From the NCBI RefSeq assembly GCF_014084125.1, contig NZ_CP048405.1, positions 248,001-312,000 of the forward strand: a stretch of 64,000 bases of DNA, written 5' to 3'. Both the position numbers and the translations under genes were made by a program. The notes below the pieces were generated by a model. It was given only the letters and a program-made list of their open reading frames with translations. It was not told the DNA's origin and ran no database searches. Shown here in pieces: positions 1 through 64,000 of the stretch (within the stretch, counting starts at the first letter, position 1; each line of letters starts with the position of its first letter). This DNA is from Streptacidiphilus sp. PB12-B1b. GTDB taxonomy: Bacteria; Actinomycetota; Actinomycetes; Streptomycetales; Streptomycetaceae.

Positions 1-293
1 GCACGGCTGTCCCGAGCACCACCGCGCCTCGACGAAGAACCCCGAGTTCTGGACGGATAAGGTGCAACGAAATCGTCTGCGAGACGCAGGACACCAACCA
101 GCATTTGATGAACGCGGGCTGGACGGTCATCCGCGTATGGGAACACGAGGAAGCTGCCACAGCGGCCGACAGGATCGCGGAGGTACGAGCAGGACAGCCC
201 CGAAGTGAACGGTGGCCGACGCCGACACGCTGGGCGCCAACTGTGCGGTGCGCCTATCACCCCAGGTGGAACCTGAGGTCCGGAGCGTGCTGA
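1..293 (+). pseudogene. Vsr-type mismatch endonuclease remnant, 5' truncated by window edge and frameshifted
   Basis: Two adjacent frames together spell the C-terminal half of a very-short-patch repair endonuclease. Frame 2 from base 2 reads HGCPEHHRASTKNPEFW, the family's metal-site and active-site block. It runs into nonsense, while frame 3 from about base 85 continues with NQHLMNAGWTVIRVWEHE, the family's last beta-strand block. The switch near bases 80-95 needs one extra or two missing bases. Vsr enzymes nick beside T:G mismatches left by cytosine-5 methylation and normally sit beside a DNA methyltransferase, which would be left of the window. The family match is firm. Whether the frameshift is real or a read error cannot be told here. 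Confidence 0.7.
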
Positions 294-550
294 AGAATCA
301 GTGTCGGCGGCGGTTGAACCGTGGTTTCAGAGAGCGTTGACAAGGCGCTCCCGCTGCGCGATTGAAGAAGATCCAGGTGGCGTACGGCCCTGCTTGTAGG
401 TGGCTGAGGCCTCGGCTACCCCGCGGAACGGCTGGTGCCATCGCACGCTCGCGGCTCAACGAGCGGCAGGTCACCGCTCGGCCGACACTTGATTGCGTGA
501 CCAGGCGATCAATCCATAGATCGACGGCGCCCGGCCCAAGCGAAATTGTA

Positions 551-1045
551 GTGCTGCGGCGGTTCGCGGAGGGCAACTCCATCGACGAGCTGACAGGCCT
601 GCTTCATCGCGCTTACTCCGGTCATGCCGCCGAAGGGCGGGTGTTCTTCGCCTCGTACCAGTCCGTCCAGGACACGACCAACCGGCTGCGGGCGGGCGAG
701 TGCTGGCTAGCTGTGCGGGGGAATGAGCTGGTGGGCACCGTAACGGTGGCGGCTCCGTACGAGGCCCCGGTCGGGTACCCGGCCCCTGCAGGTTCGGGGT
801 CGTTCTGGCAGTTGGCGGTGGATCCGTCGCAGCGCGGTACCGGCCTCGGGCAGCGGCTCCTGTCGCTCGCGGAGGAAAGGATCGCCGCCCGGGGGTCTAC
901 GCAGGTGGTCATCGACACGTCGGCCCAGGCCGCCGACCTCGTCGGATGGTATGGCCGACGTGGTTACGTGCCGATCGGGACGTGGCAGTGGGATGTGACC
1001 AACTACGAGAGCGTCGTCCTCTTGAAGGACCTGTCGGCGGCCTGA
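551..1045 (+). CDS. GNAT-family N-acetyltransferase
   Basis: A single GNAT domain of about 164 residues. The acetyl-CoA pyrophosphate-binding motif is visible in FWQLAVDPSQRGTGLGQRLL (a Q-R-G-T-G-L-G core), followed by the C-terminal strand block VVIDTSAQAADLVGWYGRRGY. The open frame extends upstream to 362, but that part is arginine-rich and unlike the family, so I place the start at the GTG at 551. A GTG at 497 is an alternative, and none has a good ribosome binding site. The substrate is unknown. The gene is isolated: it points toward the end of alaS and shares no operon with the genes beside it. Confidence 0.7.
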   Translation: MLRRFAEGNSIDELTGLLHRAYSGHAAEGRVFFASYQSVQDTTNRLRAGECWLAVRGNELVGTVTVAAPYEAPVGYPAPAGSGSFWQLAVDPSQRGTGLGQRLLSLAEERIAARGSTQVVIDTSAQAADLVGWYGRRGYVPIGTWQWDVTNYESVVLLKDLSAA

Positions 1046-1126
1046 TTGCCTTGCGGTGAGCGGTTGGCGGGCGTATCCCCAAGTCGGGGACACACCCGCA
1101 GACCGGCGTCCGACGCCGTGACGGAG

Positions 1127-3781
1127 CTATCGGTCGAGGAGCTGTGCGGCTACCTGAGCGGCAATGGTGAGGGCTTCGTCGAGGGCCTCGATACGGCGCC
1201 CGCCGGCGTTGGCGACGGCTCCCTTGCCACCGGCTCCGCCACCGACGGCGCGGGCCGCAGAGGCGAGGATCTGGCTGGCCTGGGTGTTGGCGGCGTGGAG
1301 GCTGTGGGTGATCGCGGCGGCGAGCAGGGCCTTGCCGTCGTGCTCGGTGCCTAGGACAACGACTGCGTGGTCGCCATTGAGGAGGTCGGCGGTGTTGGTG
1401 GCCAGTGTGCGGAGTTCGGCCGGGCCGAGGTCGGTCATCTTCTCGGCGACGATCCGGCCGCCGGTGACCAGGCGGGCGGATGCCGCGAGCTGCTGGGCAC
1501 GGCTTCGCAGCTCAGCCTCGCGGAGGTGACCGAGTTGCTGCTGGGCGGTGGCCAGGGCGTCGAGGCGCTTGCGGAGGGCGCCCGGGGCGTCAGCCGGCCG
1601 GGTGCCGAGCAGGGTGGAGAGTTCTTCGAGGAGGCGGCGTTCGGTGTCGTAGTAGTCCAGGGCGTCGCGGCCGGTGAGGGCTTCGATGCGGCGGAGGTTG
1701 GAGCCGATCGAGGCTTCGCCGAGGATGCGGACGGGGCCGGCGTTGGAGCCGTGGCCGACGTGGGTGCCGCCGCAGAGTTCGCGGGAGAAGTCGCCGATGT
1801 CGACGATGCGGACGTGGTCGCCGTACTTCTCGCCGAACAGGGCCGTGGCGCCTGCGGCCTCCGCGTCGGCGCGGGAGGCGGTCCAGATGCGGACTTCGGG
1901 GTCGTCGAGGAGGTGGTCGTTGACCAGGGTCTCGATGGCGGCCAGTTGGGTGGGGTCGACGGCGGAGAAGTGGGTGAAGTCGAAACGCAGGCGGCTGGCG
2001 TCGACGAGGGAGCCGTGCTGGTGGGCGTGGTCGCCGAGGGTGCGGCGGAGCATGGCGTGCAGGACGTGGGTGGCGGAGTGGGAGCGGGCGACCGCGTCGC
2101 GGCGGCGGCCGTCGACGGCGGCTTCGGTCAACTCGCTGGTGCGGACCTCGCCTTCGACGACGCGGACGGTGTGGACGTGGAAACCCTCCAGGCCGAGCTT
2201 GGTGTCCAGGACTTCCAGGACAGCGCCGTCGGTGGTGCGGATGGTACCGGTGTCGCCGACCTGGCCGCCGGACTCGGCGTAGAACGGGCTGCGGTTCAGG
2301 ACGAGTTCGACGGTGTCGCCCTGTTCGGCGGCGGGCACGACGGTGCCGTTGCCGATGAGGCCGAGGATGGTGGCTTCGGCGTTGAGCCGGTCGTAGCCGA
2401 CGAAGTCGGTGCGGCCGTGCTGGGCGGAGAGTTCGCGGTAAGCGTCCTGGCGTCGGAGGGCTTCGGTGGTCTTGGCCTTGCCGCCTGCCTTGGCTCGTCG
2501 CTGCTGTTCGGTGAGTAGGGCGGCGAAGCGGTCCTCGTCGACGGTCAGGCCGGCGTCGCGGGCGGCCTCGATGGTGAGTTCCACGGGGAAGCCGTAGGTG
2601 TCGTGCAGTTCGAACGCGGTGTCGCCGGCGAGCGAGGGCGATCCGGTACCGCGGGTGTGCGTGATGGCGGCGTCCAGCAGTCGGGTGCCCTGGGTGAGGG
2701 TTCGGGCGAAGGACTCCTCCTCCGAGGTGACGACCTGCTCGATCAGCGAGGAGTGGCCGGCGAGTTCAGGCCAGACGTCGCTGAGGTTGGCGATGACGCT
2801 GGCGGTGGCTTCCGGGAGGGCGGGGCCGGTGATGCCGAGCAGGCGGGCATGCCGGATCGCGCGGCGCATGAGGCGTCGCAGGATGTAGCCGCGTCCGTCC
2901 TTGGCGGGCAGGACGCCGTCGGCGATGAGGAAGGCGACGGAGCGGGCGTGCTCGGTGACGACCTGGAAGGAGACCTTCTCCTCGCCGGTGCCGGGGTATT
3001 CGCGGCCGGCGAGTTCCTGGACGGCCTTCAGGGTGGGCAGGAGCAGGTCGGTGGTGCAGACGTTCTCGACGCCCTGGAGGATCGCGGCGAGGCGGTCGAG
3101 GCCGAGGCCGGTGTCGATGCTCTGCTGGGCGAGGTCGCCGAGGATCGGGAAGTTGCCCTTCTTGTCGCCTTCGCCGCGCTGGGACTGCATGAAGACGAGG
3201 TTCCAGATCTCCATGTAGCGCTCGCCGTCGACGGCGGGGCCGCCTTCGGGGCCGAAGGCGGGGCCACGGTCGTAGTGGAGTTCGGAGGAGGGTCCGCAGG
3301 GGCCGGGGACGCCCATGGACCAGAAGTTGTCGTCCATGCCCAGGCGTTGGATGCGCGAGGCGGGGACGCCGATCTTGCGCCAGAGCTGTTCGGCTTCGTC
3401 GTCGTCCTCGTAGACGGTGACCCAGAGCTGGTCCTTCTCCAAGTTGTAGCCCTGGGTGAGGAGTTCCCAGGCGTAGGCGATGGCGTCGGCCTTGAAGTAG
3501 TCGCCGAAGGAGAAGTTGCCGAGCATCTCGAAGAAGGTGGCGTGCCGGTTGGTGCGGCCGACGTTGTCGATGTCGGAGGTGCGGGCGCACTTCTGGAGGC
3601 TGGTGGCGCGCGGGTGCTCTGGGGTGACCTCGCCCAGGAAGTAGGGCTTGAACTGGTTCATGCCGGCGTTGGCCAGCAGCAGGGTCGGGTCGGAGGGGAT
3701 GAGTGGACTGGACGGGACTTGGCGGTGACCGCGGTTGGTGAAGTAGTCCAGGAAGGTGGAGCGGATCTGCGTCGAGCGCAT
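1127..3781 (-). CDS. alaS: Alanyl-tRNA synthetase (probable additional copy)
   Basis: A full-length 884-residue class IIc synthetase that charges tRNA-Ala with alanine in the cytoplasm. The N-terminal catalytic core carries the class II signatures CARTSDIDNVGRTNRHATFF (residues 65-84) and GLGLDR (about 225). The editing domain has its zinc ligands intact: H568 and H572 in HSATH, C670 and H674 in CGGTH. The C-Ala domain ends with a glycine-rich GGGAGGKGAVANAGG block. The ATG at 3781 has GAGGG upstream. The context is odd: in Streptomyces the housekeeping alaS usually lies among aromatic amino-acid and translation genes, whereas this one is next to accessory genes and close to an integrated element. 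A second, possibly resistance-related, copy is an inference. Confidence 0.93.
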   Translation of the reverse strand: MRSTQIRSTFLDYFTNRGHRQVPSSPLIPSDPTLLLANAGMNQFKPYFLGEVTPEHPRATSLQKCARTSDIDNVGRTNRHATFFEMLGNFSFGDYFKADAIAYAWELLTQGYNLEKDQLWVTVYEDDDEAEQLWRKIGVPASRIQRLGMDDNFWSMGVPGPCGPSSELHYDRGPAFGPEGGPAVDGERYMEIWNLVFMQSQRGEGDKKGNFPILGDLAQQSIDTGLGLDRLAAILQGVENVCTTDLLLPTLKAVQELAGREYPGTGEEKVSFQVVTEHARSVAFLIADGVLPAKDGRGYILRRLMRRAIRHARLLGITGPALPEATASVIANLSDVWPELAGHSSLIEQVVTSEEESFARTLTQGTRLLDAAITHTRGTGSPSLAGDTAFELHDTYGFPVELTIEAARDAGLTVDEDRFAALLTEQQRRAKAGGKAKTTEALRRQDAYRELSAQHGRTDFVGYDRLNAEATILGLIGNGTVVPAAEQGDTVELVLNRSPFYAESGGQVGDTGTIRTTDGAVLEVLDTKLGLEGFHVHTVRVVEGEVRTSELTEAAVDGRRRDAVARSHSATHVLHAMLRRTLGDHAHQHGSLVDASRLRFDFTHFSAVDPTQLAAIETLVNDHLLDDPEVRIWTASRADAEAAGATALFGEKYGDHVRIVDIGDFSRELCGGTHVGHGSNAGPVRILGEASIGSNLRRIEALTGRDALDYYDTERRLLEELSTLLGTRPADAPGALRKRLDALATAQQQLGHLREAELRSRAQQLAASARLVTGGRIVAEKMTDLGPAELRTLATNTADLLNGDHAVVVLGTEHDGKALLAAAITHSLHAANTQASQILASAARAVGGGAGGKGAVANAGGRRIEALDEALTIAAQVAAQLLDR

Positions 3782-4007
3782 GGCGGTATGGCCCTCACGG
3801 AAGAGTCGTGGAGAGGTGGGGGGTGATCACACGCCGAGCCGGGCCGAGAACAGGGACTGAGAGGTTCTCAGTTCTCCAGCTCGACGCAGATAGCTCGCGC
3901 CCCCACGGTGTAGACCATGACTCCAGATCCGTTGCTCACAGGTGGTGCGGCCAGCACTGACAGAACGGTGTGCTGTGGCCGCACCACCAAGAGTAGCGGG
4001 TCCGGTG

Positions 4008-4676
4008 TCAAGATCGCTTGGCTTCTTCTGATCGCTGCCCGATGCCGACCAGAAGGAGCAGTGCGGCGGTGATGTCCAGCGAGTGGGGAAGGACGACGTC
4101 GGCGCCGGCCTGGGCGAGCGCCTCGGGGCCGGCGAAGCCCCAGCCCGCGCCGACGGCGATGACTCCGGCTGCGCGGGCGGCGTGCACGTCGGTCTCCAGG
4201 TCGCCGACGAAGACGGCTTCGCTGGGAGCGACGCCGAGCTGGTCGAGGGCGAGGAGCAGGCCGTCGGGGGCGGGCTTGGGTGTTGCGTCCTCGTAGCAGA
4301 CGACGGTGTCGACCAGGGCGAGGATGTCGGGCGGCAGGAGCCAGGGAAGTCGGCGTCGGCTCCTCAGGGTGATGACGCCGGTTGCCACGCCGAAGGCCCG
4401 CAGTGCGGTGAGCGTCTCGCGGACGTACTGGAAGACCTGGCAGCTGAGGGTGGCGGTGGCCGTGGCGGCGTCCCAGCGGTCCTCGTTGATCTCGCCTTGC
4501 AGTCCCAAGTCGGCCATCACCCGCTGACGCGGGGTGCTCGCCGCGTGGGCGGGAAGGTCGGCAACGGTGACTCGGCGGCCGAGCGCGGAGGTCGCGAAGC
4601 CTGCCAGGGTTGCGAGTTGGGCACTGCGGCTGTCGACGAGAACGCCGTCGAGGTCGAAGAGCACGGCTCGCTTCAC
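4008..4676 (-). CDS. HAD-superfamily hydrolase (phosphoglycolate phosphatase-like)
   Basis: About 222 residues with the HAD nucleophile motif DLDGVLVDS near the N-terminus, a helical cap, the loop-2 threonine region VATGVITLRS, and the acidic motif VFVGDLETDVHAARAAG that binds magnesium. Such enzymes dephosphorylate small sugar or nucleotide phosphates. The GTG at 4676 overlaps the phosphoribosyltransferase stop as GTGA, so translation is probably coupled; a GTG six bases upstream is possible. It is the last gene of the 7563-to-4008 operon. With a phosphoribosyltransferase and a LOG-type phosphoribohydrolase beside it, a nucleotide or ribose-phosphate substrate is a fair guess, not shown. Confidence 0.82.
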   Translation of the reverse strand: MKRAVLFDLDGVLVDSRSAQLATLAGFATSALGRRVTVADLPAHAASTPRQRVMADLGLQGEINEDRWDAATATATLSCQVFQYVRETLTALRAFGVATGVITLRSRRRLPWLLPPDILALVDTVVCYEDATPKPAPDGLLLALDQLGVAPSEAVFVGDLETDVHAARAAGVIAVGAGWGFAGPEALAQAGADVVLPHSLDITAALLLLVGIGQRSEEAKRS

Positions 4677-5224
4677 GTGCACTCACCCGCCCGTGGAGCC
4701 GGTAGGTCTGCCTCGGTGAGCAGGGCGTGCAGGGTGACGCGGTGGTCGGCCAGCATCATCCGGCCGCCGAGGGGGCGCTCCAGGACGCACAGGGCGTCGG
4801 TGACCGGCGCGCCGACCATCCGCAAGGTGCGTGCCATGGTGAGCAGTTGGCCACCCGAGCGGACAACGTCGTCGACGAGCACGGCACGTCGGCCGTCGAC
4901 GGTGGCGCCCTCGATCTGGCGTCGTGAGCCGTAGCGCTTGGGCTGCCGCCGTAGGAAGACGGCGGGCAGGCCGGTGGCGGCGGACAGGGCGACGACGAGG
5001 GGGACGCCGCCCAGCTCGACGCCGGCCAGGACCTCGGCGCTGTCGGGGACGAGGGCTGCCATTGCCGTGGCGGTGTCGCGCAGCAGTGCGGGGTCGCTCG
5101 CGAGGCGGTACTCGTCGAAGTAGGAGTCGAGTTGAGAGCCGGTGGCGAGCTTGAACGGGGCGGTGACGCAGGCGGTTTCGGCGAGCCTGGCCGCGAGGCC
5201 GGCGGGCGCGGAGCTGGTGGTCAT
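4673..5224 (-). CDS. Orotate phosphoribosyltransferase-like protein
   Basis: A 183-residue type I phosphoribosyltransferase. The PRPP-binding motif is VLVDDVVRSGG (residues 115-125), and the OPRT-type flexible loop is seen in FLRRQPKRYGSRRQIEG (about 90-106). Known PyrE proteins attach PRPP to orotate. This copy sits in an accessory operon instead of with pyrimidine genes, so it may act on another base. The ATG at 5224 overlaps the upstream LOG gene as ATGA and has GGAGGAGC before it. The C-terminus overlaps the HAD gene by four bases. Confidence 0.83.
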   Translation of the reverse strand: MTTSSAPAGLAARLAETACVTAPFKLATGSQLDSYFDEYRLASDPALLRDTATAMAALVPDSAEVLAGVELGGVPLVVALSAATGLPAVFLRRQPKRYGSRRQIEGATVDGRRAVLVDDVVRSGGQLLTMARTLRMVGAPVTDALCVLERPLGGRMMLADHRVTLHALLTEADLPAPRAGECT

Positions 5225-5820
5225 GCTCCTCCGATCGGGGCTGTGTCGATGGTGGCGAGTCGGGTGCGGAATGCGTCCGGTGACTCGATGGCACTCAAGA
5301 AGCCGAGGGATCGGGTCGGGGTCTCGAAGAGCCACTTCTCCTCGCGCAGAAAGGCGAGCAGCCGAAGGGCCGTGGGCCCGGTGACGAAGACCGGCACGGG
5401 CCGGATGGTGGTCGCGTAGTAGAGGGCGGCGGTCAGTTCGTGCAGGGTTCCGACGCCTCCGCCCATCGCGACGATCAGATCGGCGTGCTCCAGGTAGTAG
5501 TTGAGGCGGGCACCGAGGTCGGGCAGGTGCACCGAGATGGTGGCGTGCCGGTTGAACGCTCCCCACTCGTCGTGCTTGCCGAGCAGGGTGACCGCGGTGA
5601 CGGTAGCGCCCTGGCCGCCGGCTCCGCGCGCGGCGGCCTCCATAAGTCCGTTGTAGCCGCCATGGAGGAGCGAGTACCCCGCCTGGGCCAGGGTCCGGCC
5701 GATGTCCTCGGCGAGCGCCTCTTCCTCGGCGGAGGCGGGGACGACGCCGCCGAAGAAGACGGCGGTGCGGCCCTCTCGGGCCCGGCTGGCGGCCGGGCCC
5801 GAGAGGTGGAGTGCGTTCAC
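5221..5820 (-). CDS. LOG-family protein (nucleoside-monophosphate phosphoribohydrolase type)
   Basis: A 199-residue Rossmann-like LOG/lysine-decarboxylase-annotated family protein. The signature PGGxGTxxE appears as MGGGVGTLHE, with the nucleotide-binding start TAVFFGG and the LLHGGYNGLMEAAARGA block. Known members cleave base from nucleoside 5'-monophosphates such as cytokinin ribotides. The GTG at 5820 overlaps the nucleotidyltransferase stop as GTGA. Its position between a nucleotidyltransferase and a phosphoribosyltransferase suggests one pathway on nucleotides. The substrate is not evident. Confidence 0.85.
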   Translation of the reverse strand: MNALHLSGPAASRAREGRTAVFFGGVVPASAEEEALAEDIGRTLAQAGYSLLHGGYNGLMEAAARGAGGQGATVTAVTLLGKHDEWGAFNRHATISVHLPDLGARLNYYLEHADLIVAMGGGVGTLHELTAALYYATTIRPVPVFVTGPTALRLLAFLREEKWLFETPTRSLGFLSAIESPDAFRTRLATIDTAPIGGA

Positions 5821-6701
5821 ACCAGTTCCAGGTAGGTGCGGTAGGCGGCGACGGCCTCGCGCAGCCTGTCGAGTGCCTCCGGGCAGGCCCGGTCCACCAG
5901 GTCGAGGACACGCTCGATCGCGGCGTCGACGTCCCCGGCCAGCGGGATCGCCGGCCCGTTGATCGCCGCGTCCAGGTCGCCCAGGCAGGCCCGGCCGATC
6001 GGCGTGACGGCGATCTCCTCGCGCAGCTGGTACCAGCCCCAGTACCGGGAGTTGGGGGCGAGGGCGGTCTTGATGAGGTCCTTCGTGGCGGTGTGCAGCC
6101 GGTGCCACTCGGCGTACGCGACGAACCGCTGGCCGCGCTTGATGCGCTTGTGCAGCAGCACGGCCAGCACCAGGTGCTCGATCAGCAGCTCGGTGGAGGT
6201 ACGCGGCCGGGCGAGGAACTCGGCGGTGAAGTGTTCGGCCACCGCGACAGCTTCCAGTCCGCTGGGAGCCGGCTGGCGGTCGAGGAGTGAGGCGGTGGCG
6301 ACCGTCGCCCGCAGGTGCGGGATGCGCGAGGAGGGCGCGAGGTAGAGGTCGATCTGGTGCAGCCGGCCCTCGTACGGGATGAGGAAGACCGTCCCGACCC
6401 CGCCGAGGTCGGCGACGATCGTGTCGCGCCAGCCGGGCAGCAGCGCGCCGGCCTCGATGGACATCAGGTCGTCCAACGCGCTCACGAAGGCGGGCAGCTG
6501 GGCGTCGTCAATCCCGGCAACGAAGTCGACATCCGAGAGGCGGTCGGCGGTGCCGTGGGCCAGCGAGCCGCGGACCATCAGGTGGGTCACCGCCGGGGAG
6601 GCGGCGAGGATGTCGGCGAGCTTCGTCAGGAGGGGAAGCTGGGCCGGGCGGTTGGCCTGGGTGAGTTCGGCCAGGTGCAGGGCCGGAACCAGGGTGGGCA
6701 T
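5817..6701 (-). CDS. Nucleotidyltransferase-domain protein
   Basis: 294 residues. The polymerase-beta-like signature is RGSLAHGTADRLSDVDF (about residues 44-60): a GS followed by the D-x-D that holds metal. A helical C-terminal half follows. Relatives include aminoglycoside adenylyltransferases and tRNA or toxin-antitoxin nucleotidyltransferases; this one is not close enough to any to name a target. The start at 6701 has AAGGGAGAA upstream. It follows the AspH-like gene by 37 bases and overlaps the LOG gene by four. Confidence 0.78.
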   Translation of the reverse strand: MPTLVPALHLAELTQANRPAQLPLLTKLADILAASPAVTHLMVRGSLAHGTADRLSDVDFVAGIDDAQLPAFVSALDDLMSIEAGALLPGWRDTIVADLGGVGTVFLIPYEGRLHQIDLYLAPSSRIPHLRATVATASLLDRQPAPSGLEAVAVAEHFTAEFLARPRTSTELLIEHLVLAVLLHKRIKRGQRFVAYAEWHRLHTATKDLIKTALAPNSRYWGWYQLREEIAVTPIGRACLGDLDAAINGPAIPLAGDVDAAIERVLDLVDRACPEALDRLREAVAAYRTYLELV

Positions 6702-6738
6702 GCGCGTTCTCCCTTCGAGAGGTACGAGCAGGGCGGGA

Positions 6739-7563
6739 TCAGTCCGTGAGGGCGAGGAGGTGCTTCTTGGCCGTCGTCCAGCGCGTCGCGGCCTCCATGT
6801 CGCCGAGCGAGGTGTGCAGTTCGGCGATCAGGTCGTAGACGGTGCCCTCGGGCAGGGCGTAGGCGTAGAAGAGCCGCAGCAGCATCCGCTCGGCCGCCTC
6901 GGTGTAGCCCAGGGCGGCCATTCCCCTTGCGGTCTCCAGCCGTTCGGCGAGGACCGCCGGGTCCGCGGTGGGCAGCGATTCGGCGGCCGTGGGGTGCAGG
7001 GCCGGGCGCCGCGCGAGCCGGTGGTAGGCGTCGTCGGCGTAGACGTCGGCGATGAGGTGGATGCGGTCGGGGCCGAGCAGGTTGCAGACCCCGTGGGCGT
7101 AGGTCGGCGTGAGCCGCCAGATCCGGCCCCCGGCCATGTGCACCTTCGTGCCGCCGGTGACCAGGAACGCGGAGGTGTTGGTGTGCAGGGGGATGTGCAG
7201 GCGGTGCCGCTCGACCTGTTCGAGTTCGTCGTAGTCGCGGTGCTCCCAGAGGAAGGCGTTGGCCTCCAAGCGGGCCAGGCGCACCCACATGTAGTTCAGG
7301 CCCAGTTCCGCCAGCAGCGCGGCTGTGGCCGGCATCTGCTCCAGCAGTTGGGTCGGCTGGGCGGCGCAGTCGCCGATCGTCACGTCGCCGGCGTCGCCGG
7401 AGGCGTTCATCAGCGAGGTCGTCCACCAGCCGCCGGACTGGTAGGCGCCGTATTCGGCCTTCCATGGAGCCTGGGTGGTCAGGGCCTCCTGGCGCACGCG
7501 TTCGAGCTGCGTGAAGTCCAGGGTGTCCAGCTGGGCGATCTGCCCGGTCAAGGTGCTGTCCAT
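6739..7563 (-). CDS. Aspartyl/asparaginyl beta-hydroxylase-like Fe(II)/2-oxoglutarate oxygenase
   Basis: 274 residues. Iron ligands are visible as H108 and D110 in WEHRD, with the distal His near 157 in AHGVCN. An Arg in GPDRIHLIAD is placed to bind 2-oxoglutarate. The strand RLHIPLHTN (121-129) is typical of the AspH/proline-hydroxylase branch, which hydroxylates amino acids or peptides. I start at the ATG at 7563, which has GGGAGGG before it; the frame runs on upstream but without family features. It is the first gene of a five-gene operon and faces a divergent regulator. Confidence 0.82.
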   Translation of the reverse strand: MDSTLTGQIAQLDTLDFTQLERVRQEALTTQAPWKAEYGAYQSGGWWTTSLMNASGDAGDVTIGDCAAQPTQLLEQMPATAALLAELGLNYMWVRLARLEANAFLWEHRDYDELEQVERHRLHIPLHTNTSAFLVTGGTKVHMAGGRIWRLTPTYAHGVCNLLGPDRIHLIADVYADDAYHRLARRPALHPTAAESLPTADPAVLAERLETARGMAALGYTEAAERMLLRLFYAYALPEGTVYDLIAELHTSLGDMEAATRWTTAKKHLLALTD

Positions 7564-7909
7564 CAGTTCCCTCCCGTTGCCGGCCCTCCGAAGGGCGGCC
7601 GGTAAGCACGTGGTGCTGGATGGGTTCGCTCGGATGGTGCTGACCCGAGCTGATCTCACGCTTCGCTGTCGGGGATTCACGGAAAGCGAAGTGTCGTTCA
7701 GCATGGCGCCGGGTCGGGAGGCGTCGATACGACGCGGTTGCCGTCGCGGGGCCGCCGTCATTCCGGGCCGGTCCGGGGGCCTGCGTCATGGTGCGTCAGG
7801 ACCGCCGTCATGGCTGCCGTCATCTCGGCAGCGCGACCGCCAAGGGGGTTTCCTGTCGACCGGCCGGGGCTATCGTCAGAACAGACGAACGGGGACCGGA
7901 GAGGACCTG
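7564..7909. promoter_or_regulatory. Divergent promoter region between the AspH-like operon and the TPR-type regulator
   Basis: About 346 bases with no supported gene. On the plus strand a TATCGT hexamer near 7869-7874 lies about 35 bases before the next ATG and could be a -10 element; no clear -35 is seen. Both flanking genes start here, so regulation of the operon by the neighbouring regulator is likely but only inferred. Confidence 0.45.
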
Positions 7910-7936
7910 ATGTGGCTGAATCTCCCACGCTTTTAG
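7910..7936 (+). CDS. Possible eight-codon upstream ORF
   Basis: ATG to TAG encodes MWLNLPRF. It is preceded at a good distance by GGAGAGG, the best ribosome binding site in the region, and its stop lies four bases before the TTG taken as the regulator start. The layout suggests either a short leader peptide that feeds ribosomes to the regulator or a mis-assigned start. It is too short to judge by composition. Confidence 0.35.
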   Translation: MWLNLPRF

Positions 7937-7940
7937 GGTC

Positions 7941-9347
7941 TTGACGCTGCAGCGGCACTGGCAGGTCTACAAGACATTCCTGCTTCGGTTCGAAGAGGCT
8001 GCGAGTCGGCTCGCGTTGGATGAGAAGGACCCCTCGTTGGGTGGTCTGTCGGTCTCCAAGCGGCAGTTCGAGCGCTGGTACGGCGGTGCGGTGAAGACTC
8101 GACCGTATCCGGATCAGTGCCGGGTCCTGGAGGCCATGTTCGGCGTCGCTGTCGATCTTCTCCTCGCACCGGCGCCGGCCACTTCGCTTGCTGGCCCTGC
8201 GATCGGGTCCTCGCTCGTCATCCAACCGCCACGGCCGGTCTCTGTCCTCCTCCCACCTGAGCAGGCACAGGTTCTGCCTGCCGGTGGTCCGTTCAGCAGC
8301 GAGCCCCGCTTCGACGCGGGCACCACGGAATTAGAAAGGCAGGTCGCGATGGCGGCTCGTCGTGCGCTTCGTTTCACCGCGATGGCGGAAGGCAGCAGTG
8401 TCGGCCCGGAGACCCTGGGGCAGATCCATGACGAAGTGCGGCGGCTGACCGTCGCGTATCCCAAGCTGGCGCTGCCAACGCTGCTCGGCGACCTGGTCGA
8501 GGTGCAGGACCTCACCTTCCAGTTGCTGGAGCACGGCAGGGTGAAGCCCTTGCAGGCCCGCGAGTTGTACCTACTCGCCGGGATCACCTCGGGCATGCTC
8601 GCCAAAGCCAGCCACGACCTGGGCAACCCGAGCGCCGCGATGATGCAGGCCCGCACCGCCTTCGTGTGCGCCGACAACGCCGACCACCACGCGATGCGCG
8701 CCTGGGTCCGCTCCCTGCAGTCACTCATCTCCTACTGGGCCGGCCGCCCCTCCGAAGCCGCCGAGTACGCCGCCCTCGGACAGGCCGGGGCCCGCGATGT
8801 CCGGGGAACCACCAGCGTGTGGCTGGCCTGCCTCTCAGCACGCGCCAACGCCCTGCTCGGCAACGGCGAGGCCACCCGCGCCGCCATCCAGCGAGCCGAG
8901 GACGCCCGGGAGGTGGTCCAACTCGACGACCTCGACGGCTTCGGCGGCATCATGACCTTCCCAGCAGTCCGCCAGCTCTACTACGTCGCCGAGGCCACCG
9001 TGCACCTGGGCGAGGACCCCGTACTCGGTGAGACGCAGTCGGAGGCCGCTGTCAACGCCTACCGCACCGCATCCGAGGACGAGTGGGCCTTCGGTGACGA
9101 GGCCGGCGCCCAGAGCGACCTCGCGCTCGCCCGGATCGCCCGCGGAGAGGTCGACGGCGCCGCCGAGGCCGTCCGCCCGGTCCTCGACCTCCCCATCGCG
9201 CAGCGCAACTTCGGCATCATCGGCAGCGTCCAGCGCGTCCACGGCGCGCTGCACGCCGACAGCCGACGAGGCGGCGGCGCGACCGCCGGCCTGCGCGAGG
9301 AGATCGAAGCCTTCACCGCCACGCCGACCTCGGTCCTCATCCGATGA
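7941..9347 (+). CDS. Large transcriptional regulator with N-terminal helix-turn-helix-like domain and TPR-like body
   Basis: 468 residues. The first about 75 residues (QRHWQVYKTFLLRFEEAA to SKRQFERWYGG and RVLEAMFG) resemble the atypical XRE-type N-terminal domain common in streptomycete regulators. The rest is alpha-helical with alanine-rich repeat pairs such as AASHD and MRAWVRSLQSLISYWAGRPSEAA, as in TPR regulators. The TTG start at 7941 has no strong ribosome site of its own, which may be explained by coupling to the eight-codon ORF just upstream. It overlaps the next acetyltransferase by four bases and is divergent from the AspH/LOG operon, its most likely target. The ligand is unknown. 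Confidence 0.72.
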   Translation: MTLQRHWQVYKTFLLRFEEAASRLALDEKDPSLGGLSVSKRQFERWYGGAVKTRPYPDQCRVLEAMFGVAVDLLLAPAPATSLAGPAIGSSLVIQPPRPVSVLLPPEQAQVLPAGGPFSSEPRFDAGTTELERQVAMAARRALRFTAMAEGSSVGPETLGQIHDEVRRLTVAYPKLALPTLLGDLVEVQDLTFQLLEHGRVKPLQARELYLLAGITSGMLAKASHDLGNPSAAMMQARTAFVCADNADHHAMRAWVRSLQSLISYWAGRPSEAAEYAALGQAGARDVRGTTSVWLACLSARANALLGNGEATRAAIQRAEDAREVVQLDDLDGFGGIMTFPAVRQLYYVAEATVHLGEDPVLGETQSEAAVNAYRTASEDEWAFGDEAGAQSDLALARIARGEVDGAAEAVRPVLDLPIAQRNFGIIGSVQRVHGALHADSRRGGGATAGLREEIEAFTATPTSVLIR

Positions 9348-10006
9348 CCACGCAGGTAGGCTCCGCAGCCATGACCCCAGTCCACCTGGGCGGCCCCCGC
9401 CTGGCACTGCGCGAAGTCGAACCGGAGGACACCAACGCCCTCCTGACCATCTACGGCGACCCCGAGGCCACCCGGCACCTCAGCTTCGAACCGAGAACGC
9501 CCGACCAGGTCCAGCTGATCGTCGACCGCTCCATCACCTCGGCCCAGGACAGCCCGCGCACCGAGTACTGCCTCGCCGTCACCCTGCTCGGCCAGCCGGA
9601 GTTGATCGGCTACGCCCGCCTCGCCACCGAGCCGCAGCAAGCGGCCACCATCGGCTTCGCCCTGCACCCGGCGAAGTGGGGGCAGGGGCTCGGCATCGAG
9701 ACCGTCCACCTGCTGTGCGCGTTGGGCTTTAACTCCCTTGGGCTCCATCGCATCTGGGCCGCCCGTTCGCCCCTGAACGAGGCCTCGGCGCGGACCCTCC
9801 TGCGGGCCGGTATGACCGAGGACGGCCGGATCCGCGACCACGTCTTCGTCCGAGGCGCATGGCGGGACTCGATCACCTACTCGATCCTGGAGTACGAGTG
9901 GTCGCCGATCAGCGAGATGGGGGAGGCCGCGAAGGAAGGTGGGAGCGGGGCAGCCTCGGGCGCCGCGCAGGTTCCCCTCGTCGACTTGCCCGATGGTGGA
10001 AGCTGA
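9344..10006 (+). CDS. GNAT-family acetyltransferase, RimJ/RimL type
   Basis: 220 residues. The N-terminal block GGPRLALREVEPEDTNALLTIY and the acetyl-CoA loop AKWGQGLGIE are characteristic of RimL-like acetyltransferases that modify protein N-termini or small amines. The final about 25 residues are Gly/Ala-rich and outside the domain. Its ATG overlaps the regulator stop (ATGA), so the two are co-translated. The real start may be the internal Met at residue 10. Confidence 0.8.
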   Translation: MTTQVGSAAMTPVHLGGPRLALREVEPEDTNALLTIYGDPEATRHLSFEPRTPDQVQLIVDRSITSAQDSPRTEYCLAVTLLGQPELIGYARLATEPQQAATIGFALHPAKWGQGLGIETVHLLCALGFNSLGLHRIWAARSPLNEASARTLLRAGMTEDGRIRDHVFVRGAWRDSITYSILEYEWSPISEMGEAAKEGGSGAASGAAQVPLVDLPDGGS

Positions 10007-10020
10007 CCGGGGGAGAGTCT

Positions 10021-10392
10021 GTGGCTATGGACTTGGAAGCGCCGCACTGGGTCATTCCTGGGGTCGCCGACTTCGCCCGGGGTGGGCTGCCCGCCCCGGC
10101 GGCCACCGACGACGGCAGCCGGTGGGTCGATGGCTTCTGCTGGCTCTACTGCGGACAGCGGTGGACCCGCGTGCTGTGGATCGGTCCGGCGAGCGTCGCG
10201 GGCGCCCAGGCGGCCATGTTCTCGTGCGGGCCCTGCATCGAGGAGCTTCACGAGCGGGTCTGGCAGTCGATCCTCCTCAGCGATGCACCGGCACGTCCCA
10301 CGTCGTCGGTGGAGCCGGGCGAGGTCGGTGTGGTCGACGGTCGCCGTGTTGGACGTCATCGGGGCCAGCGCAGGTTGCTGCGACGGCCGTAG
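10021..10392 (+). CDS. Small Cys-containing hypothetical protein
   Basis: 123 residues from a GTG with GGGGAG seven bases upstream. The central part (WVDGFCWLYCGQRWTRVLWIGP, then MFSCGPCIEELHERV) has four cysteines and two tryptophans in the style of small actinobacterial metal- or thiol-dependent proteins. I do not recognise the family. It starts 14 bases after the acetyltransferase stop and is probably the third gene of that operon; a strong hairpin follows. Confidence 0.6.
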   Translation: MAMDLEAPHWVIPGVADFARGGLPAPAATDDGSRWVDGFCWLYCGQRWTRVLWIGPASVAGAQAAMFSCGPCIEELHERVWQSILLSDAPARPTSSVEPGEVGVVDGRRVGRHRGQRRLLRRP

Positions 10393-10406
10393 GCTGCGCG
10401 AGCAGC

Positions 10407-10440
10407 GGCGGGGCCGCCACCGTGAGGTGGTGGCCCCGCC
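10407..10440. terminator. Bidirectional hairpin terminator between convergent genes
   Basis: A 15-bp stem (one G-T wobble) closed by a GTGA loop lies between the stop codons of the converging genes ending at 10392 and 10452. No U-run follows, as is usual in streptomycetes. Confidence 0.75.
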
Positions 10441-10451
10441 GGCAGTTGGGC

Positions 10452-10778
10452 TTAGTTCCAGGTGGCGCCGGCGAGCAGTCCGTCGTAGCCGAGGCTGGTC
10501 ATGGCGGTGTTGAAGTCGTCCCACTCGCGGTCGGGCTCGGTGTAGTGCTGGTCGCAGTCGGCGCGGGTGAGGTCGGGTTCGTTCCACTCGTGCGCGCAGC
10601 GGCAGCGGACGAAGACGTGGGCGCGGACGTTCAGGAGGAGCCAGCCGCGGCGGGCTCCGCAGCGGTCGCAGGTGATGGTGATGCCGCGCGGGTTGAGCTC
10701 GTCGGGGTGGGGGACGGCTCGGATGACGGGCTGGCCGGGGAGCGGCTCGGGGCGGTCGGCGGGGTCGTAGTCGGTCAT
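10452..10778 (-). CDS. Small protein with CxxC zinc-ribbon-like pairs
   Basis: 108 residues. CDRCGARRGW and RCRCAHEWNEPD provide two Cys pairs about 20 residues apart, as in a small zinc ribbon. I start at the ATG at 10778, where AGGAGGG is well spaced. It reads in the same direction as the transfer genes, 160 bases beyond the relaxase stop, so it may be element cargo. Function unknown. Confidence 0.62.
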   Translation of the reverse strand: MTDYDPADRPEPLPGQPVIRAVPHPDELNPRGITITCDRCGARRGWLLLNVRAHVFVRCRCAHEWNEPDLTRADCDQHYTEPDREWDDFNTAMTSLGYDGLLAGATWN

Positions 10779-10894
10779 GGGCGCCCTCCTGGTCGGGTGA
10801 TCGTTGGAACACACACAAGACGCCGGCGGTCGGGGAAGTTCCCGATCGCGGAAGACGACACCGAACCGACATCACTCGCCCGCCGCCCGCCGCG

Positions 10895-10924
10895 AGGGCC
10901 GCTCACCTGGTGGTGAACGGCCCT
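10895..10924 (-). terminator. Hairpin terminator after the relaxase gene
   Basis: A 13-bp imperfect stem with a TGGT loop begins 16 bases after the relaxase stop codon on the minus strand. Confidence 0.65.
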
Positions 10925-10940
10925 GCTGGTGTTGCGAGTT

Positions 10941-12683
10941 CTACCGGCGGTGCTGCTGTCGGATGTCCGCCGGGGCGGCGGGTAGTGGCGTGACGGGAGG
11001 GGTGTGCTGCTGGGCGGGGATGGCCGTGGCGGCGGGGGATCGGCGGCGGGCGGCTTCGGCGGTGCGGTTGGGTGCAGGGTTGCGGCTGGTGTGCTGGATG
11101 CGGCTGATGAGGACCTTGGCGGGTAGGCGGGCGGTGGTCAGTTCACGCTGGGCGGCGGCGTCGGCGAGAAGACCGTAGGGCTTGTGGCCGCCGGCTTCGG
11201 CGTCGGCGAGGACGGTGGCGAGGGCGGGCCAGTTGGGGTCGGCGAGGATCCGTGTCGCGTGCTCGGGGACGGCGGAGCGGACGTCGTTCGCGAGGGTGTT
11301 GCGGACTTGTTCCTTGGGTTGGCGGTGGGTGAGGGCGGCGAGCTGCGGTGCTGCGGCGTGGTCGTAGGCGGTCTGCAGGTGCTGGACGGCCTGGTGGGCT
11401 GCTTCGGCCTGCTGGTGGTGGCCTCGGTTCTGGTGCCAGCGTCCGGCGAGGATCGCGGTCCAGACGAGGGTGGCGAGCAGGACTGCGAGGGCGCTGCCGT
11501 CCTTGCCGTCTGCGGCGTGGATGATGTCGCGGGCGGCATGGCGCAGGCCGACTGCGGCGCGGTGGTCGGCGTGGATCTGGGAGCGCTGGGCGCGGGCGAA
11601 CGTCTTGGTGGCGGCTCGTAGTTCGGCGCGCAGTTCGGCGGGCGCGGTCTGGGAGGTGGCCTCGATCAGTTCGCCCAGGGCGGTGATTTGGGCCTGCGCG
11701 AGCGCGCCGTCATCGTCGCCGCTGCCGCTCTGGTGGCTGTCGGCGAGGTTGGCGTGGAGGGTGTCGAGGGCGTCGGTGGCGCGTGTCCAGGGGGTGCCGG
11801 GCCGGTTGCGGCGGGCGGTGGGGTGCTCCTCGGGCTGGCCGTCTTCGAGTTGCGCCTTCAGCTGGGGAAAGGACAGGTCGGGGGCGATCTTGCTGCCGGG
11901 GATGTAGTTCGGCTGTCCGTCCTTCTTCAGATCGCCGGGGCGGGCGGCCGAGTAGCCCGCCAGGTCGCCGGAGGGCAGGCTGCGGAGCTTGACCTCGATG
12001 CCTTCGGCCTGGAGGTAGGCGAACAGTTCCTCGATGTCGGCGGCGTGGGGGATGGCGGCGCGGATGCGCTCGTCGAGCCATTCGCGGGCGGGCTGCTGCC
12101 AGCCGAGGCGTTTGGCTTTGTGCATCTCGCCCTGGGTCGGCCGCTTGGCGGCGGTGCCGTCGCCGGTGCCGAGCTGGCGCAGGCCGTAGTTCCTTTCGAT
12201 CTCGCGGCACTCGGCTCCGGCGCGCTCGCCGCTCTTGTGGAGCTTGGGGCGGCGGCCGTCCTCGCGGACGGTGGTGGCGAGGATGTGGATGTGGTCGTCC
12301 GCGTGGCGCACGGCGATCCAGCGGCAGGCGAGGTCGTCGCCTTCGGGGGCGATGCCGGCGGCGCGGACGATGCGCTCGGCGATCTCGCCCCACTCGGCGT
12401 CGGAGAGGTAGCGGTCCTCGGGTGCGGCGCGCACGGGGCAGTGCCAGACGTGGTCGGTGATCTTCTGGCCGAGTTCGCTGTTGCGCAGGCGTACGGGCTC
12501 GTCGAGGTAGCGGGCGAGCTGGGTGAGGGTGGCGTGCTGGTCGCGGCCGGGGTCGGGAACGGCGAGCATGGCGAAGCCGGCCACGATGTGCGGGTCGAGG
12601 TGCTCGTCTTGGCGTCCGGGCCCGTACAGGTAGGCGAGCAGTCCGCGGGTTTTGGAGCCGGGGTCCTTGATCGCTGCGATCAC
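10941..12683 (-). CDS. Relaxase / mobilization nuclease
   Basis: 580 residues. The metal-binding three-His motif of relaxases is RHADDHIHILAT (about residues 148-159), and the catalytic N-terminal domain also has ITDHVWHCPV. The C-terminal half is helical and alanine-rich, with two hydrophobic stretches (about residues 395-415) suggestive of a coiled or membrane-associated tail. It nicks oriT and leads the DNA strand into the recipient. The GTG at 12683 lies seven bases after mobC, so the two form an operon. Confidence 0.85.
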   Translation of the reverse strand: MIAAIKDPGSKTRGLLAYLYGPGRQDEHLDPHIVAGFAMLAVPDPGRDQHATLTQLARYLDEPVRLRNSELGQKITDHVWHCPVRAAPEDRYLSDAEWGEIAERIVRAAGIAPEGDDLACRWIAVRHADDHIHILATTVREDGRRPKLHKSGERAGAECREIERNYGLRQLGTGDGTAAKRPTQGEMHKAKRLGWQQPAREWLDERIRAAIPHAADIEELFAYLQAEGIEVKLRSLPSGDLAGYSAARPGDLKKDGQPNYIPGSKIAPDLSFPQLKAQLEDGQPEEHPTARRNRPGTPWTRATDALDTLHANLADSHQSGSGDDDGALAQAQITALGELIEATSQTAPAELRAELRAATKTFARAQRSQIHADHRAAVGLRHAARDIIHAADGKDGSALAVLLATLVWTAILAGRWHQNRGHHQQAEAAHQAVQHLQTAYDHAAAPQLAALTHRQPKEQVRNTLANDVRSAVPEHATRILADPNWPALATVLADAEAGGHKPYGLLADAAAQRELTTARLPAKVLISRIQHTSRNPAPNRTAEAARRRSPAATAIPAQQHTPPVTPLPAAPADIRQQHRR

Positions 12684-12689
12684 AGGTGG

Positions 12690-13448
12690 TCAGGCCTCCT
12701 CGACGTTGGCGGACGGGCGCAGGGCTTCGGCGATCTGCGTCAGCAGGGCGCGCAGTTCGTCGAGCTGTTCGCGGAAGTCGGGGTGGGGCTGGTAGGCGCC
12801 GTTGAAGGCGCGGGCGATCTGGTTGACGTTGTGGCCGATCTTGTTGAGGTGGCGCAGGACGCGGGCACGGAAGACGTGGGTCTGGCGGCGTTCTTCCGCG
12901 AGCGGCAGGTCGACGAAGAACTGGCCGTCGATGAACGCCAGGGTCACGTCCGCGGCGATCCCGGACGTGCCCCAGTAGCCGTGGGCCGCTGCTGCGGTGT
13001 GCAGGCGCTCCAGTTCCTCTGGCGTGAAGCGCAGTGGGCCGACACGCTCGGTGCGTTTGGTGCCGGTGAAGCGGCGCAGCGCCGGCTGGACGCTCTGCAG
13101 GACAGGTTCACGGACTTCGGCGCTGTCGTTGCTGCTGGTGCTGTCGTCGGCGTCGCTGGCGCGGACGGCGGCGAGGACGTCGTGCTGGAGGGCTTGAAGC
13201 TTGTCCGGGTCGGGGCCGCCCTCGGCCCTGACCTCCTGGCCCGGCGCGCCCTCGCGCTGGGCCTCCTCCGCCACCCCTGGGGCGGAGGATCCCCGAGTCC
13301 GGCCGCGAGTCGGACTCGGGGGACTACTGGCTCCGCCAGGTGCTCGATTACCGAACGCCAGCCGCCAAAGGGCCTTCAGTGTATGGGACTTCGGAAGCTC
13401 GTCGGAGCCTTCGTCGGTTCGGTCGGGGGTCTGCTGGTCCTGGGTCAC
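12690..13448 (-). CDS. MobC-like relaxosome accessory protein
   Basis: 252 residues. The conserved C-terminal core is LNKIGHNVNQIARAFN (about residues 210-225), the MobC signature, preceded by RVGPLRFTPEELERL, a ribbon-helix-helix-like DNA-binding region. The first half is low complexity (SSPPSPTRGRTRGSSAPG) and is encoded by two tandem perfect hairpins (see repeat). This suggests either a later true start or an inserted palindromic element that keeps the frame. It partners the relaxase directly downstream. Confidence 0.78.
   Translation of the reverse strand: MTQDQQTPDRTDEGSDELPKSHTLKALWRLAFGNRAPGGASSPPSPTRGRTRGSSAPGVAEEAQREGAPGQEVRAEGGPDPDKLQALQHDVLAAVRASDADDSTSSNDSAEVREPVLQSVQPALRRFTGTKRTERVGPLRFTPEELERLHTAAAAHGYWGTSGIAADVTLAFIDGQFFVDLPLAEERRQTHVFRARVLRHLNKIGHNVNQIARAFNGAYQPHPDFREQLDELRALLTQIAEALRPSANVEEA
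13264..13321. repeat. Two tandem perfect inverted repeats inside the 5' part of mobC
   Basis: First hairpin: TCCTCCGCC at 13264-13272 pairs with 13281-13289 across 8 bases. Second: CCCCGAGTCCG at 13291-13301 pairs with 13311-13321 across 9 bases. Only one base separates them. They lie where MobC has a low-complexity stretch. Possible readings are an inserted small palindromic element, an autoregulatory site, or part of oriT. Confidence 0.8.
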
Positions 13449-13640
13449 GGCTTGGCTCCCATCAGAGCGGACGGTGGGCGGGACAGGTCGTGGCCTGCTC
13501 GCGTGGTGTGCGGGCGATGATCCGGGCGGCAGGCGGTTTGGCTATGCCGGGATCGCGGTGTAGAAGGCGGCGGACCTGTGTTCGCGGATGTCGGTTGACA
13601 GCGCGTCGGAAATCCGCGACCGGACCGTCCGGCGAAGCGG

Positions 13641-13681
13641 AGCCGCCTGCCCGGTCCGGACGGATCGGCGAGCAGGCGGCT
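13641..13681 (-). terminator. Inverted repeat after the DUF2637 gene (terminator or oriT part)
   Basis: Perfect 10-bp arms AGCCGCCTGC (13641-13650) and its complement (13672-13681) are separated by 21 bases rich in CCGG. It begins 20 bases after the DUF2637 stop on the minus strand, as a terminator would, but also lies just upstream of mobC-relaxase, where an oriT is expected. Confidence 0.5.
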
Positions 13682-13700
13682 TGGCGGACTGGTTGGGCGG

Positions 13701-14615
13701 TCAGTCGACGGCCGGATGCGCGAGAGCCCGTTCGTGCTGAGGACCGTCCTGCTCGGCGCGCAGGAGCTTCATCAGCTTCGTGAAGCGCTCGCTGCTGATC
13801 GGGAGGCCAGCCTCGCGGAGGGCCTCCTTGACGACGGCCACGCTGACGCCGTCCTCGGCGACGGCCGGACGCGCGACCGCCAGAAGCTCGTCCATGCTCG
13901 CGCTCGGCGGACGTCCGGTGCGCTTACGCGGCGTGGCGGGCTCGTGGTCCGCGCTCGGGGTGTCGGCGGCGGCGGCCGACGGCTCAGCCAGGTTGTCATC
14001 GCTGGCTTGCACGAGCTCCGGCTGCGGCTCGGTGTCATGTTCGGGTGGTGGGGCCTCGCTGCTGGTGGGCGGCTGAGCCTGCTGGGGCCCTGCTTCGGGC
14101 TCGGTCCCGAGTTCGGTTGGCGGGAGGTCGGTGGTGGGCGTCTGGGCCGAGGGGCTCTGGTCCGCCGAGTCCGTGATGGCAGGGGTTGGGTGGTGGAGGT
14201 GGCGGAGGAGGGTGGGGCCGACGGTTCCCCACCCGAGGAGGAGGGCGGGAGCGACGGTGTCGAGAGCGGCTCGCCCGTAGTGCTCGGCGAGGAGCGGTTC
14301 GGCGCAGTTGAGGACGAGGGTCAGCAGGCCGCACAAGAGCATCAGGTGGTCGGCGGAGCGCAGGTGGAGGGGGTCGGTGCCGGTGGTGACGAGGTGGTGC
14401 CGGGCGACCATGAGGCCGACCACGGAGAGGTCGACCATGGGGGCGATCAGCGGGGCGACGGGGTGCGAGACACCGAGGCGCAGGGCTAGGGCCCAGACGT
14501 TGCCGAAGGAGAAGGTGAAGGCGAGGGCGGCGATGACGGCCATCACGGTGGTGATGGTGGTGCGGGCGAAGGCACCGGAGCCGGTTGGGCGGGTGGCCGG
14601 CGAGGTGGTGGGCAT
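13701..14615 (-). CDS. DUF2637 membrane protein (SpdB2-like spread protein)
   Basis: 304 residues from the ATG at 14615. Four hydrophobic helices occupy roughly residues 20-150 (TVMAVIAALAFTFSFGNVWA, LIAPMVDLSVVGLMVA, LMLLCGLLTLVLNCAEPLLA, APALLLGWGTVGPTLL). A long Pro/Glu/Ala linker follows, then a C-terminal basic region (PRKRTGRPP and SSERFTKLMKLLRAEQ) that could bind DNA. Such proteins spread incoming DNA through mycelium in streptomycete plasmids and AICEs. It is transcribed with the transfer genes. Confidence 0.75.
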   Translation of the reverse strand: MPTTSPATRPTGSGAFARTTITTVMAVIAALAFTFSFGNVWALALRLGVSHPVAPLIAPMVDLSVVGLMVARHHLVTTGTDPLHLRSADHLMLLCGLLTLVLNCAEPLLAEHYGRAALDTVAPALLLGWGTVGPTLLRHLHHPTPAITDSADQSPSAQTPTTDLPPTELGTEPEAGPQQAQPPTSSEAPPPEHDTEPQPELVQASDDNLAEPSAAAADTPSADHEPATPRKRTGRPPSASMDELLAVARPAVAEDGVSVAVVKEALREAGLPISSERFTKLMKLLRAEQDGPQHERALAHPAVD

Positions 14616-15039
14616 GCGGGCGGGGTCCTTGGGGTGGAGGGGATGCTGTGGGATCCGTCTTTGCCGTCTTGGCCGTTGCATCCGCAGGTCAGGGCGGGTA
14701 CGGCAGGGCGGGCTCGGGTGGCCGGTGGCGTCTTGGATGCGGGCTGCTGCCGTTCGGGTACGGAGACGCTGCCGTCTTGGGACGGTGATCCGTCTTGGCG
14801 GCAGGCCGTCTGACCTGCGCTGTTACGGCAGGGACGGCTGGGACGGCACGAGACGGATGTGGGTGCCGTCCCGGCCCGGCCTGCCGTCGGCGCGGTGGTG
14901 CGCGCGGTGGCAGGCCGGTGGCGGTGTCGGCTCACGTGCCGTCTTGGACGTGGTTGCCGTCTTGCCCGCAGGTGCTGTGACCTGCGCTGTTACGGCAGGG
15001 ACGGCAGGGACGGCAGGGACGGCAACCTCGGGATGGCGG
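14616..15039. repeat. Repeat-rich intergenic region next to the replication gene (iteron-like, possible origin)
   Basis: 424 bases without a gene. CCGTCTTG occurs five times (14664, 14772, 14790, 14939, 14957). A perfect 28-base direct repeat starting TGACCTGCGC occurs at 14811-14838 and 14978-15005. A short tandem GGGACGGCA run ends the region (14998-15022). Iterated short repeats beside a rep gene are typical of replication origins of such elements; regulation of the DUF2637 gene is the alternative. Confidence 0.6.
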
Positions 15040-16383
15040 TCAGCCTCTGCTGCCCGTGCCCGTGCCCGTGCCCGAGCCGGTGCTGGGGGCGAGGGGGTGG
15101 ACGGTGGGGCAGTAGCGTCGCCAGGCGTCGGCGTACTTGTGGCGCAAGTAGCCCTTGCGCTGGGTGCCGTCGCCGATGCGCACGTTGCCCGAGGAGATGC
15201 CGAACTCGCGGAGCATCGTGCTGAGGCCGCGCGGGGTCAGGCCGCCTCGGCCGGACTCGGCCCAGGGGGCTTCGGGGTCGCCGTTGAGCGTGAACAGCAG
15301 TTGGTCGGTGGTGATGCTGTCCGGGTCGCCGGCGGCGTGGAAGATCCGTCGGATGTCGGCGAGGATCCTGGCGCCGCTCGGGTTCTCCTCCTCCGTCTCG
15401 GCCTCGGAGGCGACCATGCGGGAGCACGCCTGGCGGGCCCGGCGGGGCCAGGGGCCGCCCGCGAGGTCGGCGATGATCACCAAGGGTTCCCAGGTGTCGG
15501 CGGCGCGGTCCTCGACCGGCATGGCCGGCTCCAGGTGCAGGGCCTGGTCGGTGAGGGGCTTGGTCCAGAGGGCGATCTTGGCACGGATCTCGTGCAGGGC
15601 GGGGCTGTCGCGCTTGGTGCGGTACGGGGCGACCTTCTCGCCCTCGGCCCGGCGGCGCATGCGGATCACGATGGAGCGGTCCATGATCGTGTCGGGGAGG
15701 TCGCCGATGCCGGCGATGGCCGCCATGGCGAAGGTGTGGAAGCGGTGCGGGGTGTGGTCGTTGCCGACCACGCGCAGCACGTAGCGGTCGCGCTGGTGCC
15801 CGGCGTTGAGCAGGCCGCGCATCTCCTCGTTCTTCTCCGCCATCTTCGGGCTGCCGAAGATCGTGTCGGCCTCGTCCACCAGGAGCGTGGGCGGCTCCTC
15901 GGTGATTGAGCGGAAGACCGCCGCCGGGGTCGAGTTAACCGTCAGGACCGGCTGGTGCACCGTCTCGGCGAGGACGTCGAGCAGGCGGGACTTGCCGCAG
16001 CGCTTCGCGGGCCCGACCACCGCCAGACGCGGGGCGTGCTGCCACGAGGGCTGCAGGTGGGTCGCTGCCACCCAGAGCGTGGCGGCGTCCAGAGCCTCGT
16101 CGGACGGGAGGATCACGAACCTGGCGATCAGGGCCTTCAGCTCCGCGAGGACCTCGGCGCCCCCGGTTGCCGGAGTGTCCGGCATGTCGTCGTAGCCGGT
16201 CGGCCCGGCGGGCTCGTCCGGTGCGGCGTCCTGCGGCTGTCCACAGGGTGTGGACGCGGCGGCCTGCTGAGCGGGCAGGTAGGTGCCCGGCTTGCCGGCC
16301 TTCGCCACGGGCGGCCAGCCCGAGGCCGACTGTGGGGTGCTGGGGGCTGCGGGGGTGGGGCGCGAGGCAGTACTCTCGGTCAT
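15040..16383 (-). CDS. DUF3631-domain replication protein of the integrative element
   Basis: 447 residues. Walker A is GPAKRCGKS (about 124-132) and Walker B LLVDEAD (167-173), in the order of DUF3631 ATPases found as replication/helicase proteins in AICEs. The first about 75 residues are Pro/Ala-rich. The C-terminus ends in a Gly-Thr repeat tail encoded by a GTGCCC hexamer repeat. It should act on the adjacent repeat array to replicate the excised circle. The ATG at 16383 is preceded by a structured 119-base leader and a sigma-70-type promoter. Confidence 0.82.
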   Translation of the reverse strand: MTESTASRPTPAAPSTPQSASGWPPVAKAGKPGTYLPAQQAAASTPCGQPQDAAPDEPAGPTGYDDMPDTPATGGAEVLAELKALIARFVILPSDEALDAATLWVAATHLQPSWQHAPRLAVVGPAKRCGKSRLLDVLAETVHQPVLTVNSTPAAVFRSITEEPPTLLVDEADTIFGSPKMAEKNEEMRGLLNAGHQRDRYVLRVVGNDHTPHRFHTFAMAAIAGIGDLPDTIMDRSIVIRMRRRAEGEKVAPYRTKRDSPALHEIRAKIALWTKPLTDQALHLEPAMPVEDRAADTWEPLVIIADLAGGPWPRRARQACSRMVASEAETEEENPSGARILADIRRIFHAAGDPDSITTDQLLFTLNGDPEAPWAESGRGGLTPRGLSTMLREFGISSGNVRIGDGTQRKGYLRHKYADAWRRYCPTVHPLAPSTGSGTGTGTGSRG

Positions 16384-16502
16384 GGCGATTCCTCACTCGG
16401 CGGCTCCGGGGGGCAACCCGGTCCGCCGTAGTTCGACTGTCCTGGGATGGGCGGTGGCGAGGTTTCCGATCAGCCCCCGGTGTTCGTAGCGCCGGGGGCT
16501 TC
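16384..16502 (-). promoter_or_regulatory. Structured leader in front of rep, copy 1 of a duplicated element
   Basis: Read on the minus strand, it starts with a hairpin of 9-bp arms (16492-16500 with 16472-16480) enclosing CGCTACGAACA. The block ACCGCCCATCCCA, then AGTCG, then GTTGCCC, then GCCGCCG and GAGGAAT follow up to the ATG. All of these recur in the same order before the excisionase gene (17469-17581). Conservation of both loop and spacing points to a cis-acting RNA or a shared protein-binding leader. Confidence 0.65.
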
Positions 16503-16583
16503 GCGTTTCTCTCGGGATACTCGAGGCTGCTGCTCGGCCCGGTGCAACCTCCTTCGGGTTGGGATCTTCATGCTGACATGGGC

Positions 16584-16614
16584 AGTATAAGCACTCTCGC
16601 GACGTTGCAGTCAA
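16584..16614 (-). promoter_or_regulatory. Sigma-70-type promoter for rep
   Basis: On the minus strand TTGACT (16609-16614) and TATACT (16584-16589) are 19 bases apart (18 if TTATAC is used). It is about 200 bases upstream of the rep ATG, leaving room for the structured leader. Confidence 0.6.
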
Positions 16615-16737
16615 GCTGTCAGAGCATTCTGGTTCCATGCTGCATCAGCATTTTGCCTGGCGGGTGACTGTGTGTGGATCTCGTGAAGGATTGCTCAAGC
16701 GCTTGGCGAATGGCAGGAGCATGCTGCTACCTTCTTT

Positions 16738-16760
16738 ACGTGGGCGAGTCGCGCCCACGT
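16738..16760. promoter_or_regulatory. Palindromic operator upstream of the XRE regulator
   Basis: Perfect 9-bp arms ACGTGGGCG and CGCCCACGT with a five-base spacer lie 20 bases before the regulator's ATG. Its position between promoter and start suggests autoregulation. Confidence 0.6.
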
Positions 16761-16780
16761 GCAATCGAAGGGAGGTTGGT

Positions 16781-17299
16781 ATGGTCAACCCCATGGTGCA
16801 TCGCTTTAAGCCCCTGGAGGGCGAGGCCCTGGTGGCCCACAACCTGAAGGTCCTACGGAAGGCCGCCCGCCTCTCCCAGGAGGACGTCGCCGAGCGCATG
16901 ACCCGGCTCGGCTTCAAGCTCCACCAGACCCAGATCGCCAAGATCGAGAACGGCACCCGCCCGGTGCGGTTCGACGAGGTGATCGGTCTGGCCAAGGCGC
17001 TCAGTGTCCCGGCCGCCAACTTCATGACGGAGGCCGTCGCCGGCCCTGACGAGCCGACCTACGAGCTGCAGGAAGCGGGCTTCCGCGTCCAGGCGGCCGA
17101 GCAGGAGTGGAGAACCGCCCACGACATCGAGCAGGGCGCCAAGGCCCGGCTCGACGAGGCGGAGCGCGAGTACGACGAGATCGCCGAGCGCCTGGAGGCC
17201 CAAGGCATCGCCGTCGACACCGGCGACACCGTCGTGTCGTACCCGGCTCCCAACTCACCCTGGGATCCGCTCCGCAAGGCCCCGGGTGCCGGCCGGTAA
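16781..17299 (+). CDS. XRE-family regulator of the integrative element
   Basis: 172 residues from the ATG at 16781 with GGGAGG upstream. The helix-turn-helix spans about residues 20-80: NLKVLRKAARLSQEDVAERM, then HQTQIAKIENGTRPVRFDE. The C-terminal half (AEQEWRTAHDIEQGAKARLD onward) is a charged, probably coiled helix for dimerisation. In AICEs such proteins control rep, xis and int. A palindrome lies just upstream, and it is transcribed toward xis and int. Confidence 0.8.
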   Translation: MVNPMVHRFKPLEGEALVAHNLKVLRKAARLSQEDVAERMTRLGFKLHQTQIAKIENGTRPVRFDEVIGLAKALSVPAANFMTEAVAGPDEPTYELQEAGFRVQAAEQEWRTAHDIEQGAKARLDEAEREYDEIAERLEAQGIAVDTGDTVVSYPAPNSPWDPLRKAPGAGR

Positions 17300-17358
17300 G
17301 CCCGCACGTTCTACCTCCTCGGGCTGCGACGACTTCGTGCGCCCATCGTCGCCTGGCG

Positions 17359-17414
17359 CCCGGCCGTTTTCCTAAAAGGTCGGCCTCCGGCCCGTTTTTT
17401 GGAAAACGGCCGGG
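17359..17414 (+). terminator. U-run terminator nested inside a long inverted repeat, between regulator and excisionase genes
   Basis: The inner hairpin GGTCGG-CCT-CCGGCC is followed by CGTTTTTT, a true intrinsic terminator, rare in this GC-rich genome. It is enclosed by perfect 14-bp arms (17359-17372 and 17401-17414). The outer pairing would take up the U-run, so the two structures compete, as in attenuators. Confidence 0.65.
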
Positions 17415-17468
17415 ACTGCTCCTACGGTGCTGCTCCGTTGCCCTGAGCACACCGCACTCCCGCTGCCC

Positions 17469-17581
17469 GACCCCCGGCGCTACGAACGCCGAGGGCCGAC
17501 AAGCGGGTTCACTTCGCCCACCGCCCATCCCACCAGTCGCCACAGTGGCGCGTTGCCCACGCGCCGCCGGGAGGAATACCT
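17469..17581 (+). promoter_or_regulatory. Structured leader in front of the excisionase gene, copy 2 of a duplicated element
   Basis: Starts with CCCCCGGCGCTACGAAC and its hairpin partner, then ACCGCCCATCCCA, AGTCG, a small hairpin around GTTGCCC, then GCCGCCGGGAGGAAT and the ATG. It matches the rep leader on the opposite strand block by block, including the ribosome binding site region. Confidence 0.65.
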
Positions 17582-17887
17582 ATGCCTGAAACGCCCCTGT
17601 CCCTTGCGCGCCTGGCTGGCGCGCTCGACCTCACCGAGCACCAGCTTCTCAGCCTTGTCGCCAGCGCTGGCCCGCAGGTGCCGGACCCGACGCTCATCGC
17701 CCTCACCGTCGAGGAAGCTGCCCGCCGGCTCGGTGTCGGCCGCACGACGATGTACGCCCTCGTCGCCTCCGGCGAGATCCCCTCCGTGACGATCGGACGC
17801 CTCCGCCGGGTGCCCGCCGAGGCTCTCAAGGCGTACATGGCCGCCCGCGTGCAGGCCGCCGACACGACCGTCGCGCTCGCGGCCTGA
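17582..17887 (+). CDS. Excisionase / helix-turn-helix DNA-binding protein
   Basis: 101 residues. The excisionase-type winged HTH is LTVEEAARRLGVGRTTMYALVASGEIPSVTIG, followed by RLRRVPAEALKAYMAAR. Such small proteins bind beside attL/attR and direct the integrase toward excision. GGGAGGAA precedes the ATG. Ten bases separate it from int, so both are one transcript under the structured leader upstream. Confidence 0.85.
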   Translation: MPETPLSLARLAGALDLTEHQLLSLVASAGPQVPDPTLIALTVEEAARRLGVGRTTMYALVASGEIPSVTIGRLRRVPAEALKAYMAARVQAADTTVALAA

Positions 17888-17897
17888 GGGGGATCAC

Positions 17898-19133
17898 ATG
17901 ACGAAGTCTCGACAGCCCAACGGCGCTTCCTCGATCTTCCTCGGCAAGGACGGCTACTGGCACGGCTACGTGACCGTCGGCATCAAGGACGACGGCAAGC
18001 CCGACCGACGCCACGTCATGCGCAAGCGCCGCGCCGATGCCACCAAGGCCGTACGCGACCTGGAGAAGAAGCGCGACTCCGGCGCCGTCGCCAAGGCCGG
18101 GCAGACCTGGACCGTCAAGACCTGGCTGACCCACTGGGTGGAGAACATCGCCGCGCCGCACGTCGGTGAGAACACCATCGACGGCTACCGCGTCGCGGTC
18201 TACCACCACCTCATCCCCGGCATCGGCGCACACCGCCTCGCCAAACTGGAGCCCGAGCACCTGGAGCGCTTCTACCAGAAGATGCGGAAGGCCGGCAGCG
18301 CCGCCGGTACCGCGCACCAGGTCCACCGCACCGTTCGCACTGCACTGAACGAGGCGGTCCGCCGAGGGCACCTCACCGTCAACCCGGCCTCCATCGCCAA
18401 GGCCCCGCGCCTCGAAGAGGAGGAAGTCGAGCCCTACACGGTCGAGGAGGTGCAGCAGCTCCTCGACCTGGCCAACAAGACGCGGCACCCTGCCCGTTGG
18501 GTCATATCGCTGGCGCTCGGCCTGCGCCAGGGCGAGGTCCTCGGCCTCAAGTGGACCGACGTCGACTTCGAGTTGCGCGTCCTGACGGTCCACCGGAACC
18601 GGCTGCGGCCCCGCTACGAGCACGGCTGCGGCGACCGCTGCGGGCGCAAGCCCGGCTACTGCCCGCAGAAGGTCAACATCCGGCGAGAGACCAAGGACAC
18701 CAAGTCCCGCGCTGGACGCCGTCCGATCGGCATCCCGGACCCGCTGCTGACTCTCCTGCTCCAGCATCGGCGCGAGCAGGAGCGCGAGCGGCGGATCGCC
18801 GCCGACCTCTGGGTGGAGAAGGGGTACGTCTTCGCCTCGCCGGCCGGCGAGCCCCTCAACCCGAACACCGACCACCACGAGTGGAAGGACCTCCTCAAGG
18901 CGGCGGGCATCCGCGCGGGGCGGCTCCATGACGCCCGCCACACGGCGGCCACCGTCCTGCTGATCCTCGGCGTCCCGGACACGATCGTCGACGCGATCAT
19001 GGGCTGGGAACCCGGCAAGTCCGCCCGCATGCGCCGCCGGTACCAGCACCTCACCAACCGGGTGCTCACCGACACGGCCGACAAGATCGGCGGCTTGCTT
19101 TGGCCGACGCCCGAGGAGTCGCCCGCCGCCTGA
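17898..19133 (+). CDS. int: Tyrosine site-specific integrase
   Basis: 411 residues. An N-terminal SAM-like arm-binding domain (about 70-160) precedes the catalytic domain. Catalytic residues are the Arg of ALGLRQGEV, the HxxR of LHDARHTAA (about 343-347) and the Tyr of RRYQHLTN (near 377). A Cys-rich insert (CGDRCGRKPGYCPQ) lies in the catalytic domain, as in many streptomycete AICE integrases. It recombines the element with the 3' end of tRNA-Ser, which lies directly downstream. Confidence 0.92.
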   Translation: MTKSRQPNGASSIFLGKDGYWHGYVTVGIKDDGKPDRRHVMRKRRADATKAVRDLEKKRDSGAVAKAGQTWTVKTWLTHWVENIAAPHVGENTIDGYRVAVYHHLIPGIGAHRLAKLEPEHLERFYQKMRKAGSAAGTAHQVHRTVRTALNEAVRRGHLTVNPASIAKAPRLEEEEVEPYTVEEVQQLLDLANKTRHPARWVISLALGLRQGEVLGLKWTDVDFELRVLTVHRNRLRPRYEHGCGDRCGRKPGYCPQKVNIRRETKDTKSRAGRRPIGIPDPLLTLLLQHRREQERERRIAADLWVEKGYVFASPAGEPLNPNTDHHEWKDLLKAAGIRAGRLHDARHTAATVLLILGVPDTIVDAIMGWEPGKSARMRRRYQHLTNRVLTDTADKIGGLLWPTPEESPAA

Positions 19134-19140
19134 TCGGGCC

Positions 19141-19162
19141 AACTGCAACTAAAACTGCAACT
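19141..19162. repeat. Short direct repeat between integrase and attachment site
   Basis: AACTGCAACT occurs at 19141-19150 and again at 19153-19162. Paired short repeats next to the crossover site are typical arm-type integrase or excisionase sites. Confidence 0.6.
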
Positions 19163-19172
19163 GGCCCACGAC

Positions 19173-19205
19173 GAAGGCCCCGACCGCTGAGCGGTCGGGG
19201 CCTTC
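19173..19205. terminator. Strong hairpin terminator between int and tRNA-Ser
   Basis: A perfect 15-bp stem (19173-19187 with 19191-19205) with a TGA loop. It can end transcription from both int (plus) and tRNA-Ser (minus). Confidence 0.8.
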
Positions 19206-19226
19206 AACTGCCCTGGCGGGCAAAGG

Positions 19227-19311
19227 CGGAGGATACGAGATTCGAACTCGTGAGGGGTTGCCCCCAACACGCTTTCCAAGCGTGCGCCCTAGGCCACTAG
19301 GCGAATCCTCC
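19227..19311 (-). tRNA. tRNA-Ser (anticodon GGA)
   Basis: An 85-base class II tRNA. Acceptor GGAGGAT (19305-19311) pairs with 19228-19234. The anticodon loop CTTGGAAAG gives GGA. The variable arm is long (around GGGGGCAACCCCT), and the T loop is GTTCGAATC. CCA is not encoded. The 3' end is the likely attB core of the integrated element, since int lies immediately beyond it. Confidence 0.95.
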
Positions 19312-19408
19312 GTGGGAGAGCTTACTAGACGTTTGGGGGTGCTCGCGCACCTGATCAGGAGGAGGGGGTGGGGCGTCGTGAGAGGGGTCGGGGATCCGGT
19401 ACGCTGTT

Positions 19409-19503
19409 CCACAGCCCCTCGTGTGGCGCTATCTCGCTGAACCCCCCAGGGCCGGAAGGCAGCAAGGGTAAGTGGGCTCTGGCGGGTGCACGGGGGGTCC
19501 TGT
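19409..19503 (+). ncRNA. ffs: Small SRP RNA (4.5S / scRNA)
   Basis: The conserved apical domain CCAGGGCCGGAAGGCAGCA (19446-19464) with its GGAA tetraloop and asymmetric AGCA loop is unmistakable. Closing strands ACAGCCCC...CGTG (19411-19423) and CACGGGGGG...CTGT (19489-19504) pair as the long stem. It lies just before dnaX, as in other streptomycetes. It forms the signal recognition particle with Ffh. Ends are set from the pairing, to within a few bases. Confidence 0.92.
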
Positions 19504-19552
19504 CGTTTCCAGGGGCCCCCGCTTGTCAGTGGGGACCGTTAGGGTCAGTGAC

Positions 19553-21847
19553 GTGTCGCTCGCTCTCTATCGCCGCTATCGTCCCGAGACCTTCGCCGAG
19601 GTCATCGGTCAGGAGCACGTCACCGGTCCGCTCCAGCAGGCGTTGCGCAACAACCGGGTCAATCACGCATATCTGTTCAGCGGTCCGCGCGGCTGCGGCA
19701 AGACGACCAGTGCCCGCATCCTCGCCCGCTGCCTCAACTGTGAGCAGGGTCCGACGCCCACGCCGTGCGGCGAGTGCCAGTCCTGTACGGATCTGGCGCG
19801 CGGCGGGCCGGGGTCCATCGACGTCATCGAGATCGACGCCGCCTCGCACGGTGGCGTCGACGACACCCGTGACCTGCGGGAGAAGGCGTTCTTCGCGCCT
19901 GCCAGCAGTCGTTACAAGATCTACATCATCGACGAGGCCCACATGGTCTCGACGGCCGGCTTCAACGCCCTGCTGAAGGTCGTCGAGGAGCCGCCGGAGC
20001 ATCTCAAGTTCATCTTTGCGACCACCGAGCCCGAGAAGGTCATCGGGACGATCCGCTCCCGTACGCACCACTACCCCTTCCGGCTGGTGCCGCCGGGCAC
20101 CCTGCGGGACTACCTGGCGCAGGTGTGCGGGCGCGAGGAGATCCAGGTCGAGGACTCTGTCTACCCGCTGGTGGTGCGCGCGGGGGCCGGGTCGGTGCGT
20201 GACTCGATGTCGGTGATGGACCAGCTCCTCGCCGGATCGGACGCGGGCGGTGTGACATACGCCATGGCGACCGCGCTGCTCGGCTACACCGACGCGGGCC
20301 TGTTGGACGAGGTCACCGACGCCTTCGCCGTGCAGGACGGCGCGGCGGTCTTCGGCATGGTCGACCGGGTGATCGAGGGCGGCCATGATCCGCGCCGCTT
20401 CGTGGCGGACCTGCTGGAGCGGCTGCGCGATCTCGTCATCCTCTCCGCCGTTCCGGACGCCGGTGAGAAGGGGCTGATCGACGCCCCGGCCGACCGGATC
20501 GCGTTGATGGAGCAGCAGGCCGCCCTTTTTGGTGCGGCGGAGCTCAGCCGGGCCGCCGACATCGTCAACACCGGCCTGACGGAGATGCGCGGGGCGACCT
20601 CGCCCCGGCTGCAGCTGGAGCTGATCTGTGCCCGGGTGATGCTGCCCGGCGCGTACGACGACACGCGGTCGGTGCAGGCCCGGCTGGACAAGCTGGAGCG
20701 GCGCGCGGCCTTCGGCGGGCCGGTCGCGGGGGCCGGGCCGGTGGCGGGAGCCGGACCGGTCGGGGGAGCGGAGCCGGTCGTCGGGGCAGCACCGGCGCCG
20801 GTGGCCGCAGTGCCGGCGACGCCTGCGCCGATGGCTCCCGCGCCGGCCGTTGCGGCGGTGCAGGCTCCGGCGCCCCGGGCGGCGGCGCAGCCGGCGCAGT
20901 CCGTCGGCGCGCAGGCTCCCGGCTCGGGGGCCTGGCCGGTGACACCCAGCTTCAGCGCCCAGCAGCAGGCTGCGCCGCCTGCTGCCGTCGCTCAGCCACA
21001 GGCCCAGGCCCAACAGCAGGCCCAGGCCCAGCAGGCCCAGGCGCAACAGGTCCAGCAGGCCCGGCCTCAGCAGCAGGCGCAGCCGCCGCAGCCGCAGGCA
21101 GCGGCGGGGGCGCAGGGCAGTGTGGGCGATGTCCGGAACCAGTGGCCGCAGATCCTGGAGGCGGTGAAGGGACGCCGCCGCGTCACCTGGATGCTGGTGC
21201 AGCAGGCGCAGGTTGCCGCGTTCGACGGCACGACGCTGCAGATCTCCTTCGAGCATGCGGGCACCCGCGACGGCTTCGTCAACGGCGGCCATGACGAGAT
21301 CCTGCGCCTGGCGCTGCAGGACGCCCTCGGTGTCAGCTGGAAGATCGACTGCATCGTCGATCCCTCCGGCGGAGCGGGCGGCGGTGGTGCCGGGGGCGGC
21401 TTCGGCAGTAGTGGCAATGGCGGCAGTGGCAATGGCGGTGGTGGCGCGAGCGGGTTCGGCGGGGGTGGAGGTGCTCCTGGCGGCGGGTTCGGGGGCTTCG
21501 GTGCGGACCGTGGTCCGGGCGGGCCCGGGCCGGCTGCGCCGCAACCGCCGCAGTCCTTCGCTCCGACGGCCGTCGCGCCGGTCGCGTCCGTAGCTGCGCC
21601 CGTGTCGTCGTCCCCGGTCGCCGAGGCGCCGGCGCCGACGGTTGCGGCGCAGCCGGTGTCGCGGCCGGTGCCCACTCCGCCGCCCCCGGTGCCCGACCTG
21701 CCGCCACCGCCGATGCCGGACTCCCCGGACGACGAGTTCCCGGACGACGAGGATCCCGGGTACGGGATGGGGTCGATCTCGGGCCAGGAGCTGATCATGC
21801 GGGAGTTGGGCGCCACGGTGATCGAGGAGATCGAACACGGCCGCTAG
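19553..21847 (+). CDS. dnaX: DNA polymerase III subunits gamma and tau
   Basis: 764 residues. It is the ATPase that loads the sliding clamp at replication forks. Visible are the start [20 protein letters not shown], Walker [13 protein letters not shown] (about 41-52), a Cys4 zinc module (CLNC...CGECQSC), Walker B YIIDEAHM and the sensor SRTHHYPF. After residue about 390 comes a long Pro/Ala/Gln region (runs of QAQAQQ at 20990-21080), then a tau-type domain V (about 535-600), a Gly-rich linker and an acidic tail [15 protein letters not shown] chose the GTG at 19553; upstream codons lie within the SRP RNA. No slippery site for a short gamma form is evident. Confidence 0.95.
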
Positions 21848-22031
21848 CCGTCGTCGGCGGGCGGAAGCGGCGTCCTGCGGCCGTGCGGCGGCGGGTTGTC
21901 GTGGAAGCCGGGGGCAGGCCAGGGGGCGGTTCGCGGGACTGGGCCGTCGCGGGCCACGTAGGCTCGCACCGTACGTGCGGCCGCGAACGGTTGCGGTGCG
22001 CGCGGTCGGTTCACAAGGTCAGGAGTGGTTC

Positions 22032-22373
22032 ATGTTTCCCGGTGGCGGACAGCCCGACATGCAGGCCCTGCTCCAGCAGGCGCAGCAGATGCAGCAGCAA
22101 CTCGCGCATGCGCAGGAGGAGCTGGCGGCGGCGACCGTGGACGGGTCGGCCGGTGGCGGCCTGGTCCGGGCCACGGTCAGCGGTGCGGGCGAGCTGAAGG
22201 CCCTGGTGATCGACCCGAAGGCGGTCGACCCCGAGGACACCGAGACCCTCGCCGATCTGGTGCTGGCCGCTGTCCGGGACGCCAACGGCGCGGCGCAGCG
22301 GCTGGCGGCCGAGCGCCTCGGCCCGCTGGCGCAGGGGCTTGGCGGCGGCGGAATCCCCGGCCTTCCGTTCTGA
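22032..22373 (+). CDS. ybaB: YbaB/EbfC nucleoid-associated protein
   Basis: 113 residues. It is the small dimeric DNA-binding protein usually encoded between dnaX and recR. The helix [23 protein letters not shown] and the strand block [22 protein letters not shown] are typical. AGGAG is positioned before the ATG. The exact role of the family (chromatin, possibly linked to recombination repair) is not settled. Confidence 0.92.
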
Positions 22374-22905
22374 CGCAGGGCGCAGGGCGCAGGGCCCAGG
22401 GCGCGAAACGCGGGACGCACGCGGGGCAGGGCGGGTTCGGCGGTTGACCGGCGAGGCCCGGGACGCTGTCCCGGGCGAAGCCGACGGGCTACCGTGGGCG
22501 GGGGCGCTACCGTGGGCGTGAGCGGCGGCGGACGCTGGTGCCCGGCTGCGGTGCCGGGCTTCGGCGCTGGGCCGGACGCAGTGCGGCGAGCAAGCGGTCC
22601 TCCGCCGGGCCACACCGGACCGGGGTCGGCCCCGCCGCGCGGGCCTGCGACCCTGCGGCCTGGCCGCGCAGTGCCCAGCCAGGCCCGGACGGAGCGCTCG
22701 TGCGCGAGGGGTGGGCGTTTCTGTTTACTTCTTCGCAGTCCCGAAGACTTCCGCGCGCCCCCTCGCACGACCACTCTTGGTGTGTCGCACGGGTGTGTAG
22801 ACCGCCGGGGCCAGAGGATGATGGCTCCCAGCACGTGTTATCCAGATGTCCGGCCGAGCAGCCGGACGGCAGCAGTACCGACAGCGGAAGGGCAGGACGA
22901 GCAGC
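22374..22905. repeat. Intergenic region with short tandem repeats and a hairpin
   Basis: 532 bases without a gene. Four 7-base units CGCAGGG (last one CCCAGGG) fill 22374-22401. A perfect 8-bp hairpin CCCGGGAC-GCT-GTCCCGGG is at 22457-22475 and may terminate ybaB. GCTACCGTGGGCG occurs twice (22488 and 22506). The recR promoter should lie in the right half, but I see no clear one. Confidence 0.6.
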
Positions 22906-23505
22906 GTGTACGAGGGCGTGGTCCAGGACCTCATCGACGAGTTGGGCAGGTTGCCCGGCGTCGGCCCCAAGAGCGCGCAGCGGATCGCCTTCCACATCCT
23001 GCAGTCGGATCCGGTGGATGTCCGCCGGCTGGCGCACGCCCTCAACGAGGTCAAGGAGAAGGTACGTTTCTGCGTGGTCTGCGGGAACGTCTCCGAGTCC
23101 GAGCGCTGCCGGGTGTGCCTGGATCAGCGCCGCGACCTCTCGGTGATCTGCGTGGTCGAGGAGCCCAAGGACGTCGTCGCGGTCGAGCGGACCCGCGAGT
23201 TCCGGGGCCGCTACCACGTCCTCGGCGGGGCCATCAGCCCGATCGAGGGCGTCGGGCCGGACGACCTGCGGATCAGGGAGCTGATGGCCAGGCTCGCCGA
23301 CGGTGTGGTGACCGAACTGATCCTGGCCACCGATCCCAACCTTGAGGGTGAGGCGACTGCCACCTACCTGGCACGCCTGCTCAAGCCCATGGGCCTGAAA
23401 GTGACCCGTCTGGCCAGCGGCCTGCCGGTCGGGGGAGACCTGGAGTACGCCGACGAGGTCACCCTCGGACGGGCCTTCGAAGGGAGACGACTTCTCGATG
23501 TCTGA
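22906..23505 (+). CDS. recR: Recombination mediator RecR
   Basis: 199 residues, the family's usual length. The helix-hairpin-helix [16 protein letters not shown], the Cys4 zinc finger [16 protein letters not shown] (about 57-72) and the Toprim domain ([14 protein letters not shown] to [15 protein letters not shown]) are all present. It acts with RecF/RecO to load RecA on gapped DNA. The GTG at 22906 begins [13 protein letters not shown]. Eight bases overlap the next gene. Confidence 0.95.
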
Positions 23506-24208
23506 CGCCACTACCACCACGACCACGCGCGCCCGCCAGCCGGAACCGGGGTCGGGAGCGGAGCCCGGGCACGCGGCGGAGCCGGACGAGTTCGCCGTGC
23601 AGATCGCGGACTCCGTGGACAGTTTCGTCCTCGCCGTCCACGAGGTCGCCAAGGGCGACGAGCCCGGCAGCGCCATCTCCCTGCTGCTGCTGGAGGTGTC
23701 GCAGCTGCTGCTGGCCGGTGGCCGCCTCGGCGCGATCGAGGACGTCCTGCCGGAGGACCGCTACGAGCCGGACACCGGCCCGGACGTGGACGAGTCCGAC
23801 CTGCGCCAGTGCCTGGCCGAGCTGCTCGCGCCGATCGACGTCTACCACGAGGTGTTCGACCCGTACGGCATCCCGGACAAGCCGGTCGCCTGCCGGATCT
23901 CCGACGACATCGCCGGGGTGGTCGCCGACCTGCAGCACGGGCTGGTGCACTACCGCGAGGGCCGGATCTCCGAGGCGCTGTGGTGGTGGCAGTTTTCCTA
24001 CCTGGCCAACTGGGGCTCGACCACGACGTCCGTGCTGCGCGCCCTGCACTCGCTGGTGGCGCACGTCCGCCTGGACAGCCCGATCGGCGCGGCGGTCGAA
24101 GGCGCCGACACCGACGACGACGGCCTCACCGACGAGCAGCTGGGACAGCAGGCGGGCGAGCTGATGGCCGCCGAGCTGGGCGTCCACAGCCAGGAGCCGA
24201 CCAGCTAG
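23498..24208 (+). CDS. DUF5063 domain protein
   Basis: 236 residues, acidic, no signal or membrane segment. The conserved core is [37 protein letters not shown] and [23 protein letters not shown], as in the DUF5063 proteins that follow recR in streptomycetes. The first about 30 residues are disordered. It overlaps recR by eight bases and is co-translated. Function unknown. Confidence 0.85.
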
Positions 24209-24417
24209 CAGCGGCCCACGAGGCGGCCTGTGAAGCCGGCGTACGGCGGCGGCACGCGAGGCGCGGGCGTCTCGACGGTTGAGCCGACGGTCTCATCATG
24301 CGGATGACGCTGGGCGCGGGGGCCCCGGTCGATAGACTGGGCCCCGCGCACGCCCTGTGAGGCTGCGCGGCCTGAACCACCGCAGTACCGGGAGACCGGA
24401 AGATACGAGGAGCGCAC

Positions 24418-25686
24418 GTGGGCCTTGTCGTGCAGAAGTACGGCGGCTCCTCCGTCGCCGATGCCGAGGGCATCAAGCGCGTCGCCAGGCGAATCGTCGA
24501 CACCAAGAAGGCGGGCCATGAGGTCGTCGTCGTGGTGTCCGCGATGGGCGACACGACGGACGAGCTCATCGACCTCGCAGAGCAGGTGTCACCCTTCCCC
24601 GCCGGACGCGAACTGGACATGCTGCTGACCTCCGGCGAGCGCATCTCCATGGCGCTGCTGGCCATGGCGATCAAATCCCTGGGCCACGAGGCCCAGTCCT
24701 TCACCGGCAGCCAGGCCGGGGTCATCACCGACTCCGTCCACAACAAGGCCCGCATCATCGATGTGACGCCGGGTCGGATCCGTACCGCGCTCGACGGCGG
24801 CAACATCGCCATCGTGGCCGGCTTCCAGGGCGTCTCCCAGGACAGCAAGGACATCACCACGCTGGGCCGGGGCGGGTCGGACACCACCGCGGTGGCGCTG
24901 GCGGCGGCGCTCGACGCCGAGTGCTGCGAGATCTACACCGACGTCGACGGCGTCTTCACCGCCGACCCGCGCGTGGTGAAGAAGGCCCGCAAGATCAACG
25001 AGATCGGCTACGAGGACATGCTGGAGCTGGCCTCGTCCGGCTCCAAGGTGCTGCTCGCCCGCTGCGTCGAGTACGCCCGCCGCTACAACATGCCCATCCA
25101 CGTACGGTCGTCCTTCTCCGGACATGTCGGTACCTGGGTCCGTAACCAGCCCGAAGGGGGCGAAATGGAGCACGCCATCATCTCCGGGGTCGCCCACGAC
25201 ACGTCGGAGGCCAAGGTCACCGTCGTCGGAGTGCCCGACAAGCCCGGTGAGGCGGCCCGGATCTTCCGCGCCGTCGCCGATGCCGAGATCAACATCGACA
25301 TGGTGGTGCAGAACGTCTCCGCCGCGTCGACCGGTCTGACCGACATCACCTTCACCGTGCCCAAGGCCGAGGGCCGCAAGGCCATCGAGGCGTTGGAGCG
25401 GGTGCAGGAGGGGATCGGCTTCACCTCACTCCGCTACGACGACGAGATCGGCAAGATCTCGCTGGTCGGGGCCGGTATGCGGTCCAACCCCGGGGTGACC
25501 GCGGCGTTCTTCGAGGCGCTGTCCGGCGCGAGCGTCAACATCGAGCTGATCTCCACCTCGGAGATCCGGATCTCGGTGGTGACCCGCGTGGACGACGTCA
25601 GCGAGGCGGTCCGGGCCGTGCACAGCGCCTTCGGACTCGACACCGAGAGCGACGAGGCCGTGGTCTACGGCGGCACCGGCCGCTGA
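24418..25686 (+). CDS. ask: Aspartokinase (alpha subunit, with internal beta start)
   Basis: 422 residues. It phosphorylates aspartate, the first step to lysine, threonine and methionine. KYGGSSV (7-13) is the ATP-site signature, followed by the catalytic domain to about 240 and two ACT domains. The first is [21 protein letters not shown] and the second [21 protein letters not shown]; together they bind lysine and threonine as feedback inhibitors. A GTG start is used. Streptomycetes usually have asd next; here no asd follows before the sigma factor gene. Confidence 0.95.
25165..25686 (+). CDS. Probable aspartokinase beta subunit from an in-frame internal start
   Basis: The ATG at 25165 begins [20 protein letters not shown], the point where the beta subunit begins in corynebacterial and other overlapping ask genes, and AAGGGGG sits eight bases upstream. 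The 173-residue product would be the regulatory ACT-domain pair alone. The alpha2beta2 arrangement is established for relatives; use of this start here is inferred. Confidence 0.7.
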
Positions 25687-25982
25687 CACCGCGGGCCCTC
25701 CGGCGTCGGCGGTTGCCGGCGCCAACGGCCGCTGGACGGACGGGGATCGGGCTGCGTCTTTCGCGTGAGCGGGGGTCGCCGCCCGATCCATTCATCTCAG
25801 TCGGCCCGTTCCGGTGACGCAGGTGAAACCGCCCCGTACCGTGGGTGCTTCACAACGGCGGGCGCTGGCTGCGGGGAGGCGGACGGGATGGGCGGAAGCT
25901 CCCGGCAGGACCGACCGTGTCGGCCCGGCGATTCCCTGGCGCGCCGGTACAACCATCCCGGCCTCCCGGACGTCAAAGAGTC

Positions 25983-26660
25983 GTGGCAGAGATGGCGGGG
26001 AGTCCGGTGCTGGTCGGGGGGTTGCCCGTGACCGCGCCCTTTCCCGGCGTCCGCAGAGCGGTGGACCGGGTGGTCGACCGTACGATCGACCGCGCCGTCG
26101 AGCACGGGCGCGGCGTCGAGCACGGGCTGGACCGGGCCGAGTACACCGCGGCCGCGGCCGTCGCCGAGGGCACCAGCGTCGACCTGCTCACCGAGACCTA
26201 CCAGGCGCACTACCGCTCGCTGCTGGGCCTGGCCGCGCTGCTCCTGGACGACGCCGCCTCCTGCGAGGACGTCGTGCAGGAGGCGTTCATCCGGGTCCAC
26301 GCGGCCCGGCGCCGGGTGCGCGAGCCGGACAAGACCCTGGCGTACCTGCGGCAGACCGTCGTCAACCTGTCCCGCTCCACGCTGCGCCGCCGGATCATGA
26401 GCCTGCGGCTGCTGCAGAAGCCCATGCCGGACATGGCCAGCGCCGAGGAGGGCGCGTACGACGCGCTCGAACGCGACCAGCTGCTGCAGGCCATGCGCGG
26501 ACTCCAGCGACGCCAGCGCGAGGTGCTGGTGCTGCGGTACTTCGCCGACATGACCGAGGCGCAGGTGGCGGACAGCCTCGGCATCTCGGTGGGCTCGGTC
26601 AAGGCGTACGGCTCGCGCGGGCTCGCGGCGCTGCGGCTGAGCATGGAGTCGGCGTCATGA
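25983..26660 (+). CDS. ECF-type RNA polymerase sigma factor (SigE70-like)
   Basis: About 225 residues. Region 2 is TYQAHYRSLLGLAALLLDDAASCEDVVQEAFIRVHA; region 4 is LQRRQREVLVLRYFADMTEAQVADSLGISVGSVKAYGSRG. The N-terminus (about 65 residues, RAVDRVVDRTIDRAVEHG) is extended and repetitive compared with the usual ECF. A GTG at 25983 or an ATG at 25992 could start it. ATGA overlap with the next gene implies that the membrane protein encoded there is its partner, most likely an anti-sigma factor or a target. Confidence 0.85.
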   Translation: MAEMAGSPVLVGGLPVTAPFPGVRRAVDRVVDRTIDRAVEHGRGVEHGLDRAEYTAAAAVAEGTSVDLLTETYQAHYRSLLGLAALLLDDAASCEDVVQEAFIRVHAARRRVREPDKTLAYLRQTVVNLSRSTLRRRIMSLRLLQKPMPDMASAEEGAYDALERDQLLQAMRGLQRRQREVLVLRYFADMTEAQVADSLGISVGSVKAYGSRGLAALRLSMESAS

Positions 26661-28147
26661 CCGACGGCATCCTGGACGGAACCGGCACCGGCACCGGCAC
26701 CGGAACCGGAACCGGAACCGGCAGCGGGCAGCCGGGCGGCGGCCTGCCCGGTAGCCTGCCCGTCGGCCCGGACGTCCCTCCCGGCGGCGGCCACGGGCCT
26801 GCGGGCGGCGACTCCGCCCTGGCGGGCACCCTCGCGGGCGGCGACGTCGGCGGACCGGCCGTCCCCGCCGCCCCCTCGGGCACCGGGGCGGCTGGACAAG
26901 CCGGGGGACAGGCCGTCGGCCAGGCCGGGGGACGGGCGTATGTGCGGGTGGTGCGGCCCGGGGGGAGCGTGGGCGGGGGCAGCGGCCGCCTCGGGGAGAT
27001 CCCGCCGATGCCGATGGCACCGCCCAGTGTGCTGCCGCCGTGGCTGACCGCCGCCGGCTCGGCGGGCACCGGCGGTACGGGGGCGGCGCAGGACGGCGGC
27101 CTCCTCCCGGAGGAGGCGCAGCTGCGCGAGCTGCTGCAGCGCTCCGTCGACGGGCTGCAGCCCGCCCCGGACTCGCTGGAGCTGCTGCGCCGGGCGGTGC
27201 CGCTGCGCCGGGCCCGCCGCCGCAGATGCGGCGGGATCGCCACCGCGCTGGTCCTCGGTGTGCTCGGCGGCCTGGTCCTGCACTCGCTGGCGGACGCGGG
27301 CGGGACCTCGCAGGGCCCCCAGTCCGGGCCGGGCTACCAGAACGCGGCCACCGCCTCCTCCGCCCGCAGCGGCAGCCCCGACTCCACCGGTGATCCGGTC
27401 GTGCCCTACCTGCCCGGCCCGACCGGCGGCTCGGCCTGGCCGGTCTCCGGGGGCGCGCCGTCCGGTCCGGCGCCCGGAGCGGCCGTCGGCTCCCGGTCGG
27501 GATCGTCCGCGCCGTGGACCGGCGGGACCACGGCCGGGGGGACCGGCTCGGTCACCTCCCCGCCGGCCGCCGAGTGCAGCCGGGCGCAGCTGGGCAGCGG
27601 CGCCGCGACCGTGGGCGCCCCGGACGCGGCCGGCACCATGTACGGCTCGTTCCAGGTCACCAACGTCTCCCGGACCACCTGCCAGGTGTCCGAGCCGGGG
27701 ACGGTCGCGGTGGTCTCCGTCAGCGGCACCCTGGCCTCCCGGATCACCGTGCAGCAGCACAGCGCCTCGGACCCGGCGACGCTGCTGCCGCCCCCGGCGG
27801 CCACGCCCAGCCCGGTGCTGCTCGCGCCGGGGCAGTCGTACGTCGTGGACTTCGCGTACGTGCCCGCCACCGGCGCCAACGCGCCCAGCTGCGGCAGCGC
27901 CGGTCCGACCGTGACCGCCTCGGCCAGCACCGACAGCCCGGTCAGCAACGGCCCGCCCGCGCCCCCGGCGCCGGCCGCCCGGCACGGTCAGGACGCCGGG
28001 CTGAGCCCCTCCCCGCAGCCGGGCGCCGACCCGACCGTCACGCTGGCGCACACCCCCGGCTCGGGCGGGCCGCTGGCGGCCAGCGCCACCCTCACCGACG
28101 CCTGCGCGGGCACGGTCTACGCCACCGCCCCGCTCGCCACCGGCTGA
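26657..28147 (+). CDS. Membrane-anchored protein with DUF4232-like extracellular domain, coupled to the sigma factor
   Basis: 496 residues in three parts. A Gly/Pro-rich cytoplasmic N-terminus begins with seven Gly-Thr pairs and contains LLPEEAQLRELLQRSVDGLQP (about 150). One membrane helix follows a basic stop (RRARRRRCGGIATALVLGVLGGLVLHSLA, about 185-210). The extracellular Ser/Pro-rich stalk leads to a C-terminal DUF4232-like beta domain (CSRAQL, YGSFQVTNVSRTTCQVSEPG). The layout fits an anti-sigma factor that senses outside conditions, but no zinc-binding HxxxCxxC motif is present. Function is inferred from coupling only. Confidence 0.72.
   Translation: MTDGILDGTGTGTGTGTGTGTGSGQPGGGLPGSLPVGPDVPPGGGHGPAGGDSALAGTLAGGDVGGPAVPAAPSGTGAAGQAGGQAVGQAGGRAYVRVVRPGGSVGGGSGRLGEIPPMPMAPPSVLPPWLTAAGSAGTGGTGAAQDGGLLPEEAQLRELLQRSVDGLQPAPDSLELLRRAVPLRRARRRRCGGIATALVLGVLGGLVLHSLADAGGTSQGPQSGPGYQNAATASSARSGSPDSTGDPVVPYLPGPTGGSAWPVSGGAPSGPAPGAAVGSRSGSSAPWTGGTTAGGTGSVTSPPAAECSRAQLGSGAATVGAPDAAGTMYGSFQVTNVSRTTCQVSEPGTVAVVSVSGTLASRITVQQHSASDPATLLPPPAATPSPVLLAPGQSYVVDFAYVPATGANAPSCGSAGPTVTASASTDSPVSNGPPAPPAPAARHGQDAGLSPSPQPGADPTVTLAHTPGSGGPLAASATLTDACAGTVYATAPLATG
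26681..26722 (+). repeat. Hexamer microsatellite encoding (Gly-Thr)n
   Basis: Seven units of ACCGGC or ACCGGA in the first codons of the membrane protein gene. Changes in copy number would alter only the disordered N-terminus. Confidence 0.85.
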
Positions 28148-28263
28148 GCGCCTGAGGTTGGCCGGACTGCCGGGAGGGGCCGTGGGCGCGGCCGTCAGCT
28201 GGGGTTCTCGCCGGGGGCTGACCCCTCTGCGGCCGCCGAATGAAGGGTGGTTACCGTGGGGGT

Positions 28264-29040
28264 GTGTACCGGTTCCTCCTGACCCCGCGCTGGCTCGGCC
28301 TCCACCTGTTCGCCGTGCTGGCCGTGCCGCTGTGCATCTGGCTGGGCGTGTGGCAGCTCAGCCGCTTCGAGCAGCGCACGCACACCGGCGACCACCGGGC
28401 CGCCCAGGCCGCCGCACTGGTCACCCACCCCGTGCCGCTCGCCGGGCTGATGGCCGGGGCCGACGCGCACACCGTGACCGCCGGGGACGCCGGCCGCGAG
28501 GTGACCTTCTCCGGGCGGTACGACGCCAAGGAACAGCTGCTGGTCCCGCAGCGGGTGGTGAACGGCCGGAACGGCTACTACGTGCTCACCCCGCTGCAAC
28601 TGGCCGACGGCACGCACATCGCGGTGATCCGCGGCTGGACCGCCGGCGCCGCGCACCTCGCCGCGCCGCCGACCGGCGAGGTCCAGCTGCGTGGACGGCT
28701 GCAGATCTCCGAGGACGAGAGCTCCCCGCAGGTGATCTCCACCGGTAGCCTGCCCCAGGGCCAGGTGGGCATGATCAGCCCCTCGACGCTGGTGAACCTG
28801 CTGCCGTACGGGGTGTACGACGGCTGGATCGCGCTGGACGCCGGCTCGACCGACCTCGTGCCGGTGCCGACCTACCAGGCCGCCGAGGGCGACGGGCTGA
28901 CCCTGGAGGCGTTCCAGAACCTGGGCTACACCTGCCAGTGGTTCGTCTTCGCCGGCTTCGCCGTCTTCATGTGGGCCCGGCTGGTCCGCCGCGAAGCCGA
29001 ACTCGTCCGCGACCGCCGACTCGGCATCGTCACCGCCTAG
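28264..29040 (+). CDS. SURF1-family cytochrome oxidase assembly protein
   Basis: 258 residues with the family's layout: an N-terminal membrane helix (WLGLHLFAVLAVPLCIWLGVWQL), a large extracytoplasmic domain with the signature VTFSGRYDAKEQLLVPQR and NGYYVLTPLQLADGTHIAVIRGW, and a C-terminal helix (CQWFVFAGFAVFMWARLV). It helps assemble the aa3 oxidase, probably at the haem a insertion step. The GTG at 28264 (VYRFLLTPRW) fits family starts better than the ATG at 28240. Confidence 0.9.
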   Translation: MYRFLLTPRWLGLHLFAVLAVPLCIWLGVWQLSRFEQRTHTGDHRAAQAAALVTHPVPLAGLMAGADAHTVTAGDAGREVTFSGRYDAKEQLLVPQRVVNGRNGYYVLTPLQLADGTHIAVIRGWTAGAAHLAAPPTGEVQLRGRLQISEDESSPQVISTGSLPQGQVGMISPSTLVNLLPYGVYDGWIALDAGSTDLVPVPTYQAAEGDGLTLEAFQNLGYTCQWFVFAGFAVFMWARLVRREAELVRDRRLGIVTA

Positions 29041-29280
29041 CCCCCACCACGCCCGCCCCGGCCCGAGCCGTCGCCCGCCCCAGCCCGCGCGGCCGTCCCG
29101 GCCCGCGCTCCCCGGCAGGGCGGTCACCGGCCCGAGCACCCACCCGCCCCCGGCCGTCCGAGTCGCGCGGCCAGCGGTCCCAGCGGCCTCCCCGGCCCCG
29201 CCCGGCCCGGCTGTCCCGGCCCGGTGCCGCGCGGGCCCGGCCCTGCCCGGCCCGGTGCCGGGGTGCGGGCCGCTCGGGGG

Positions 29281-31131
29281 TCAGACCAGGTGGCGGGCGA
29301 CGAAGTCCAGCTCGAGGCGGAGCTGCTTGATGCGCTCTTCCACCACCAGCGTGCCGTGCCCGGCCTCGTAGCGGTAGACCTCGTGCACCTTGCCGGACTT
29401 CTCCAGCAGCTGGATGTAGTTGTCGATCTGGGCGATCGGGCAGCGCGGGTCGTTGAGCCCGGCGCTGATGTAGACCGGGGCCTTGACCGCGTCCACGTAG
29501 GTGATCGGCGAGGAGTCCCGGTACCGCTCGGGGACGTCCTCCGGGGCGCCGCCGAAGAGGGTGCGGTCGATGGCCTTCAGCCCCTCCATCTCGTCGTGGT
29601 AGGCGGTGACGTAGTCGGCGACCGGGACGGCGGCCACGCCCAGCGTCCACAGCTCCGGCTGGGAGCCGAGGCCGAGCAGGGTCAGGTAGCCGCCCCAGGA
29701 GCCGCCGGTGAGCACCAGCCGGGCCGGGTCGGCCAGGCCGGAGTCGACGGCCCAGGCACGGACGGCGGCGATGTCCTCCAGCTCGATCAGGCCCACCCGG
29801 TGCTTCAGCGCGTCGGCCCACGCCTGCCCGTAGCCGGTCGAGCCGCGGTAGTTGACCCGGATCACCGCGAAGCCGTGGTCCAGCCAGGTGGCCGGGGCGG
29901 CCGCGAATTCGTCGCCGTCGTGGGCCATCGGCCCGCCGTGGATGTGGAACACGGTCGGGAACGGCTCGCTGCCGGTGGCCGGACGCTGCACCAGTGCGTG
30001 GACCGGGCCGCCGGGGCCGTCCACCCAGACGTCCTCGACCGGGGCGGACGGCGGCGCCTGCGGGCCGGGCGCGGCCAGCACCACCGTGCCGTCGGTGGAG
30101 CGGATGACCGGCGGCTGTTCCGAGGAGGACCACAGGTACTCCACGCTGCCGTCGGGCCGCGCGGTCGCGTCCAACACCGTGCCGGGCGGGGTGTGCAGCT
30201 GCTCCAGCGAGCCGGACGCCAGGTCGTAGCGGTAGATCTCGCTGCGGGCCCGGTAGGTGTGGTCCACCAGCAGTGCGGAGGCGTCCGGGTACCACTCGGC
30301 GGAGATGTCGCCGGGCAGCTCCAGCCGCAGCTCGGTCCGGTCGTCGGTGGCGGTGTCCCACAGCATCAGCTCCCAGCGGCCCCGGCGCTGGTGCGCGACC
30401 AGCAGCCGGGGATCGCCGTCGAGCGGGGCGAAGCCCAGGCTGCCCAGGCCCAGCGGCTCCTCGCGGCCGGTGGCGTCGTCCATCTCGGCGACGGTCGAGG
30501 CGTCGGCGGTGCGGATCACCCGCAGCGAGGCGTGCATGGCGTCGCCGTGCTCGGTGTGCTCGATCACGATCAGCGTGCCGTCCTGGGAGAGCCCGCCGAC
30601 ATGCGCCGACTCGCGGTGCCGGTACACCTCGACCGGCTCCGCGCCGGGACGCACCAGGTGCAGCGTGGTGCCGTCCTCGTCGGTGCAGCGGCCGACGACC
30701 GCGGTGACGCCGGTGCCCGGGCGGCCCAGGGCCAGGCCCTCCGCGTACGCCGGGGGCAGCCCGGGGACGGCCTCCTCGTCGGCCGCGCCCCCGCTGCGGC
30801 CGTCGGCGGCGTCCGGGCCGGGGTGGAAGCGCTGCCGCCGCCAGATGCCGAACTCGTCGCCGTCCTTGTCGTCGAACCACCAGATCCACTCGCCGTCCGG
30901 GGTGAGGAGGGCGTCGGTGGTGCCGTTGGCGCGGGCGGTCACCTGGCGCTGCGCGCCGGTGGCGCGGTCCCAGGCGTAGACCTCGAACGTGCCGGTGGCG
31001 TTGGACACGAAGAGGGACCGGTCGGGGGCCTGGTCGGCCCACGCGGGCAGGCTGATCCGGGCGGCCCGGTACCGCTGTTCCCAGACGGGGAGTTCGGCGA
31101 AGTCCTGCTGTTGCTGCGTCTCGCTGCTCAT
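29281..31131 (-). CDS. S9 family prolyl oligopeptidase-like serine peptidase
   Basis: 616 residues from the ATG at 31131, which has AGGATGG upstream. The N-terminal 370 residues form the beta-propeller (repeats such as TPDGEWIWWFDDKDGDEFGIW). The C-terminal alpha/beta hydrolase has the nucleophile in LTGGSWGGYLT, the Asp in NDPRCPI and the His in AGHGTLV, in the order of the S9 family. There is no signal peptide, so it is cytoplasmic and probably cleaves small peptides or acyl-peptides. It stands alone. Confidence 0.88.
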   Translation of the reverse strand: MSSETQQQQDFAELPVWEQRYRAARISLPAWADQAPDRSLFVSNATGTFEVYAWDRATGAQRQVTARANGTTDALLTPDGEWIWWFDDKDGDEFGIWRRQRFHPGPDAADGRSGGAADEEAVPGLPPAYAEGLALGRPGTGVTAVVGRCTDEDGTTLHLVRPGAEPVEVYRHRESAHVGGLSQDGTLIVIEHTEHGDAMHASLRVIRTADASTVAEMDDATGREEPLGLGSLGFAPLDGDPRLLVAHQRRGRWELMLWDTATDDRTELRLELPGDISAEWYPDASALLVDHTYRARSEIYRYDLASGSLEQLHTPPGTVLDATARPDGSVEYLWSSSEQPPVIRSTDGTVVLAAPGPQAPPSAPVEDVWVDGPGGPVHALVQRPATGSEPFPTVFHIHGGPMAHDGDEFAAAPATWLDHGFAVIRVNYRGSTGYGQAWADALKHRVGLIELEDIAAVRAWAVDSGLADPARLVLTGGSWGGYLTLLGLGSQPELWTLGVAAVPVADYVTAYHDEMEGLKAIDRTLFGGAPEDVPERYRDSSPITYVDAVKAPVYISAGLNDPRCPIAQIDNYIQLLEKSGKVHEVYRYEAGHGTLVVEERIKQLRLELDFVARHLV

Positions 31132-31268
31132 GGCCACCATCCTGCCGCCTCCCGGCGGCGGGCGGGAGTCGGTGCGCGGGAATGCGGACGCCCCGCCGGG
31201 CGCAGGGCTCGGCGGGGCGTCGGCTGTGCGTCAACGCCGTTGCGGCGCTGGTGCGGTGGGGCTGTGCA

Positions 31269-34200
31269 CTACATGTAGTAGCCGAACACGTCGGCGATCA
31301 CGTGGGTGGTGCTGTTGACGTACAGGTCGACCTTGCCGTCGGCGCCGATCGGGACCACGACCTGGTTGGGGACGGTCTCGCCCTTGATCCAGTTGAGGTT
31401 GGAGGTGGTCGGCTTGGTGCTGCCGTCGGCCCAGGCGATCAGGTTGCCCGAGCCGGCGGTGCTGGTGACGGTGACGTTCAGGACCGCCGTCTTGGCGCCC
31501 GACGGAACCCCGCCCTTGCCGGTGACCTGCAGCACGATGGTGCTGCCGCCGGTGATCGGGGCGGTGGTGGAGACGCCGACCGCGCTGCGGGTGTCCAGGA
31601 TCCGGTTCGGCGTGACACCGGTGAACGAGGTGCCGGTGGCGTCGGCGGTGTAGTAGCCGAAGACGTCCGCGATGACGTGTGCGCTGCCGTGCACCATCAG
31701 GCTGACGTTGCCGTCCGCGCCGATCGGCACGATCGCCAGGCCGGCCTGGGTGGTGCCGTTGGCGGCCCAGTTGACATTGGAGACGCCGGGGGCGGAGACG
31801 CCCTCGGGGAACGCCTCGATGTAGCCGCCGCCACCGGTGGTCTGCGTGGCCGTCAGGTTGAGCACGGCGGCCGTGGCGTCGGCGGGGACGTTGCCGTGGC
31901 CGCGGACGGCCAGGCTGACCGTCTGATTGGTGATCGGCGTCTTGGTGGCGATGCCGGTCGCGTTGCGGGTGTCCAGCAGACGGCTGGGGCTCACGCCGGT
32001 GAAGGTGTCACCGGTGGTGGCCTTGGTGAAGTAGCCCTGGATGTCGGCGATGACGGACGTGGCGCTGTTGGTGTAGAAGTCGATCGCGCCATCGCCCGGG
32101 ACCGCCACGGTCACCAGGTTGGAGATGGTCTGGCCCTTGGCCGTCCAGTTCAGGTTGGACGTCTTCGGCCGGGTGGTGTTGTCGCCCCAGGCGGTGAGGT
32201 TGCCCGCACCGGTGGTGTTGGTGACGGTGACGTTCAGGACCACCGCGGTCACGCCGGTGGACGGAATGCCCGCGATCTTGGAGTTGCCCTCGATCTGGAC
32301 GCCGGTCATGCCGCTGGCCGGGACGACGCTGCCGCCGCTGATGGTGCGGGTGTCCAGCAGCCGGGTCGGGGTGACCGGGTGGTAGGTGCCCGGGCCGGTG
32401 GCCGGAGCCGGGTCCGCGGCGCACAGCGCGGCGGTGAGGGTGGCCGCGTTGGGCTCACCGAGGCCGGTGGTCAGGTCGTAGCCGGTGCCGGCGTTGTAGC
32501 CGCCGTGGCTGTAGACGTTGTTGTTGCCGGCGGTGATGTCGGTGTAGTAGCTGCCGTAGCTCTTGGACGCCAGCCCGTACAGGGCGTAGTTCAGGTAGCC
32601 GAGCGGGCCGTTGGCCTGGCAGGTCGGCTGCGCGTCCGCGATGGCGGTCAGCGCGGCCCAGGTCGGCGAGGCGCCGCTGGTGCCGCCGATGGTGCCCCAG
32701 CCGCCGCCGATGTAGACCGGGTAGCCCGAGTCCGGGTCCGCCAGGGCGGAGACGTCGGGGACCTGGCGGCAGACGGAACCGGAAGCCGCCTTGCACGCGG
32801 CGGAGTTGAAGCCCGCGCCGGTGAAGCCGTTCTGGAAGCCGGCGCCGGTCAGGGACCAGACGTTGGAGGTGCCGCCGCCGGTGCCGCCGTTGTTGCTGTT
32901 CCAGGCGGAACGCGAGGTGGCGGGGTCGCCGGAGAGCAGGGTGCCGCCGACGCCGGTCACGAACGGCTGGCTGGCCGGGTCGGAGACGGAGAGGACGTTC
33001 TGGTCGGTGCCGCCGGCCGGCTCGCAGGCGTTGGCGCCGGCGTCACCGGAGGCGACGAAGATCGTCTGCCCCTGCGCCGCGGCCTCCTGCGAGTCGTAGT
33101 TCTCGGCGTTGATGACCGAGCCGTCGGTGTAGTACTCGCAGCCGCCGTAGCTGATGGACAGCACCTGGGCGCGGTCGTCGGTCACCATCGCCTGGTAGGT
33201 GGCGAGCCACTGGGCGTCGGTGAGGTTGGGGCCGAGGTCCGGGCCCTCGTAGTCGATGACCGAGGCGCCGGGGGCGAGGCTGGTGACGTCCTCCAGGTCC
33301 AGCAGCGACTCGACGCCGACGTTCGCGGAGGGGTTCGGCGCCTGCTTCGGGCCACCGTCGACCTTGACCACGCTGACCGGCACGTGGGTGCCGTAGCAGG
33401 CCTGGTAGGCGGCGAGGTCCGAGGCGGAGTAGTTCTCCAGCTCGAAGACGCCGATGGTGGTGCCGGCGCCGCTGGTGCTGCTGTGCGCCATGTTGTACGA
33501 CGCGGCGAGGTCCTCAGCGCTGTAGTAGCCGTTGCCGTCGCTGAAGCCGTAGTCGTTCGAGAGCGTCTGCGCGGCGGTGCCGCAGAGCTGCGGACCGGTG
33601 GTGGCCGCCGGGGCGGTGGCGCGGCTCCGGGTCGAGCCCTTGACGTGGACCGACGCGGCCGTGGCCGGGGTGATCAGCTTGGTGTGGTCGGTCTCGCGGC
33701 GGTTCAGCGTGTCCAGGCCGCCGACGCCAGAGATGTCCGCCGCCACCGACCCGGAGATCTGCGGCGCCGCGGTGTTGACGAAGCCGGTGGTGCCGTCCTT
33801 CAGCCGGTAGTCGGCGAAGCCGGTGCCGAAGGCGCGCGACGCGGCGGCCAGCGTGGTGTCGACCGGGATGGTCAGGCCGTCGGCGCTGACCTTGCCCGGC
33901 TTCAGGCCCTGGGCCTTGAGCGCGGCGGTCACCTTGGCGATGGTGTCCTGGGTCGGGCCGAACACCGAGGCGAACTGCCCCTTGGCCAGGTAGCGGTGGT
34001 ACTGGGCGCTGCCCTTGGTGGAGACGGCGGTGGCGAACGCCTGGAGCGCGCCCGGGTCGCGCGGCGTCAGCCCCACGGCCAGCTGGACGGCGGTGCTCCC
34101 GGCGGGCGCGCCGGTCTTGACGGCTCCGGCCGGGACGCGGGCGGCGGTGCCGACCCGCTGCGGCGAGGCGGACACGCCCCCGGCGAGCGGGCTCGCCGAG

Positions 34201-34376
34201 ACCGGCGCCACGGTGACGGCGTCGGCCGTGGCCGCCACCGAGACCATGGCCAGGGCCGCGGTCGAGGCGGCGATCGCCAGACGGGTGGTGTGCCGCCGCT
34301 TGCGGGCGGCGTGGTCGCGGCTGCCAGGGGCAGGGTCCATGGAACCCCCCGGCGCCGCAATGACCTTGTCGGTCAT
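31269..34376 (-). CDS. Secreted S53 (sedolisin/kumamolisin) peptidase with three C-terminal repeats
   Basis: 1035 residues. A long, twin-Arg-free signal (RKRRHTTRLAIAASTAALAM, about 26-54) leads to a pro-kumamolisin domain (95-235) and the S53 catalytic domain (about 260-652). Active site: E356 and D360 in ESLLDLEDV, the oxyanion Asp region SISYGGCEY, and nucleophile S567 in GGTSGASP. Calcium ligands are around DITAGNN and TGYDLTTG. Three about 115-residue repeats follow (664 to the end), each opening with a RLLDTR-like strand and closing with VIADVFGYY. AGGAGAG precedes the ATG. Such enzymes digest protein in acidic surroundings. Confidence 0.92.
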   Translation of the reverse strand: MTDKVIAAPGGSMDPAPGSRDHAARKRRHTTRLAIAASTAALAMVSVAATADAVTVAPVSASPLAGGVSASPQRVGTAARVPAGAVKTGAPAGSTAVQLAVGLTPRDPGALQAFATAVSTKGSAQYHRYLAKGQFASVFGPTQDTIAKVTAALKAQGLKPGKVSADGLTIPVDTTLAAASRAFGTGFADYRLKDGTTGFVNTAAPQISGSVAADISGVGGLDTLNRRETDHTKLITPATAASVHVKGSTRSRATAPAATTGPQLCGTAAQTLSNDYGFSDGNGYYSAEDLAASYNMAHSSTSGAGTTIGVFELENYSASDLAAYQACYGTHVPVSVVKVDGGPKQAPNPSANVGVESLLDLEDVTSLAPGASVIDYEGPDLGPNLTDAQWLATYQAMVTDDRAQVLSISYGGCEYYTDGSVINAENYDSQEAAAQGQTIFVASGDAGANACEPAGGTDQNVLSVSDPASQPFVTGVGGTLLSGDPATSRSAWNSNNGGTGGGTSNVWSLTGAGFQNGFTGAGFNSAACKAASGSVCRQVPDVSALADPDSGYPVYIGGGWGTIGGTSGASPTWAALTAIADAQPTCQANGPLGYLNYALYGLASKSYGSYYTDITAGNNNVYSHGGYNAGTGYDLTTGLGEPNAATLTAALCAADPAPATGPGTYHPVTPTRLLDTRTISGGSVVPASGMTGVQIEGNSKIAGIPSTGVTAVVLNVTVTNTTGAGNLTAWGDNTTRPKTSNLNWTAKGQTISNLVTVAVPGDGAIDFYTNSATSVIADIQGYFTKATTGDTFTGVSPSRLLDTRNATGIATKTPITNQTVSLAVRGHGNVPADATAAVLNLTATQTTGGGGYIEAFPEGVSAPGVSNVNWAANGTTQAGLAIVPIGADGNVSLMVHGSAHVIADVFGYYTADATGTSFTGVTPNRILDTRSAVGVSTTAPITGGSTIVLQVTGKGGVPSGAKTAVLNVTVTSTAGSGNLIAWADGSTKPTTSNLNWIKGETVPNQVVVPIGADGKVDLYVNSTTHVIADVFGYYM

Positions 34377-35081
34377 ACAGCTCTCCTATGAACGTGCGCG
34401 ACGTCAACGTCGGCGGCCCCGCGCGAACAGGACCCGTGCGAACATTCGCCGTCAAGTAGGGGCGTCAGGCCCGAATACGAGACAAATGTCGGCGCAGGGT
34501 GTTCCTCGGTGCGCACAAATGCACGGGAACAGCCACCGTGTGTGGACTAATCAGAAGAGTTTTCTATCAGTGGTGATCGATCGGTGGCCGGGCAGGGTGG
34601 TTGGGGTGAGCTTTTGTTATGAGATTGACGCAACGGGTGGGCAGGATGTCCCTGTTGCCCCGTGCCCACCACCACCGGCGGCAGCCCGGCCGTGTCCGCC
34701 GCGCGGCCCGCGGCCTGCGCCCGCTGCTCGGCCTGCGCTTCGGCCGCGCCCGTCGTCCGGCCCGTGTCCATCGCCCGGCCTGCGCCTGTTGCTCGGCCCG
34801 TGCCCGTCGCTCGGCCTACGCCCGCCCTTGGCCTGTGCCCGCCGCCCGGCCCGTGCCCTCTGCTTGGCCTGCACCCGCCGTCCGGCCCGTGTCGCTGCTC
34901 CGTCAGCGCCAGTCGCTCTGTCTGTGCCCGTCACTTGGCCTACGCTTCGGCCGTGTCTGCCGCCCTCGGTCTGCGCTTCGGCCGGGACCGTTGCTCGGTC
35001 CGTGTCCGCCGCTCGCCCGGACCAACCGCAGCCTGCGCCCGCCGCGCGGCCCGCAGCCCGCGCCTGCACCCGCTGTGCGGC
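34377..35081. repeat. Intergenic region with degenerate GC-rich repeats
   Basis: 705 bases. The first 240 hold the S53 promoter side and are AT-richer around 34540-34620. From about 34690 to 35090 the DNA is a degenerate array of roughly 20-30-base units built on CGGCCCGTG and GCTCGGCCT words. Open frames cross it on both strands, but all translate to low-complexity Arg/Pro/Ala sequence, so I call none a gene. Confidence 0.6.
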
Positions 35082-36527
35082 CTACGCCTTGGCCCGGGGC
35101 TGCCTCGCGCTCGTCGTGGCCAGTGCCAGCGCCGCGAAGGCCAGCAGGACTCCGGCCGCTGCCCGGGCGCCCGCCCCGGCGGGGGCCAGATGCAGCGTCA
35201 GCGTCACCGCCGCCACTCCCAGCGCGGTGCCCAGGCCGCGCCCGAGGTTGACCATGCCGCCGCCGGTGCCCGCCGAGGTCTGCGGGACGGCTCGCATCAC
35301 CAGCGTGTTGTTGGCCGGTGTGAACACGCCCAGGGCGATGCCCAGCAGGCCCAGCGGCACCGGCAGCAGCCCGGGTGTCATCGGCAGCGCCGCCAGAAGA
35401 GCCAGCGCCGCCACGCAGCCGGCCGCACCGGCCCGGCAGCGTCTGCGGTCGTCCCAGCCGGGCGGCAGCAGCCGGTCGGCCAGGGTGGCGGCGAGTGCGA
35501 AGCCCAGCGGCAGAGCGGTCAGCACCAGCCCGCAGGAGAGCGCGGACGCGCCGCCTCGGCCGAGGACCACCGGCACCAGCACCAGCGGGCCGAACAGCAC
35601 CAGGTAGCCGCAGAGCCCGCCGACCAGCCCGGGCGCGATGCCGCCCCGGCGCAGCAAAGCCAGATCCACCAGCGGGTCCGGCCCCCGCCGCTGGCGCCGG
35701 ACGAAGGCCCGGCCGCAGGTCAGGGCGGCGAGCGCGGGACCGGCGGCGGTCCACACCGGCAGTCCCAGGCCGGATCCGACGGAGAGGACGAGCATCCCGG
35801 CGGTGGTGGCGCCGCCCAGCAACAGCACGCTGAGGGCGTCCACCCGGGGCCGCCCGGGGGCTGCGGCCCGTGTGCGCGGCAGCAGGTAGTGCCCGCTGAC
35901 CAGCGCCACGATCCCGATCGGGACGTTGACCAGGAACACCCAGCGCCAACCGACGGTGGCGACCAGCGCCCCGCCGACGGTCGGGCCCAGCGCCAGCCCC
36001 ACGGCCTGCCCGGCGGCCTGCATCCCCAGCGCCGAGCGCATCCGCGCGGCGGGGGCGCTGGTGGTGACCAGCGCCACGCTGTTGGCCTGCATCAGCGCCG
36101 CGCCCAGCGCCTGCACCACCCGGAAGCCGACCAGGACGCCGAGGCCGGGCGCCAGCCCGCAGGCGGCGGAGGCGAGGGTGAACACCGCGAAGCCGTACAG
36201 GTACATCAGCTTGCGGCCGTGCGCGTCGGAGAAGCGGCCGACCGGGACGAGCAGCGCTACCAACGCCAGCAGGTAGGAGAGCGAGACCCACTCGACGGCG
36301 GCGGGCCCGGCGTGGAACTGCTCGCCGAGCGGCTGGTAGGTGAGCGTGACCACGCTGGCGTCCAACTGGCCCATGAACGCGCCGAAGCAGACGGTGGCGA
36401 CGGCCAGCCGCCAAGCCCACGGACGGGTGCGTATCCGCTCCGGCCGGGGGCGTTCCTGGTGCAGGACCGCCCAGCCGCGCGGCCGCCCGGAGGGCAGCGT
36501 CGGGAGCTGGTCATTGACGGTCGCCAC
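35082..36527 (-). CDS. MFS drug-efflux transporter of the DHA2 (EmrB/QacA) type
   Basis: 481 residues with about 14 membrane helices. Helix 1 has the family's FMGQLDASVVTLTYQPL; the loop 2-3 motif is GRFSDAHGRKLMYLYG. LGPTVGGALVATVGWRWVFLVNVPIG is the antiporter motif of helix 5. The GTG at 36527 has GGGGAGC upstream. The longer frame to 36896 lacks family features. A perfect palindrome overlies its promoter. No regulator gene is adjacent. Confidence 0.88.
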   Translation of the reverse strand: MATVNDQLPTLPSGRPRGWAVLHQERPRPERIRTRPWAWRLAVATVCFGAFMGQLDASVVTLTYQPLGEQFHAGPAAVEWVSLSYLLALVALLVPVGRFSDAHGRKLMYLYGFAVFTLASAACGLAPGLGVLVGFRVVQALGAALMQANSVALVTTSAPAARMRSALGMQAAGQAVGLALGPTVGGALVATVGWRWVFLVNVPIGIVALVSGHYLLPRTRAAAPGRPRVDALSVLLLGGATTAGMLVLSVGSGLGLPVWTAAGPALAALTCGRAFVRRQRRGPDPLVDLALLRRGGIAPGLVGGLCGYLVLFGPLVLVPVVLGRGGASALSCGLVLTALPLGFALAATLADRLLPPGWDDRRRCRAGAAGCVAALALLAALPMTPGLLPVPLGLLGIALGVFTPANNTLVMRAVPQTSAGTGGGMVNLGRGLGTALGVAAVTLTLHLAPAGAGARAAAGVLLAFAALALATTSARQPRAKA

Positions 36528-36576
36528 GATCGCTCCCCGAGCGGTACCGGGCGGCCAGGTGCCGCCCTCCGCTCCG

Positions 36577-36599
36577 ATTATATGTCTGCCACAGACATA
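36577..36599 (-). promoter_or_regulatory. Promoter with palindromic operator for the MFS transporter
   Basis: TATGTCTG-CCA-CAGACATA (36581-36599) is a perfect 8-bp inverted repeat. On the minus strand TATAAT (36577-36582) forms the -10 and overlaps the palindrome's end, so a bound repressor would block polymerase. This is the TetR or MarR style of efflux control. Confidence 0.75.
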
Positions 36600-37022
36600 C
36601 TCGTAGAGGGATGCTTCCCGTCGTCGGCGGTGCTTCGGGCGCGCCCTGGCTGAAGTCCGTCTCTGGCCGCTCGGCGGCAGCCCGGACACCGCCGATTCGG
36701 ACGGGGGATGCGGCTCAGCCCGGTCAGGCACGGGCCCCGGCGGTCGGCTTCGCCGCGCGGCCGTCCCTGTGCGCGCTGGGTTCCGGTTCGAACCCCGTCG
36801 GGGCCCGCTGGAGCCGCCCTCGCCTGGGGCGCCCGCGCGGTCCACCCGCGCTCGAGCGGCGGCTTGCATCCTTTGGCCCCGCTGCCGCCGGCGCATCGGT
36901 CAGGGGCGCGCACGACGGCAGGACCGGAGCCCCCGGCGGGACTCCGGGGGCCGCCCCCGGGCAGGCCCGGTGCTCGGGGGCCGCCGCCCGGGCGCCGCTC
37001 GGAACGCCACAGGAGGACGCAG
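36600..37022. other. Intergenic region before the carboxylase gene
   Basis: 423 bases between divergent genes. GC-rich, no supported gene on either strand. It must contain the plus-strand carboxylase promoter, but I see no clear hexamers. An AGGAGG ribosome site ends it. Confidence 0.5.
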
Positions 37023-38822
37023 ATGACCATCATGGACGAGAGCACCGCAGCCGCCGTCCTGGAATGTGAGGCCGGTCCGGCCCTCGTCGTCCAGGAGGTC
37101 CCGCTCAGGCCCGCCGCGTCCCCGTCGCCGCACGCCGCCGAACCCCCGCGTCCGGCCGGGGCCCCGCCGACCGACCCACCCGCCGACGCGCAGCCCGCCG
37201 CCGCCCCGCCCGCTGCCGCCCCGCCAGACGCCGTACCTGCCGCGCAGCCCGCCGACGCGCAGCCAGCCGCCGCGCGTACCGTCGACCGCGCGGCCGAGCT
37301 GGCCGAGCTCCGCGCACGGGTGCTGAGCGGGCCCAGCCCGCAGGCCACCGACGCACAGCACGCCAAGGGCAAGCTCACCGCCCGGGAACGTATCGAGCTG
37401 CTCTTCGACCCCGGCTCCTTCACCGAGGTCGAGGGCCTGCGCCGACACCGGGCCAGCGGCTTCGGCCTGGAGCACAAGCGGCCGCACACCGACGGCGTGA
37501 TCACCGGCTGGGGCCTGGTGGACGGACGCCAGGTCTTCGTCTACGCCCACGACTTCCGCATCTTCGGCGGCGCGCTGGGCGAGGCCCACGCCCAGAAGAT
37601 CCAGAAGATCATGACCATGGCCGCCACCACCGGCCGCCCCGTGGTCGGCCTGTGCGACGGCGCGGGGGCCCGCATCCAGGAGGGCGTCACCGCACTGGCC
37701 GGGTACGGCGGCATCTTCCAGCGCAACGTCCGCAACTCCGGGGTGATCCCGCAGATCAGCGTGATGCTCGGGCCCTGCGCGGGCGGCGCCGCGTACTCGC
37801 CCGCGCTCACCGACTTCGTCCTGATGGTGCGCGGCACCTCGCAGATGTTCATCACCGGACCGGACGTCGTCCAGGCGGTCACCGGCGAGGAGATCACCGC
37901 CGAGGGCCTCGGCGGCGCCGACGTCCACGCCGTGACCTCGGGCGTGGCCCACGCCGCCTACGACGACGAGGAGAGCTGCCTGGCCGACGTTCGCTACCTG
38001 CTGTCGCTGCTGCCCGCCAACAACCGCGAGCTGCCCCCGGCGGAGGAGCCCGACGACCCGGCCGACCGGCGCTGCGAGGCGCTGCTCGACCTCGTCCCGG
38101 CCGACCCGGGCCGCGCCTACGACATGCGCGCGGTGCTGCGGGAGATCACCGACCACGGCGAGTTCTTCGAGGTGCAGGAGCGCTGGGCGGGCAACGTCAT
38201 CTGCGCCCTGGCCCGGCTCGGCGGACAGGTCGTCGGCATCGTCGCCAACCAGCCGTCGGTGCTGGCCGGGGTCTTGGACATCAACTCCTCCGAGAAGGCC
38301 TCCCGCTTCGTCCAGTTCTGCGACTCCTTCAACATCCCGCTGGTCACCCTGGTCGACGTGCCCGGCTTCCTGCCCGGCGTCGACCAGGAGCACGGCGGGG
38401 TGATCCGGCACGGCGCGAAACTGCTGTACGCGTACTGCAACGCCACCGTGCCCAGGATCTCGCTGATCCTGCGCAAGGCGTACGGCGGTGCTTACATCGT
38501 CATGGACTCCCAGTCCATCGGCACCGACCTCTCGCTCGCCTGGCCCACCAACGAGATCGCGGTGATGGGCGCCGAGGGCGCCGCCAACGTGGTGTTCCGC
38601 CGCGAGATCGCCGCCTCGGACGAGCCCGAGGTGACCCGGGCGCGGCTCATCAAGGAGTACAAGGAGGAGCTGATGCACCCCTACTACGCGGCCGAACGCG
38701 GCCTGGTGGACGACGTCATCGACCCGGCCGAGACCCGCAGCCGGCTGATCGGCGCGCTGGCCATGCTGCGCACCAAGGCCGCCTCGGTGCCCAGCCGCAA
38801 GCACGGGAACCAGCCCCAGTGA
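37023..38822 (+). CDS. Acyl-CoA (propionyl/acetyl) carboxylase beta subunit with extended N-terminus
   Basis: 599 residues, about 70 more than usual. The first about 85 are Pro/Ala-rich and look disordered; the carboxyltransferase proper begins at about TVDRAAELAELRARVL. GKLTARERIELLFDPGSF, GLCDGAGARIQEGV, MLGPCAGGAAYSPALTDF and SSEKASRFVQFCDSF are conserved blocks for biotin and acyl-CoA binding. The DVPGFLPGVDQE motif is complete. It makes methylmalonyl- or malonyl-CoA with a biotinylated alpha chain encoded elsewhere. AGGAGG precedes the ATG. The residue deciding acetyl versus propionyl preference cannot be fixed here. Confidence 0.9.
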   Translation: MTIMDESTAAAVLECEAGPALVVQEVPLRPAASPSPHAAEPPRPAGAPPTDPPADAQPAAAPPAAAPPDAVPAAQPADAQPAAARTVDRAAELAELRARVLSGPSPQATDAQHAKGKLTARERIELLFDPGSFTEVEGLRRHRASGFGLEHKRPHTDGVITGWGLVDGRQVFVYAHDFRIFGGALGEAHAQKIQKIMTMAATTGRPVVGLCDGAGARIQEGVTALAGYGGIFQRNVRNSGVIPQISVMLGPCAGGAAYSPALTDFVLMVRGTSQMFITGPDVVQAVTGEEITAEGLGGADVHAVTSGVAHAAYDDEESCLADVRYLLSLLPANNRELPPAEEPDDPADRRCEALLDLVPADPGRAYDMRAVLREITDHGEFFEVQERWAGNVICALARLGGQVVGIVANQPSVLAGVLDINSSEKASRFVQFCDSFNIPLVTLVDVPGFLPGVDQEHGGVIRHGAKLLYAYCNATVPRISLILRKAYGGAYIVMDSQSIGTDLSLAWPTNEIAVMGAEGAANVVFRREIAASDEPEVTRARLIKEYKEELMHPYYAAERGLVDDVIDPAETRSRLIGALAMLRTKAASVPSRKHGNQPQ

Positions 38823-39031
38823 GCGAGCAGAGCCCGGCGCTGCTCCGGGTCGAGCACGGCAACCCCTCCCCGGAGGAGCTGGTCGCCCTCGCCGTCGTCC
38901 TACTGGCCCGCGCCCGCGCCACCGAGCCGCCCCAGGCCGCCCTGCGCCGCGCCCTGTGGTCCACGGCCTGGTCCCATCAGCCCGGCTCCTGGACCGCCCC
39001 ACCCCCACCCCGCTGGCACACCCCCGCCTGA
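38819..39031 (+). CDS. Acyl-CoA carboxylase epsilon subunit
   Basis: 70 residues. RVEHGNPSPEELVALAVVLLA is the conserved core of actinobacterial AccE/PccE, which stabilises the alpha-beta complex. W48, W52 and the Pro-rich tail PPPPRW are typical. The GTG overlaps the beta-subunit stop as GTGA. Confidence 0.9.
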   Translation: MSEQSPALLRVEHGNPSPEELVALAVVLLARARATEPPQAALRRALWSTAWSHQPGSWTAPPPPRWHTPA

Positions 39032-39087
39032 CGCACCCCTGCCCCCGGCCCGGCCCCGGTCTTGCTCGGCCGGGTTCCGCCCGCCCC

Positions 39088-39642
39088 TCAGCCCCGCCGG
39101 GCTATCCGCTCCGCGGCCTGAGCCCACGGCTCCGGCTCCGCGGTGTCGCCGTCGGCCACGACGTCCTCCTCCCACCAGCCGTTCCCGTCCAGCCAGGCGG
39201 TGAGCCAGCGGTCGAGGGAGGGGGCGTCCTGGTACCAGGCGTGCGCCCAGTTGCCGCTGAAGCCGTTCGGCTCGAACAGCAGGACGGGCGCCTCGGGGCG
39301 GGTGCAGTCGACGGCGGCGTACATGCCGCAGCCCCAGTCGAGCACCGGCAGCACCCCGCGCGGCCAGCGCGGTCCGTCGGGGTCCTCCCGCTCGTACTCC
39401 GCGCGGTACTCGCCGACGGCGGTACGCCCGCCGCCGGTCAGCGGCAGCAGCTGGTACTCGGGGCCGTAGCCGCCGTTGGCGATCTCGCAGTACAGGCTGC
39501 GCAGCAGCGGCGGGAGCGTGAACCCGAGCTCCCGCTCGGCCGCCGCCACCTCGTCACCGCCCAGCCGCGGCGGCAACGGCCCCGCCTCCTGCTCGGCCCG
39601 CACCCGTACCCGCTGGACGAGCCCGCTCTCATCCCCGGTCAC
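39088..39642 (-). CDS. SMI1/KNR4 family protein
   Basis: 184 residues from the GTG at 39642. The SMI1/KNR4 fold signature is VAAAERELGFTLPPLLRSLYCEIANGGYGPEYQLLPL, ending with WLTAWLDGN. In bacteria these proteins often act as immunity factors for contact-dependent or polymorphic toxins, or in other partner-binding roles. No toxin gene is next to it, so no role is assigned. Confidence 0.82.
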   Translation of the reverse strand: MTGDESGLVQRVRVRAEQEAGPLPPRLGGDEVAAAERELGFTLPPLLRSLYCEIANGGYGPEYQLLPLTGGGRTAVGEYRAEYEREDPDGPRWPRGVLPVLDWGCGMYAAVDCTRPEAPVLLFEPNGFSGNWAHAWYQDAPSLDRWLTAWLDGNGWWEEDVVADGDTAEPEPWAQAAERIARRG

Positions 39643-39813
39643 GCCGCCACCCCCTCGAACGTCCCGGACGGGCCCCGCCCGCCGCAGGCAGCCCCCACGA
39701 GCGCCCACCCCACCGACCCTAACCACCCCCACTGACAACCCGGCCGCGCGTCATTCGGATGCCCCGGCCCGGCCCGGCGCGACATCACGCCCCGCCTCCA
39801 CCGCCCCGCTCTT

Positions 39814-39852
39814 GATAGTTGCGCTTGAGATACTATCGCCTGCGCTACTATC
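39814..39852 (+). promoter_or_regulatory. Promoter/operator region with GATAGT and ACTATC repeats
   Basis: GATAGT (39814-39819) is the inverse of ACTATC at 39832-39837, and ACTATC is repeated at 39847-39852. This AT-rich island is 40-80 bases before the ATPase start, so it is the probable promoter with a control site. Confidence 0.45.
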
Positions 39853-39892
39853 TCAGGAGGAACCATCTATCCATCCTCCTGGGAGCCCGCAC

Positions 39893-41319
39893 ATGCATCG
39901 GTTCATCGGTCGGGATCGTGAGCTGCGTGCTCTCCGGGGCGCGCTCGACGACGTCCGCGCCGGAGCGGGTAACGGTGCCGCGCAGCCCGGCCAGTGTCTG
40001 CTGATCCGTGGCCGGCGGCGGGTCGGGAAGTCGACTCTGGTGGAGGAGTTCCTCCGGCAGGCGGGCGTCCCCCAGCTGTTCTTCACGGCCGGTGGCGGCT
40101 CCGCCGCCGACGAGTTGGCGGAACTCCTCGACGCGGTCGCCACTTCCACCCTGCCCGAGCGCTCGCTCTTCGCGGAGGAGGCGCCGGACCAGTGGAACGC
40201 TGCCTTCCGGCTGCTGGCGGAAGCGCTGCCGGACGACGAGCCGAGCGTTGTGGTGATCGATGAGATCCCCTACCTCATGGAGCGCGTCGACGCCTTCGAA
40301 GGCATGCTCCAGCGGGCGTGGGACCGTCTGCTCAGCCGCAGGCCCGTCCTGCTGCTGTTGGTCGGCTCGGACCTGTCCATGATGAAGGCGCTCAACAGTT
40401 ACGACCGGCCGTTCCACCAGCGCGGGCGGGAGATGGTCGTCGGACCGCTCAATCCGGCGGACCTCGGCGAGATGCTCGAACTGGAGCCTGCGGCCGCCTT
40501 CGACGCCGCCCTCGTCACCGGTGGCCTGCCGCTGATCTGCCGGGAGTGGCCGGTCGGCGCCTCGCTGTGGGAGTTCCTGGGCAGCGCACTGGAAAACCCG
40601 ATCTCCGCCCTGCTGGTCTCCGCCGAGCGATCGCTGGCCGCCGAGTTCCCCCGCAGGCCATGGGCCGAGAGGTCCTACGGGCCATCGGGACCGGCGAGCG
40701 CACGTTCACCAATATCGCCCGGGCGGCGGGCGGTATCGCCCATTCCACACTCACCAGGGCGGCGGACCTGTTGATCGACAAGCGCGTGGTGGCGGCCGAA
40801 CTCCCCGTCTCGCTGCACCCTTCCAAAGAGCGGCGCTACCGGGTGGCCGACCCCTACCTCCGCTTCTGGCTGGCCTTCCTCGACCCGCATATGGCAGAGA
40901 TCGAACGCATGCGCGGCGACCTCACCCTGGCCCGGATCAGAGAGCGCTGGACGAGCTGGCGCGGCCGCGCCGTCGAGCCCCTTATCCGCGAAGCCCTGGC
41001 GCGCGTCCTGCCGGACGGCGAACTTCCCGCCGCCCCCGTCGTCGGCGGCTACTGGACGCGGAGCAACGACGTCGAGATCGACCTCGTGGGCGCCGACCGC
41101 GAGCCCGTCGCCAAGCGCCTGCTGTTCCTGGGGTCCGTCAAGTGGCTGGAGAGGGCGCCCTTCGACGCCCACGACCTGGCTGCCCTGCAGAAGCACAGAG
41201 CCGCCCTCACCGACGATCCGATCCCCCTCGTCGCCGTTTCCCGAAGCGGCGTCACCTGCCCCGGCCTAGAGGCAACGTACGGCCCCGACGACCTCCTCAG
41301 TGCCTGGCGCAGCCACTGA
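39893..41319 (+). pseudogene. AAA ATPase (archaeal-type, DUF234-containing), interrupted by one frameshift
   Basis: Frame 1 (39893 to about 40650) encodes MHRFIGRDRELRALRGAL, Walker A RGRRRVGKSTLVEEF and Walker B VVVIDEIPYL. The same protein continues in another frame from about 40652 to 41319 with GREVLRAIGTGERTFTNIARAAGG (a winged helix) and the DUF234 nuclease-like end RSNDVEIDLVGAD. Adding one C in the run at 40648-40652 would give an intact about 476-residue protein (AEFPPQAMGREVL). Its function as an ATPase of the STAND/MNS type is unknown. Confidence 0.82.
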
Positions 41320-42141
41320 ACGCAGGCCAGTTGACGTCCGCATAGGCTCTGTTCGCCGGAACCACAGGCCCGGCCGTTGGGTCCGCGGGACGGCTCGGAC
41401 GCGTACCGCGCTGCGGGCGGGGGCGGCTTCGCTGCGTCCGACGGCGGAGGGGCGGCTGCCCGGGCCCGCGCGGGCGTGGTGGATGTCGGGACGGGTCACC
41501 GGGTCGGTGCAGGCCGCGCGCTCGTACCGGCTGCGGGCGACCGGTGCGACCGGTGCGGCGCGTTGCTCGGACGGCGGCAGCGGTGGTGTGGCGACGGGGC
41601 AGTGTGCGGGGCGGGCGGTCGCCGGGCAGCGCGGCGGCGGAGTGGAGGCGTACCGGCGGCCGGGCCGCAGGACTGGACGGGGCCCTGCTGCGTACAGCCG
41701 CGCTCCAGCCACGCCGCGACCAGCGGCGTCAGCGCCGTCGCCTCGCCCGCGCCGAGGCGGAGGTGCGGCTCGGGGCGGATCGCCCGGTACAGCAGGGCGA
41801 CCGCCTGGGCTGCCGGGCTGTCGCCCTTGCCGCTGCTGCCGGACAGGGGATCGGGCTCGTCCGGCGGTGTGCCGTCCCCGCCCGCGCGGCGAGTTCCTTC
41901 AGGGCCCGGCTGGCCGCCCACCGTAAGCCTCGCGGCTCAACGTCCGCAGGTCACTCGATGGGGTGCTCGCGTTCCACCTTTCCAGGATCGCCCGTGCCCC
42001 TGACCACCGCGTGAGCGAAGACTATGGGCACGGTCGCGCGCCTGCCCTGCGGCGCGCCCGGCGCCGACCCGGTCGGCGGCCGGGGAGTTCGAGGGGGCGG
42101 GTGACCAGGCGGTTGGGCCGGGTCCGGGAGAGGCTTGTTCC
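41320..42141. other. Gene-poor region
   Basis: 822 bases. Open frames on both strands are composition shadows rich in Arg and Ala. The only protein-like stretch is a minus-strand remnant at 41693-41921 (listed separately). The DUF2550 promoter should be in the last 100 bases. Confidence 0.5.
41693..41921 (-). pseudogene. Remnant of a helical regulator-like protein
   Basis: The minus frame contains AVALLYRAIRPEPHLRLGAG and TALTPLVAAWLERGCTQQ, which has normal amino-acid balance and resembles the C-terminal helical region of streptomycete helix-turn-helix plasmid or phage-type proteins. Both sides fade into low-complexity sequence with no proper start or end. A decayed fragment is the simplest reading. 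Confidence 0.35.
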
Positions 42142-42570
42142 ATGCTGATCGCGCTGCTGGCCGTGCTGGGCGTCGACCTGATCGTCATCGTCGTCCTGGC
42201 GGCCGTCGTGCTGCTGCGCCGCCGCTGGGTCAGCCGGCAGCCCGGTGCCTTCAAGGGAGCCGTCCGGGTCGTGCGGGGGCAGGTGCCGGGGCTGGGGGAG
42301 TACTGGCGGCGCGGGTACGGCCGCTGGGTGCGCGACGTCCTGCTGTGGGAACGGGCCCCGCTGCTGCTGCGCAGCGAGTTCGTCCTGACCCTGGACGTGG
42401 CGGGCCCGGTCCGGGCGGCTGCTCCGGGCGAGGTGAAGCGCCTGGGCCGAGAGGTCCTGGTAGTGCCCTTCGCGGTCGAGGGTGACGCGCGGATCGAGAT
42501 CGCCGCCCCGGCCGACAGGCGCGCGCGGATGAGCGGCCCGTTTCCGGTGCCGGAAGTGGACGTGCGCTGA
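42142..42570 (+). CDS. DUF2550 family membrane protein
   Basis: 142 residues. An N-terminal membrane helix (LIALLAVLGVDLIVIVVLAAVVLL) is followed by a soluble PH-like beta domain (FKGAVRVVRGQVPGLGEYWRRGYGRWVRDVLLW). Actinobacterial DUF2550 proteins have no established function. Its TGA overlaps the start of the next gene by one base. Confidence 0.75.
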   Translation: MLIALLAVLGVDLIVIVVLAAVVLLRRRWVSRQPGAFKGAVRVVRGQVPGLGEYWRRGYGRWVRDVLLWERAPLLLRSEFVLTLDVAGPVRAAAPGEVKRLGREVLVVPFAVEGDARIEIAAPADRRARMSGPFPVPEVDVR

Positions 42571-43783
42571 TGGCGCCCGCGCCCCCGCTGCGCCGCAGGC
42601 GCCGGCTGCGCGCCGGAAGCGTCCAGCTGCTGTTCACCGTGGCCGGGGTGGGCCTGGGCCTGGGCCTGCCGCACATCGGCCACGGCCCCCGGGTGCCCGG
42701 TCGGCAGGTCACCGACATGCTGGTGGCGCTCGGGTTCGGGGTCCTGGGCGCGACCGTCGTGATCTTCTCGATGCTGTTCCTGGTGGTGCAGTGGGCCCAC
42801 ACCTCCTTCACCCCGCGCCTGACCCTCTTCCGCGAAGCGCCGGTCGTCTGGCGCACCGTCGCCTTCGCCGTCGGCCTGGCCGCCTACTGCTTCACCGCCG
42901 CTCTGACCGTCGGCACCGCCCCCCACGCCTCGCTGGCGGTCCCGGTGGCCGCCGGGGTCCTGCTGCTCGCCATGCTGGCGCTGCTGCGGACCCTGCAACT
43001 GCGGGCCTTCGCCGCCATCCAGCTCGCCCCCGTCCTGCAATCGATCACCACCCGCGGACGCGGCATCCTGGACACCCTCCACACCACCGCCCAGCACCAG
43101 GCAGCCGACGCGCCCCTGCCGCCGCCGACGCGCACCGTCACCTGGCCCGAGCCGCTGGCGGTGCTGCAACAGGTCGACACCGACCGGTTGCTCGCCGCCG
43201 CTCACACCGCCCGCGCGGTCATCGTCCTGCACGCCACCCCGGGCACCACCCTGCGCACCGGCGCCCCCTGGCGGACGTGCACGGCGCCGACCTGCCCGCC
43301 ACCGCTGTCCTGGACGCGCTGGTGACCGGCGACGAGCGGGCCTTCGACCAGGACCCGCTCCTGGCCTTCCGGCTGCTGGCCGACATCGCCCTGCGCGCCC
43401 TGTCCCCGGCCGTCAACGACCCCGCCACCGCCGTCCAGGCCCTGGACTGCCTGGAGGACCTCCTCGCCGACCCCGCCGCCACCCGGGCCGGCAGCACCCT
43501 GCACCTGACCGGCCCCGACGGCACCGTACGTCTGCTGATCGAGCTTCCCGCCTGGGCCGACTACCTGCGCACCGGCCTGGACGACGTGATCGCGGCGGCC
43601 ACCGGCTCCCCCATGGTCCTGCTCCATCTGCGGGCCCTGCTCACCCGCCTGGGTACAGGCGGGCACGAGCGCCACAGCCCGCTGCTGGCCACCCGGCTGT
43701 CCTGGGTCGAAACCGAACTCGCCGCCCGCTTCCCCACGCTCTGGCGCGAAGCCGCCGGGGCTCCACCGACGTCGAGTGGCTGA
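42570..43783 (+). pseudogene. DUF2254 membrane protein, interrupted by one frameshift
   Basis: Frame one (42570 to about 43265) encodes membrane helices such as MLVALGFGVLGATVVIFSMLF and the QWAHTSFTPRL motif. The family's C-terminal block LADIALRALSPAVNDPATAVQ appears in the next frame, which runs from about 43268 to 43783. One extra C in the run at 43264-43268 would join them (GAPLADVHGADLP). The joined protein has about 404 residues, a normal DUF2254 length. Function unknown; it is coupled to the DUF2550 gene. Confidence 0.82.
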
Positions 43784-43848
43784 CATCCCCGCCCGGCACC
43801 ACCCCACTCAGCCCCCAACCCGCAGGCCCGTACGATCCGGAGGCCGTC

Positions 43849-44256
43849 GTGACATTCACCGAGACCATGGACCACGCTGCCCAGGCATTCGAAGCCGCCG
43901 GCGTCGCGGTCCTGGGCATCGGCTTCGTCTTCTCCCTGGGCGTCGCCGTACGGGCATGGCACCGCTCCGGAAAGGCCACCGCAGGCTACGAAGCCCTTCG
44001 CGCCTGCTTCGGCGGAACCCTGTTGCTCGGCCTGGAGATCCTGGTCGCCGCTGACCTCATCCGAACCGTGGCCGTGGCACCGACCATCGAGAACGTCGGA
44101 GTCCTCGGCCTCATCGTCCTGATCCGCACCTTCCTCAGCTTCTCCTTGGAAATCGAGATCGAAGGCATCCCACCCTGGCGCCGTGCCACCGTCAGCGGCG
44201 CCACCGTCACCCGCCGCGCCATCCACCGCGCCACCGGAAAAGACGAGCCCACCTGA
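43849..44256 (+). CDS. DUF1622 family membrane protein
   Basis: 135 residues with three membrane helices (AAGVAVLGIGFVFSLGVAV, GTLLLGLEILVAADLIRTV, VGVLGLIVLIRTFLSFSLE) and the family motif LGLEILVAADLIRTV followed by RTFLSFSLEIEIEG. GTG start. It follows the DUF2254 gene by 65 bases, so the three unknown membrane proteins probably form one unit. Confidence 0.85.
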   Translation: MTFTETMDHAAQAFEAAGVAVLGIGFVFSLGVAVRAWHRSGKATAGYEALRACFGGTLLLGLEILVAADLIRTVAVAPTIENVGVLGLIVLIRTFLSFSLEIEIEGIPPWRRATVSGATVTRRAIHRATGKDEPT

Positions 44257-44489
44257 GCACTCCTGTTCAGAATGCCTCGGTGGGTGTCGGTCTGTGTGGG
44301 CCTCGCCAGGCCAGGTCTTCCTGATTCACCCCCGTGCACGCCCTACTGCCGGCAGGTCGATTGACGAACGGTCCTATGCCGGATCGTCGACCACCTCGCC
44401 ACCGCAGAATCACCCCGTGGCAAACCGCTCGCCTGATCCCGCTGGCCCGTACTGCTTCCGTGACCGACCCAGGAGCTTGAACGGAGGAG

Positions 44490-45521
44490 TCAGTCCTCGA
44501 CGGGAAGCCGGACTGAGGAGTCCAGCGCGGTCGAGAGCCCACCGACCTCAGCCTCGACGTAGGCCAGAGCCGAGTCGATTCGGTAGCCGAGCTGGGTGTT
44601 GACGCGGATCATGTGGAGGTTTTCGGATGCCGTCATCGTGCGCACCTGCTCCATCCGGGGCAGGTCGGCGGTGAGCCACCGCATCATCGCGGCCTTCATG
44701 GCCCGGCCGAGTCCGAGCCCGCGGTACTCCGGCAGCACAGCCGTGTCCTCCTGACGGCAGTAGCTCAGCTGCCCGGGGGTGACGGCGATCTCGGTGAAGC
44801 CCGCTACCGCCCCGCTGCGCTCGTCGACGGCCACGACGTAACGGTGTGAATCCCCGCTTTCGAGGGTCTTGGCCTCGTACTGCCGCACTCGCTCCGCGGT
44901 CCAACTGGGATGCTCGTAGGTCGCGTCGCCCATCGGCCGGTCCGCCATCGCGTCGCGTGCCCGAGCCAGTCCATGCACCAGTGCGCTCGGCGCGGTGTCC
45001 AGCCACTGGTGGAGCCGGAATCCGGGCGCCGGCCGCACCTGCCAGAGCGACGGGTCCGTGCCCGGGATGTCCAGGTGCTGTGAGGAGCGGCGAAGGACCG
45101 AGCGCAGGCCGAGGGCGTTGGCCCACTTCTCGCCGTCCGCGTCGGCCTTGACCGTACCGGTGATCGTCCGGCGGCCGAGTTCGCCGACCTCCGGCAGTAT
45201 CGCCCGGAGCAGCCGTGTCCCGACTCCTTGCCTGCGATTCCGGGACGGCACACGCACGGTGATGATGGCGAGTTCGCGGTTCTCATGCGTCGGAAACATG
45301 GCACTTGCGGTCCCGATCACTCGGCCGTCGGCGCGTGCGTCCCAGCGCCGTTGCAAGCCATAGTGAGGCATGGGTGCACACAGCTGCTGTACATAGGATT
45401 CATATGGAGGCACCGGGGTGTTTGCGAAGTCCGTGGATACCGCGACGAATATCTCATGCCAGGCCCGCAGTTCTTCCGGTGAGGCAAGTCCGGGATCGAA
45501 CGGTGCTGTCTCCAGGCGCAT
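44490..45521 (-). CDS. Tandem-domain GNAT acetyltransferase, last gene of the SDP-like operon
   Basis: 343 residues holding two GNAT folds. The first has the acetyl-CoA motif RNRRQGVGTRLL (about 95-106), the second YRGLGLGRAMK (about 265-275) with ASENLHMIRVNTQLGYR. Tandem GNATs of this type include mycothiol synthase-like and aminoglycoside-modifying enzymes. The ribosome site GGAAGGG overlaps the sdpB stop, and only 15 bases separate the genes, so it is co-expressed with the SDP-like genes. Modification of the peptide or self-protection are possible roles, neither shown. Confidence 0.8.
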   Translation of the reverse strand: MRLETAPFDPGLASPEELRAWHEIFVAVSTDFANTPVPPYESYVQQLCAPMPHYGLQRRWDARADGRVIGTASAMFPTHENRELAIITVRVPSRNRRQGVGTRLLRAILPEVGELGRRTITGTVKADADGEKWANALGLRSVLRRSSQHLDIPGTDPSLWQVRPAPGFRLHQWLDTAPSALVHGLARARDAMADRPMGDATYEHPSWTAERVRQYEAKTLESGDSHRYVVAVDERSGAVAGFTEIAVTPGQLSYCRQEDTAVLPEYRGLGLGRAMKAAMMRWLTADLPRMEQVRTMTASENLHMIRVNTQLGYRIDSALAYVEAEVGGLSTALDSSVRLPVED

Positions 45522-45536
45522 GACGGTTTTCCCTTC

Positions 45537-46439
45537 CTAGACCGCTATGACGGCTTCCTGTCGAGTCTGATCACTGGCCCGGCGGGGCGTTGGCATGTCG
45601 GTGCAGGCGGCCAGCACAACGGCGATCATGATCAGTCCGAAGCTGAACAGACCCATGAGCACGATGATGGCCCCGTGCAGCAGGATCGCGAGGACCACCC
45701 CGTAACTCCGAGTCCTGCGGCGGAAGGCCATCGAGAGGGCGATCAGGGTCTCGACTACCAGGACGGACCAGGTGAGCGTGTCCGTGGCCCAGGCGTGGGA
45801 CAGCAGTTGTTGTGCGTACGGCTGCACCACGCCGGGGAAGCCGAACTCCGGGTCGTGGGCGAGGACACCCAGTGCGGCGCCGTCGCGCCACGAGGGAAAG
45901 GCCAGTTTGGACGCTATCGCGGCCAGGTAGATGATCGCGATCTGGCAACGCAGCGCGGCGTGCGCGGCGAAGGCACCTCCGCGCCAGGCGGGCCGCAGTG
46001 GCCCGGCCGGCTTCTGCCAGGCCCAGGTCCGCCGATCGTCGAGGCAGATGGGGATGAGCAGCATGGCGAAGATCTCAGCCACATTGTCCCCGCCGTTTGT
46101 GGCGGTCACATCCACGGCGATGCTGAACGTGACGTAATAGTGTGCGATGCAGGACCACCGTGGCCGGTAGCCGACGATGACGACGAGCAGTACGGTGATC
46201 GCGAGGACGCGCCCCAGCGTGTAGGTACGGGCGTCGCCACCGGAGACGCACCAGAGCGACACCCCTTTGAGCCCTGCGCAACGTGTGCTCGCCGTCACCC
46301 CAGGGGGGTCCGCGAAGAGCGTCCGGTCGGACGTCAACAGGAGGGTCGTCAACTGTGCGAACGCCAGTAGCGACCGCGCGAGCCCGAGCGGAAGGCCACG
46401 CGGTTCGAAGGACTGGGCGGCCTGCCATAGGCGGTTCAA
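45537..46439 (-). CDS. SdpB-like multi-pass membrane protein (HTTM/vitamin-K-carboxylase-like fold)
   Basis: About 300 residues from a TTG at 46439 whose sequence TTGA overlaps the sdpA stop; GGAGTGGG lies before it. The family opening is seen in GLPLGLARSLLAFAQLTTLLLTSDRTLFADP. At least six membrane helices follow, with the YYVTFSIAVDVTATNGGDNVAEIFAMLLIP segment typical of SdpB/HTTM proteins. In Bacillus subtilis, SdpB works with SdpA to mature the SdpC protoxin. The frame extends to 46583 but lies inside sdpA. Confidence 0.8.
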   Translation of the reverse strand: MNRLWQAAQSFEPRGLPLGLARSLLAFAQLTTLLLTSDRTLFADPPGVTASTRCAGLKGVSLWCVSGGDARTYTLGRVLAITVLLVVIVGYRPRWSCIAHYYVTFSIAVDVTATNGGDNVAEIFAMLLIPICLDDRRTWAWQKPAGPLRPAWRGGAFAAHAALRCQIAIIYLAAIASKLAFPSWRDGAALGVLAHDPEFGFPGVVQPYAQQLLSHAWATDTLTWSVLVVETLIALSMAFRRRTRSYGVVLAILLHGAIIVLMGLFSFGLIMIAVVLAACTDMPTPRRASDQTRQEAVIAV

Positions 46440-46990
46440 CGGCAGCCCACTCCGACCGAGGCCACTGATCCGGACTTCGGGGCGGTGACCGCCGGCCGAG
46501 TCCGGACCAGGATGAGCCGGCCGCAGACGGTACCTGGGGAGAATCCGTTCTGCAGATACACGACCGGTGCTTTGTCCACACACTCCGCCGATCGCGTGTC
46601 AGTGCAGACGATCCAGTCCTTCGCCGGGACTTCGGCCGCCAAAGCGTGCGTCTCGTTGAACTTCACAGTGCTGGTCCTCCCCAGACCCCACAGATTCGCT
46701 GCGGACATCTGCGGTGTCAGTACCGAGGCCGGGGTGCCCGCAGGACCGATCCGGTAGGCGGAGACCGCCGGCGCGTCCGGCTGGGACGCGAAGAAGGCCC
46801 AGTCCTGCGGCCAGACCTCGGAGTAGGTCGTGCGTTGCGTTCCCAGCCAGGACGGCATCCAGAGGGCGGGCAGCTGCGCGCAAAGCGTAACGACGAAGAG
46901 GGTGCCGAACACGGCGAGGGTCAGCGCGAACCCCTGGCGGACCGATGCCGTCGCGGCCTCCTCCGCGGCGTCGCCCTGCGCGAGCGCCAT
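46436..46990 (-). CDS. SdpA-like protein
   Basis: 184 residues: one N-terminal membrane helix (GFALTLAVFGTLFVVTLCAQLPALWM), then an extracytoplasmic domain with PQDWAFFASQP, WGLGRTSTVKFNE, and WIVCTDTRSAECVDKAP. The phrase WPQDWAFF is characteristic of SdpA family proteins. It starts four bases after the small peptide gene and is coupled to sdpB. The role is inferred from the Bacillus system, where SdpA and SdpB are both needed to produce the active toxin. Confidence 0.8.
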   Translation of the reverse strand: MALAQGDAAEEAATASVRQGFALTLAVFGTLFVVTLCAQLPALWMPSWLGTQRTTYSEVWPQDWAFFASQPDAPAVSAYRIGPAGTPASVLTPQMSAANLWGLGRTSTVKFNETHALAAEVPAKDWIVCTDTRSAECVDKAPVVYLQNGFSPGTVCGRLILVRTRPAVTAPKSGSVASVGVGCR

Positions 46991-46994
46991 CGGG

Positions 46995-47126
46995 TCAGAT
47001 CACGATCGGGTGGTCGCCGCTCTGCGGGACCGCGTGGCCGGCCGGCGCCTGCGAAGCACCGGAAACGGTGACGACCGTGAGCACGGCCAGTGCCGCGAGT
47101 ATTCCGGCCAGAATCGTCCTTTTCAT
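46995..47126 (-). CDS. 43-residue exported peptide at the head of the SDP-like operon
   Basis: Encodes MKRTILAGILAALAVLTV and so on: a charged start and a hydrophobic helix ending near SGASQAPAG, then a short tail HAVPQSGDHPIVI. AGGAG is seven bases before the ATG. Four bases separate its stop from sdpA, so it is very probably translated. It is the only candidate substrate in the operon but is far shorter than SdpC (about 200 residues) and has no Cys pair, so it may be the toxin, a signal, or an immunity peptide. Confidence 0.65.
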   Translation of the reverse strand: MKRTILAGILAALAVLTVVTVSGASQAPAGHAVPQSGDHPIVI

Positions 47127-47207
47127 GCTCAATCTCCTGTTCTTCGGCCGGTAGTGCCATCTGGTCACGCTACCGGGGGTGTGCGCACTGAATGGTCATG
47201 GCCCGCA

Positions 47208-47233
47208 CTACCACCTGACTACTGACCTGCTAC
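47208..47233. promoter_or_regulatory. Three direct repeats with 11-bp period (candidate SARP operator)
   Basis: CTAC occurs at 47208, 47219 and 47230, exactly 11 bp apart; on the minus strand they read GTAGCAGGTCA, GTAGTCAGGTG and GTAGTG. SARP regulators bind direct heptamer repeats spaced 11 bp. The array lies between the SARP gene and the divergent SDP-like operon. Confidence 0.6.
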
Positions 47234-47296
47234 CGAGAGGCCATCCGGGGTCCGTTTCGAAGGGCCTGTAACATTCGAGACAGGGGGCGATCTGCG

Positions 47297-50200
47297 ATGC
47301 ACGTGGCCAGGACTGGATCGGGGTATGGGTCTGTGGCGAGTAGTTCTGGGAAACCGCGAGAAGACACCGCATTTGTCGTTCCGCCGGGACAGGACGACGA
47401 TGCGGTGCCGTCCATCAAGGTTCTGGGCCCGCTGGTCCTGTCGGTCGGGGGCAGGCAGGCGACACCGCGCGGAGCCAGGGAACGCAAGTTGCTCGCCCTC
47501 CTGGCGTTGAACGCCAATTCGATCGTCGCGACCGAGCGGATCGTGGACGCCCTGTGGGAGAGCCCGCCGCACTCGGCGCGCCAGCAGATACACAACGTGG
47601 TGGGGGCGCTGCGTCGCACGCTGATGCCAGCCGTCGGCGTGGAACTGGTCACAGACAGCAGCGGCTATCAGCTCAATGTGCCGACCGAGGCGATGGACGC
47701 GCTCCAGTTCCGCTCCACCGTCGAGGAGGCGGCCAACGCTGAGCAGCAGGGCCGACTCGAGGACGCCACCTGGTTGCTCGATGAGGCCCTGGGCCTGTGG
47801 CGGGGCAATGCCCTGGGCGGACTGGACGGGTGGGTACTGACGAACGCCGCCACCCAGCTCGACGCGCAACGGCTCGCCGCGGTCGAGCGGTTGGCGGAAC
47901 TGCGCCTGCGCATGGGGAAAGCCGGCCTGGCGCTTGAGGGCCTGGCCGGGATGATGGCCGAACACCCCTTGCGCGAGCCCCTGCGCGCACTGCTGATGAC
48001 CGCCCTCTACCAGTGCGGTCGGCAGTCCGAGGCGATGGCCGTGTTCGAGGAGGGACGGCGGCTGCTGGCGGAGGAACTCGGCCTGGATCCGGGGCCGCAA
48101 CTGCGGGAAGCCCATCAGCAGATCCTGCTCGGAGAGACCCAGGAACCAGCGAAGCCGAGTGCCTCCGAGCCCAGGGCCGAGCGCCCGCCGGAGCAGTCGC
48201 CCGGTCAGGGCGCCGACTCCCGTTCCTTCCTTCCCCGGGACATCCCGGAGTTCACCGGCCGTGAGGAGGAACTGCGCCGGCTGCGCACCCGGCCTTTGGA
48301 GTCGAACGCGCCCGCGATCTCGGTGATCGACGGGATGGGGGGCGTGGGCAAGACCTCACTCGCCGTGCACATGGCCCACCTCCTCGCCGCGTACTACCCG
48401 GACGGGCAGTACTTCGTCGACTTGGCCGGCTTCAGCCAGCAGGCCGAGCCGATGAGCCCACTGCAGGCGCTGAACCTGCTGCTGCGTTTTGACGGGATGG
48501 CCCCCGAGCTGATCGCGCCGGACCTGGAGGCGCGCAGCGCCCAATGGCGGTCGTGTCTGGTCGGTCGCCGGGTACTCATCCTGCTGGACAACGCCGCCGA
48601 CCCCACCCAACTCCGGTCCCTGCTGCCCGGTTCGGCGGGAAGCCTGGTGCTGATCTCGAGCCGACGGCGCATGGCCGAGCTGGAGGGCGCCGCCTCCCTG
48701 TCGCTCGACGTGATGACCGAGGCGGACGCGATCGCGCTCTTCTGCCGGGTCGCCGGGCCCGAGAGGGTTGCGGGAGAGCCGGACGAGGTGCGCTCCGCAG
48801 TGGAGCTGTGCGGGTACCTCCCCCTGGCCATCCAGATCGCGGCCGCTCGACTGCGCGAGCGGAGCAGTTGGCGGGTGTCGTTCCTGGTCGGACAGTTGCG
48901 CGACAACGAGTCGCGGGCACGCATCCTGGCTGCCGGGGACCGCGACGTGATGAACATCGTCGCGTGGTCCTACCACCACCTCACCAAGCGGCAGCAGCGG
49001 CTCCTGGGTCTGCTGAGCCTGCATACCGGGCCGGACTTCGACTCGTATGCGACTGCGGCTCTGGCCAGCCTTCCGCTCCACCAGGTCGAGGCAGACCTGG
49101 ACAAACTGTTCGAGCTGAACCTGCTCAAGCAGCATGCCGCCGACCGTTACCACCTGCACGACATAGTCCGTGACTGTGCACGGAGGCTGCTCGACGCCAC
49201 GGTCGATCGTGCCGAGGCGGCCGAGGCAGTGGGGCGGTTGGCGGACTACTACCTCTGGTCGGCCGACAGCTGGTGCCGTCTGCTGACCAAGACCTCGCTG
49301 CCATCCGTCCCGAAGATCGACCACCGCCCGGAGGCGACCCGGAGCGCCTCGGACGTCAAGCACGCGATGCGGCTGCTGGAGGCCGAGTTCCGCTGTATCG
49401 TCGCGACGCTCCGGCTGACTGCGGATCTCGGGCAGCACCACCGTGTCTGGCAGACCATGAGCACTCTTCGGCCGTACCTCAGCGCGTTGAACCATCCAGC
49501 GGACTCGGGGCCGATGTTCGAGTTGGGTCGGCTCGCGGCGCGAGCCGACGGGAGCCTCGTCGGTGAAGCCGCCTGCCTGGCCGGACTGGCCGAGGCCCAA
49601 CTCGCCCACGGGACTCCGGCGGAGGCTGAGAAGCTGAGTGAGCGCGCGCTGGCGTTGAGCCGCCAGGCCGGGGACCGCACCGGCGAGATCTCGCAGCTGA
49701 ACAGTCTCGGCCGCATCCACTGGACGACCCACGACCTGGACCGGGCGGGGACGCGTTACGAGGAAGCCCTGCGCGTGGCGCATGAGCTCGGGGACGGACA
49801 GTTGCAGGCTGGGCTCACCAACAACCTCGCGATCATCAGCCGGGAACTGGGGCGCAACGAAGAGGCACTGCGCTACTTCCTCGAGGCTCGCTCGCTCGGC
49901 GAGACGTCCCTGTCTCCCGGCGCTGAAGCATCCATCCTGAACAACACCGGCCTCGTCTCGGTGGTGCTCGGCGACTGGGAGGGGGCGGCCGCCGTCTACC
50001 AGCAGTCGCTCGAACTGAGCCGGGCGGCGGGCACCGAGCAGAGCGAAGTACTTGCGTTGGTCGGGCTGTGCATCGTGCGTCGAGGCATGGGTCTGAGCTC
50101 CGAGGCGATGATGTACGGACGCGCGGCGCTCGAGATAGCGCGCCGCACCAGCATGTACGAAGGCGAAGCCCAGGCCCTCAACGCGCTCGGTGACATCCAT

Positions 50201-50482
50201 GCCTGCGACGGTGAACTGGCCCTGGCCGAGCAGGTCTTCCAGCAGTGCCTGAAGGCGGCCGCAGCTCGCGACTCCACCCGCTATGTCGCGCGTGCCCACG
50301 AGGGGCTGGCCCACGTCGCGGCTCTGCGTGATAAACCTGCCCAGGCCGTGGAGCACTGGGAAGCCGCGTTGTCGACCCACCCGGGCGGCCTCGTCGACGC
50401 CACGGGAGCCGCGCGCCACCTTGCCGCACCGCACGACCGCGCTGCGACCTGCTGGCGGTGCGTTGCGGTGGGTTCCAGCTGA
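47297..50482 (+). CDS. SARP-family regulator with NB-ARC and TPR domains (AfsR type)
   Basis: 1061 residues. An OmpR-like winged helix (IKVLGPLVLSVGGRQATPRG to RRTLMPAVG, about 38-120) and a bacterial transcriptional activation domain (about 125-270) make the SARP part. The NTPase follows with P-loop GMGGVGKTSLA (about 346-356) and RRVLILLDNAADPTQLRSLLPG. TPR repeats fill residues about 740-1040. Such proteins activate antibiotic genes. I keep the ATG at 47297; a GTG at 47405, nearer the winged helix, is possible. It is divergent from the SDP-like operon and converges on the biosynthetic operon's end. Confidence 0.93.
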   Translation: MHVARTGSGYGSVASSSGKPREDTAFVVPPGQDDDAVPSIKVLGPLVLSVGGRQATPRGARERKLLALLALNANSIVATERIVDALWESPPHSARQQIHNVVGALRRTLMPAVGVELVTDSSGYQLNVPTEAMDALQFRSTVEEAANAEQQGRLEDATWLLDEALGLWRGNALGGLDGWVLTNAATQLDAQRLAAVERLAELRLRMGKAGLALEGLAGMMAEHPLREPLRALLMTALYQCGRQSEAMAVFEEGRRLLAEELGLDPGPQLREAHQQILLGETQEPAKPSASEPRAERPPEQSPGQGADSRSFLPRDIPEFTGREEELRRLRTRPLESNAPAISVIDGMGGVGKTSLAVHMAHLLAAYYPDGQYFVDLAGFSQQAEPMSPLQALNLLLRFDGMAPELIAPDLEARSAQWRSCLVGRRVLILLDNAADPTQLRSLLPGSAGSLVLISSRRRMAELEGAASLSLDVMTEADAIALFCRVAGPERVAGEPDEVRSAVELCGYLPLAIQIAAARLRERSSWRVSFLVGQLRDNESRARILAAGDRDVMNIVAWSYHHLTKRQQRLLGLLSLHTGPDFDSYATAALASLPLHQVEADLDKLFELNLLKQHAADRYHLHDIVRDCARRLLDATVDRAEAAEAVGRLADYYLWSADSWCRLLTKTSLPSVPKIDHRPEATRSASDVKHAMRLLEAEFRCIVATLRLTADLGQHHRVWQTMSTLRPYLSALNHPADSGPMFELGRLAARADGSLVGEAACLAGLAEAQLAHGTPAEAEKLSERALALSRQAGDRTGEISQLNSLGRIHWTTHDLDRAGTRYEEALRVAHELGDGQLQAGLTNNLAIISRELGRNEEALRYFLEARSLGETSLSPGAEASILNNTGLVSVVLGDWEGAAAVYQQSLELSRAAGTEQSEVLALVGLCIVRRGMGLSSEAMMYGRAALEIARRTSMYEGEAQALNALGDIHACDGELALAEQVFQQCLKAAAARDSTRYVARAHEGLAHVAALRDKPAQAVEHWEAALSTHPGGLVDATGAARHLAAPHDRAATCWRCVAVGSS

Positions 50483-50486
50483 CTGC

Positions 50487-51257
50487 TCACTGCCTGGTGC
50501 CCAGGAGGTCCGCGTCACGCCGGAACAGGGAGGCGAGCAGGAACGGCGGACCGTAGTACGGGGAGGCCGGCGGCTGTTGCCGCATGGACCGGATCTCCAC
50601 CTCGGTGAGATCGGAGAAGATCCACCGCAACTCCTGAGGGGTGTAGGCCAGCCCGCCGTAGAGTTTGCCGTCTCGGTACAGGTGGGCATCGGGCACCGGC
50701 GAACCGGAACCAGGCGCCCACGCGGCGAAGGCGGCGAGCACCAGGTGCCCGCCGACGGCCAGTACCCGCTCCAGCAAGCGCAGGTAGCTGATGCGGCGGT
50801 GCGGCGGCAGATGGTGGAAGAACCCGGAGTCGACTACCAGATCGTACGGGCCGGACAGCTCGTTCCGGGTGAGCTTGAACGCGTCTCCACAGTGGAGGTC
50901 CACTTCCACGCCCGCTTCTTCGGCACGGTCGCGGGTCCAGGCGATCGCGTCGGGGGACAGGTCGACGGCATCCACCTGGAATCCGCGGGACGCCAGGAAG
51001 ACGGCATTCCGGCCGGGCCCGCAGCCCAGATCCAGGACACGGCCGGAAGCGAGTCGCCCGGACTCCACGTACTCCGCCAGATGCTCGTCGGGCTTGTTGA
51101 CGAAGAAGGGCACCGGACGGTCCCGGTCGGCGTAGTACTGGTCCCAGAACTCGGCTCCGCCCGCCGGAGTCCAGCGGTCGGCCGTGACGGGGAACAGCCC
51201 GTCCAAGAGGTCAAGGACGTCATCCACGGTGCGGATGTTTCGTGAGACAGGACGCAT
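50487..51257 (-). CDS. Class I SAM-dependent methyltransferase, last gene of the biosynthetic operon
   Basis: 256 residues. Motif I is VLDLGCGPGRNAVFLASRG, the acidic residue follows in VDAVDLSP, and motif IV is YDLVVDSGFFHHLPP. The N-terminal FWDQYYADRDRPVPFFVNKPDE is typical of small-molecule and thiopurine-type methyltransferases. I start at the ATG at 51257 (a longer frame runs to 51323). It follows the HydE-like radical SAM gene by 137 bases and ends four bases from the SARP stop. Confidence 0.85.
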   Translation of the reverse strand: MRPVSRNIRTVDDVLDLLDGLFPVTADRWTPAGGAEFWDQYYADRDRPVPFFVNKPDEHLAEYVESGRLASGRVLDLGCGPGRNAVFLASRGFQVDAVDLSPDAIAWTRDRAEEAGVEVDLHCGDAFKLTRNELSGPYDLVVDSGFFHHLPPHRRISYLRLLERVLAVGGHLVLAAFAAWAPGSGSPVPDAHLYRDGKLYGGLAYTPQELRWIFSDLTEVEIRSMRQQPPASPYYGPPFLLASLFRRDADLLGTRQ

Positions 51258-51394
51258 GTCAGACCAATCACGGGATGTGCATCGGGGAGCGCGGGTGATG
51301 ACTCTCAGGATGCGGCGGCACAACAGGGCAGGCTCGATGCGCGGTCGTTTCCGGTCCGCACATCCGGGGAGTCAGATCTGCGGGCCCGGTGCGG

Positions 51395-52381
51395 TCACAC
51401 CGTCGTGGGCTCGAGGAACACCGAACCGCGCGGCTTGAGCCCCGTTCGGGCGATCATCCGGCTGGCGTAGTCGCGCTTCACCACGAAGCGGTCACGCCCG
51501 TAGATGAGGTAGCGGTCACGCTGCTCGTCCGGTGTGAAATTCACGGTGATGACGTTCGCCCCGGCCATGAGCCCGCGGTACTGGCCCTCGCCGGCCCGCT
51601 TCGACAGTGCGCTCACCGCCGGTACCAGCCACTCAGGTCCCAGGAGCCGCGAAACCGCGATGGCATTGAGCGCCAATTCCACATCGCCGGCCGGATGGTT
51701 CGCCAACGGCGTGTTCGGTGCCGGGATGAACGGTGCCACGCTGCACATGTGGACACCGAGGTCGCGGGCGAACAGGAGGTCCCTCGCCACACTGGCCACA
51801 TCCTGACCGGGCAGCCCGACGATGGATCCGGTCCCGACGCGATAGCCGAGATCGAGCAGGTCCTGGAGGCACTTCAGGCGGGACTCCAGAGTTTCGTGCC
51901 GCATCTGCTCGTTCATCCGCGGATCACTCGTCTCGAACTTGAGAATGTAGCTCGTCGCGCCCTGCTCCCGGAGGTACTCGTACTCGCTGCGGCGTTTGTT
52001 GCCCAGGTTCAACAGGATCTCGACGTTGTCGTCATACAGCCTGCGGATGCCCGGAATCGCCTCACCCACGACCCGCGTGGTCTGCGGTATCTCACCTGCC
52101 TGGAAGAACACCACGTTGATGCCGCTCGCTTTGACGGAGGCGGCGGTATCGATCAGCAGCTCCGACTGGAGCCGGAAGTCGCTGTTCTCCCGTGTGTTGT
52201 CCCGCCGCATGGGGCAGAACTCGCAGTTGACCCGACACTGGTTGGTGATCTCGGTGACGCCGCGGACCACCACCTCGCTCCCGAAGGCCTCCAGGCGCTT
52301 CGCCCTGGCCTGCGCGAAGAGCTCCTCCTGGTCCTTTCCACGAAGTTGCAGAAGTTCTGTGACATCCTGCTCGTCAAGCAT
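51395..52381 (-). CDS. Radical SAM enzyme of the BioB/HydE/PylB group
   Basis: 328 residues. The [4Fe-4S] motif is CRVNCEFC (C49, C53, C56). The order VFFQAGEIPQTT, LKFETSDPRMNEQMR, GSIVGLPGQ, VAPFIPAPNTPL and GANVITVNFTP matches HydE/PylB-like proteins. PylB rearranges lysine to methylornithine, and HydE matures hydrogenase. Here there are no hydrogenase or pyrrolysine genes, so a carbon-skeleton change on an amino acid or similar substrate of the cluster is a reasonable inference. GGAAAGGTGG precedes the ATG. Confidence 0.85.
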   Translation of the reverse strand: MLDEQDVTELLQLRGKDQEELFAQARAKRLEAFGSEVVVRGVTEITNQCRVNCEFCPMRRDNTRENSDFRLQSELLIDTAASVKASGINVVFFQAGEIPQTTRVVGEAIPGIRRLYDDNVEILLNLGNKRRSEYEYLREQGATSYILKFETSDPRMNEQMRHETLESRLKCLQDLLDLGYRVGTGSIVGLPGQDVASVARDLLFARDLGVHMCSVAPFIPAPNTPLANHPAGDVELALNAIAVSRLLGPEWLVPAVSALSKRAGEGQYRGLMAGANVITVNFTPDEQRDRYLIYGRDRFVVKRDYASRMIARTGLKPRGSVFLEPTTV

Positions 52382-52458
52382 TTCCCTACCACCTTTCCTG
52401 GTCGAGCACGACGGTCTTCTTGACCGCGGGTTCCGGTAGGCTCCTGGGCCGCACCGGG

Positions 52459-53763
52459 TCATGAGTCGGCGCCTGCCGGCCGGCCGCAGGCAACACGGTT
52501 CTGTATCCACCCCAGCGGAATCGTGCTGACCGCGAATACCAGGCCGAGCACGTACCAGCCCAGTGGGCCCCCGCCGCCGGCGAACCATCCGAAGAGCGCC
52601 GGCGCTGAAAGACTCGCCACATCGAATCCCATTCCGAAGATTCCCTGGGATTTTCCGTACGACTGTTGTGGGACGAGCCCGTACATCAGGATCGTCGAGC
52701 CGATCGAGTAGAGGATGTCGCCGCAGACCAGAGAGACTGCGAGGAACATCAGCGCGGCGAGCGCGGCCGTGACACCAACGCGGCGGGACAGTTCCGCCGC
52801 GACCGGAAACGTAAGCGCGGAGATCGCGAAAAGCAATGCCCCGATCCGGGCGGACCGGGCCGCCCGGCGATCTGTCGTGACTCGACGCGCCACCGGGACC
52901 TGTAGCAGCACCACACCGATCGTGTTCACGACGAGCGTGGCGGAGATGATCCACATGGGCACGTGCATGCGTGCGCCCACCCAGAGCGGCAGAGCGATCG
53001 TCAGCATCGGCTCTGCCAGGCAGAAGAGCCAATTGAGCAGCACCAGCGCCACGACGTGCCTGTCCCGCAGGATCCCGGACGTGGATGCGGTCCGTTCTTG
53101 CTCCGCGGCCGACCTGCCTCCGACCGCACCGGGATCCACGAATCCCCGCGCCTGCCAGAACATGCCTCCGGTGGCGGAGAGCATCACAGCCTCCGCCACG
53201 AACGACGCGTCGAAGGCCGCCCGCGACCCCGCGGCCAGTACGACGGCACCGAGGCCCAGCCCCACCACCATCGCGACGTTGGCCATCGACCGGACAACCG
53301 CCCGGAAACGCAGCCGGCGGTCTCGGCCGACCGCGCTCCCGACAAGCGCCCCCTGTACGGCGGCGCTCCCCCGTGCACACATCACCAGGACGCTGAGCAG
53401 CCCGAGAGCGACCAGCGCCGGTGAGACGGTGAGGCACAGCGTCACTGCCGCCATCGTCCACATGAGGCAGGCGTAGAGGACGTATCCGCTGAGCCGGTCC
53501 GCGAGCCCACCGATCGCCGGGCCCGCGAGAAGTCCCAGGACCGCCGCGACACTTGCCCCTGCTCCGTACACGGCCGGGCTCAGATGCTCCTGCCGAAGCA
53601 TGTACACGGCCAGGGACGAGAACGAAAGACCCGTAGCCACGTACAGCGTGACCATGGCCGCGGCAAGTCGCCTCTCGACCGGGCCCTGAACCTCCTCGCG
53701 CCAGGAGGCGGCCCGGAAGATCCGGGCGAGGAGCCGCGGGCGCCGCTCCGCTTCCACTGTCAT
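52459..53763 (-). CDS. MFS exporter of the biosynthetic operon
   Basis: 434 residues with about 12 membrane helices in two halves, joined by a charged loop (GGRSAAEQERTASTSGILRDR). Loop 2-3 contains GGLADRLSGYVLY, and helix 11 is near GMGFDVASLSAPALFGWF. It resembles the MFS exporters that accompany small-peptide and metabolite clusters. The ATG at 53763 starts MTVEAERRPR. It lies between an oxygenase and a radical SAM gene, so it probably exports the product and may give self-resistance. Confidence 0.85.
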   Translation of the reverse strand: MTVEAERRPRLLARIFRAASWREEVQGPVERRLAAAMVTLYVATGLSFSSLAVYMLRQEHLSPAVYGAGASVAAVLGLLAGPAIGGLADRLSGYVLYACLMWTMAAVTLCLTVSPALVALGLLSVLVMCARGSAAVQGALVGSAVGRDRRLRFRAVVRSMANVAMVVGLGLGAVVLAAGSRAAFDASFVAEAVMLSATGGMFWQARGFVDPGAVGGRSAAEQERTASTSGILRDRHVVALVLLNWLFCLAEPMLTIALPLWVGARMHVPMWIISATLVVNTIGVVLLQVPVARRVTTDRRAARSARIGALLFAISALTFPVAAELSRRVGVTAALAALMFLAVSLVCGDILYSIGSTILMYGLVPQQSYGKSQGIFGMGFDVASLSAPALFGWFAGGGGPLGWYVLGLVFAVSTIPLGWIQNRVACGRPAGADS

Positions 53764-53829
53764 TACTGCACTGCCCTCTCCCCTACCAAGTGACCCGATC
53801 GGCCGGTCCGCGCGCCCGCGGACGGGCAC

Positions 53830-54579
53830 TCAGTCCCCTGGCCCGGACGTCCCGCTATGCACACCTGGCTGCGCGGGAGCGCCTTCCAGAGAGGTCAGGA
53901 ACCTGCGGAGTCCGTCCCGCGCTTCTGCTCCGGCGCCGTCGGACCTCCTCGTCACGAAGCCGGTGAGGGTGCACCGCTCCCGAACCGCGGTCGGATCCAC
54001 CCGGTTGACCTGGTGCGGGGTTCCCGCGCTGAGCAGGACCAGCCGGTTGGGCCTGGGAAGGACGGCGACCGGGCTCAGTGCGGACCGCTGGACCGCTGCC
54101 CCGACCTCCGCCGTGTCGGTGCTTTCGCCCGGTTCTCCCACGCCCTCGTCCAGGATCAGCAGCTCACCGCCCCAGGAGGCGCGCCATTCATCGTGCAGGA
54201 ACAGGATGTAGGCGCCCGTTCGTCCGCCGCCCGCGTCACTGTGCCATCCGTAGCGGGATCCCACCGGATATTTCCAGAAAGTGAAGCCCACCCGGTCCCA
54301 GTCGCTGCCGAGGTCCCCGAACAGAGCCGGAGCCGCGGTGATGACATCAAGGACGCGGTCGTACGTATCGGGTCCTCCGGCCGTGCGCCGATCGGATGTC
54401 CCGTTCCGGACGACGGTAGTCCGCGACTTGTACGGCGTACCGTCCTCCGCTTTCTGGATGGGGCCCTGCGCCGGAGCGAATGTGCTGTGGGTCATGACCC
54501 GGCGGATTTCCGCCAGCGCGGGGCCGTCGAGAAAGTCGTCGAGGACGGTATAGCGCCGTCCGCGCTGCGTCACCTGCAT
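53830..54579 (-). CDS. Fe(II)/2-oxoglutarate oxygenase, prolyl-4-hydroxylase type (paralogue A)
   Basis: 249 residues. Iron ligands H113 and D115 are in WHSDAGGG, the distal H189 is in GTPHQVNRVD, and an Arg near 200-202 is placed for 2-oxoglutarate. FTFWKYPVGSRYGWHSD and WGGELLILDE are typical of the P4H group. It is clearly a tandem duplicate of the next gene upstream, with the same opening MQVTxRGxRxxxxDDFLD. Each probably hydroxylates a different position or step. Confidence 0.87.
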   Translation of the reverse strand: MQVTQRGRRYTVLDDFLDGPALAEIRRVMTHSTFAPAQGPIQKAEDGTPYKSRTTVVRNGTSDRRTAGGPDTYDRVLDVITAAPALFGDLGSDWDRVGFTFWKYPVGSRYGWHSDAGGGRTGAYILFLHDEWRASWGGELLILDEGVGEPGESTDTAEVGAAVQRSALSPVAVLPRPNRLVLLSAGTPHQVNRVDPTAVRERCTLTGFVTRRSDGAGAEARDGLRRFLTSLEGAPAQPGVHSGTSGPGD

Positions 54580-54676
54580 GATGTACTCCGTTTCCTGCTC
54601 TCGGACGCCTGCTCGATGATTCCGGTTCGGCCGGGGTCCGCCTTGGCGTTATGGACCGCCGGGCTTCCAGCTCGGC

Positions 54677-55399
54677 CTACGAGGCTTTCCTGGCCGACTC
54701 GCCCATCAATCGCAGGAGTGTTTCCCGGGCTTCCGTGCCGGTCGTCTCCGTGGTCTTCTTCGATATGAAGCCGGTCAGCGTGCACCTGGGTGCCTCCGCG
54801 GTGGAATCCACCCGGTTGATCTGGTGCGTCGTTCCGGCTTTCACGAGCACCAGCCGATTGGGTCTGGGAAGGATCGCGACGGGGCTGCCCGTGGACTGTC
54901 TGACCTGCTTCTCCATTTGCGCGATAAAACTCCCGGTGCCATCGGCCGACGCCGCAGGTTCCTCGTTCAGTACCATCAGCTCGCCGCCCCACGAGGCATT
55001 CCAGGTGTCATGCAGGAAAACGATGAACTCGCCCCTGCGGCCACCCCCGGCATCGTTGTGCCAGCTCAGCCTGCTTCCGGCGGGGTACCGCCAGAACGTG
55101 AAGCCGGCCTGGTCCCAGCCGTCCCCGCGGGTACCGAAGATCCCTGGCTCGGCCGCCACCGCCCTGAGGATCTTCTCGTACGCCTTCGGCCGGCCCGCGC
55201 TGTCCTCCTGGCCGAGGGCGTCACCCTTGAGATAGGTGCCTCGAGACCGGAAGGCCCTGCCGTCGGTTTCCGGGTGGATGACGCTCTGCACCTCCGAGAA
55301 GGTGGCGCGGGCCATCAGTGTGCGCATCTCCGTCAGCATCGCCTCGTCGAGAAAGTCATCGATGATGACGAACCGGTCTCCCCGGTGCGTGACCTGCAT
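54677..55399 (-). CDS. Fe(II)/2-oxoglutarate oxygenase, prolyl-4-hydroxylase type (paralogue B)
   Basis: 240 residues. Ligands are H114 and D116 in WHNDAGGG, and H192 in TTHQINRVD; R205 follows in PRCTLTGF. The middle region 145-172 differs most from paralogue A, which is where the substrate lid lies in P4H enzymes, so a changed substrate or site is plausible. It is 87 bases from the carrier-protein gene. Confidence 0.87.
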   Translation of the reverse strand: MQVTHRGDRFVIIDDFLDEAMLTEMRTLMARATFSEVQSVIHPETDGRAFRSRGTYLKGDALGQEDSAGRPKAYEKILRAVAAEPGIFGTRGDGWDQAGFTFWRYPAGSRLSWHNDAGGGRRGEFIVFLHDTWNASWGGELMVLNEEPAASADGTGSFIAQMEKQVRQSTGSPVAILPRPNRLVLVKAGTTHQINRVDSTAEAPRCTLTGFISKKTTETTGTEARETLLRLMGESARKAS

Positions 55400-55486
55400 G
55401 ATCTCGGTGTTCCCCTCCGTTGTGATCGCACGAATTGCGCGTGCCGTGCTTGCGCGTGTGCACAGAGCCGCGGTCCTGGCCGGTTC

Positions 55487-55837
55487 TCATTCCTGATCGA
55501 GCGGTTCTGCCGGGTTTGTCCCGGGAGTCGGGCACGACGCAAGCAGGAGCGCTTCGGCCCAGCTGGCCACGGTGCGGCGCCCGGCGTCGACCAGGACCTC
55601 TTCCGGCAGCTCGAGGCCGGTTTCCTCGCCGACCCGCAGCGCCAGCCTGATCCAGTCCAACGACCCCAGCCCGAGCTCCACCAGATCCCGGTTCCGGATA
55701 CTGCCTTCGGTCCTGACCTCATCGAGAGGGAATGGCGCCGTGCCGAGTTCGCCCAGCATCTCCACTAGCAGTCCGGCGATCAGGGCGGCGAAGTCCGTGC
55801 CGGTATCCGCCCGACCGGCGGTCCCGTTATCGCCCAT
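55487..55837 (-). CDS. Acyl/peptidyl carrier protein
   Basis: 116 residues. The pantetheine attachment motif is LGLGSLDWIRLALRV with S59; the Asp of the usual DSL is Gly here. Helix 1 is LIAGLLVEMLGELG and helix 3 LPEEVLVDAGRRTVASWAEALLL. It overlaps the ligase gene by 11 bases, so the ligase very likely loads it. It is a stand-alone carrier, not part of a PKS or NRPS. Confidence 0.85.
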   Translation of the reverse strand: MGDNGTAGRADTGTDFAALIAGLLVEMLGELGTAPFPLDEVRTEGSIRNRDLVELGLGSLDWIRLALRVGEETGLELPEEVLVDAGRRTVASWAEALLLASCPTPGTNPAEPLDQE

Positions 55838-57137
55838 GGCGGGACTCCTTTCTTACGAGGGTGGTCAGTGCATCCCGGTCGAGTTTTCCCAGAATATTGC
55901 GCGGAAATCCACTGAACTGTAGGACCAGCGGTCTTGGAATCGAATCGGGCAGCTGCGAGAAGTAACTCTCCAGCGTGCGTTCGGCAATGGTGGACCGGGT
56001 CTCCACCACGGCATAGAGGTCCTCGATTTCTGGAGTCCCATCGCGTCCCAGAACCAGGATCTGAACGTCGGTGGCGCCGGATATCTCGCGCAACCCGCGG
56101 GTGAGCGGCTCCGGGTCGACGAACCGGCTGTTGAGCCGGACAGCCGAGCGGACGCGTTCGATGTGGTGGTAGATGCCGTCCGCGTCGCACTCGACGATGT
56201 CGCCGGTATGCCAGACGTCACTAGGGGTGCGGCCGAGGGTTCCCTCCACCGGTGCCGACATCTCCAGGACGAGTTCACCCCGTCCGCGTCCCACAGGCCT
56301 CCGGACCTGGATACCGGCGATCGGCCGGCCGATGCCCCGGGGCCCGAGAAACATTCCGCCGGTCTCGGTGGATCCGTAACCGCGGTGCAGTGGCCGGCGA
56401 AAGCGCTCCTGGAACGCCGCGTCCAGCGCGTCCGGCACGCCACCGGCCCCCACCAGCGCGCAACGCACGCTCTGGTCCCCGCTGCGCTTCACATCCAGCA
56501 GGAGCCTGGCGAGCGCCGGTGTCAGCACCACCACCGAGACCGCCCCCGAGTCCATCAGATTGGCCAGTGTCCGCAGCCTGCTGGTGGGCGTCGTGTCGAT
56601 GTCGCAGCCTGTCAGGAGGGCGGCCATGACCAGGCCCCAGCCGTAGGAGTGGGTGATCGGCACCGGTACGGCGACCCGATCGGCCGGCACCAACTCCAGG
56701 TAGTCCCGGTAACCGGCGGCTTCGACGCGCACGCCGGCAATCCCGCGACGGGCCGTCTTGGGCTTTCCGGTGCTGCCTGAGGTCGGCATCAGCACGGCCG
56801 TCCGGCCCAGCCCGGGGACGACGGTGCGGTTCGTGGCCGGCGTGACGACCAGGTCCTGGTGCAGCCGACACACCCGCTGCAGGTCTTCAGGCAGATCCTG
56901 GATGCCTGGCGCGATCAGGGGAACGGCGTCGAGCAGCCAAACCGCCAGCATCGCTGTGATGGTGTCGGCCGCACTCAGATCGATCAGCAGAACGACATCG
57001 CCAGGTTGGACGCTCGCGTTCATGAGCCCTGCCCTGGCGAGCTGGATACGGCCCCGGCTGTCGATGATCGGCCGCCCGTCGACCCGGGAGCCGCGGGAGA
57101 TGATCAGTGACGCCAGGGAACGGCGGTCTTCGCTCAC
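55827..57137 (-). CDS. ANL-superfamily acyl/aminoacyl-adenylating ligase
   Basis: 436 residues, shorter than the usual 500 or more, with a trimmed N-terminal part. All core motifs are present: A3 MPTSGSTGKPKTA (118-129), A5 GYGSTETGG (253-261), A7 WHTGDIVECD with D313, A8 ERVRSAVRLN (327-336) and A10 RNILGKLDRD with the catalytic K418. It activates a carboxylic acid as AMP ester and passes it to a thiol, here presumably the carrier protein. The substrate pocket sequence is not one I can read. Confidence 0.87.
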   Translation of the reverse strand: MSEDRRSLASLIISRGSRVDGRPIIDSRGRIQLARAGLMNASVQPGDVVLLIDLSAADTITAMLAVWLLDAVPLIAPGIQDLPEDLQRVCRLHQDLVVTPATNRTVVPGLGRTAVLMPTSGSTGKPKTARRGIAGVRVEAAGYRDYLELVPADRVAVPVPITHSYGWGLVMAALLTGCDIDTTPTSRLRTLANLMDSGAVSVVVLTPALARLLLDVKRSGDQSVRCALVGAGGVPDALDAAFQERFRRPLHRGYGSTETGGMFLGPRGIGRPIAGIQVRRPVGRGRGELVLEMSAPVEGTLGRTPSDVWHTGDIVECDADGIYHHIERVRSAVRLNSRFVDPEPLTRGLREISGATDVQILVLGRDGTPEIEDLYAVVETRSTIAERTLESYFSQLPDSIPRPLVLQFSGFPRNILGKLDRDALTTLVRKESRHGR

Positions 57138-58384
57138 CGCGGTTCCCCCCTGTCCAACGGCCCGTCTCCGCCGGCTGACAGCACGGTTACCTGCTCATCG
57201 AGCAGCTCGGGATCACCGGTTTCGCGGTACGACTGCAACAGCCTGCTCGTTTCCGGGCGGAACTCGACGGTGTGCAGGACTCCGTTGACCTCCACGCTGA
57301 CGTCTCCCGGGGCGAACAGGTCACTGCGCAGGTGGAGGCGCACCTGCTGAGCCCCGCTCACCCGGATCCGGATCGCGTCCCCGGACATCCGCTCGGCGTG
57401 GACCTCCGCGATCGACTGGGGCACGAGCCGGTCCAGCTCGACCCAGTAGGCCCGGGCGTGACCGTGGTCCAGGGCACGGTGCCGGATCTCGGTCACCGCG
57501 CCTGACCGGTGCCGACCGGCCAGCCAGCCTGCCAGCTCGCGAAAACGCGGAGACTCCCCACGCTCCAGGTCGAGAGTCCCCAGAGCGTGCCGGCCGCCTG
57601 CGACTTCGCTGTACCGCAGCTCCCCGTGCCCGAGCTCCCGCAGACCTGCCACGGACTCCCGGTCGAATCTGGGCAGGATCTGCGTGTCCTCGGCACCGTG
57701 CACGACGAACAGGGGAAGCGGCAGCAGGTTCCGCAGCAGCGCGCGCTTTCTGAGATCCGTCCCGAACGCCTCCCACATCGACAGGGCCCCGTTGATCGGC
57801 ACCGCGGCGCAGAAGCGCCCCCAGAACCGCATCGCCAGGTTCCAGGTGGCCAGCGCCCCCATCGAAACGCCAACAACCATGCAACGGTCCGGATGGACGT
57901 TCAGCGTCGTCCGTGCCCAGTACAGCGCGGCAAGCGGAAAGTCGTCGCCGTCGAGATCCCAGCACGGCGCGTCGAACCGGTTGCCGAACAACCCGGCCAT
58001 GTCGAGGCGGTTGGACCGCTTCTCCACGGGCCGCGCCGTGGGGCAGAGCAGGGCGACGTTCAACAGCCGTGCGAGCGCCTGGAACCGCGGCAGCAGACTC
58101 GGGCCGCTGCCGCCGACGCCGTGCAGGAGTACCAGGGCGCCGAGCTGGCTGCTGTCCGTGCCGCTGGGGACGTACACCGCCATGTCGGTGGTCCTGCCAG
58201 TGACGTCCGTCAGGACCACGGTGCGGGTACCGGGCTCGGCCGTCGGGGACCCCTCACGGCTGCACAGCCGGCGTCTCAGCTCGGCCACGTCCAGGTTGGA
58301 CCGACGGAACCGCCGCATCAGCTCGGCCGGGTCACCGTCGGCGCAGAGCGTGCGCAGCTCGTGCGGGCGTAGGTCGGTCAGCAC
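57134..58384 (-). CDS. Alpha/beta hydrolase (PHB-depolymerase/feruloyl-esterase-like)
   Basis: 416 residues. Nucleophile S174 is in VGVSMGAL, the Asp in HGAEDTQILPRF (233), the His in GGRHALGTL (266), and the oxyanion segment is LLHGVGGSG (86-94). After residue 290 a beta-rich extra domain (VRLHLRSDLFAPGDVSVEVNG) is present. There is no signal peptide, so it acts inside the cell. It may release a product from the carrier protein or trim an ester. It overlaps both neighbours. Confidence 0.8.
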   Translation of the reverse strand: MLTDLRPHELRTLCADGDPAELMRRFRRSNLDVAELRRRLCSREGSPTAEPGTRTVVLTDVTGRTTDMAVYVPSGTDSSQLGALVLLHGVGGSGPSLLPRFQALARLLNVALLCPTARPVEKRSNRLDMAGLFGNRFDAPCWDLDGDDFPLAALYWARTTLNVHPDRCMVVGVSMGALATWNLAMRFWGRFCAAVPINGALSMWEAFGTDLRKRALLRNLLPLPLFVVHGAEDTQILPRFDRESVAGLRELGHGELRYSEVAGGRHALGTLDLERGESPRFRELAGWLAGRHRSGAVTEIRHRALDHGHARAYWVELDRLVPQSIAEVHAERMSGDAIRIRVSGAQQVRLHLRSDLFAPGDVSVEVNGVLHTVEFRPETSRLLQSYRETGDPELLDEQVTVLSAGGDGPLDRGEPR

Positions 58385-59277
58385 GGCGTCACCCCGGTAG
58401 GACGGGGCGGGAGGCTCGCCGGGAAAGGCCCTGCGAAGTGCCGGGAACCCAGACAGATGGGTACCCGGTTCCTTCGGCGCACCTTGGCCTGCGACAGTTG
58501 GAGTGCGCCCAGGATGTCAGCGGCCAGGACCGGGAACTCCAGCGTGTCGGCGCCGTTCGCCCGTGCGGCCGGCCGGAGCAGGTCGACCAACGCCCTGAGC
58601 CCGTTGCCGTCTGTCCCGAGACTCACGCTCGACACCAGTCGGCTGCCGTCCAGCACCCAGTGGACACGCGTTGCTGACTCGTCCGCGGGAGACCCTTCGC
58701 CGTCGGACCGGTCGGCCCGGCCGAACAGATCCACGGTCGGTGCCGCCGAGCGCTCGTCGCGTGGCAGCATGATCTCTCCCCGGAACCTCGGCCGATCGGT
58801 ACTGGTGGTCGGCTGGGACGTCTTGTCCTCCGCGTGGTCGTCCGACGGCAAGGGGAGACCGACGCGGTAGATCAGCGGCCGCCGAGGGCTCATGCCCAGG
58901 ACTTCGGCGATGCCCGACTCCTGCATGCCTGGTTCGAACCACGCGGCGATCCCGAACAGGCCTTCCTGCTTGGCCGTGTCCCGCAGTGCGAACGCCAGTC
59001 GCAGCGCGGCAGTCGAGCCGCGCATGTCCTCGCTGACGTACACACCCTTGAGAAAGAGATAGGGGCCCCACCGCATGCTCCGGTGAACCGCGTACAGCCG
59101 CCCGTCCGAGTCGTTCAGCCCCACCCAGCGGAAGTCGTCCGTGGCGGCCAGCTCCTGCCGCAGGCGTGCCGACGTGAGGCCGAATCCGCCGGACAGCCGG
59201 TACACGTGCTCGGCATCCGCCGGTCCCAACTGGCGCACCACGCCATCAACACCGGGCACGGTTCTCCGTTCCACCAT
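58378..59277 (-). CDS. GNAT-like acetyltransferase of the biosynthetic operon
   Basis: 299 residues. An N-terminal GNAT-like domain is seen in GVVRQLGPADAEHVYRLSGGFGL and FLKGVYVSEDMRGSTAALRLAFAL, with DMRGSTAA replacing the usual Q/RxxGxG/A loop. The second half (VHWVLDGSRLVSSVSLGTDGN) may be a second, weaker GNAT-like domain. It overlaps the radical SAM gene by 32 bases and the hydrolase gene by seven. Acylation of the product or intermediate is inferred. Confidence 0.7.
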   Translation of the reverse strand: MVERRTVPGVDGVVRQLGPADAEHVYRLSGGFGLTSARLRQELAATDDFRWVGLNDSDGRLYAVHRSMRWGPYLFLKGVYVSEDMRGSTAALRLAFALRDTAKQEGLFGIAAWFEPGMQESGIAEVLGMSPRRPLIYRVGLPLPSDDHAEDKTSQPTTSTDRPRFRGEIMLPRDERSAAPTVDLFGRADRSDGEGSPADESATRVHWVLDGSRLVSSVSLGTDGNGLRALVDLLRPAARANGADTLEFPVLAADILGALQLSQAKVRRRNRVPICLGSRHFAGPFPASLPPRPTGVTPC

Positions 59278-60655
59278 TCCGTACTTCCGCTATGGGCAGC
59301 ATGCGACGCGTGAGCGCGACGAATTCCCGGCCCTCCTGGGGCGCCGGGGAGCCGCCGGGGGTGAGGGGGATCTTCAGCATCTTCCGACTGGAGGTCCGGC
59401 CGGCCATGAGATTGAGCATCCGGCCCGTGGTGAGGAAGCGGCTGTCCAGGTCACCGATGACCCACGAGAACAGGTCCGGGTCCAGTGGATGGAATGTCGG
59501 GTCCAGTATCTCGGCGTTCTCCAGGCCCAGTTGGCGGGCCAGCTCGGTCTCGGGCAGGACGCGGTAGCCGACATTCAGCGTCAGTTCCTCCGAGTCGAGG
59601 TTGTCGTTGATCCACTGGGCCGTGGCCCGGACGCTCTCCCGGGTCTCACCCGGGCCACCGAGCACCACACTGACCTTGAACTTGATGCCACGGGGCCGGC
59701 ATCGTTCGATGAACCTCTCCACATGCCGGGTGTCGAAGCTCTTGCCGAGCGCCCGCATCACCCGGTCGTCCAGGCTGTCGGGTGAAATGATGACCGGGCC
59801 GACGTTGCTGACGGAGAGGAGGTCAGCGAACTCGTCATCGAACGGCTTGGGCGTGAAGTATGCGGACCAGGTCAGCCCTGACAGGTCTGCGGCAGTCACC
59901 GCGCGGACCACGTTCTTGGCGAAACTCAGTTCGCTGTTGAAGATACCGTCGGTGAAGAAGACATCCCGGATCCCGCTCCCGTAGGCGGTCCGCAGTTCTT
60001 CGACTATCGCCCCCGTCGGCTTGTGATCGCCGCCGTTGTCACCACTGATGTAGGCGTAGGGGCAGTAGACGCATCCCTGGTAGCAGGTCTTGCGCTTGGT
60101 CTCCACGCCGATCGAGCCGCCCCGGGAGGCATAGGCCGACAGCAGCCGCTCGGGGTGGTCCAGGCTGTTGGCGATGAATCCCGGATAGCGATCGCCGGAC
60201 AGGTTCTGCCCGAACCCGAGGTACTTCCGGGGATCCGCGACGATCTCGAGCATGGACTGCTCGCCGGGCCCCACCACCCCGACGTCGAATCCGAGTCGGC
60301 TGATCAGCTCCGGCCCGAACAGGCTGTAGCCGGGGCCGCCGCCCACCAGCAGCGGACGACGGTGGCCCAGCGCCTCGCGGATCCGGGCGAGAAAGGTCTC
60401 GTAGTGTGTCACGTGCCCGTCGCAGGACAGGTCCACCGGATCGATGTTCCTGATGGTGAAGCCGATGACGTCCCATGGCTCTGCGGCCCATGACAGGTCC
60501 GTGGAGGCCGAGGGGTCCTCGATGAAATCGATCAGCCGTGTCCTGTGGTTCTCCCGCTCCAGCGCGTCCTGTATGCACCTGATCCCGATGGGGAAGATGG
60601 GATCGTTTCCGGGCATGGGGAGGCTGGCGAGATTGACGAGCAAAACGGCGGTCAT
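59246..60655 (-). CDS. Cobalamin-binding-type radical SAM enzyme
   Basis: 469 residues. A Rossmann-like N-terminal domain of the B12-binding type (LLVNLASLPMPGNDPIFPIG, GFTIRNIDPVD, LLVGGGPGYSLFGPELI) precedes the radical SAM domain with CYQGCVYC (C191, C195, C198). The base-on-type DxHxxG motif is absent, as in many class B radical SAM methylases. These enzymes methylate unactivated carbons or make C-C bonds. First gene of the 11-gene operon; GAAGGAAAG precedes the ATG. Confidence 0.87.
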   Translation of the reverse strand: MTAVLLVNLASLPMPGNDPIFPIGIRCIQDALERENHRTRLIDFIEDPSASTDLSWAAEPWDVIGFTIRNIDPVDLSCDGHVTHYETFLARIREALGHRRPLLVGGGPGYSLFGPELISRLGFDVGVVGPGEQSMLEIVADPRKYLGFGQNLSGDRYPGFIANSLDHPERLLSAYASRGGSIGVETKRKTCYQGCVYCPYAYISGDNGGDHKPTGAIVEELRTAYGSGIRDVFFTDGIFNSELSFAKNVVRAVTAADLSGLTWSAYFTPKPFDDEFADLLSVSNVGPVIISPDSLDDRVMRALGKSFDTRHVERFIERCRPRGIKFKVSVVLGGPGETRESVRATAQWINDNLDSEELTLNVGYRVLPETELARQLGLENAEILDPTFHPLDPDLFSWVIGDLDSRFLTTGRMLNLMAGRTSSRKMLKIPLTPGGSPAPQEGREFVALTRRMLPIAEVRNGGTENRARC

Positions 60656-61154
60656 GGCTTTCCTTCAGTGGAATCGCTGATCGGCGGATCCGGTTGGCGT
60701 CATACGGAACAGTGAATCCATGGGGCGGCAACCGTGGATGGCAGTCGGACCGCCGTAGCGGCACGAATCCTCGTCAAGGGCTGCTGCGACGCCTGGCTGG
60801 ACAGCGGGTTCCAGACCCGGAGCGTGTTCCAGGAGCCGTGATCGGGCTCTGGACGGATCTGTAACCCTTGCCCTGTTGTGCGGAGGCGGCTCGCCGCCGC
60901 CCTGACTGCAGGAATTCGTAGCCGGGATGAGCTTGTGAACGTGCTGTGGCCTGATGCCGACCCCTTGCCGTTCCTGAGCGTTGCGCCAGCCGACTCGGGG
61001 CCGGCTATCAGGCCACAGTGCCCGGCGACTCCTTCAGGGATCAGGAGATCACGCGGACGTACTGCTGATGACGCAGAATCCTACTGAGACTCGCGGACTG
61101 CCGCAGGACGGAATATCCGTCCGGTCGGCAGGCCGACGAATGCCCGGATGCTGT
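60656..61154. other. Intergenic region between the leader-peptide gene and the main operon
   Basis: 499 bases. It contains a decayed SARP-like fragment (60878-61068, plus strand) and a pair of small hairpins just after the peptide gene (61106-61137, minus strand: GGACGG-AATAT-CCGTCC and GTCGG-CAGG-CCGAC). The hairpins could slow or partly end transcription, so the peptide may be made in excess over the enzymes. The operon promoter should be at 60680-60790; TTGACG at 60770-60775 on the minus strand is the only -35-like word. Confidence 0.45.
60878..61068 (+). pseudogene. Decayed fragment of a SARP-type winged-helix regulator
   Basis: One frame reads RRLAAALTAGIRSRDELVNVLWPDADP, the usual N-terminal winged-helix text of SARP proteins. 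A second frame further on reads LGAGYQATVPGDSFRDQEIT, matching the wing and start of the activation domain. The middle is deleted and the frame is lost, and a stop follows. Confidence 0.45.
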
Positions 61155-61448
61155 TTAGAGCGGGTCGCAGGACGGCGCGGCGACACGGTACAGGAACTCC
61201 GCGTCAACGAGGTTGAAGAGCGCCTCGCACGCACCGTCGAAACGCTTGGCATCGGCCAGCATGAGGCTGTCCATGCCCTCCTTGTCGAACGACAGGCCAG
61301 CCGCCTCCATGGTTCCACGCGGGTCGACCGAGAGGTTCTTGGCGAACTCCTCGTCGTAGGTGAGCCGGCCGACGATCGCGTCGATCGTCATGGCCGCCCG
61401 CATTGCGGACTCAGCCTGGGTCCGCGTGAGCTCAAGGATTTGAGCCAT
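61155..61448 (-). CDS. 97-residue peptide with Nif11/NHLP-like leader (candidate RiPP precursor or scaffold)
   Basis: The protein opens with MAQILELTRTQAESAMRAAM, then IVGRLTYDEEFAKNLSVDPR and GTMEAAGLSFDKEG, the layout of Nif11/NHLP-type leaders (helical, with a DPxxxLxxxGL block). The tail is AEFLYRVAAPSCDPL with one Cys near the end and a second at residue 74. The Shine-Dalgarno AAAGGAGGTG and a TTGACA promoter are the strongest in the cluster, as expected for a substrate peptide. No GG cleavage site is visible. It could equally be a small helper protein. Confidence 0.7.
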   Translation of the reverse strand: MAQILELTRTQAESAMRAAMTIDAIVGRLTYDEEFAKNLSVDPRGTMEAAGLSFDKEGMDSLMLADAKRFDGACEALFNLVDAEFLYRVAAPSCDPL

Positions 61449-61486
61449 GTCCGAACACCTCCTTTGGTTTGAGTAATTCCGAGGAG

Positions 61487-61516
61487 AAGCTAATGAGCGG
61501 ACGGGAAGGCTGTCAA
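61487..61516 (-). promoter_or_regulatory. Strong promoter of the 97-residue peptide gene
   Basis: On the minus strand TTGACA (61511-61516) and TAGCTT (61487-61492) are 18 bases apart, about 40 bases before the ATG. The -35 is a perfect consensus, unusual in this genome. Confidence 0.65.
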
Positions 61517-61890
61517 CGGCGGTCGCGTCGGAAAGAGGGAATATGCACAAGCAGCGGTGCTTCATGTATGGGGCAGCGCGGGAACAGGTCGGGAACGCCT
61601 GCAAGCAGGATCCGAGGTATTCCGCAACTCGAAATGGAACCCGCACCCCGGGCCCGGCCGTCCTGGTCACTTAGGCCACCGCGCGGACGCACTGACCGTC
61701 CGTCGGAGTTCTCCGCGACACGACCTGGGACGGCGAGGCAGTTCTCGGTAGCAACCAGTGAGCCATGCGGTAGGTGGGTGCGGAACCTTTGCCCGCAGGA
61801 GCATGAGGCACCCCTGTCGCCCAGCCGGCGCTCATCCGGTTCACGGAGCTCGGCCACGCTCGGATGCCGCGGATGGAAAGGGCAGGTCAG
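61517..61890. other. Divergent intergenic region
   Basis: 374 bases between the peptide promoter and the ParB-domain regulator. No supported gene; an AT-richer stretch at 61530-61640 is the likely control region for both sides. No StrR-type GTTCGACTG box was found. Confidence 0.45.
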
Positions 61891-62946
61891 ATGTTCGAGG
61901 AAGCTCAGAGGCCGATCCACACGGTGCCGGTCGGATCCCTGCTCCCGGCGGACTCGCCCCGCGTGGAGGGGCTGAACGAGGATCACGTGAAGATTCTGGC
62001 CGACAGCGGGACCGAGTTCGAACCGATCCTCGTGCACCGGGAGGAGGGACGCGTGGTCGACGGGATGCACCGGCTCCAGGCCACGATCCTGCGCGGTGAG
62101 CACGACATCGCGGTGCGATACGTCGACGGGTCATCGGCCGATCTGTTCATCCGCTCGGTCCAGGCCAACGTCAACCACGGCCTGCCGCTGACTCTCAGGG
62201 ACCGCAAAACCGCGGTCGTACGCATCCTGACCACCCATCCGCACTGGTCGGACCGCGCCATCGCCACGGCGGCCGGGGTGTCGCCGAAGACCGTCGGTGC
62301 GGCCCGAGGGAGGCTTTCGACTGAGGAATCTCCTCACTCGAATCCGTCGGTCGCGCGCCTGGGCAAGGACGGTCGGGTGCGTCCGGTCGACATACGGGAA
62401 CGGCGCGAGAAGGCACTCGGCCTGCTGGCGGAGCAGCCCAAGGCGTCCCTGCGCGAAGTGTCCGAGGCGGCCGGTGTCTCCATCAGCACCGCGCACCGAC
62501 TGCGGCAGGAGCTGCGGTCCCGTCCCACCGCGCCCACCCCTGGGGGGCAGCGACCGGCCCCGGTGAACATCCGCGTGCGGGAGGACTCCGCGTGGCCGTC
62601 CGGGCTCGTCATCTCCGGATCCCGAAGGGAGCCCGGACTGACCACGGTTCCGCACCCGGACGACTCCTCGTCGGGGGAGGTCGCCCGTACCCGCATCAAG
62701 GCCCTGGACACCCTCGCCAACGACCCATCGATCCGCTTCACGGACAGTGGTCGCACCCTGCTGCGCTGGCTCAACAGCCAGGCCCGGGGGCTCGCGGCCG
62801 CCGAGCAACTGTTCGCGCAAGTGCCGCCGCACTGCGTCGGCATGCTCGCTGAAGTAGTGGGTCACTATGCCAGGCACTGGGAGCAGCTTGCTGTCGAGAT
62901 GCAGCAGAGCGAACGCGGGGACGAATCCTGGCGAGAAGCCCGGTGA
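61891..62946 (+). CDS. ParB-domain transcriptional regulator (StrR/NovG-like)
   Basis: 351 residues from the ATG at 61891. The ParB N-terminal domain reads VPVGSLLPADSPR, FEPILVHREEGRVVDGMHRLQATILRG and VRYVDGSSADLFIRSVQANVNHG. Two helix-turn-helix units follow: DRAIATAAGVSPKTVGAARG (about 135-155) and LREVSEAAGVSISTAHRLR (about 190-210). StrR, NovG and similar pathway-specific activators share this architecture. Together with the SARP it makes two candidate activators for the cluster. An ATG at 61864 is less likely, having no ribosome site. Confidence 0.83.
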   Translation: MFEEAQRPIHTVPVGSLLPADSPRVEGLNEDHVKILADSGTEFEPILVHREEGRVVDGMHRLQATILRGEHDIAVRYVDGSSADLFIRSVQANVNHGLPLTLRDRKTAVVRILTTHPHWSDRAIATAAGVSPKTVGAARGRLSTEESPHSNPSVARLGKDGRVRPVDIRERREKALGLLAEQPKASLREVSEAAGVSISTAHRLRQELRSRPTAPTPGGQRPAPVNIRVREDSAWPSGLVISGSRREPGLTTVPHPDDSSSGEVARTRIKALDTLANDPSIRFTDSGRTLLRWLNSQARGLAAAEQLFAQVPPHCVGMLAEVVGHYARHWEQLAVEMQQSERGDESWREAR

Positions 62947-63074
62947 CACCTCCGGTCTTCGGAGGGATTGCTCGCTGATATCCGTATTCAGAGGGCCATC
63001 GGACGATCCCTCGCCGGATTGCCTTCGCCCTCTGCCGACTCCGGGCGTGTCACACACGAGCGGGATCAGGGTTG

Positions 63075-63785
63075 ATGGCGCATGCTCTCTCCTACACAAT
63101 CGCTCTCGTGACTGATGACCCCATAGGCACCGGACCTGGTGCGATAACGAATGACGGATGCGCGGTCGAGTTCTACGGATTGCTGCCGACAGTCGGCGAG
63201 CCGGAGATTGTGCATGCAGCCGTGCCGCCCGGCGCTTCGATTCTCGAACTCGGCTGCGGCACAGGTCGAATTCTGCGGCCACTCGCGGCCTGGGGGCACC
63301 CGGTGACCGGAGTCGACCACTCCTCGGATATGCTCGCCAAAAGTCCGGACCTGGAGACGGTGTGCTCACCGATCCAGTCGTTGCGACTGAACCGCTCGTT
63401 CGACGTGGTGCTCCTGGCCAGCCAGATGATCAATTCTGATCCGGTCACCCGTCAGGATTTCCTCGCCACCGTTCGGCACCATCTGCGCGACGGTGGAATC
63501 GCTGTCTTCCAGCAGAGTCCACCGACCTGGTTCGAGAAACTCGAGCATGCGGAGCCGGTTGTGGAGACGGCGGGTATACGGCGCACCATACGCCTAGCCC
63601 GCTGGGAACCTCCGCGCATGCGCGCCGAGGTCGAATACCAGGTCGGCGAGAACACCTGGTCCCATGCCTGGAGCAGCTACATGCTCACCGACGAGGCGCT
63701 GGTCGGCGATCTCGCCGCGGCAGGCCTGCGGTTCGGTGAGTGGCTCAGGGACAACCGGGCGTGGTTCACGGCTCATCCCGCCTGA
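63075..63785 (+). CDS. Class I SAM-dependent methyltransferase
   Basis: 236 residues. Motif I is ILELGCGTGRILRPLAAWG, motif II VTGVDHSSDML, motif IV FDVVLLASQMIN and post-motif HLRDGGIAVFQQSP. The start of the ORF (ATG at 63075; a GTG at 63108 is possible) is uncertain. It is 128 bases after the ParB-type regulator, same strand. Membership in the cluster is likely but the substrate is unknown. Confidence 0.83.
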   Translation: MAHALSYTIALVTDDPIGTGPGAITNDGCAVEFYGLLPTVGEPEIVHAAVPPGASILELGCGTGRILRPLAAWGHPVTGVDHSSDMLAKSPDLETVCSPIQSLRLNRSFDVVLLASQMINSDPVTRQDFLATVRHHLRDGGIAVFQQSPPTWFEKLEHAEPVVETAGIRRTIRLARWEPPRMRAEVEYQVGENTWSHAWSSYMLTDEALVGDLAAAGLRFGEWLRDNRAWFTAHPA

Positions 63786-63806
63786 ACGTAAGGGGATGCC
63801 TCCCCC

Positions 63807-63849
63807 AATGACCATCGCGTCGGCCATGGCGGCCGACGCGATGGTCATT
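63807..63849. terminator. Long perfect hairpin terminator
   Basis: A perfect 19-bp stem (63807-63825 with 63831-63849) and a five-base loop lie 21 bases after the methyltransferase stop. Confidence 0.85.
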
Positions 63850-64000
63850 GCTGCGTGCCCCGGTAGGCCCGACCGGTCTGCCCCGTCCCCAACTGGGGAA
63901 GAAGAAGGGCTCCGGCTGAACCCGAAGGTGACCACCATGATCGCGGGGATCGGCGCCGACGCGTGACCTCCGGTCCCCGCCGCCCGCAGTCCCCGGACCC

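What the first reader, a model, noticed from the sequence alone, without database searches (positions are those of the whole stretch)
50487..63785. Unrecognised biosynthetic cluster combining two radical SAM enzymes, two P4H-type oxygenases, a lone ligase/carrier pair and a leader-like peptide
Seen: an 11-gene minus-strand run with overlaps or short gaps (60655 to 50487), a 97-residue peptide upstream with its own strong promoter, and two regulators. Known: ANL plus carrier protein activates an acid as a thioester; B12-type radical SAM enzymes alkylate unactivated carbon; P4H-type enzymes hydroxylate; PylB/HydE enzymes rearrange. Inference: an amino acid is loaded on S59 of the carrier, rearranged, methylated and hydroxylated, then released by the hydrolase. 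Alternatively the peptide is the substrate. There is no PKS, NRPS or lanthipeptide enzyme, so standard class rules may miss it.
Basis: partly seen in the sequence, partly recalled or inferred. Interest (0 to 1): 0.88.

Follow-up and report, generated by a model that had tools for sequence, protein, structure and literature searches.

The report
Ribosomal gene cluster for cyclothialidine-like antibiotics
The cluster most likely makes a tiny ribosomally encoded peptide that is hydroxylated and bridged by an aromatic acid, giving a cyclothialidine-like inhibitor of bacterial DNA gyrase; spare gyrase genes next door fit self-protection, and this would explain how a long-known gyrase antibiotic is made.

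Summary
The gene run is real, with ten genes, not eleven. Relatives of its B12-type radical SAM gene were recovered in 20 other actinobacterial loci; in all 21 loci it stands near a small peptide gene. The peptide looks like the substrate: Ser-Cys is invariant (22 of 22 copies) near the C-terminus and Pro precedes it in 21 of 22. The one Asn copy lies in the only untruncated locus without a P4H oxygenase gene, and no P4H relative was found in its genome. Pro-Ser-Cys is the middle of cyclothialidine (Ser-[3-hydroxyPro]-Ser-Cys-Ala, an aromatic acid bridging Ser O and Cys S; structure recalled), a GyrB ATPase inhibitor. I then asked whether producers guard GyrB: a second complete gyrB and a second parE-type gene lie 0.1 and 2.8 kb beyond the window edge, and three more of the 21 loci lie beside gyrB, two of them inserted between recF and dciA-gyrB at the replication origin. 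Best reading: a cyclothialidine-type RiPP cluster in which ligase, carrier, radical SAM and acyltransferase enzymes build and staple the aromatic acid. The product and every enzymatic step are inferred. No account of cyclothialidine biosynthesis turned up in the open-licence library.

The parts
61155..61448 (-). precursor peptide, 97 aa, C-terminus ...VAAPSCDPL; predicted leader plus tiny Pro-Ser-Cys core
   Evidence: present in 21/21 loci; Ser-Cys invariant in 22/22 copies; Os1348/NHLP model NF038399 37.0 bits, cut-off 40
59246..60655 (-). B12-binding radical SAM enzyme (CYQGCVYC); proposed aromatic C-methyltransferase
   Evidence: Pfam B12-binding and Radical_SAM; nearest solved structure TsrM tryptophan-C2-methyltransferase, profile E 2.5e-30
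58378..59277 (-). GNAT-fold acyltransferase-like protein, tandem domains
   Evidence: AlphaFold2 model, mean pLDDT 84.5; tandem GNAT structures are among the top Foldseek matches
57134..58384 (-). alpha/beta-hydrolase with invariant Ser174, Asp233, His266; proposed NosK-like aroyl transferase or releasing enzyme
55827..57137 (-). ANL (AMP-binding) ligase, proposed aromatic acid activation
   Evidence: PF00501 93.6 bits; family alignment
55487..55837 (-). carrier protein, Ppant site Ser59
   Evidence: PF00550 28.1 bits, motif position
54677..55399 (-). P4H-type 2OG-Fe(II) oxygenase b, proposed prolyl hydroxylase
   Evidence: PF13640; invariant H114, D116, H192, R205; absent where the core Pro is absent
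53830..54579 (-). P4H-type oxygenase a, second copy; proposed to act on the second Pro of PSCDPL
   Evidence: a second intact P4H was seen only in the three loci whose peptide ends PSCDPL
52459..53829 (-). MFS exporter
   Evidence: PF07690
51395..52381 (-). HydE/PylB/BioB-family radical SAM enzyme (CX3CX2C); proposed thioether former
   Evidence: HydE structures E 5.5e-72 by profile; below the HydE and PylB cut-offs
50487..51257 (-). class I SAM methyltransferase
   Evidence: PF13649; relatives in 5 of the other 20 loci (L005, L006, L015, L039, L080)
61864..62946 (+). ParB-like/HTH regulator
   Evidence: HTH families; relatives beside several clusters
63072..63785 (+). SAM methyltransferase MT2, between the cluster and the second gyrB
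   Evidence: PF13649; 83% relative in L005, near a gyrB end
47297..50482 (+). AfsR/SARP-type regulator, possible cluster regulator
   Evidence: BTAD, NB-ARC, TPR; SARP-like hits near 5 other loci

Best explanation
A RiPP cluster for a cyclothialidine-type DNA gyrase B inhibitor. The 97-aa peptide has an NHLP/Os1348-like leader and a minimal core around Pro-Ser-Cys. The ANL ligase loads an aromatic (resorcylic-type) acid on the carrier. The B12 radical SAM enzyme C-methylates the ring. The alpha/beta-hydrolase or the GNAT protein transfers the aroyl group to the core Ser hydroxyl. The HydE-like radical SAM enzyme joins a ring methyl to the Cys sulfur, closing the lactone/thioether ring. P4H enzymes hydroxylate core proline(s). 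Peptidases trim leader and tail, MFS exports, and extra GyrB/ParE protect the host. Shown: gene set, conservation, Pro/P4H association, gyrB/parE adjacency. Inferred: every enzymatic step, the product, and the resistance role.
For: Precursor beside the set in 21/21 loci. Ser-Cys 22/22, Pro 21/22. The sole Asn core belongs to the only untruncated locus without P4H (1 of 20), and its genome gave no P4H match, while the 15 other cluster genomes searched each did. The three loci with two intact P4H have PSCDPL. Cores ending PSCA (3 loci) match the recalled C-terminal Ala of cyclothialidine; Ser-Hyp-Ser-Cys-Ala plus a dimethyl-dihydroxybenzoyl bridge computes to C26H35N5O12S, the recalled formula. 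The window genome has a second complete gyrB (85% to its other gyrB) and a second parE-type gene just past the window. gyrB is also adjacent in L005, L039 and L013; that label needs at least 2 changes on the tree. The B12-rSAM's nearest solved relative is an aromatic C-methyltransferase. The ANL/carrier/rSAM/hydrolase logic is established for nosiheptide (PMC5585349).
Against: No product is known. The cyclothialidine structure is recalled; no held text gave it. No locus found has exactly SPSCA, and the window core is AAPSCDPL. No gene for making the aromatic acid was identified in the cluster. The Pro/P4H association rests on one case (1 in 20 by chance if the two rare states are independent); L007, L012, L037 and L038 have further tail prolines but one P4H. 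gyrB was found next to only 4 of 21 loci, and in L013 and L039 it is the only full-length gyrB detected, so position rather than resistance may explain those two. Roles of GNAT and hydrolase are not distinguished; the Asp/Asn-hydroxylase-type gene (15 of 20 loci) has no assigned step.
Confidence: 0.75

Rival explanations
1. A RiPP cluster acting on Pro-Ser-Cys, but with a different product: the carrier-bound acid is aliphatic or an amino acid, and the two radical SAM enzymes make another Cys/Ser modification; gyrB neighbours are incidental.
For: Substrate of the ANL is unknown; its specific NCBIfam relatives are diverse and far below cut-off. No aromatic-acid gene seen. gyrB next to only 4 of 21 loci.
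Against: Second copies of both gyrB and a parE-type gene beside the cluster in the window genome; core Pro-Ser-Cys with a prolyl hydroxylase and an acid-activating pair matches cyclothialidine part by part.
Confidence: 0.17
2. One reading: an amino acid is loaded on the carrier, rearranged by the PylB-like enzyme, methylated, hydroxylated and released; the peptide is unrelated.
For: ANL, carrier, hydrolase and a PylB/HydE-family enzyme are present.
Against: The peptide gene was found with the set in 21 of 21 loci, with an invariant Ser-Cys; P4H presence follows the core Pro; PylB score 106.1 vs cut-off 348.2.
Confidence: 0.04
3. The peptide is a modified peptide cofactor or signal with a housekeeping role rather than an antibiotic.
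For: The core is tiny and highly conserved; two loci sit at the replication origin.
Against: Sporadic distribution (radical SAM gene in 1 of 396 phylum genomes, the window's own, and 3 of 14 in the genus); exporter genes and SARP/ParB-type regulators; gyrB/parE copies.
Confidence: 0.04

Closest known systems
Cyclothialidine (Streptomyces filipinensis NR0484), GyrB ATPase inhibitor (target and producer: PMC11878372, one passage read; structure recalled)
   Same: Pro-Ser-Cys core with a prolyl-hydroxylase-type gene and the acid-activating machinery expected for the aroyl bridge; gyrB/parE copies beside the cluster
   Different: Exact Ser-Pro-Ser-Cys-Ala not found; window core AAPSCDPL would give a longer acidic congener; product not observed; producer's cluster not located
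Nosiheptide indole side-ring module NosI/NosJ/NosN/NosK (PMC5585349, abstract and passages read)
   Same: In role: adenylating enzyme, stand-alone carrier, radical SAM methyltransferase and alpha/beta-hydrolase fold enzyme handle an aromatic acid for a ribosomal peptide
   Different: No thiopeptide enzymes among the ten cluster genes; NHLP-like leader; HydE- and TsrM-like radical SAM enzymes; sequence homology to Nos proteins not tested
Os1348 family NHLP-clan precursors, Pseudomonas sp. Os17 (PMC7726476, abstract read)
   Same: Small precursor with NHLP-like leader; NF038399 37.0 bits
   Different: Below cut-off 40; the Pseudomonas cluster OS3 is four genes (Os1348-Os1351) upstream of transporter genes, and its abstract describes no such gene set
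HydE / PylB / BioB radical SAM family
   Same: Profile match over about 300 residues, CX3CX2C
   Different: Below equivalog cut-offs; no hydrogenase or pyrrolysine genes recognised among the cluster genes
TsrM tryptophan C2-methyltransferase
   Same: Nearest solved relative of the B12 radical SAM enzyme
   Different: 99.5 bits vs cut-off 500

Membership tests
RiPP | precursor gene conserved with modifying enzymes | tested here: met
   21 of 21 loci
RiPP | conserved modifiable core residues | tested here: met
   Ser-Cys 22/22, Pro 21/22
RiPP | mature modified peptide observed | not testable with these tools
   needs mass spectrometry
Cyclothialidine-type compound | Pro-Ser-Cys core with a prolyl hydroxylase | tested here: met
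   Pro-Ser-Cys plus P4H gene in 19 of 20 untruncated loci; hydroxylation itself not tested
Cyclothialidine-type compound | exact Ser-Hyp-Ser-Cys-Ala | tested here: not met
   not among 22 precursors; nearest APSCA in L008, L010, L079
Cyclothialidine-type compound | aromatic acid bridging Ser O and Cys S | not testable with these tools
   ANL, carrier and two radical SAM genes present in the 20 untruncated loci
Cyclothialidine-type compound | GyrB as target (self-resistance copy) | tested here: inconclusive
   extra gyrB and parE-type gene in the window genome; gyrB adjacent in 4 of 21 loci; resistance not assayed
Os1348/NHLP clan (NF038399) | curated score cut-off | tested here: not met
   37.0 vs 40 bits; Pfam Frankia_peptide 29.3 vs 48
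HydE | TIGR03956 cut-off | tested here: not met
   220.8 vs 254.6
PylB methylornithine synthase | TIGR03910 cut-off | tested here: not met
   106.1 vs 348.2
Thiopeptide (nosiheptide type) | azole/dehydroalanine/pyridine-forming enzymes | tested here: not met
   none recognised among the ten cluster genes
Nosiheptide side-ring enzymes | sequence homology to NosI/J/K | not tested
   Nos sequences not fetched

The most novel reading that the evidence does not exclude
A new RiPP class: ribosomal Pro-Ser-Cys-core GyrB inhibitors in which a carrier-bound, radical-methylated aromatic acid is ester-linked to Ser and thioether-linked to Cys by a HydE-family radical SAM enzyme, with the cluster travelling beside its target gene gyrB and, in two genera, inserted into the dnaN-recF-gyrB replication-origin operon.
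Probability: 0.6. Interest if true: 0.9.

Novelty: new variant of a known kind. Interest (0 to 1): 0.85.

Why it matters
Cyclothialidine was the starting point of a large synthetic programme (PMC11878372, passage), yet no account of its biosynthesis was found in the held library. If right, these antibiotics are gene-encoded, so analogues follow from editing a few core codons, and 22 natural precursors with at least ten different endings after Pro-Ser-Cys are in hand. It would also give a HydE-family enzyme a role in peptide C-S bond formation, and a clear case of an antibiotic cluster linked to its target gene, in two genera at the replication origin.

Tried and rejected
Rejected: PylB-type rearrangement and HydE membership (below cut-offs). 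Lanthipeptide membership: LxmK and HopA1-type proteins lie next to the L007 (Amycolatopsis) cluster as neighbours only. Plasmid location: tblastn of the radical SAM protein in plasmids gave no match. A gyrase residue comparison was looked at but not used as evidence. No sigma-70-type promoter was found. Leads that gave little: paper searches for HydE-like RiPPs (none), for the peptide family name (one graspetide paper), for aminopeptidase/hydroxyproline RiPPs and for gyrase-inhibitor RiPPs with self-resistance; inverted repeats upstream of the operon (one 12-nt pair). The last genome search (4 of 392 genomes, two of them already known loci) did not turn up SPSCA.

Rows dropped: L010 (contig ends in the HydE-like gene) from P4H counts and from alignments A2, A3, A4, A6, A7; L008 HydE (start miscalled by my script) from A4; L009 and L012 ANL from A6; L012 P4H from A7. 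Loci found later (L031, L037-L039, L079, L080) are not in alignments A1-A7; L031 and L037-L039 are in the tree (19 rows), L079 and L080 are not. The P4H genome search covered 16 cluster genomes (4, 12), not the window genome or those of L010, L039, L079 and L080; the gyrB genome searches covered 18, not those of L010, L079 and L080. L040 is the whole contig of L014; L075 and L076 repeat L008 and L010; L003/L032 and L004 repeat L011 and L018. Searches found no gyrB in one Glycomyces genome, which cannot be true biologically, so those counts are lower bounds.
Full report
What is there. The minus-strand run 60655-50487 holds ten genes: B12-binding radical SAM, GNAT-like, alpha/beta-hydrolase, ANL ligase, carrier, two P4H-type oxygenases, MFS, HydE/PylB-like radical SAM and a methyltransferase. 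The 97-residue peptide gene is 61448-61155, with AAAGGAGG upstream. Plus-strand neighbours are a ParB/HTH-type regulator (61864-62946) and a methyltransferase (63072-63785); an AfsR/SARP-type regulator (47297-50482) lies on the other side. The genome is 7.67 Mb in one contig; the window is C1:248001-312000. It appears to be a Streptacidiphilus: the S. melanogenes locus coordinates reappear in a 'same genus' genome (inference).

Conservation. A scan of the genome collection (84,980 species by the tool's description) with the B12 radical SAM protein gave 14 loci in Streptacidiphilus, Amycolatopsis, Streptomyces, Actinomadura, Nocardia, Kitasatospora and Glycomyces. Genome searches added six (L031, L037, L038, L039, L079, L080; found, DNA). 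With the window that is 21 loci. All 21 carry the peptide gene upstream of the radical SAM gene. In the 20 not cut short by a contig end (all but L010), ANL, hydrolase, GNAT-like and HydE-like genes are found (hydrolase and GNAT-like matches are weak in Glycomyces), and a carrier (by motif only in L015, L016, L017 and L080). The radical SAM gene is rare: 1 of 396 genomes across the phylum (the window's own), 3 of 14 in the genus, 5 of 80, 2 of 70 and 2 of 22 in three other genera, 4 of 392 in the genus of L008's genome (each tally includes the genome searched from, and E limits were 1e-60 or 1e-80).

The peptide. The N-terminal part is conserved and resembles the Os1348/NHLP clan (37.0 bits, cut-off 40). 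The end carries Pro-Ser-Cys followed by 1 to 19 variable residues. Ser-Cys is invariant in 22 copies (L017 has two). Pro precedes in 21; the exception is L014, Kitasatospora humi, with Asn. L014 has no P4H in its locus (whole contig = L040) and no match in its genome (completeness not told), whereas the 15 other cluster genomes searched each have one. A second intact P4H occurs in three loci (window, L005, L039), all with two prolines (PSCDPL); their sister L006 has one P4H and PSCDT. Against this: L007, L012, L037 and L038 have further prolines in longer tails but one P4H (in L012 one gene split in two frames). Fifteen of 20 loci also have an Asp/Asn-hydroxylase-type gene whose target I cannot name. 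L005, L006, L016 and L017 carry an M24 aminopeptidase-P-type gene, which would trim an N-terminal residue before Pro (known activity of that family); no such gene showed in the window part compared.

Identification. Pro-Ser-Cys with a prolyl hydroxylase and an acid-activating ligase/carrier pair recalls cyclothialidine: Ser, cis-3-hydroxyPro, Ser, Cys, Ala, with 3,5-dihydroxy-2,6-dimethylbenzoic acid ester-linked to the second Ser and thioether-linked to Cys. That structure and formula (C26H35N5O12S) are recalled, not read; the composition computes to this formula. A held review gives the producer and GyrB ATPase as target (PMC11878372, one passage). Three loci (L008, L010, L079) end in PSCA at the very C-terminus, as cyclothialidine ends in Ala; none has Ser before Pro together with Ala after Cys.

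Test of a prediction. A producer of a GyrB inhibitor should protect GyrB. A gyrB-family search made after this idea found four gyrB/parE-type genes in the window genome and four matches in the L005 genome; the other 16 of the 18 cluster genomes had two or fewer (a protein search, adds a partial 38% match in the L039 genome). The two extra ones lie just past the window: gyrB at window-equivalent 64124-66148 (674 aa, 922.9 bits, cut-off 882.4, 85% identical to the other gyrB) and a parE-type gene at 66797-68905 (parE by similarity to the second B-subunit gene of these genomes, no ParE model reached its cut-off). The L005 contig starts with the last 129 residues of a gyrB, 93% identical to that copy, followed by two methyltransferase genes; a second contig of that genome carries a like end, so which copy it is stays open. 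In L039 and L013, from different families (L039's by inference), the whole cluster sits between recF and dciA-gyrB in the replication-origin operon. So 4 of 21 loci lie beside gyrB; the tree of 19 radical SAM proteins needs at least two changes for that label. Chance of such a gene within 10 kb of a random locus is roughly under 1% (inference from about two genes per ~8 Mb). Caveat: in L013 and L039 no second full-length gyrB was found, so these could be positional.

Likely mechanism. Nosiheptide shows the logic: NosI activates an indolic acid, NosJ carries it, the radical SAM enzyme NosN methylates it on the carrier, and the hydrolase-like NosK releases it and is thought to pass it to the peptide, which was not seen in vitro (PMC5585349, abstract and passages). 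Here ANL and carrier correspond to NosI/NosJ in role. The B12 radical SAM enzyme's nearest solved relative is the aromatic methyltransferase TsrM, fitting ring C-methylation. The hydrolase keeps Ser, Asp and His at the expected places and models as an alpha/beta-hydrolase. The GNAT-like protein models as tandem GNAT domains. Either could form the Ser ester. The HydE-like enzyme (HydE structures E 5.5e-72 by profile; below the HydE cut-off) is the candidate for the CH2-S bond. No gene for the source of the aromatic acid was recognised.

Novelty. Paper searches: 53 open-licence papers name cyclothialidine (40 listed); two also hold 'ribosomally' and, in the passages read, neither treats cyclothialidine as a RiPP. 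The held text of a 2021 review of RiPP mechanisms does not contain the word. Searches listed nothing closer. Subscription papers and cluster databases are not held, so a published cluster cannot be excluded.

Verdict. Ordinary parts, surprising whole: probably the ribosomal origin of cyclothialidine-type gyrase inhibitors, with the product and chemistry still to be shown.

Noticed in passing
window 45537-46990 (-): SdpB-family (188.2 bits, cut-off 178.4) and SdpA-family (59.4, cut-off 53.1) genes: an SDP-like antimicrobial peptide system beside the SARP gene; SdpC was not looked for.
   Followed up: no
L013 8158-21383; L039 307-17960: The cluster is inserted between recF and dciA-gyrB of the replication-origin operon in two different families.
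   Followed up: partly
L006 19882-20502 (-); L007 18139-18273 (-): A 206-aa stand-alone protein resembling part of the GyrB ATPase domain (31% over 164 aa; no Pfam match) and a remnant of a similar gene; could be a drug-binding decoy.
   Followed up: partly
L007 4764-6733 (-): Class V lanthionine synthetase LxmK (401.8 bits, cut-off 315) and a HopA1-type protein next to the Amycolatopsis cluster.
   Followed up: no
L014 5818-7293 (+): The P4H-less, Asn-core locus has an additional radical SAM gene, perhaps replacing the hydroxylation.
   Followed up: no
L012 14477-16740 (+): ANL and P4H genes are each split in two frames: decay or sequencing error.
   Followed up: no
L017 8941-9877 (+): Two precursor copies with different ends after PSC (PSCDAF, PSCDIW).
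   Followed up: no
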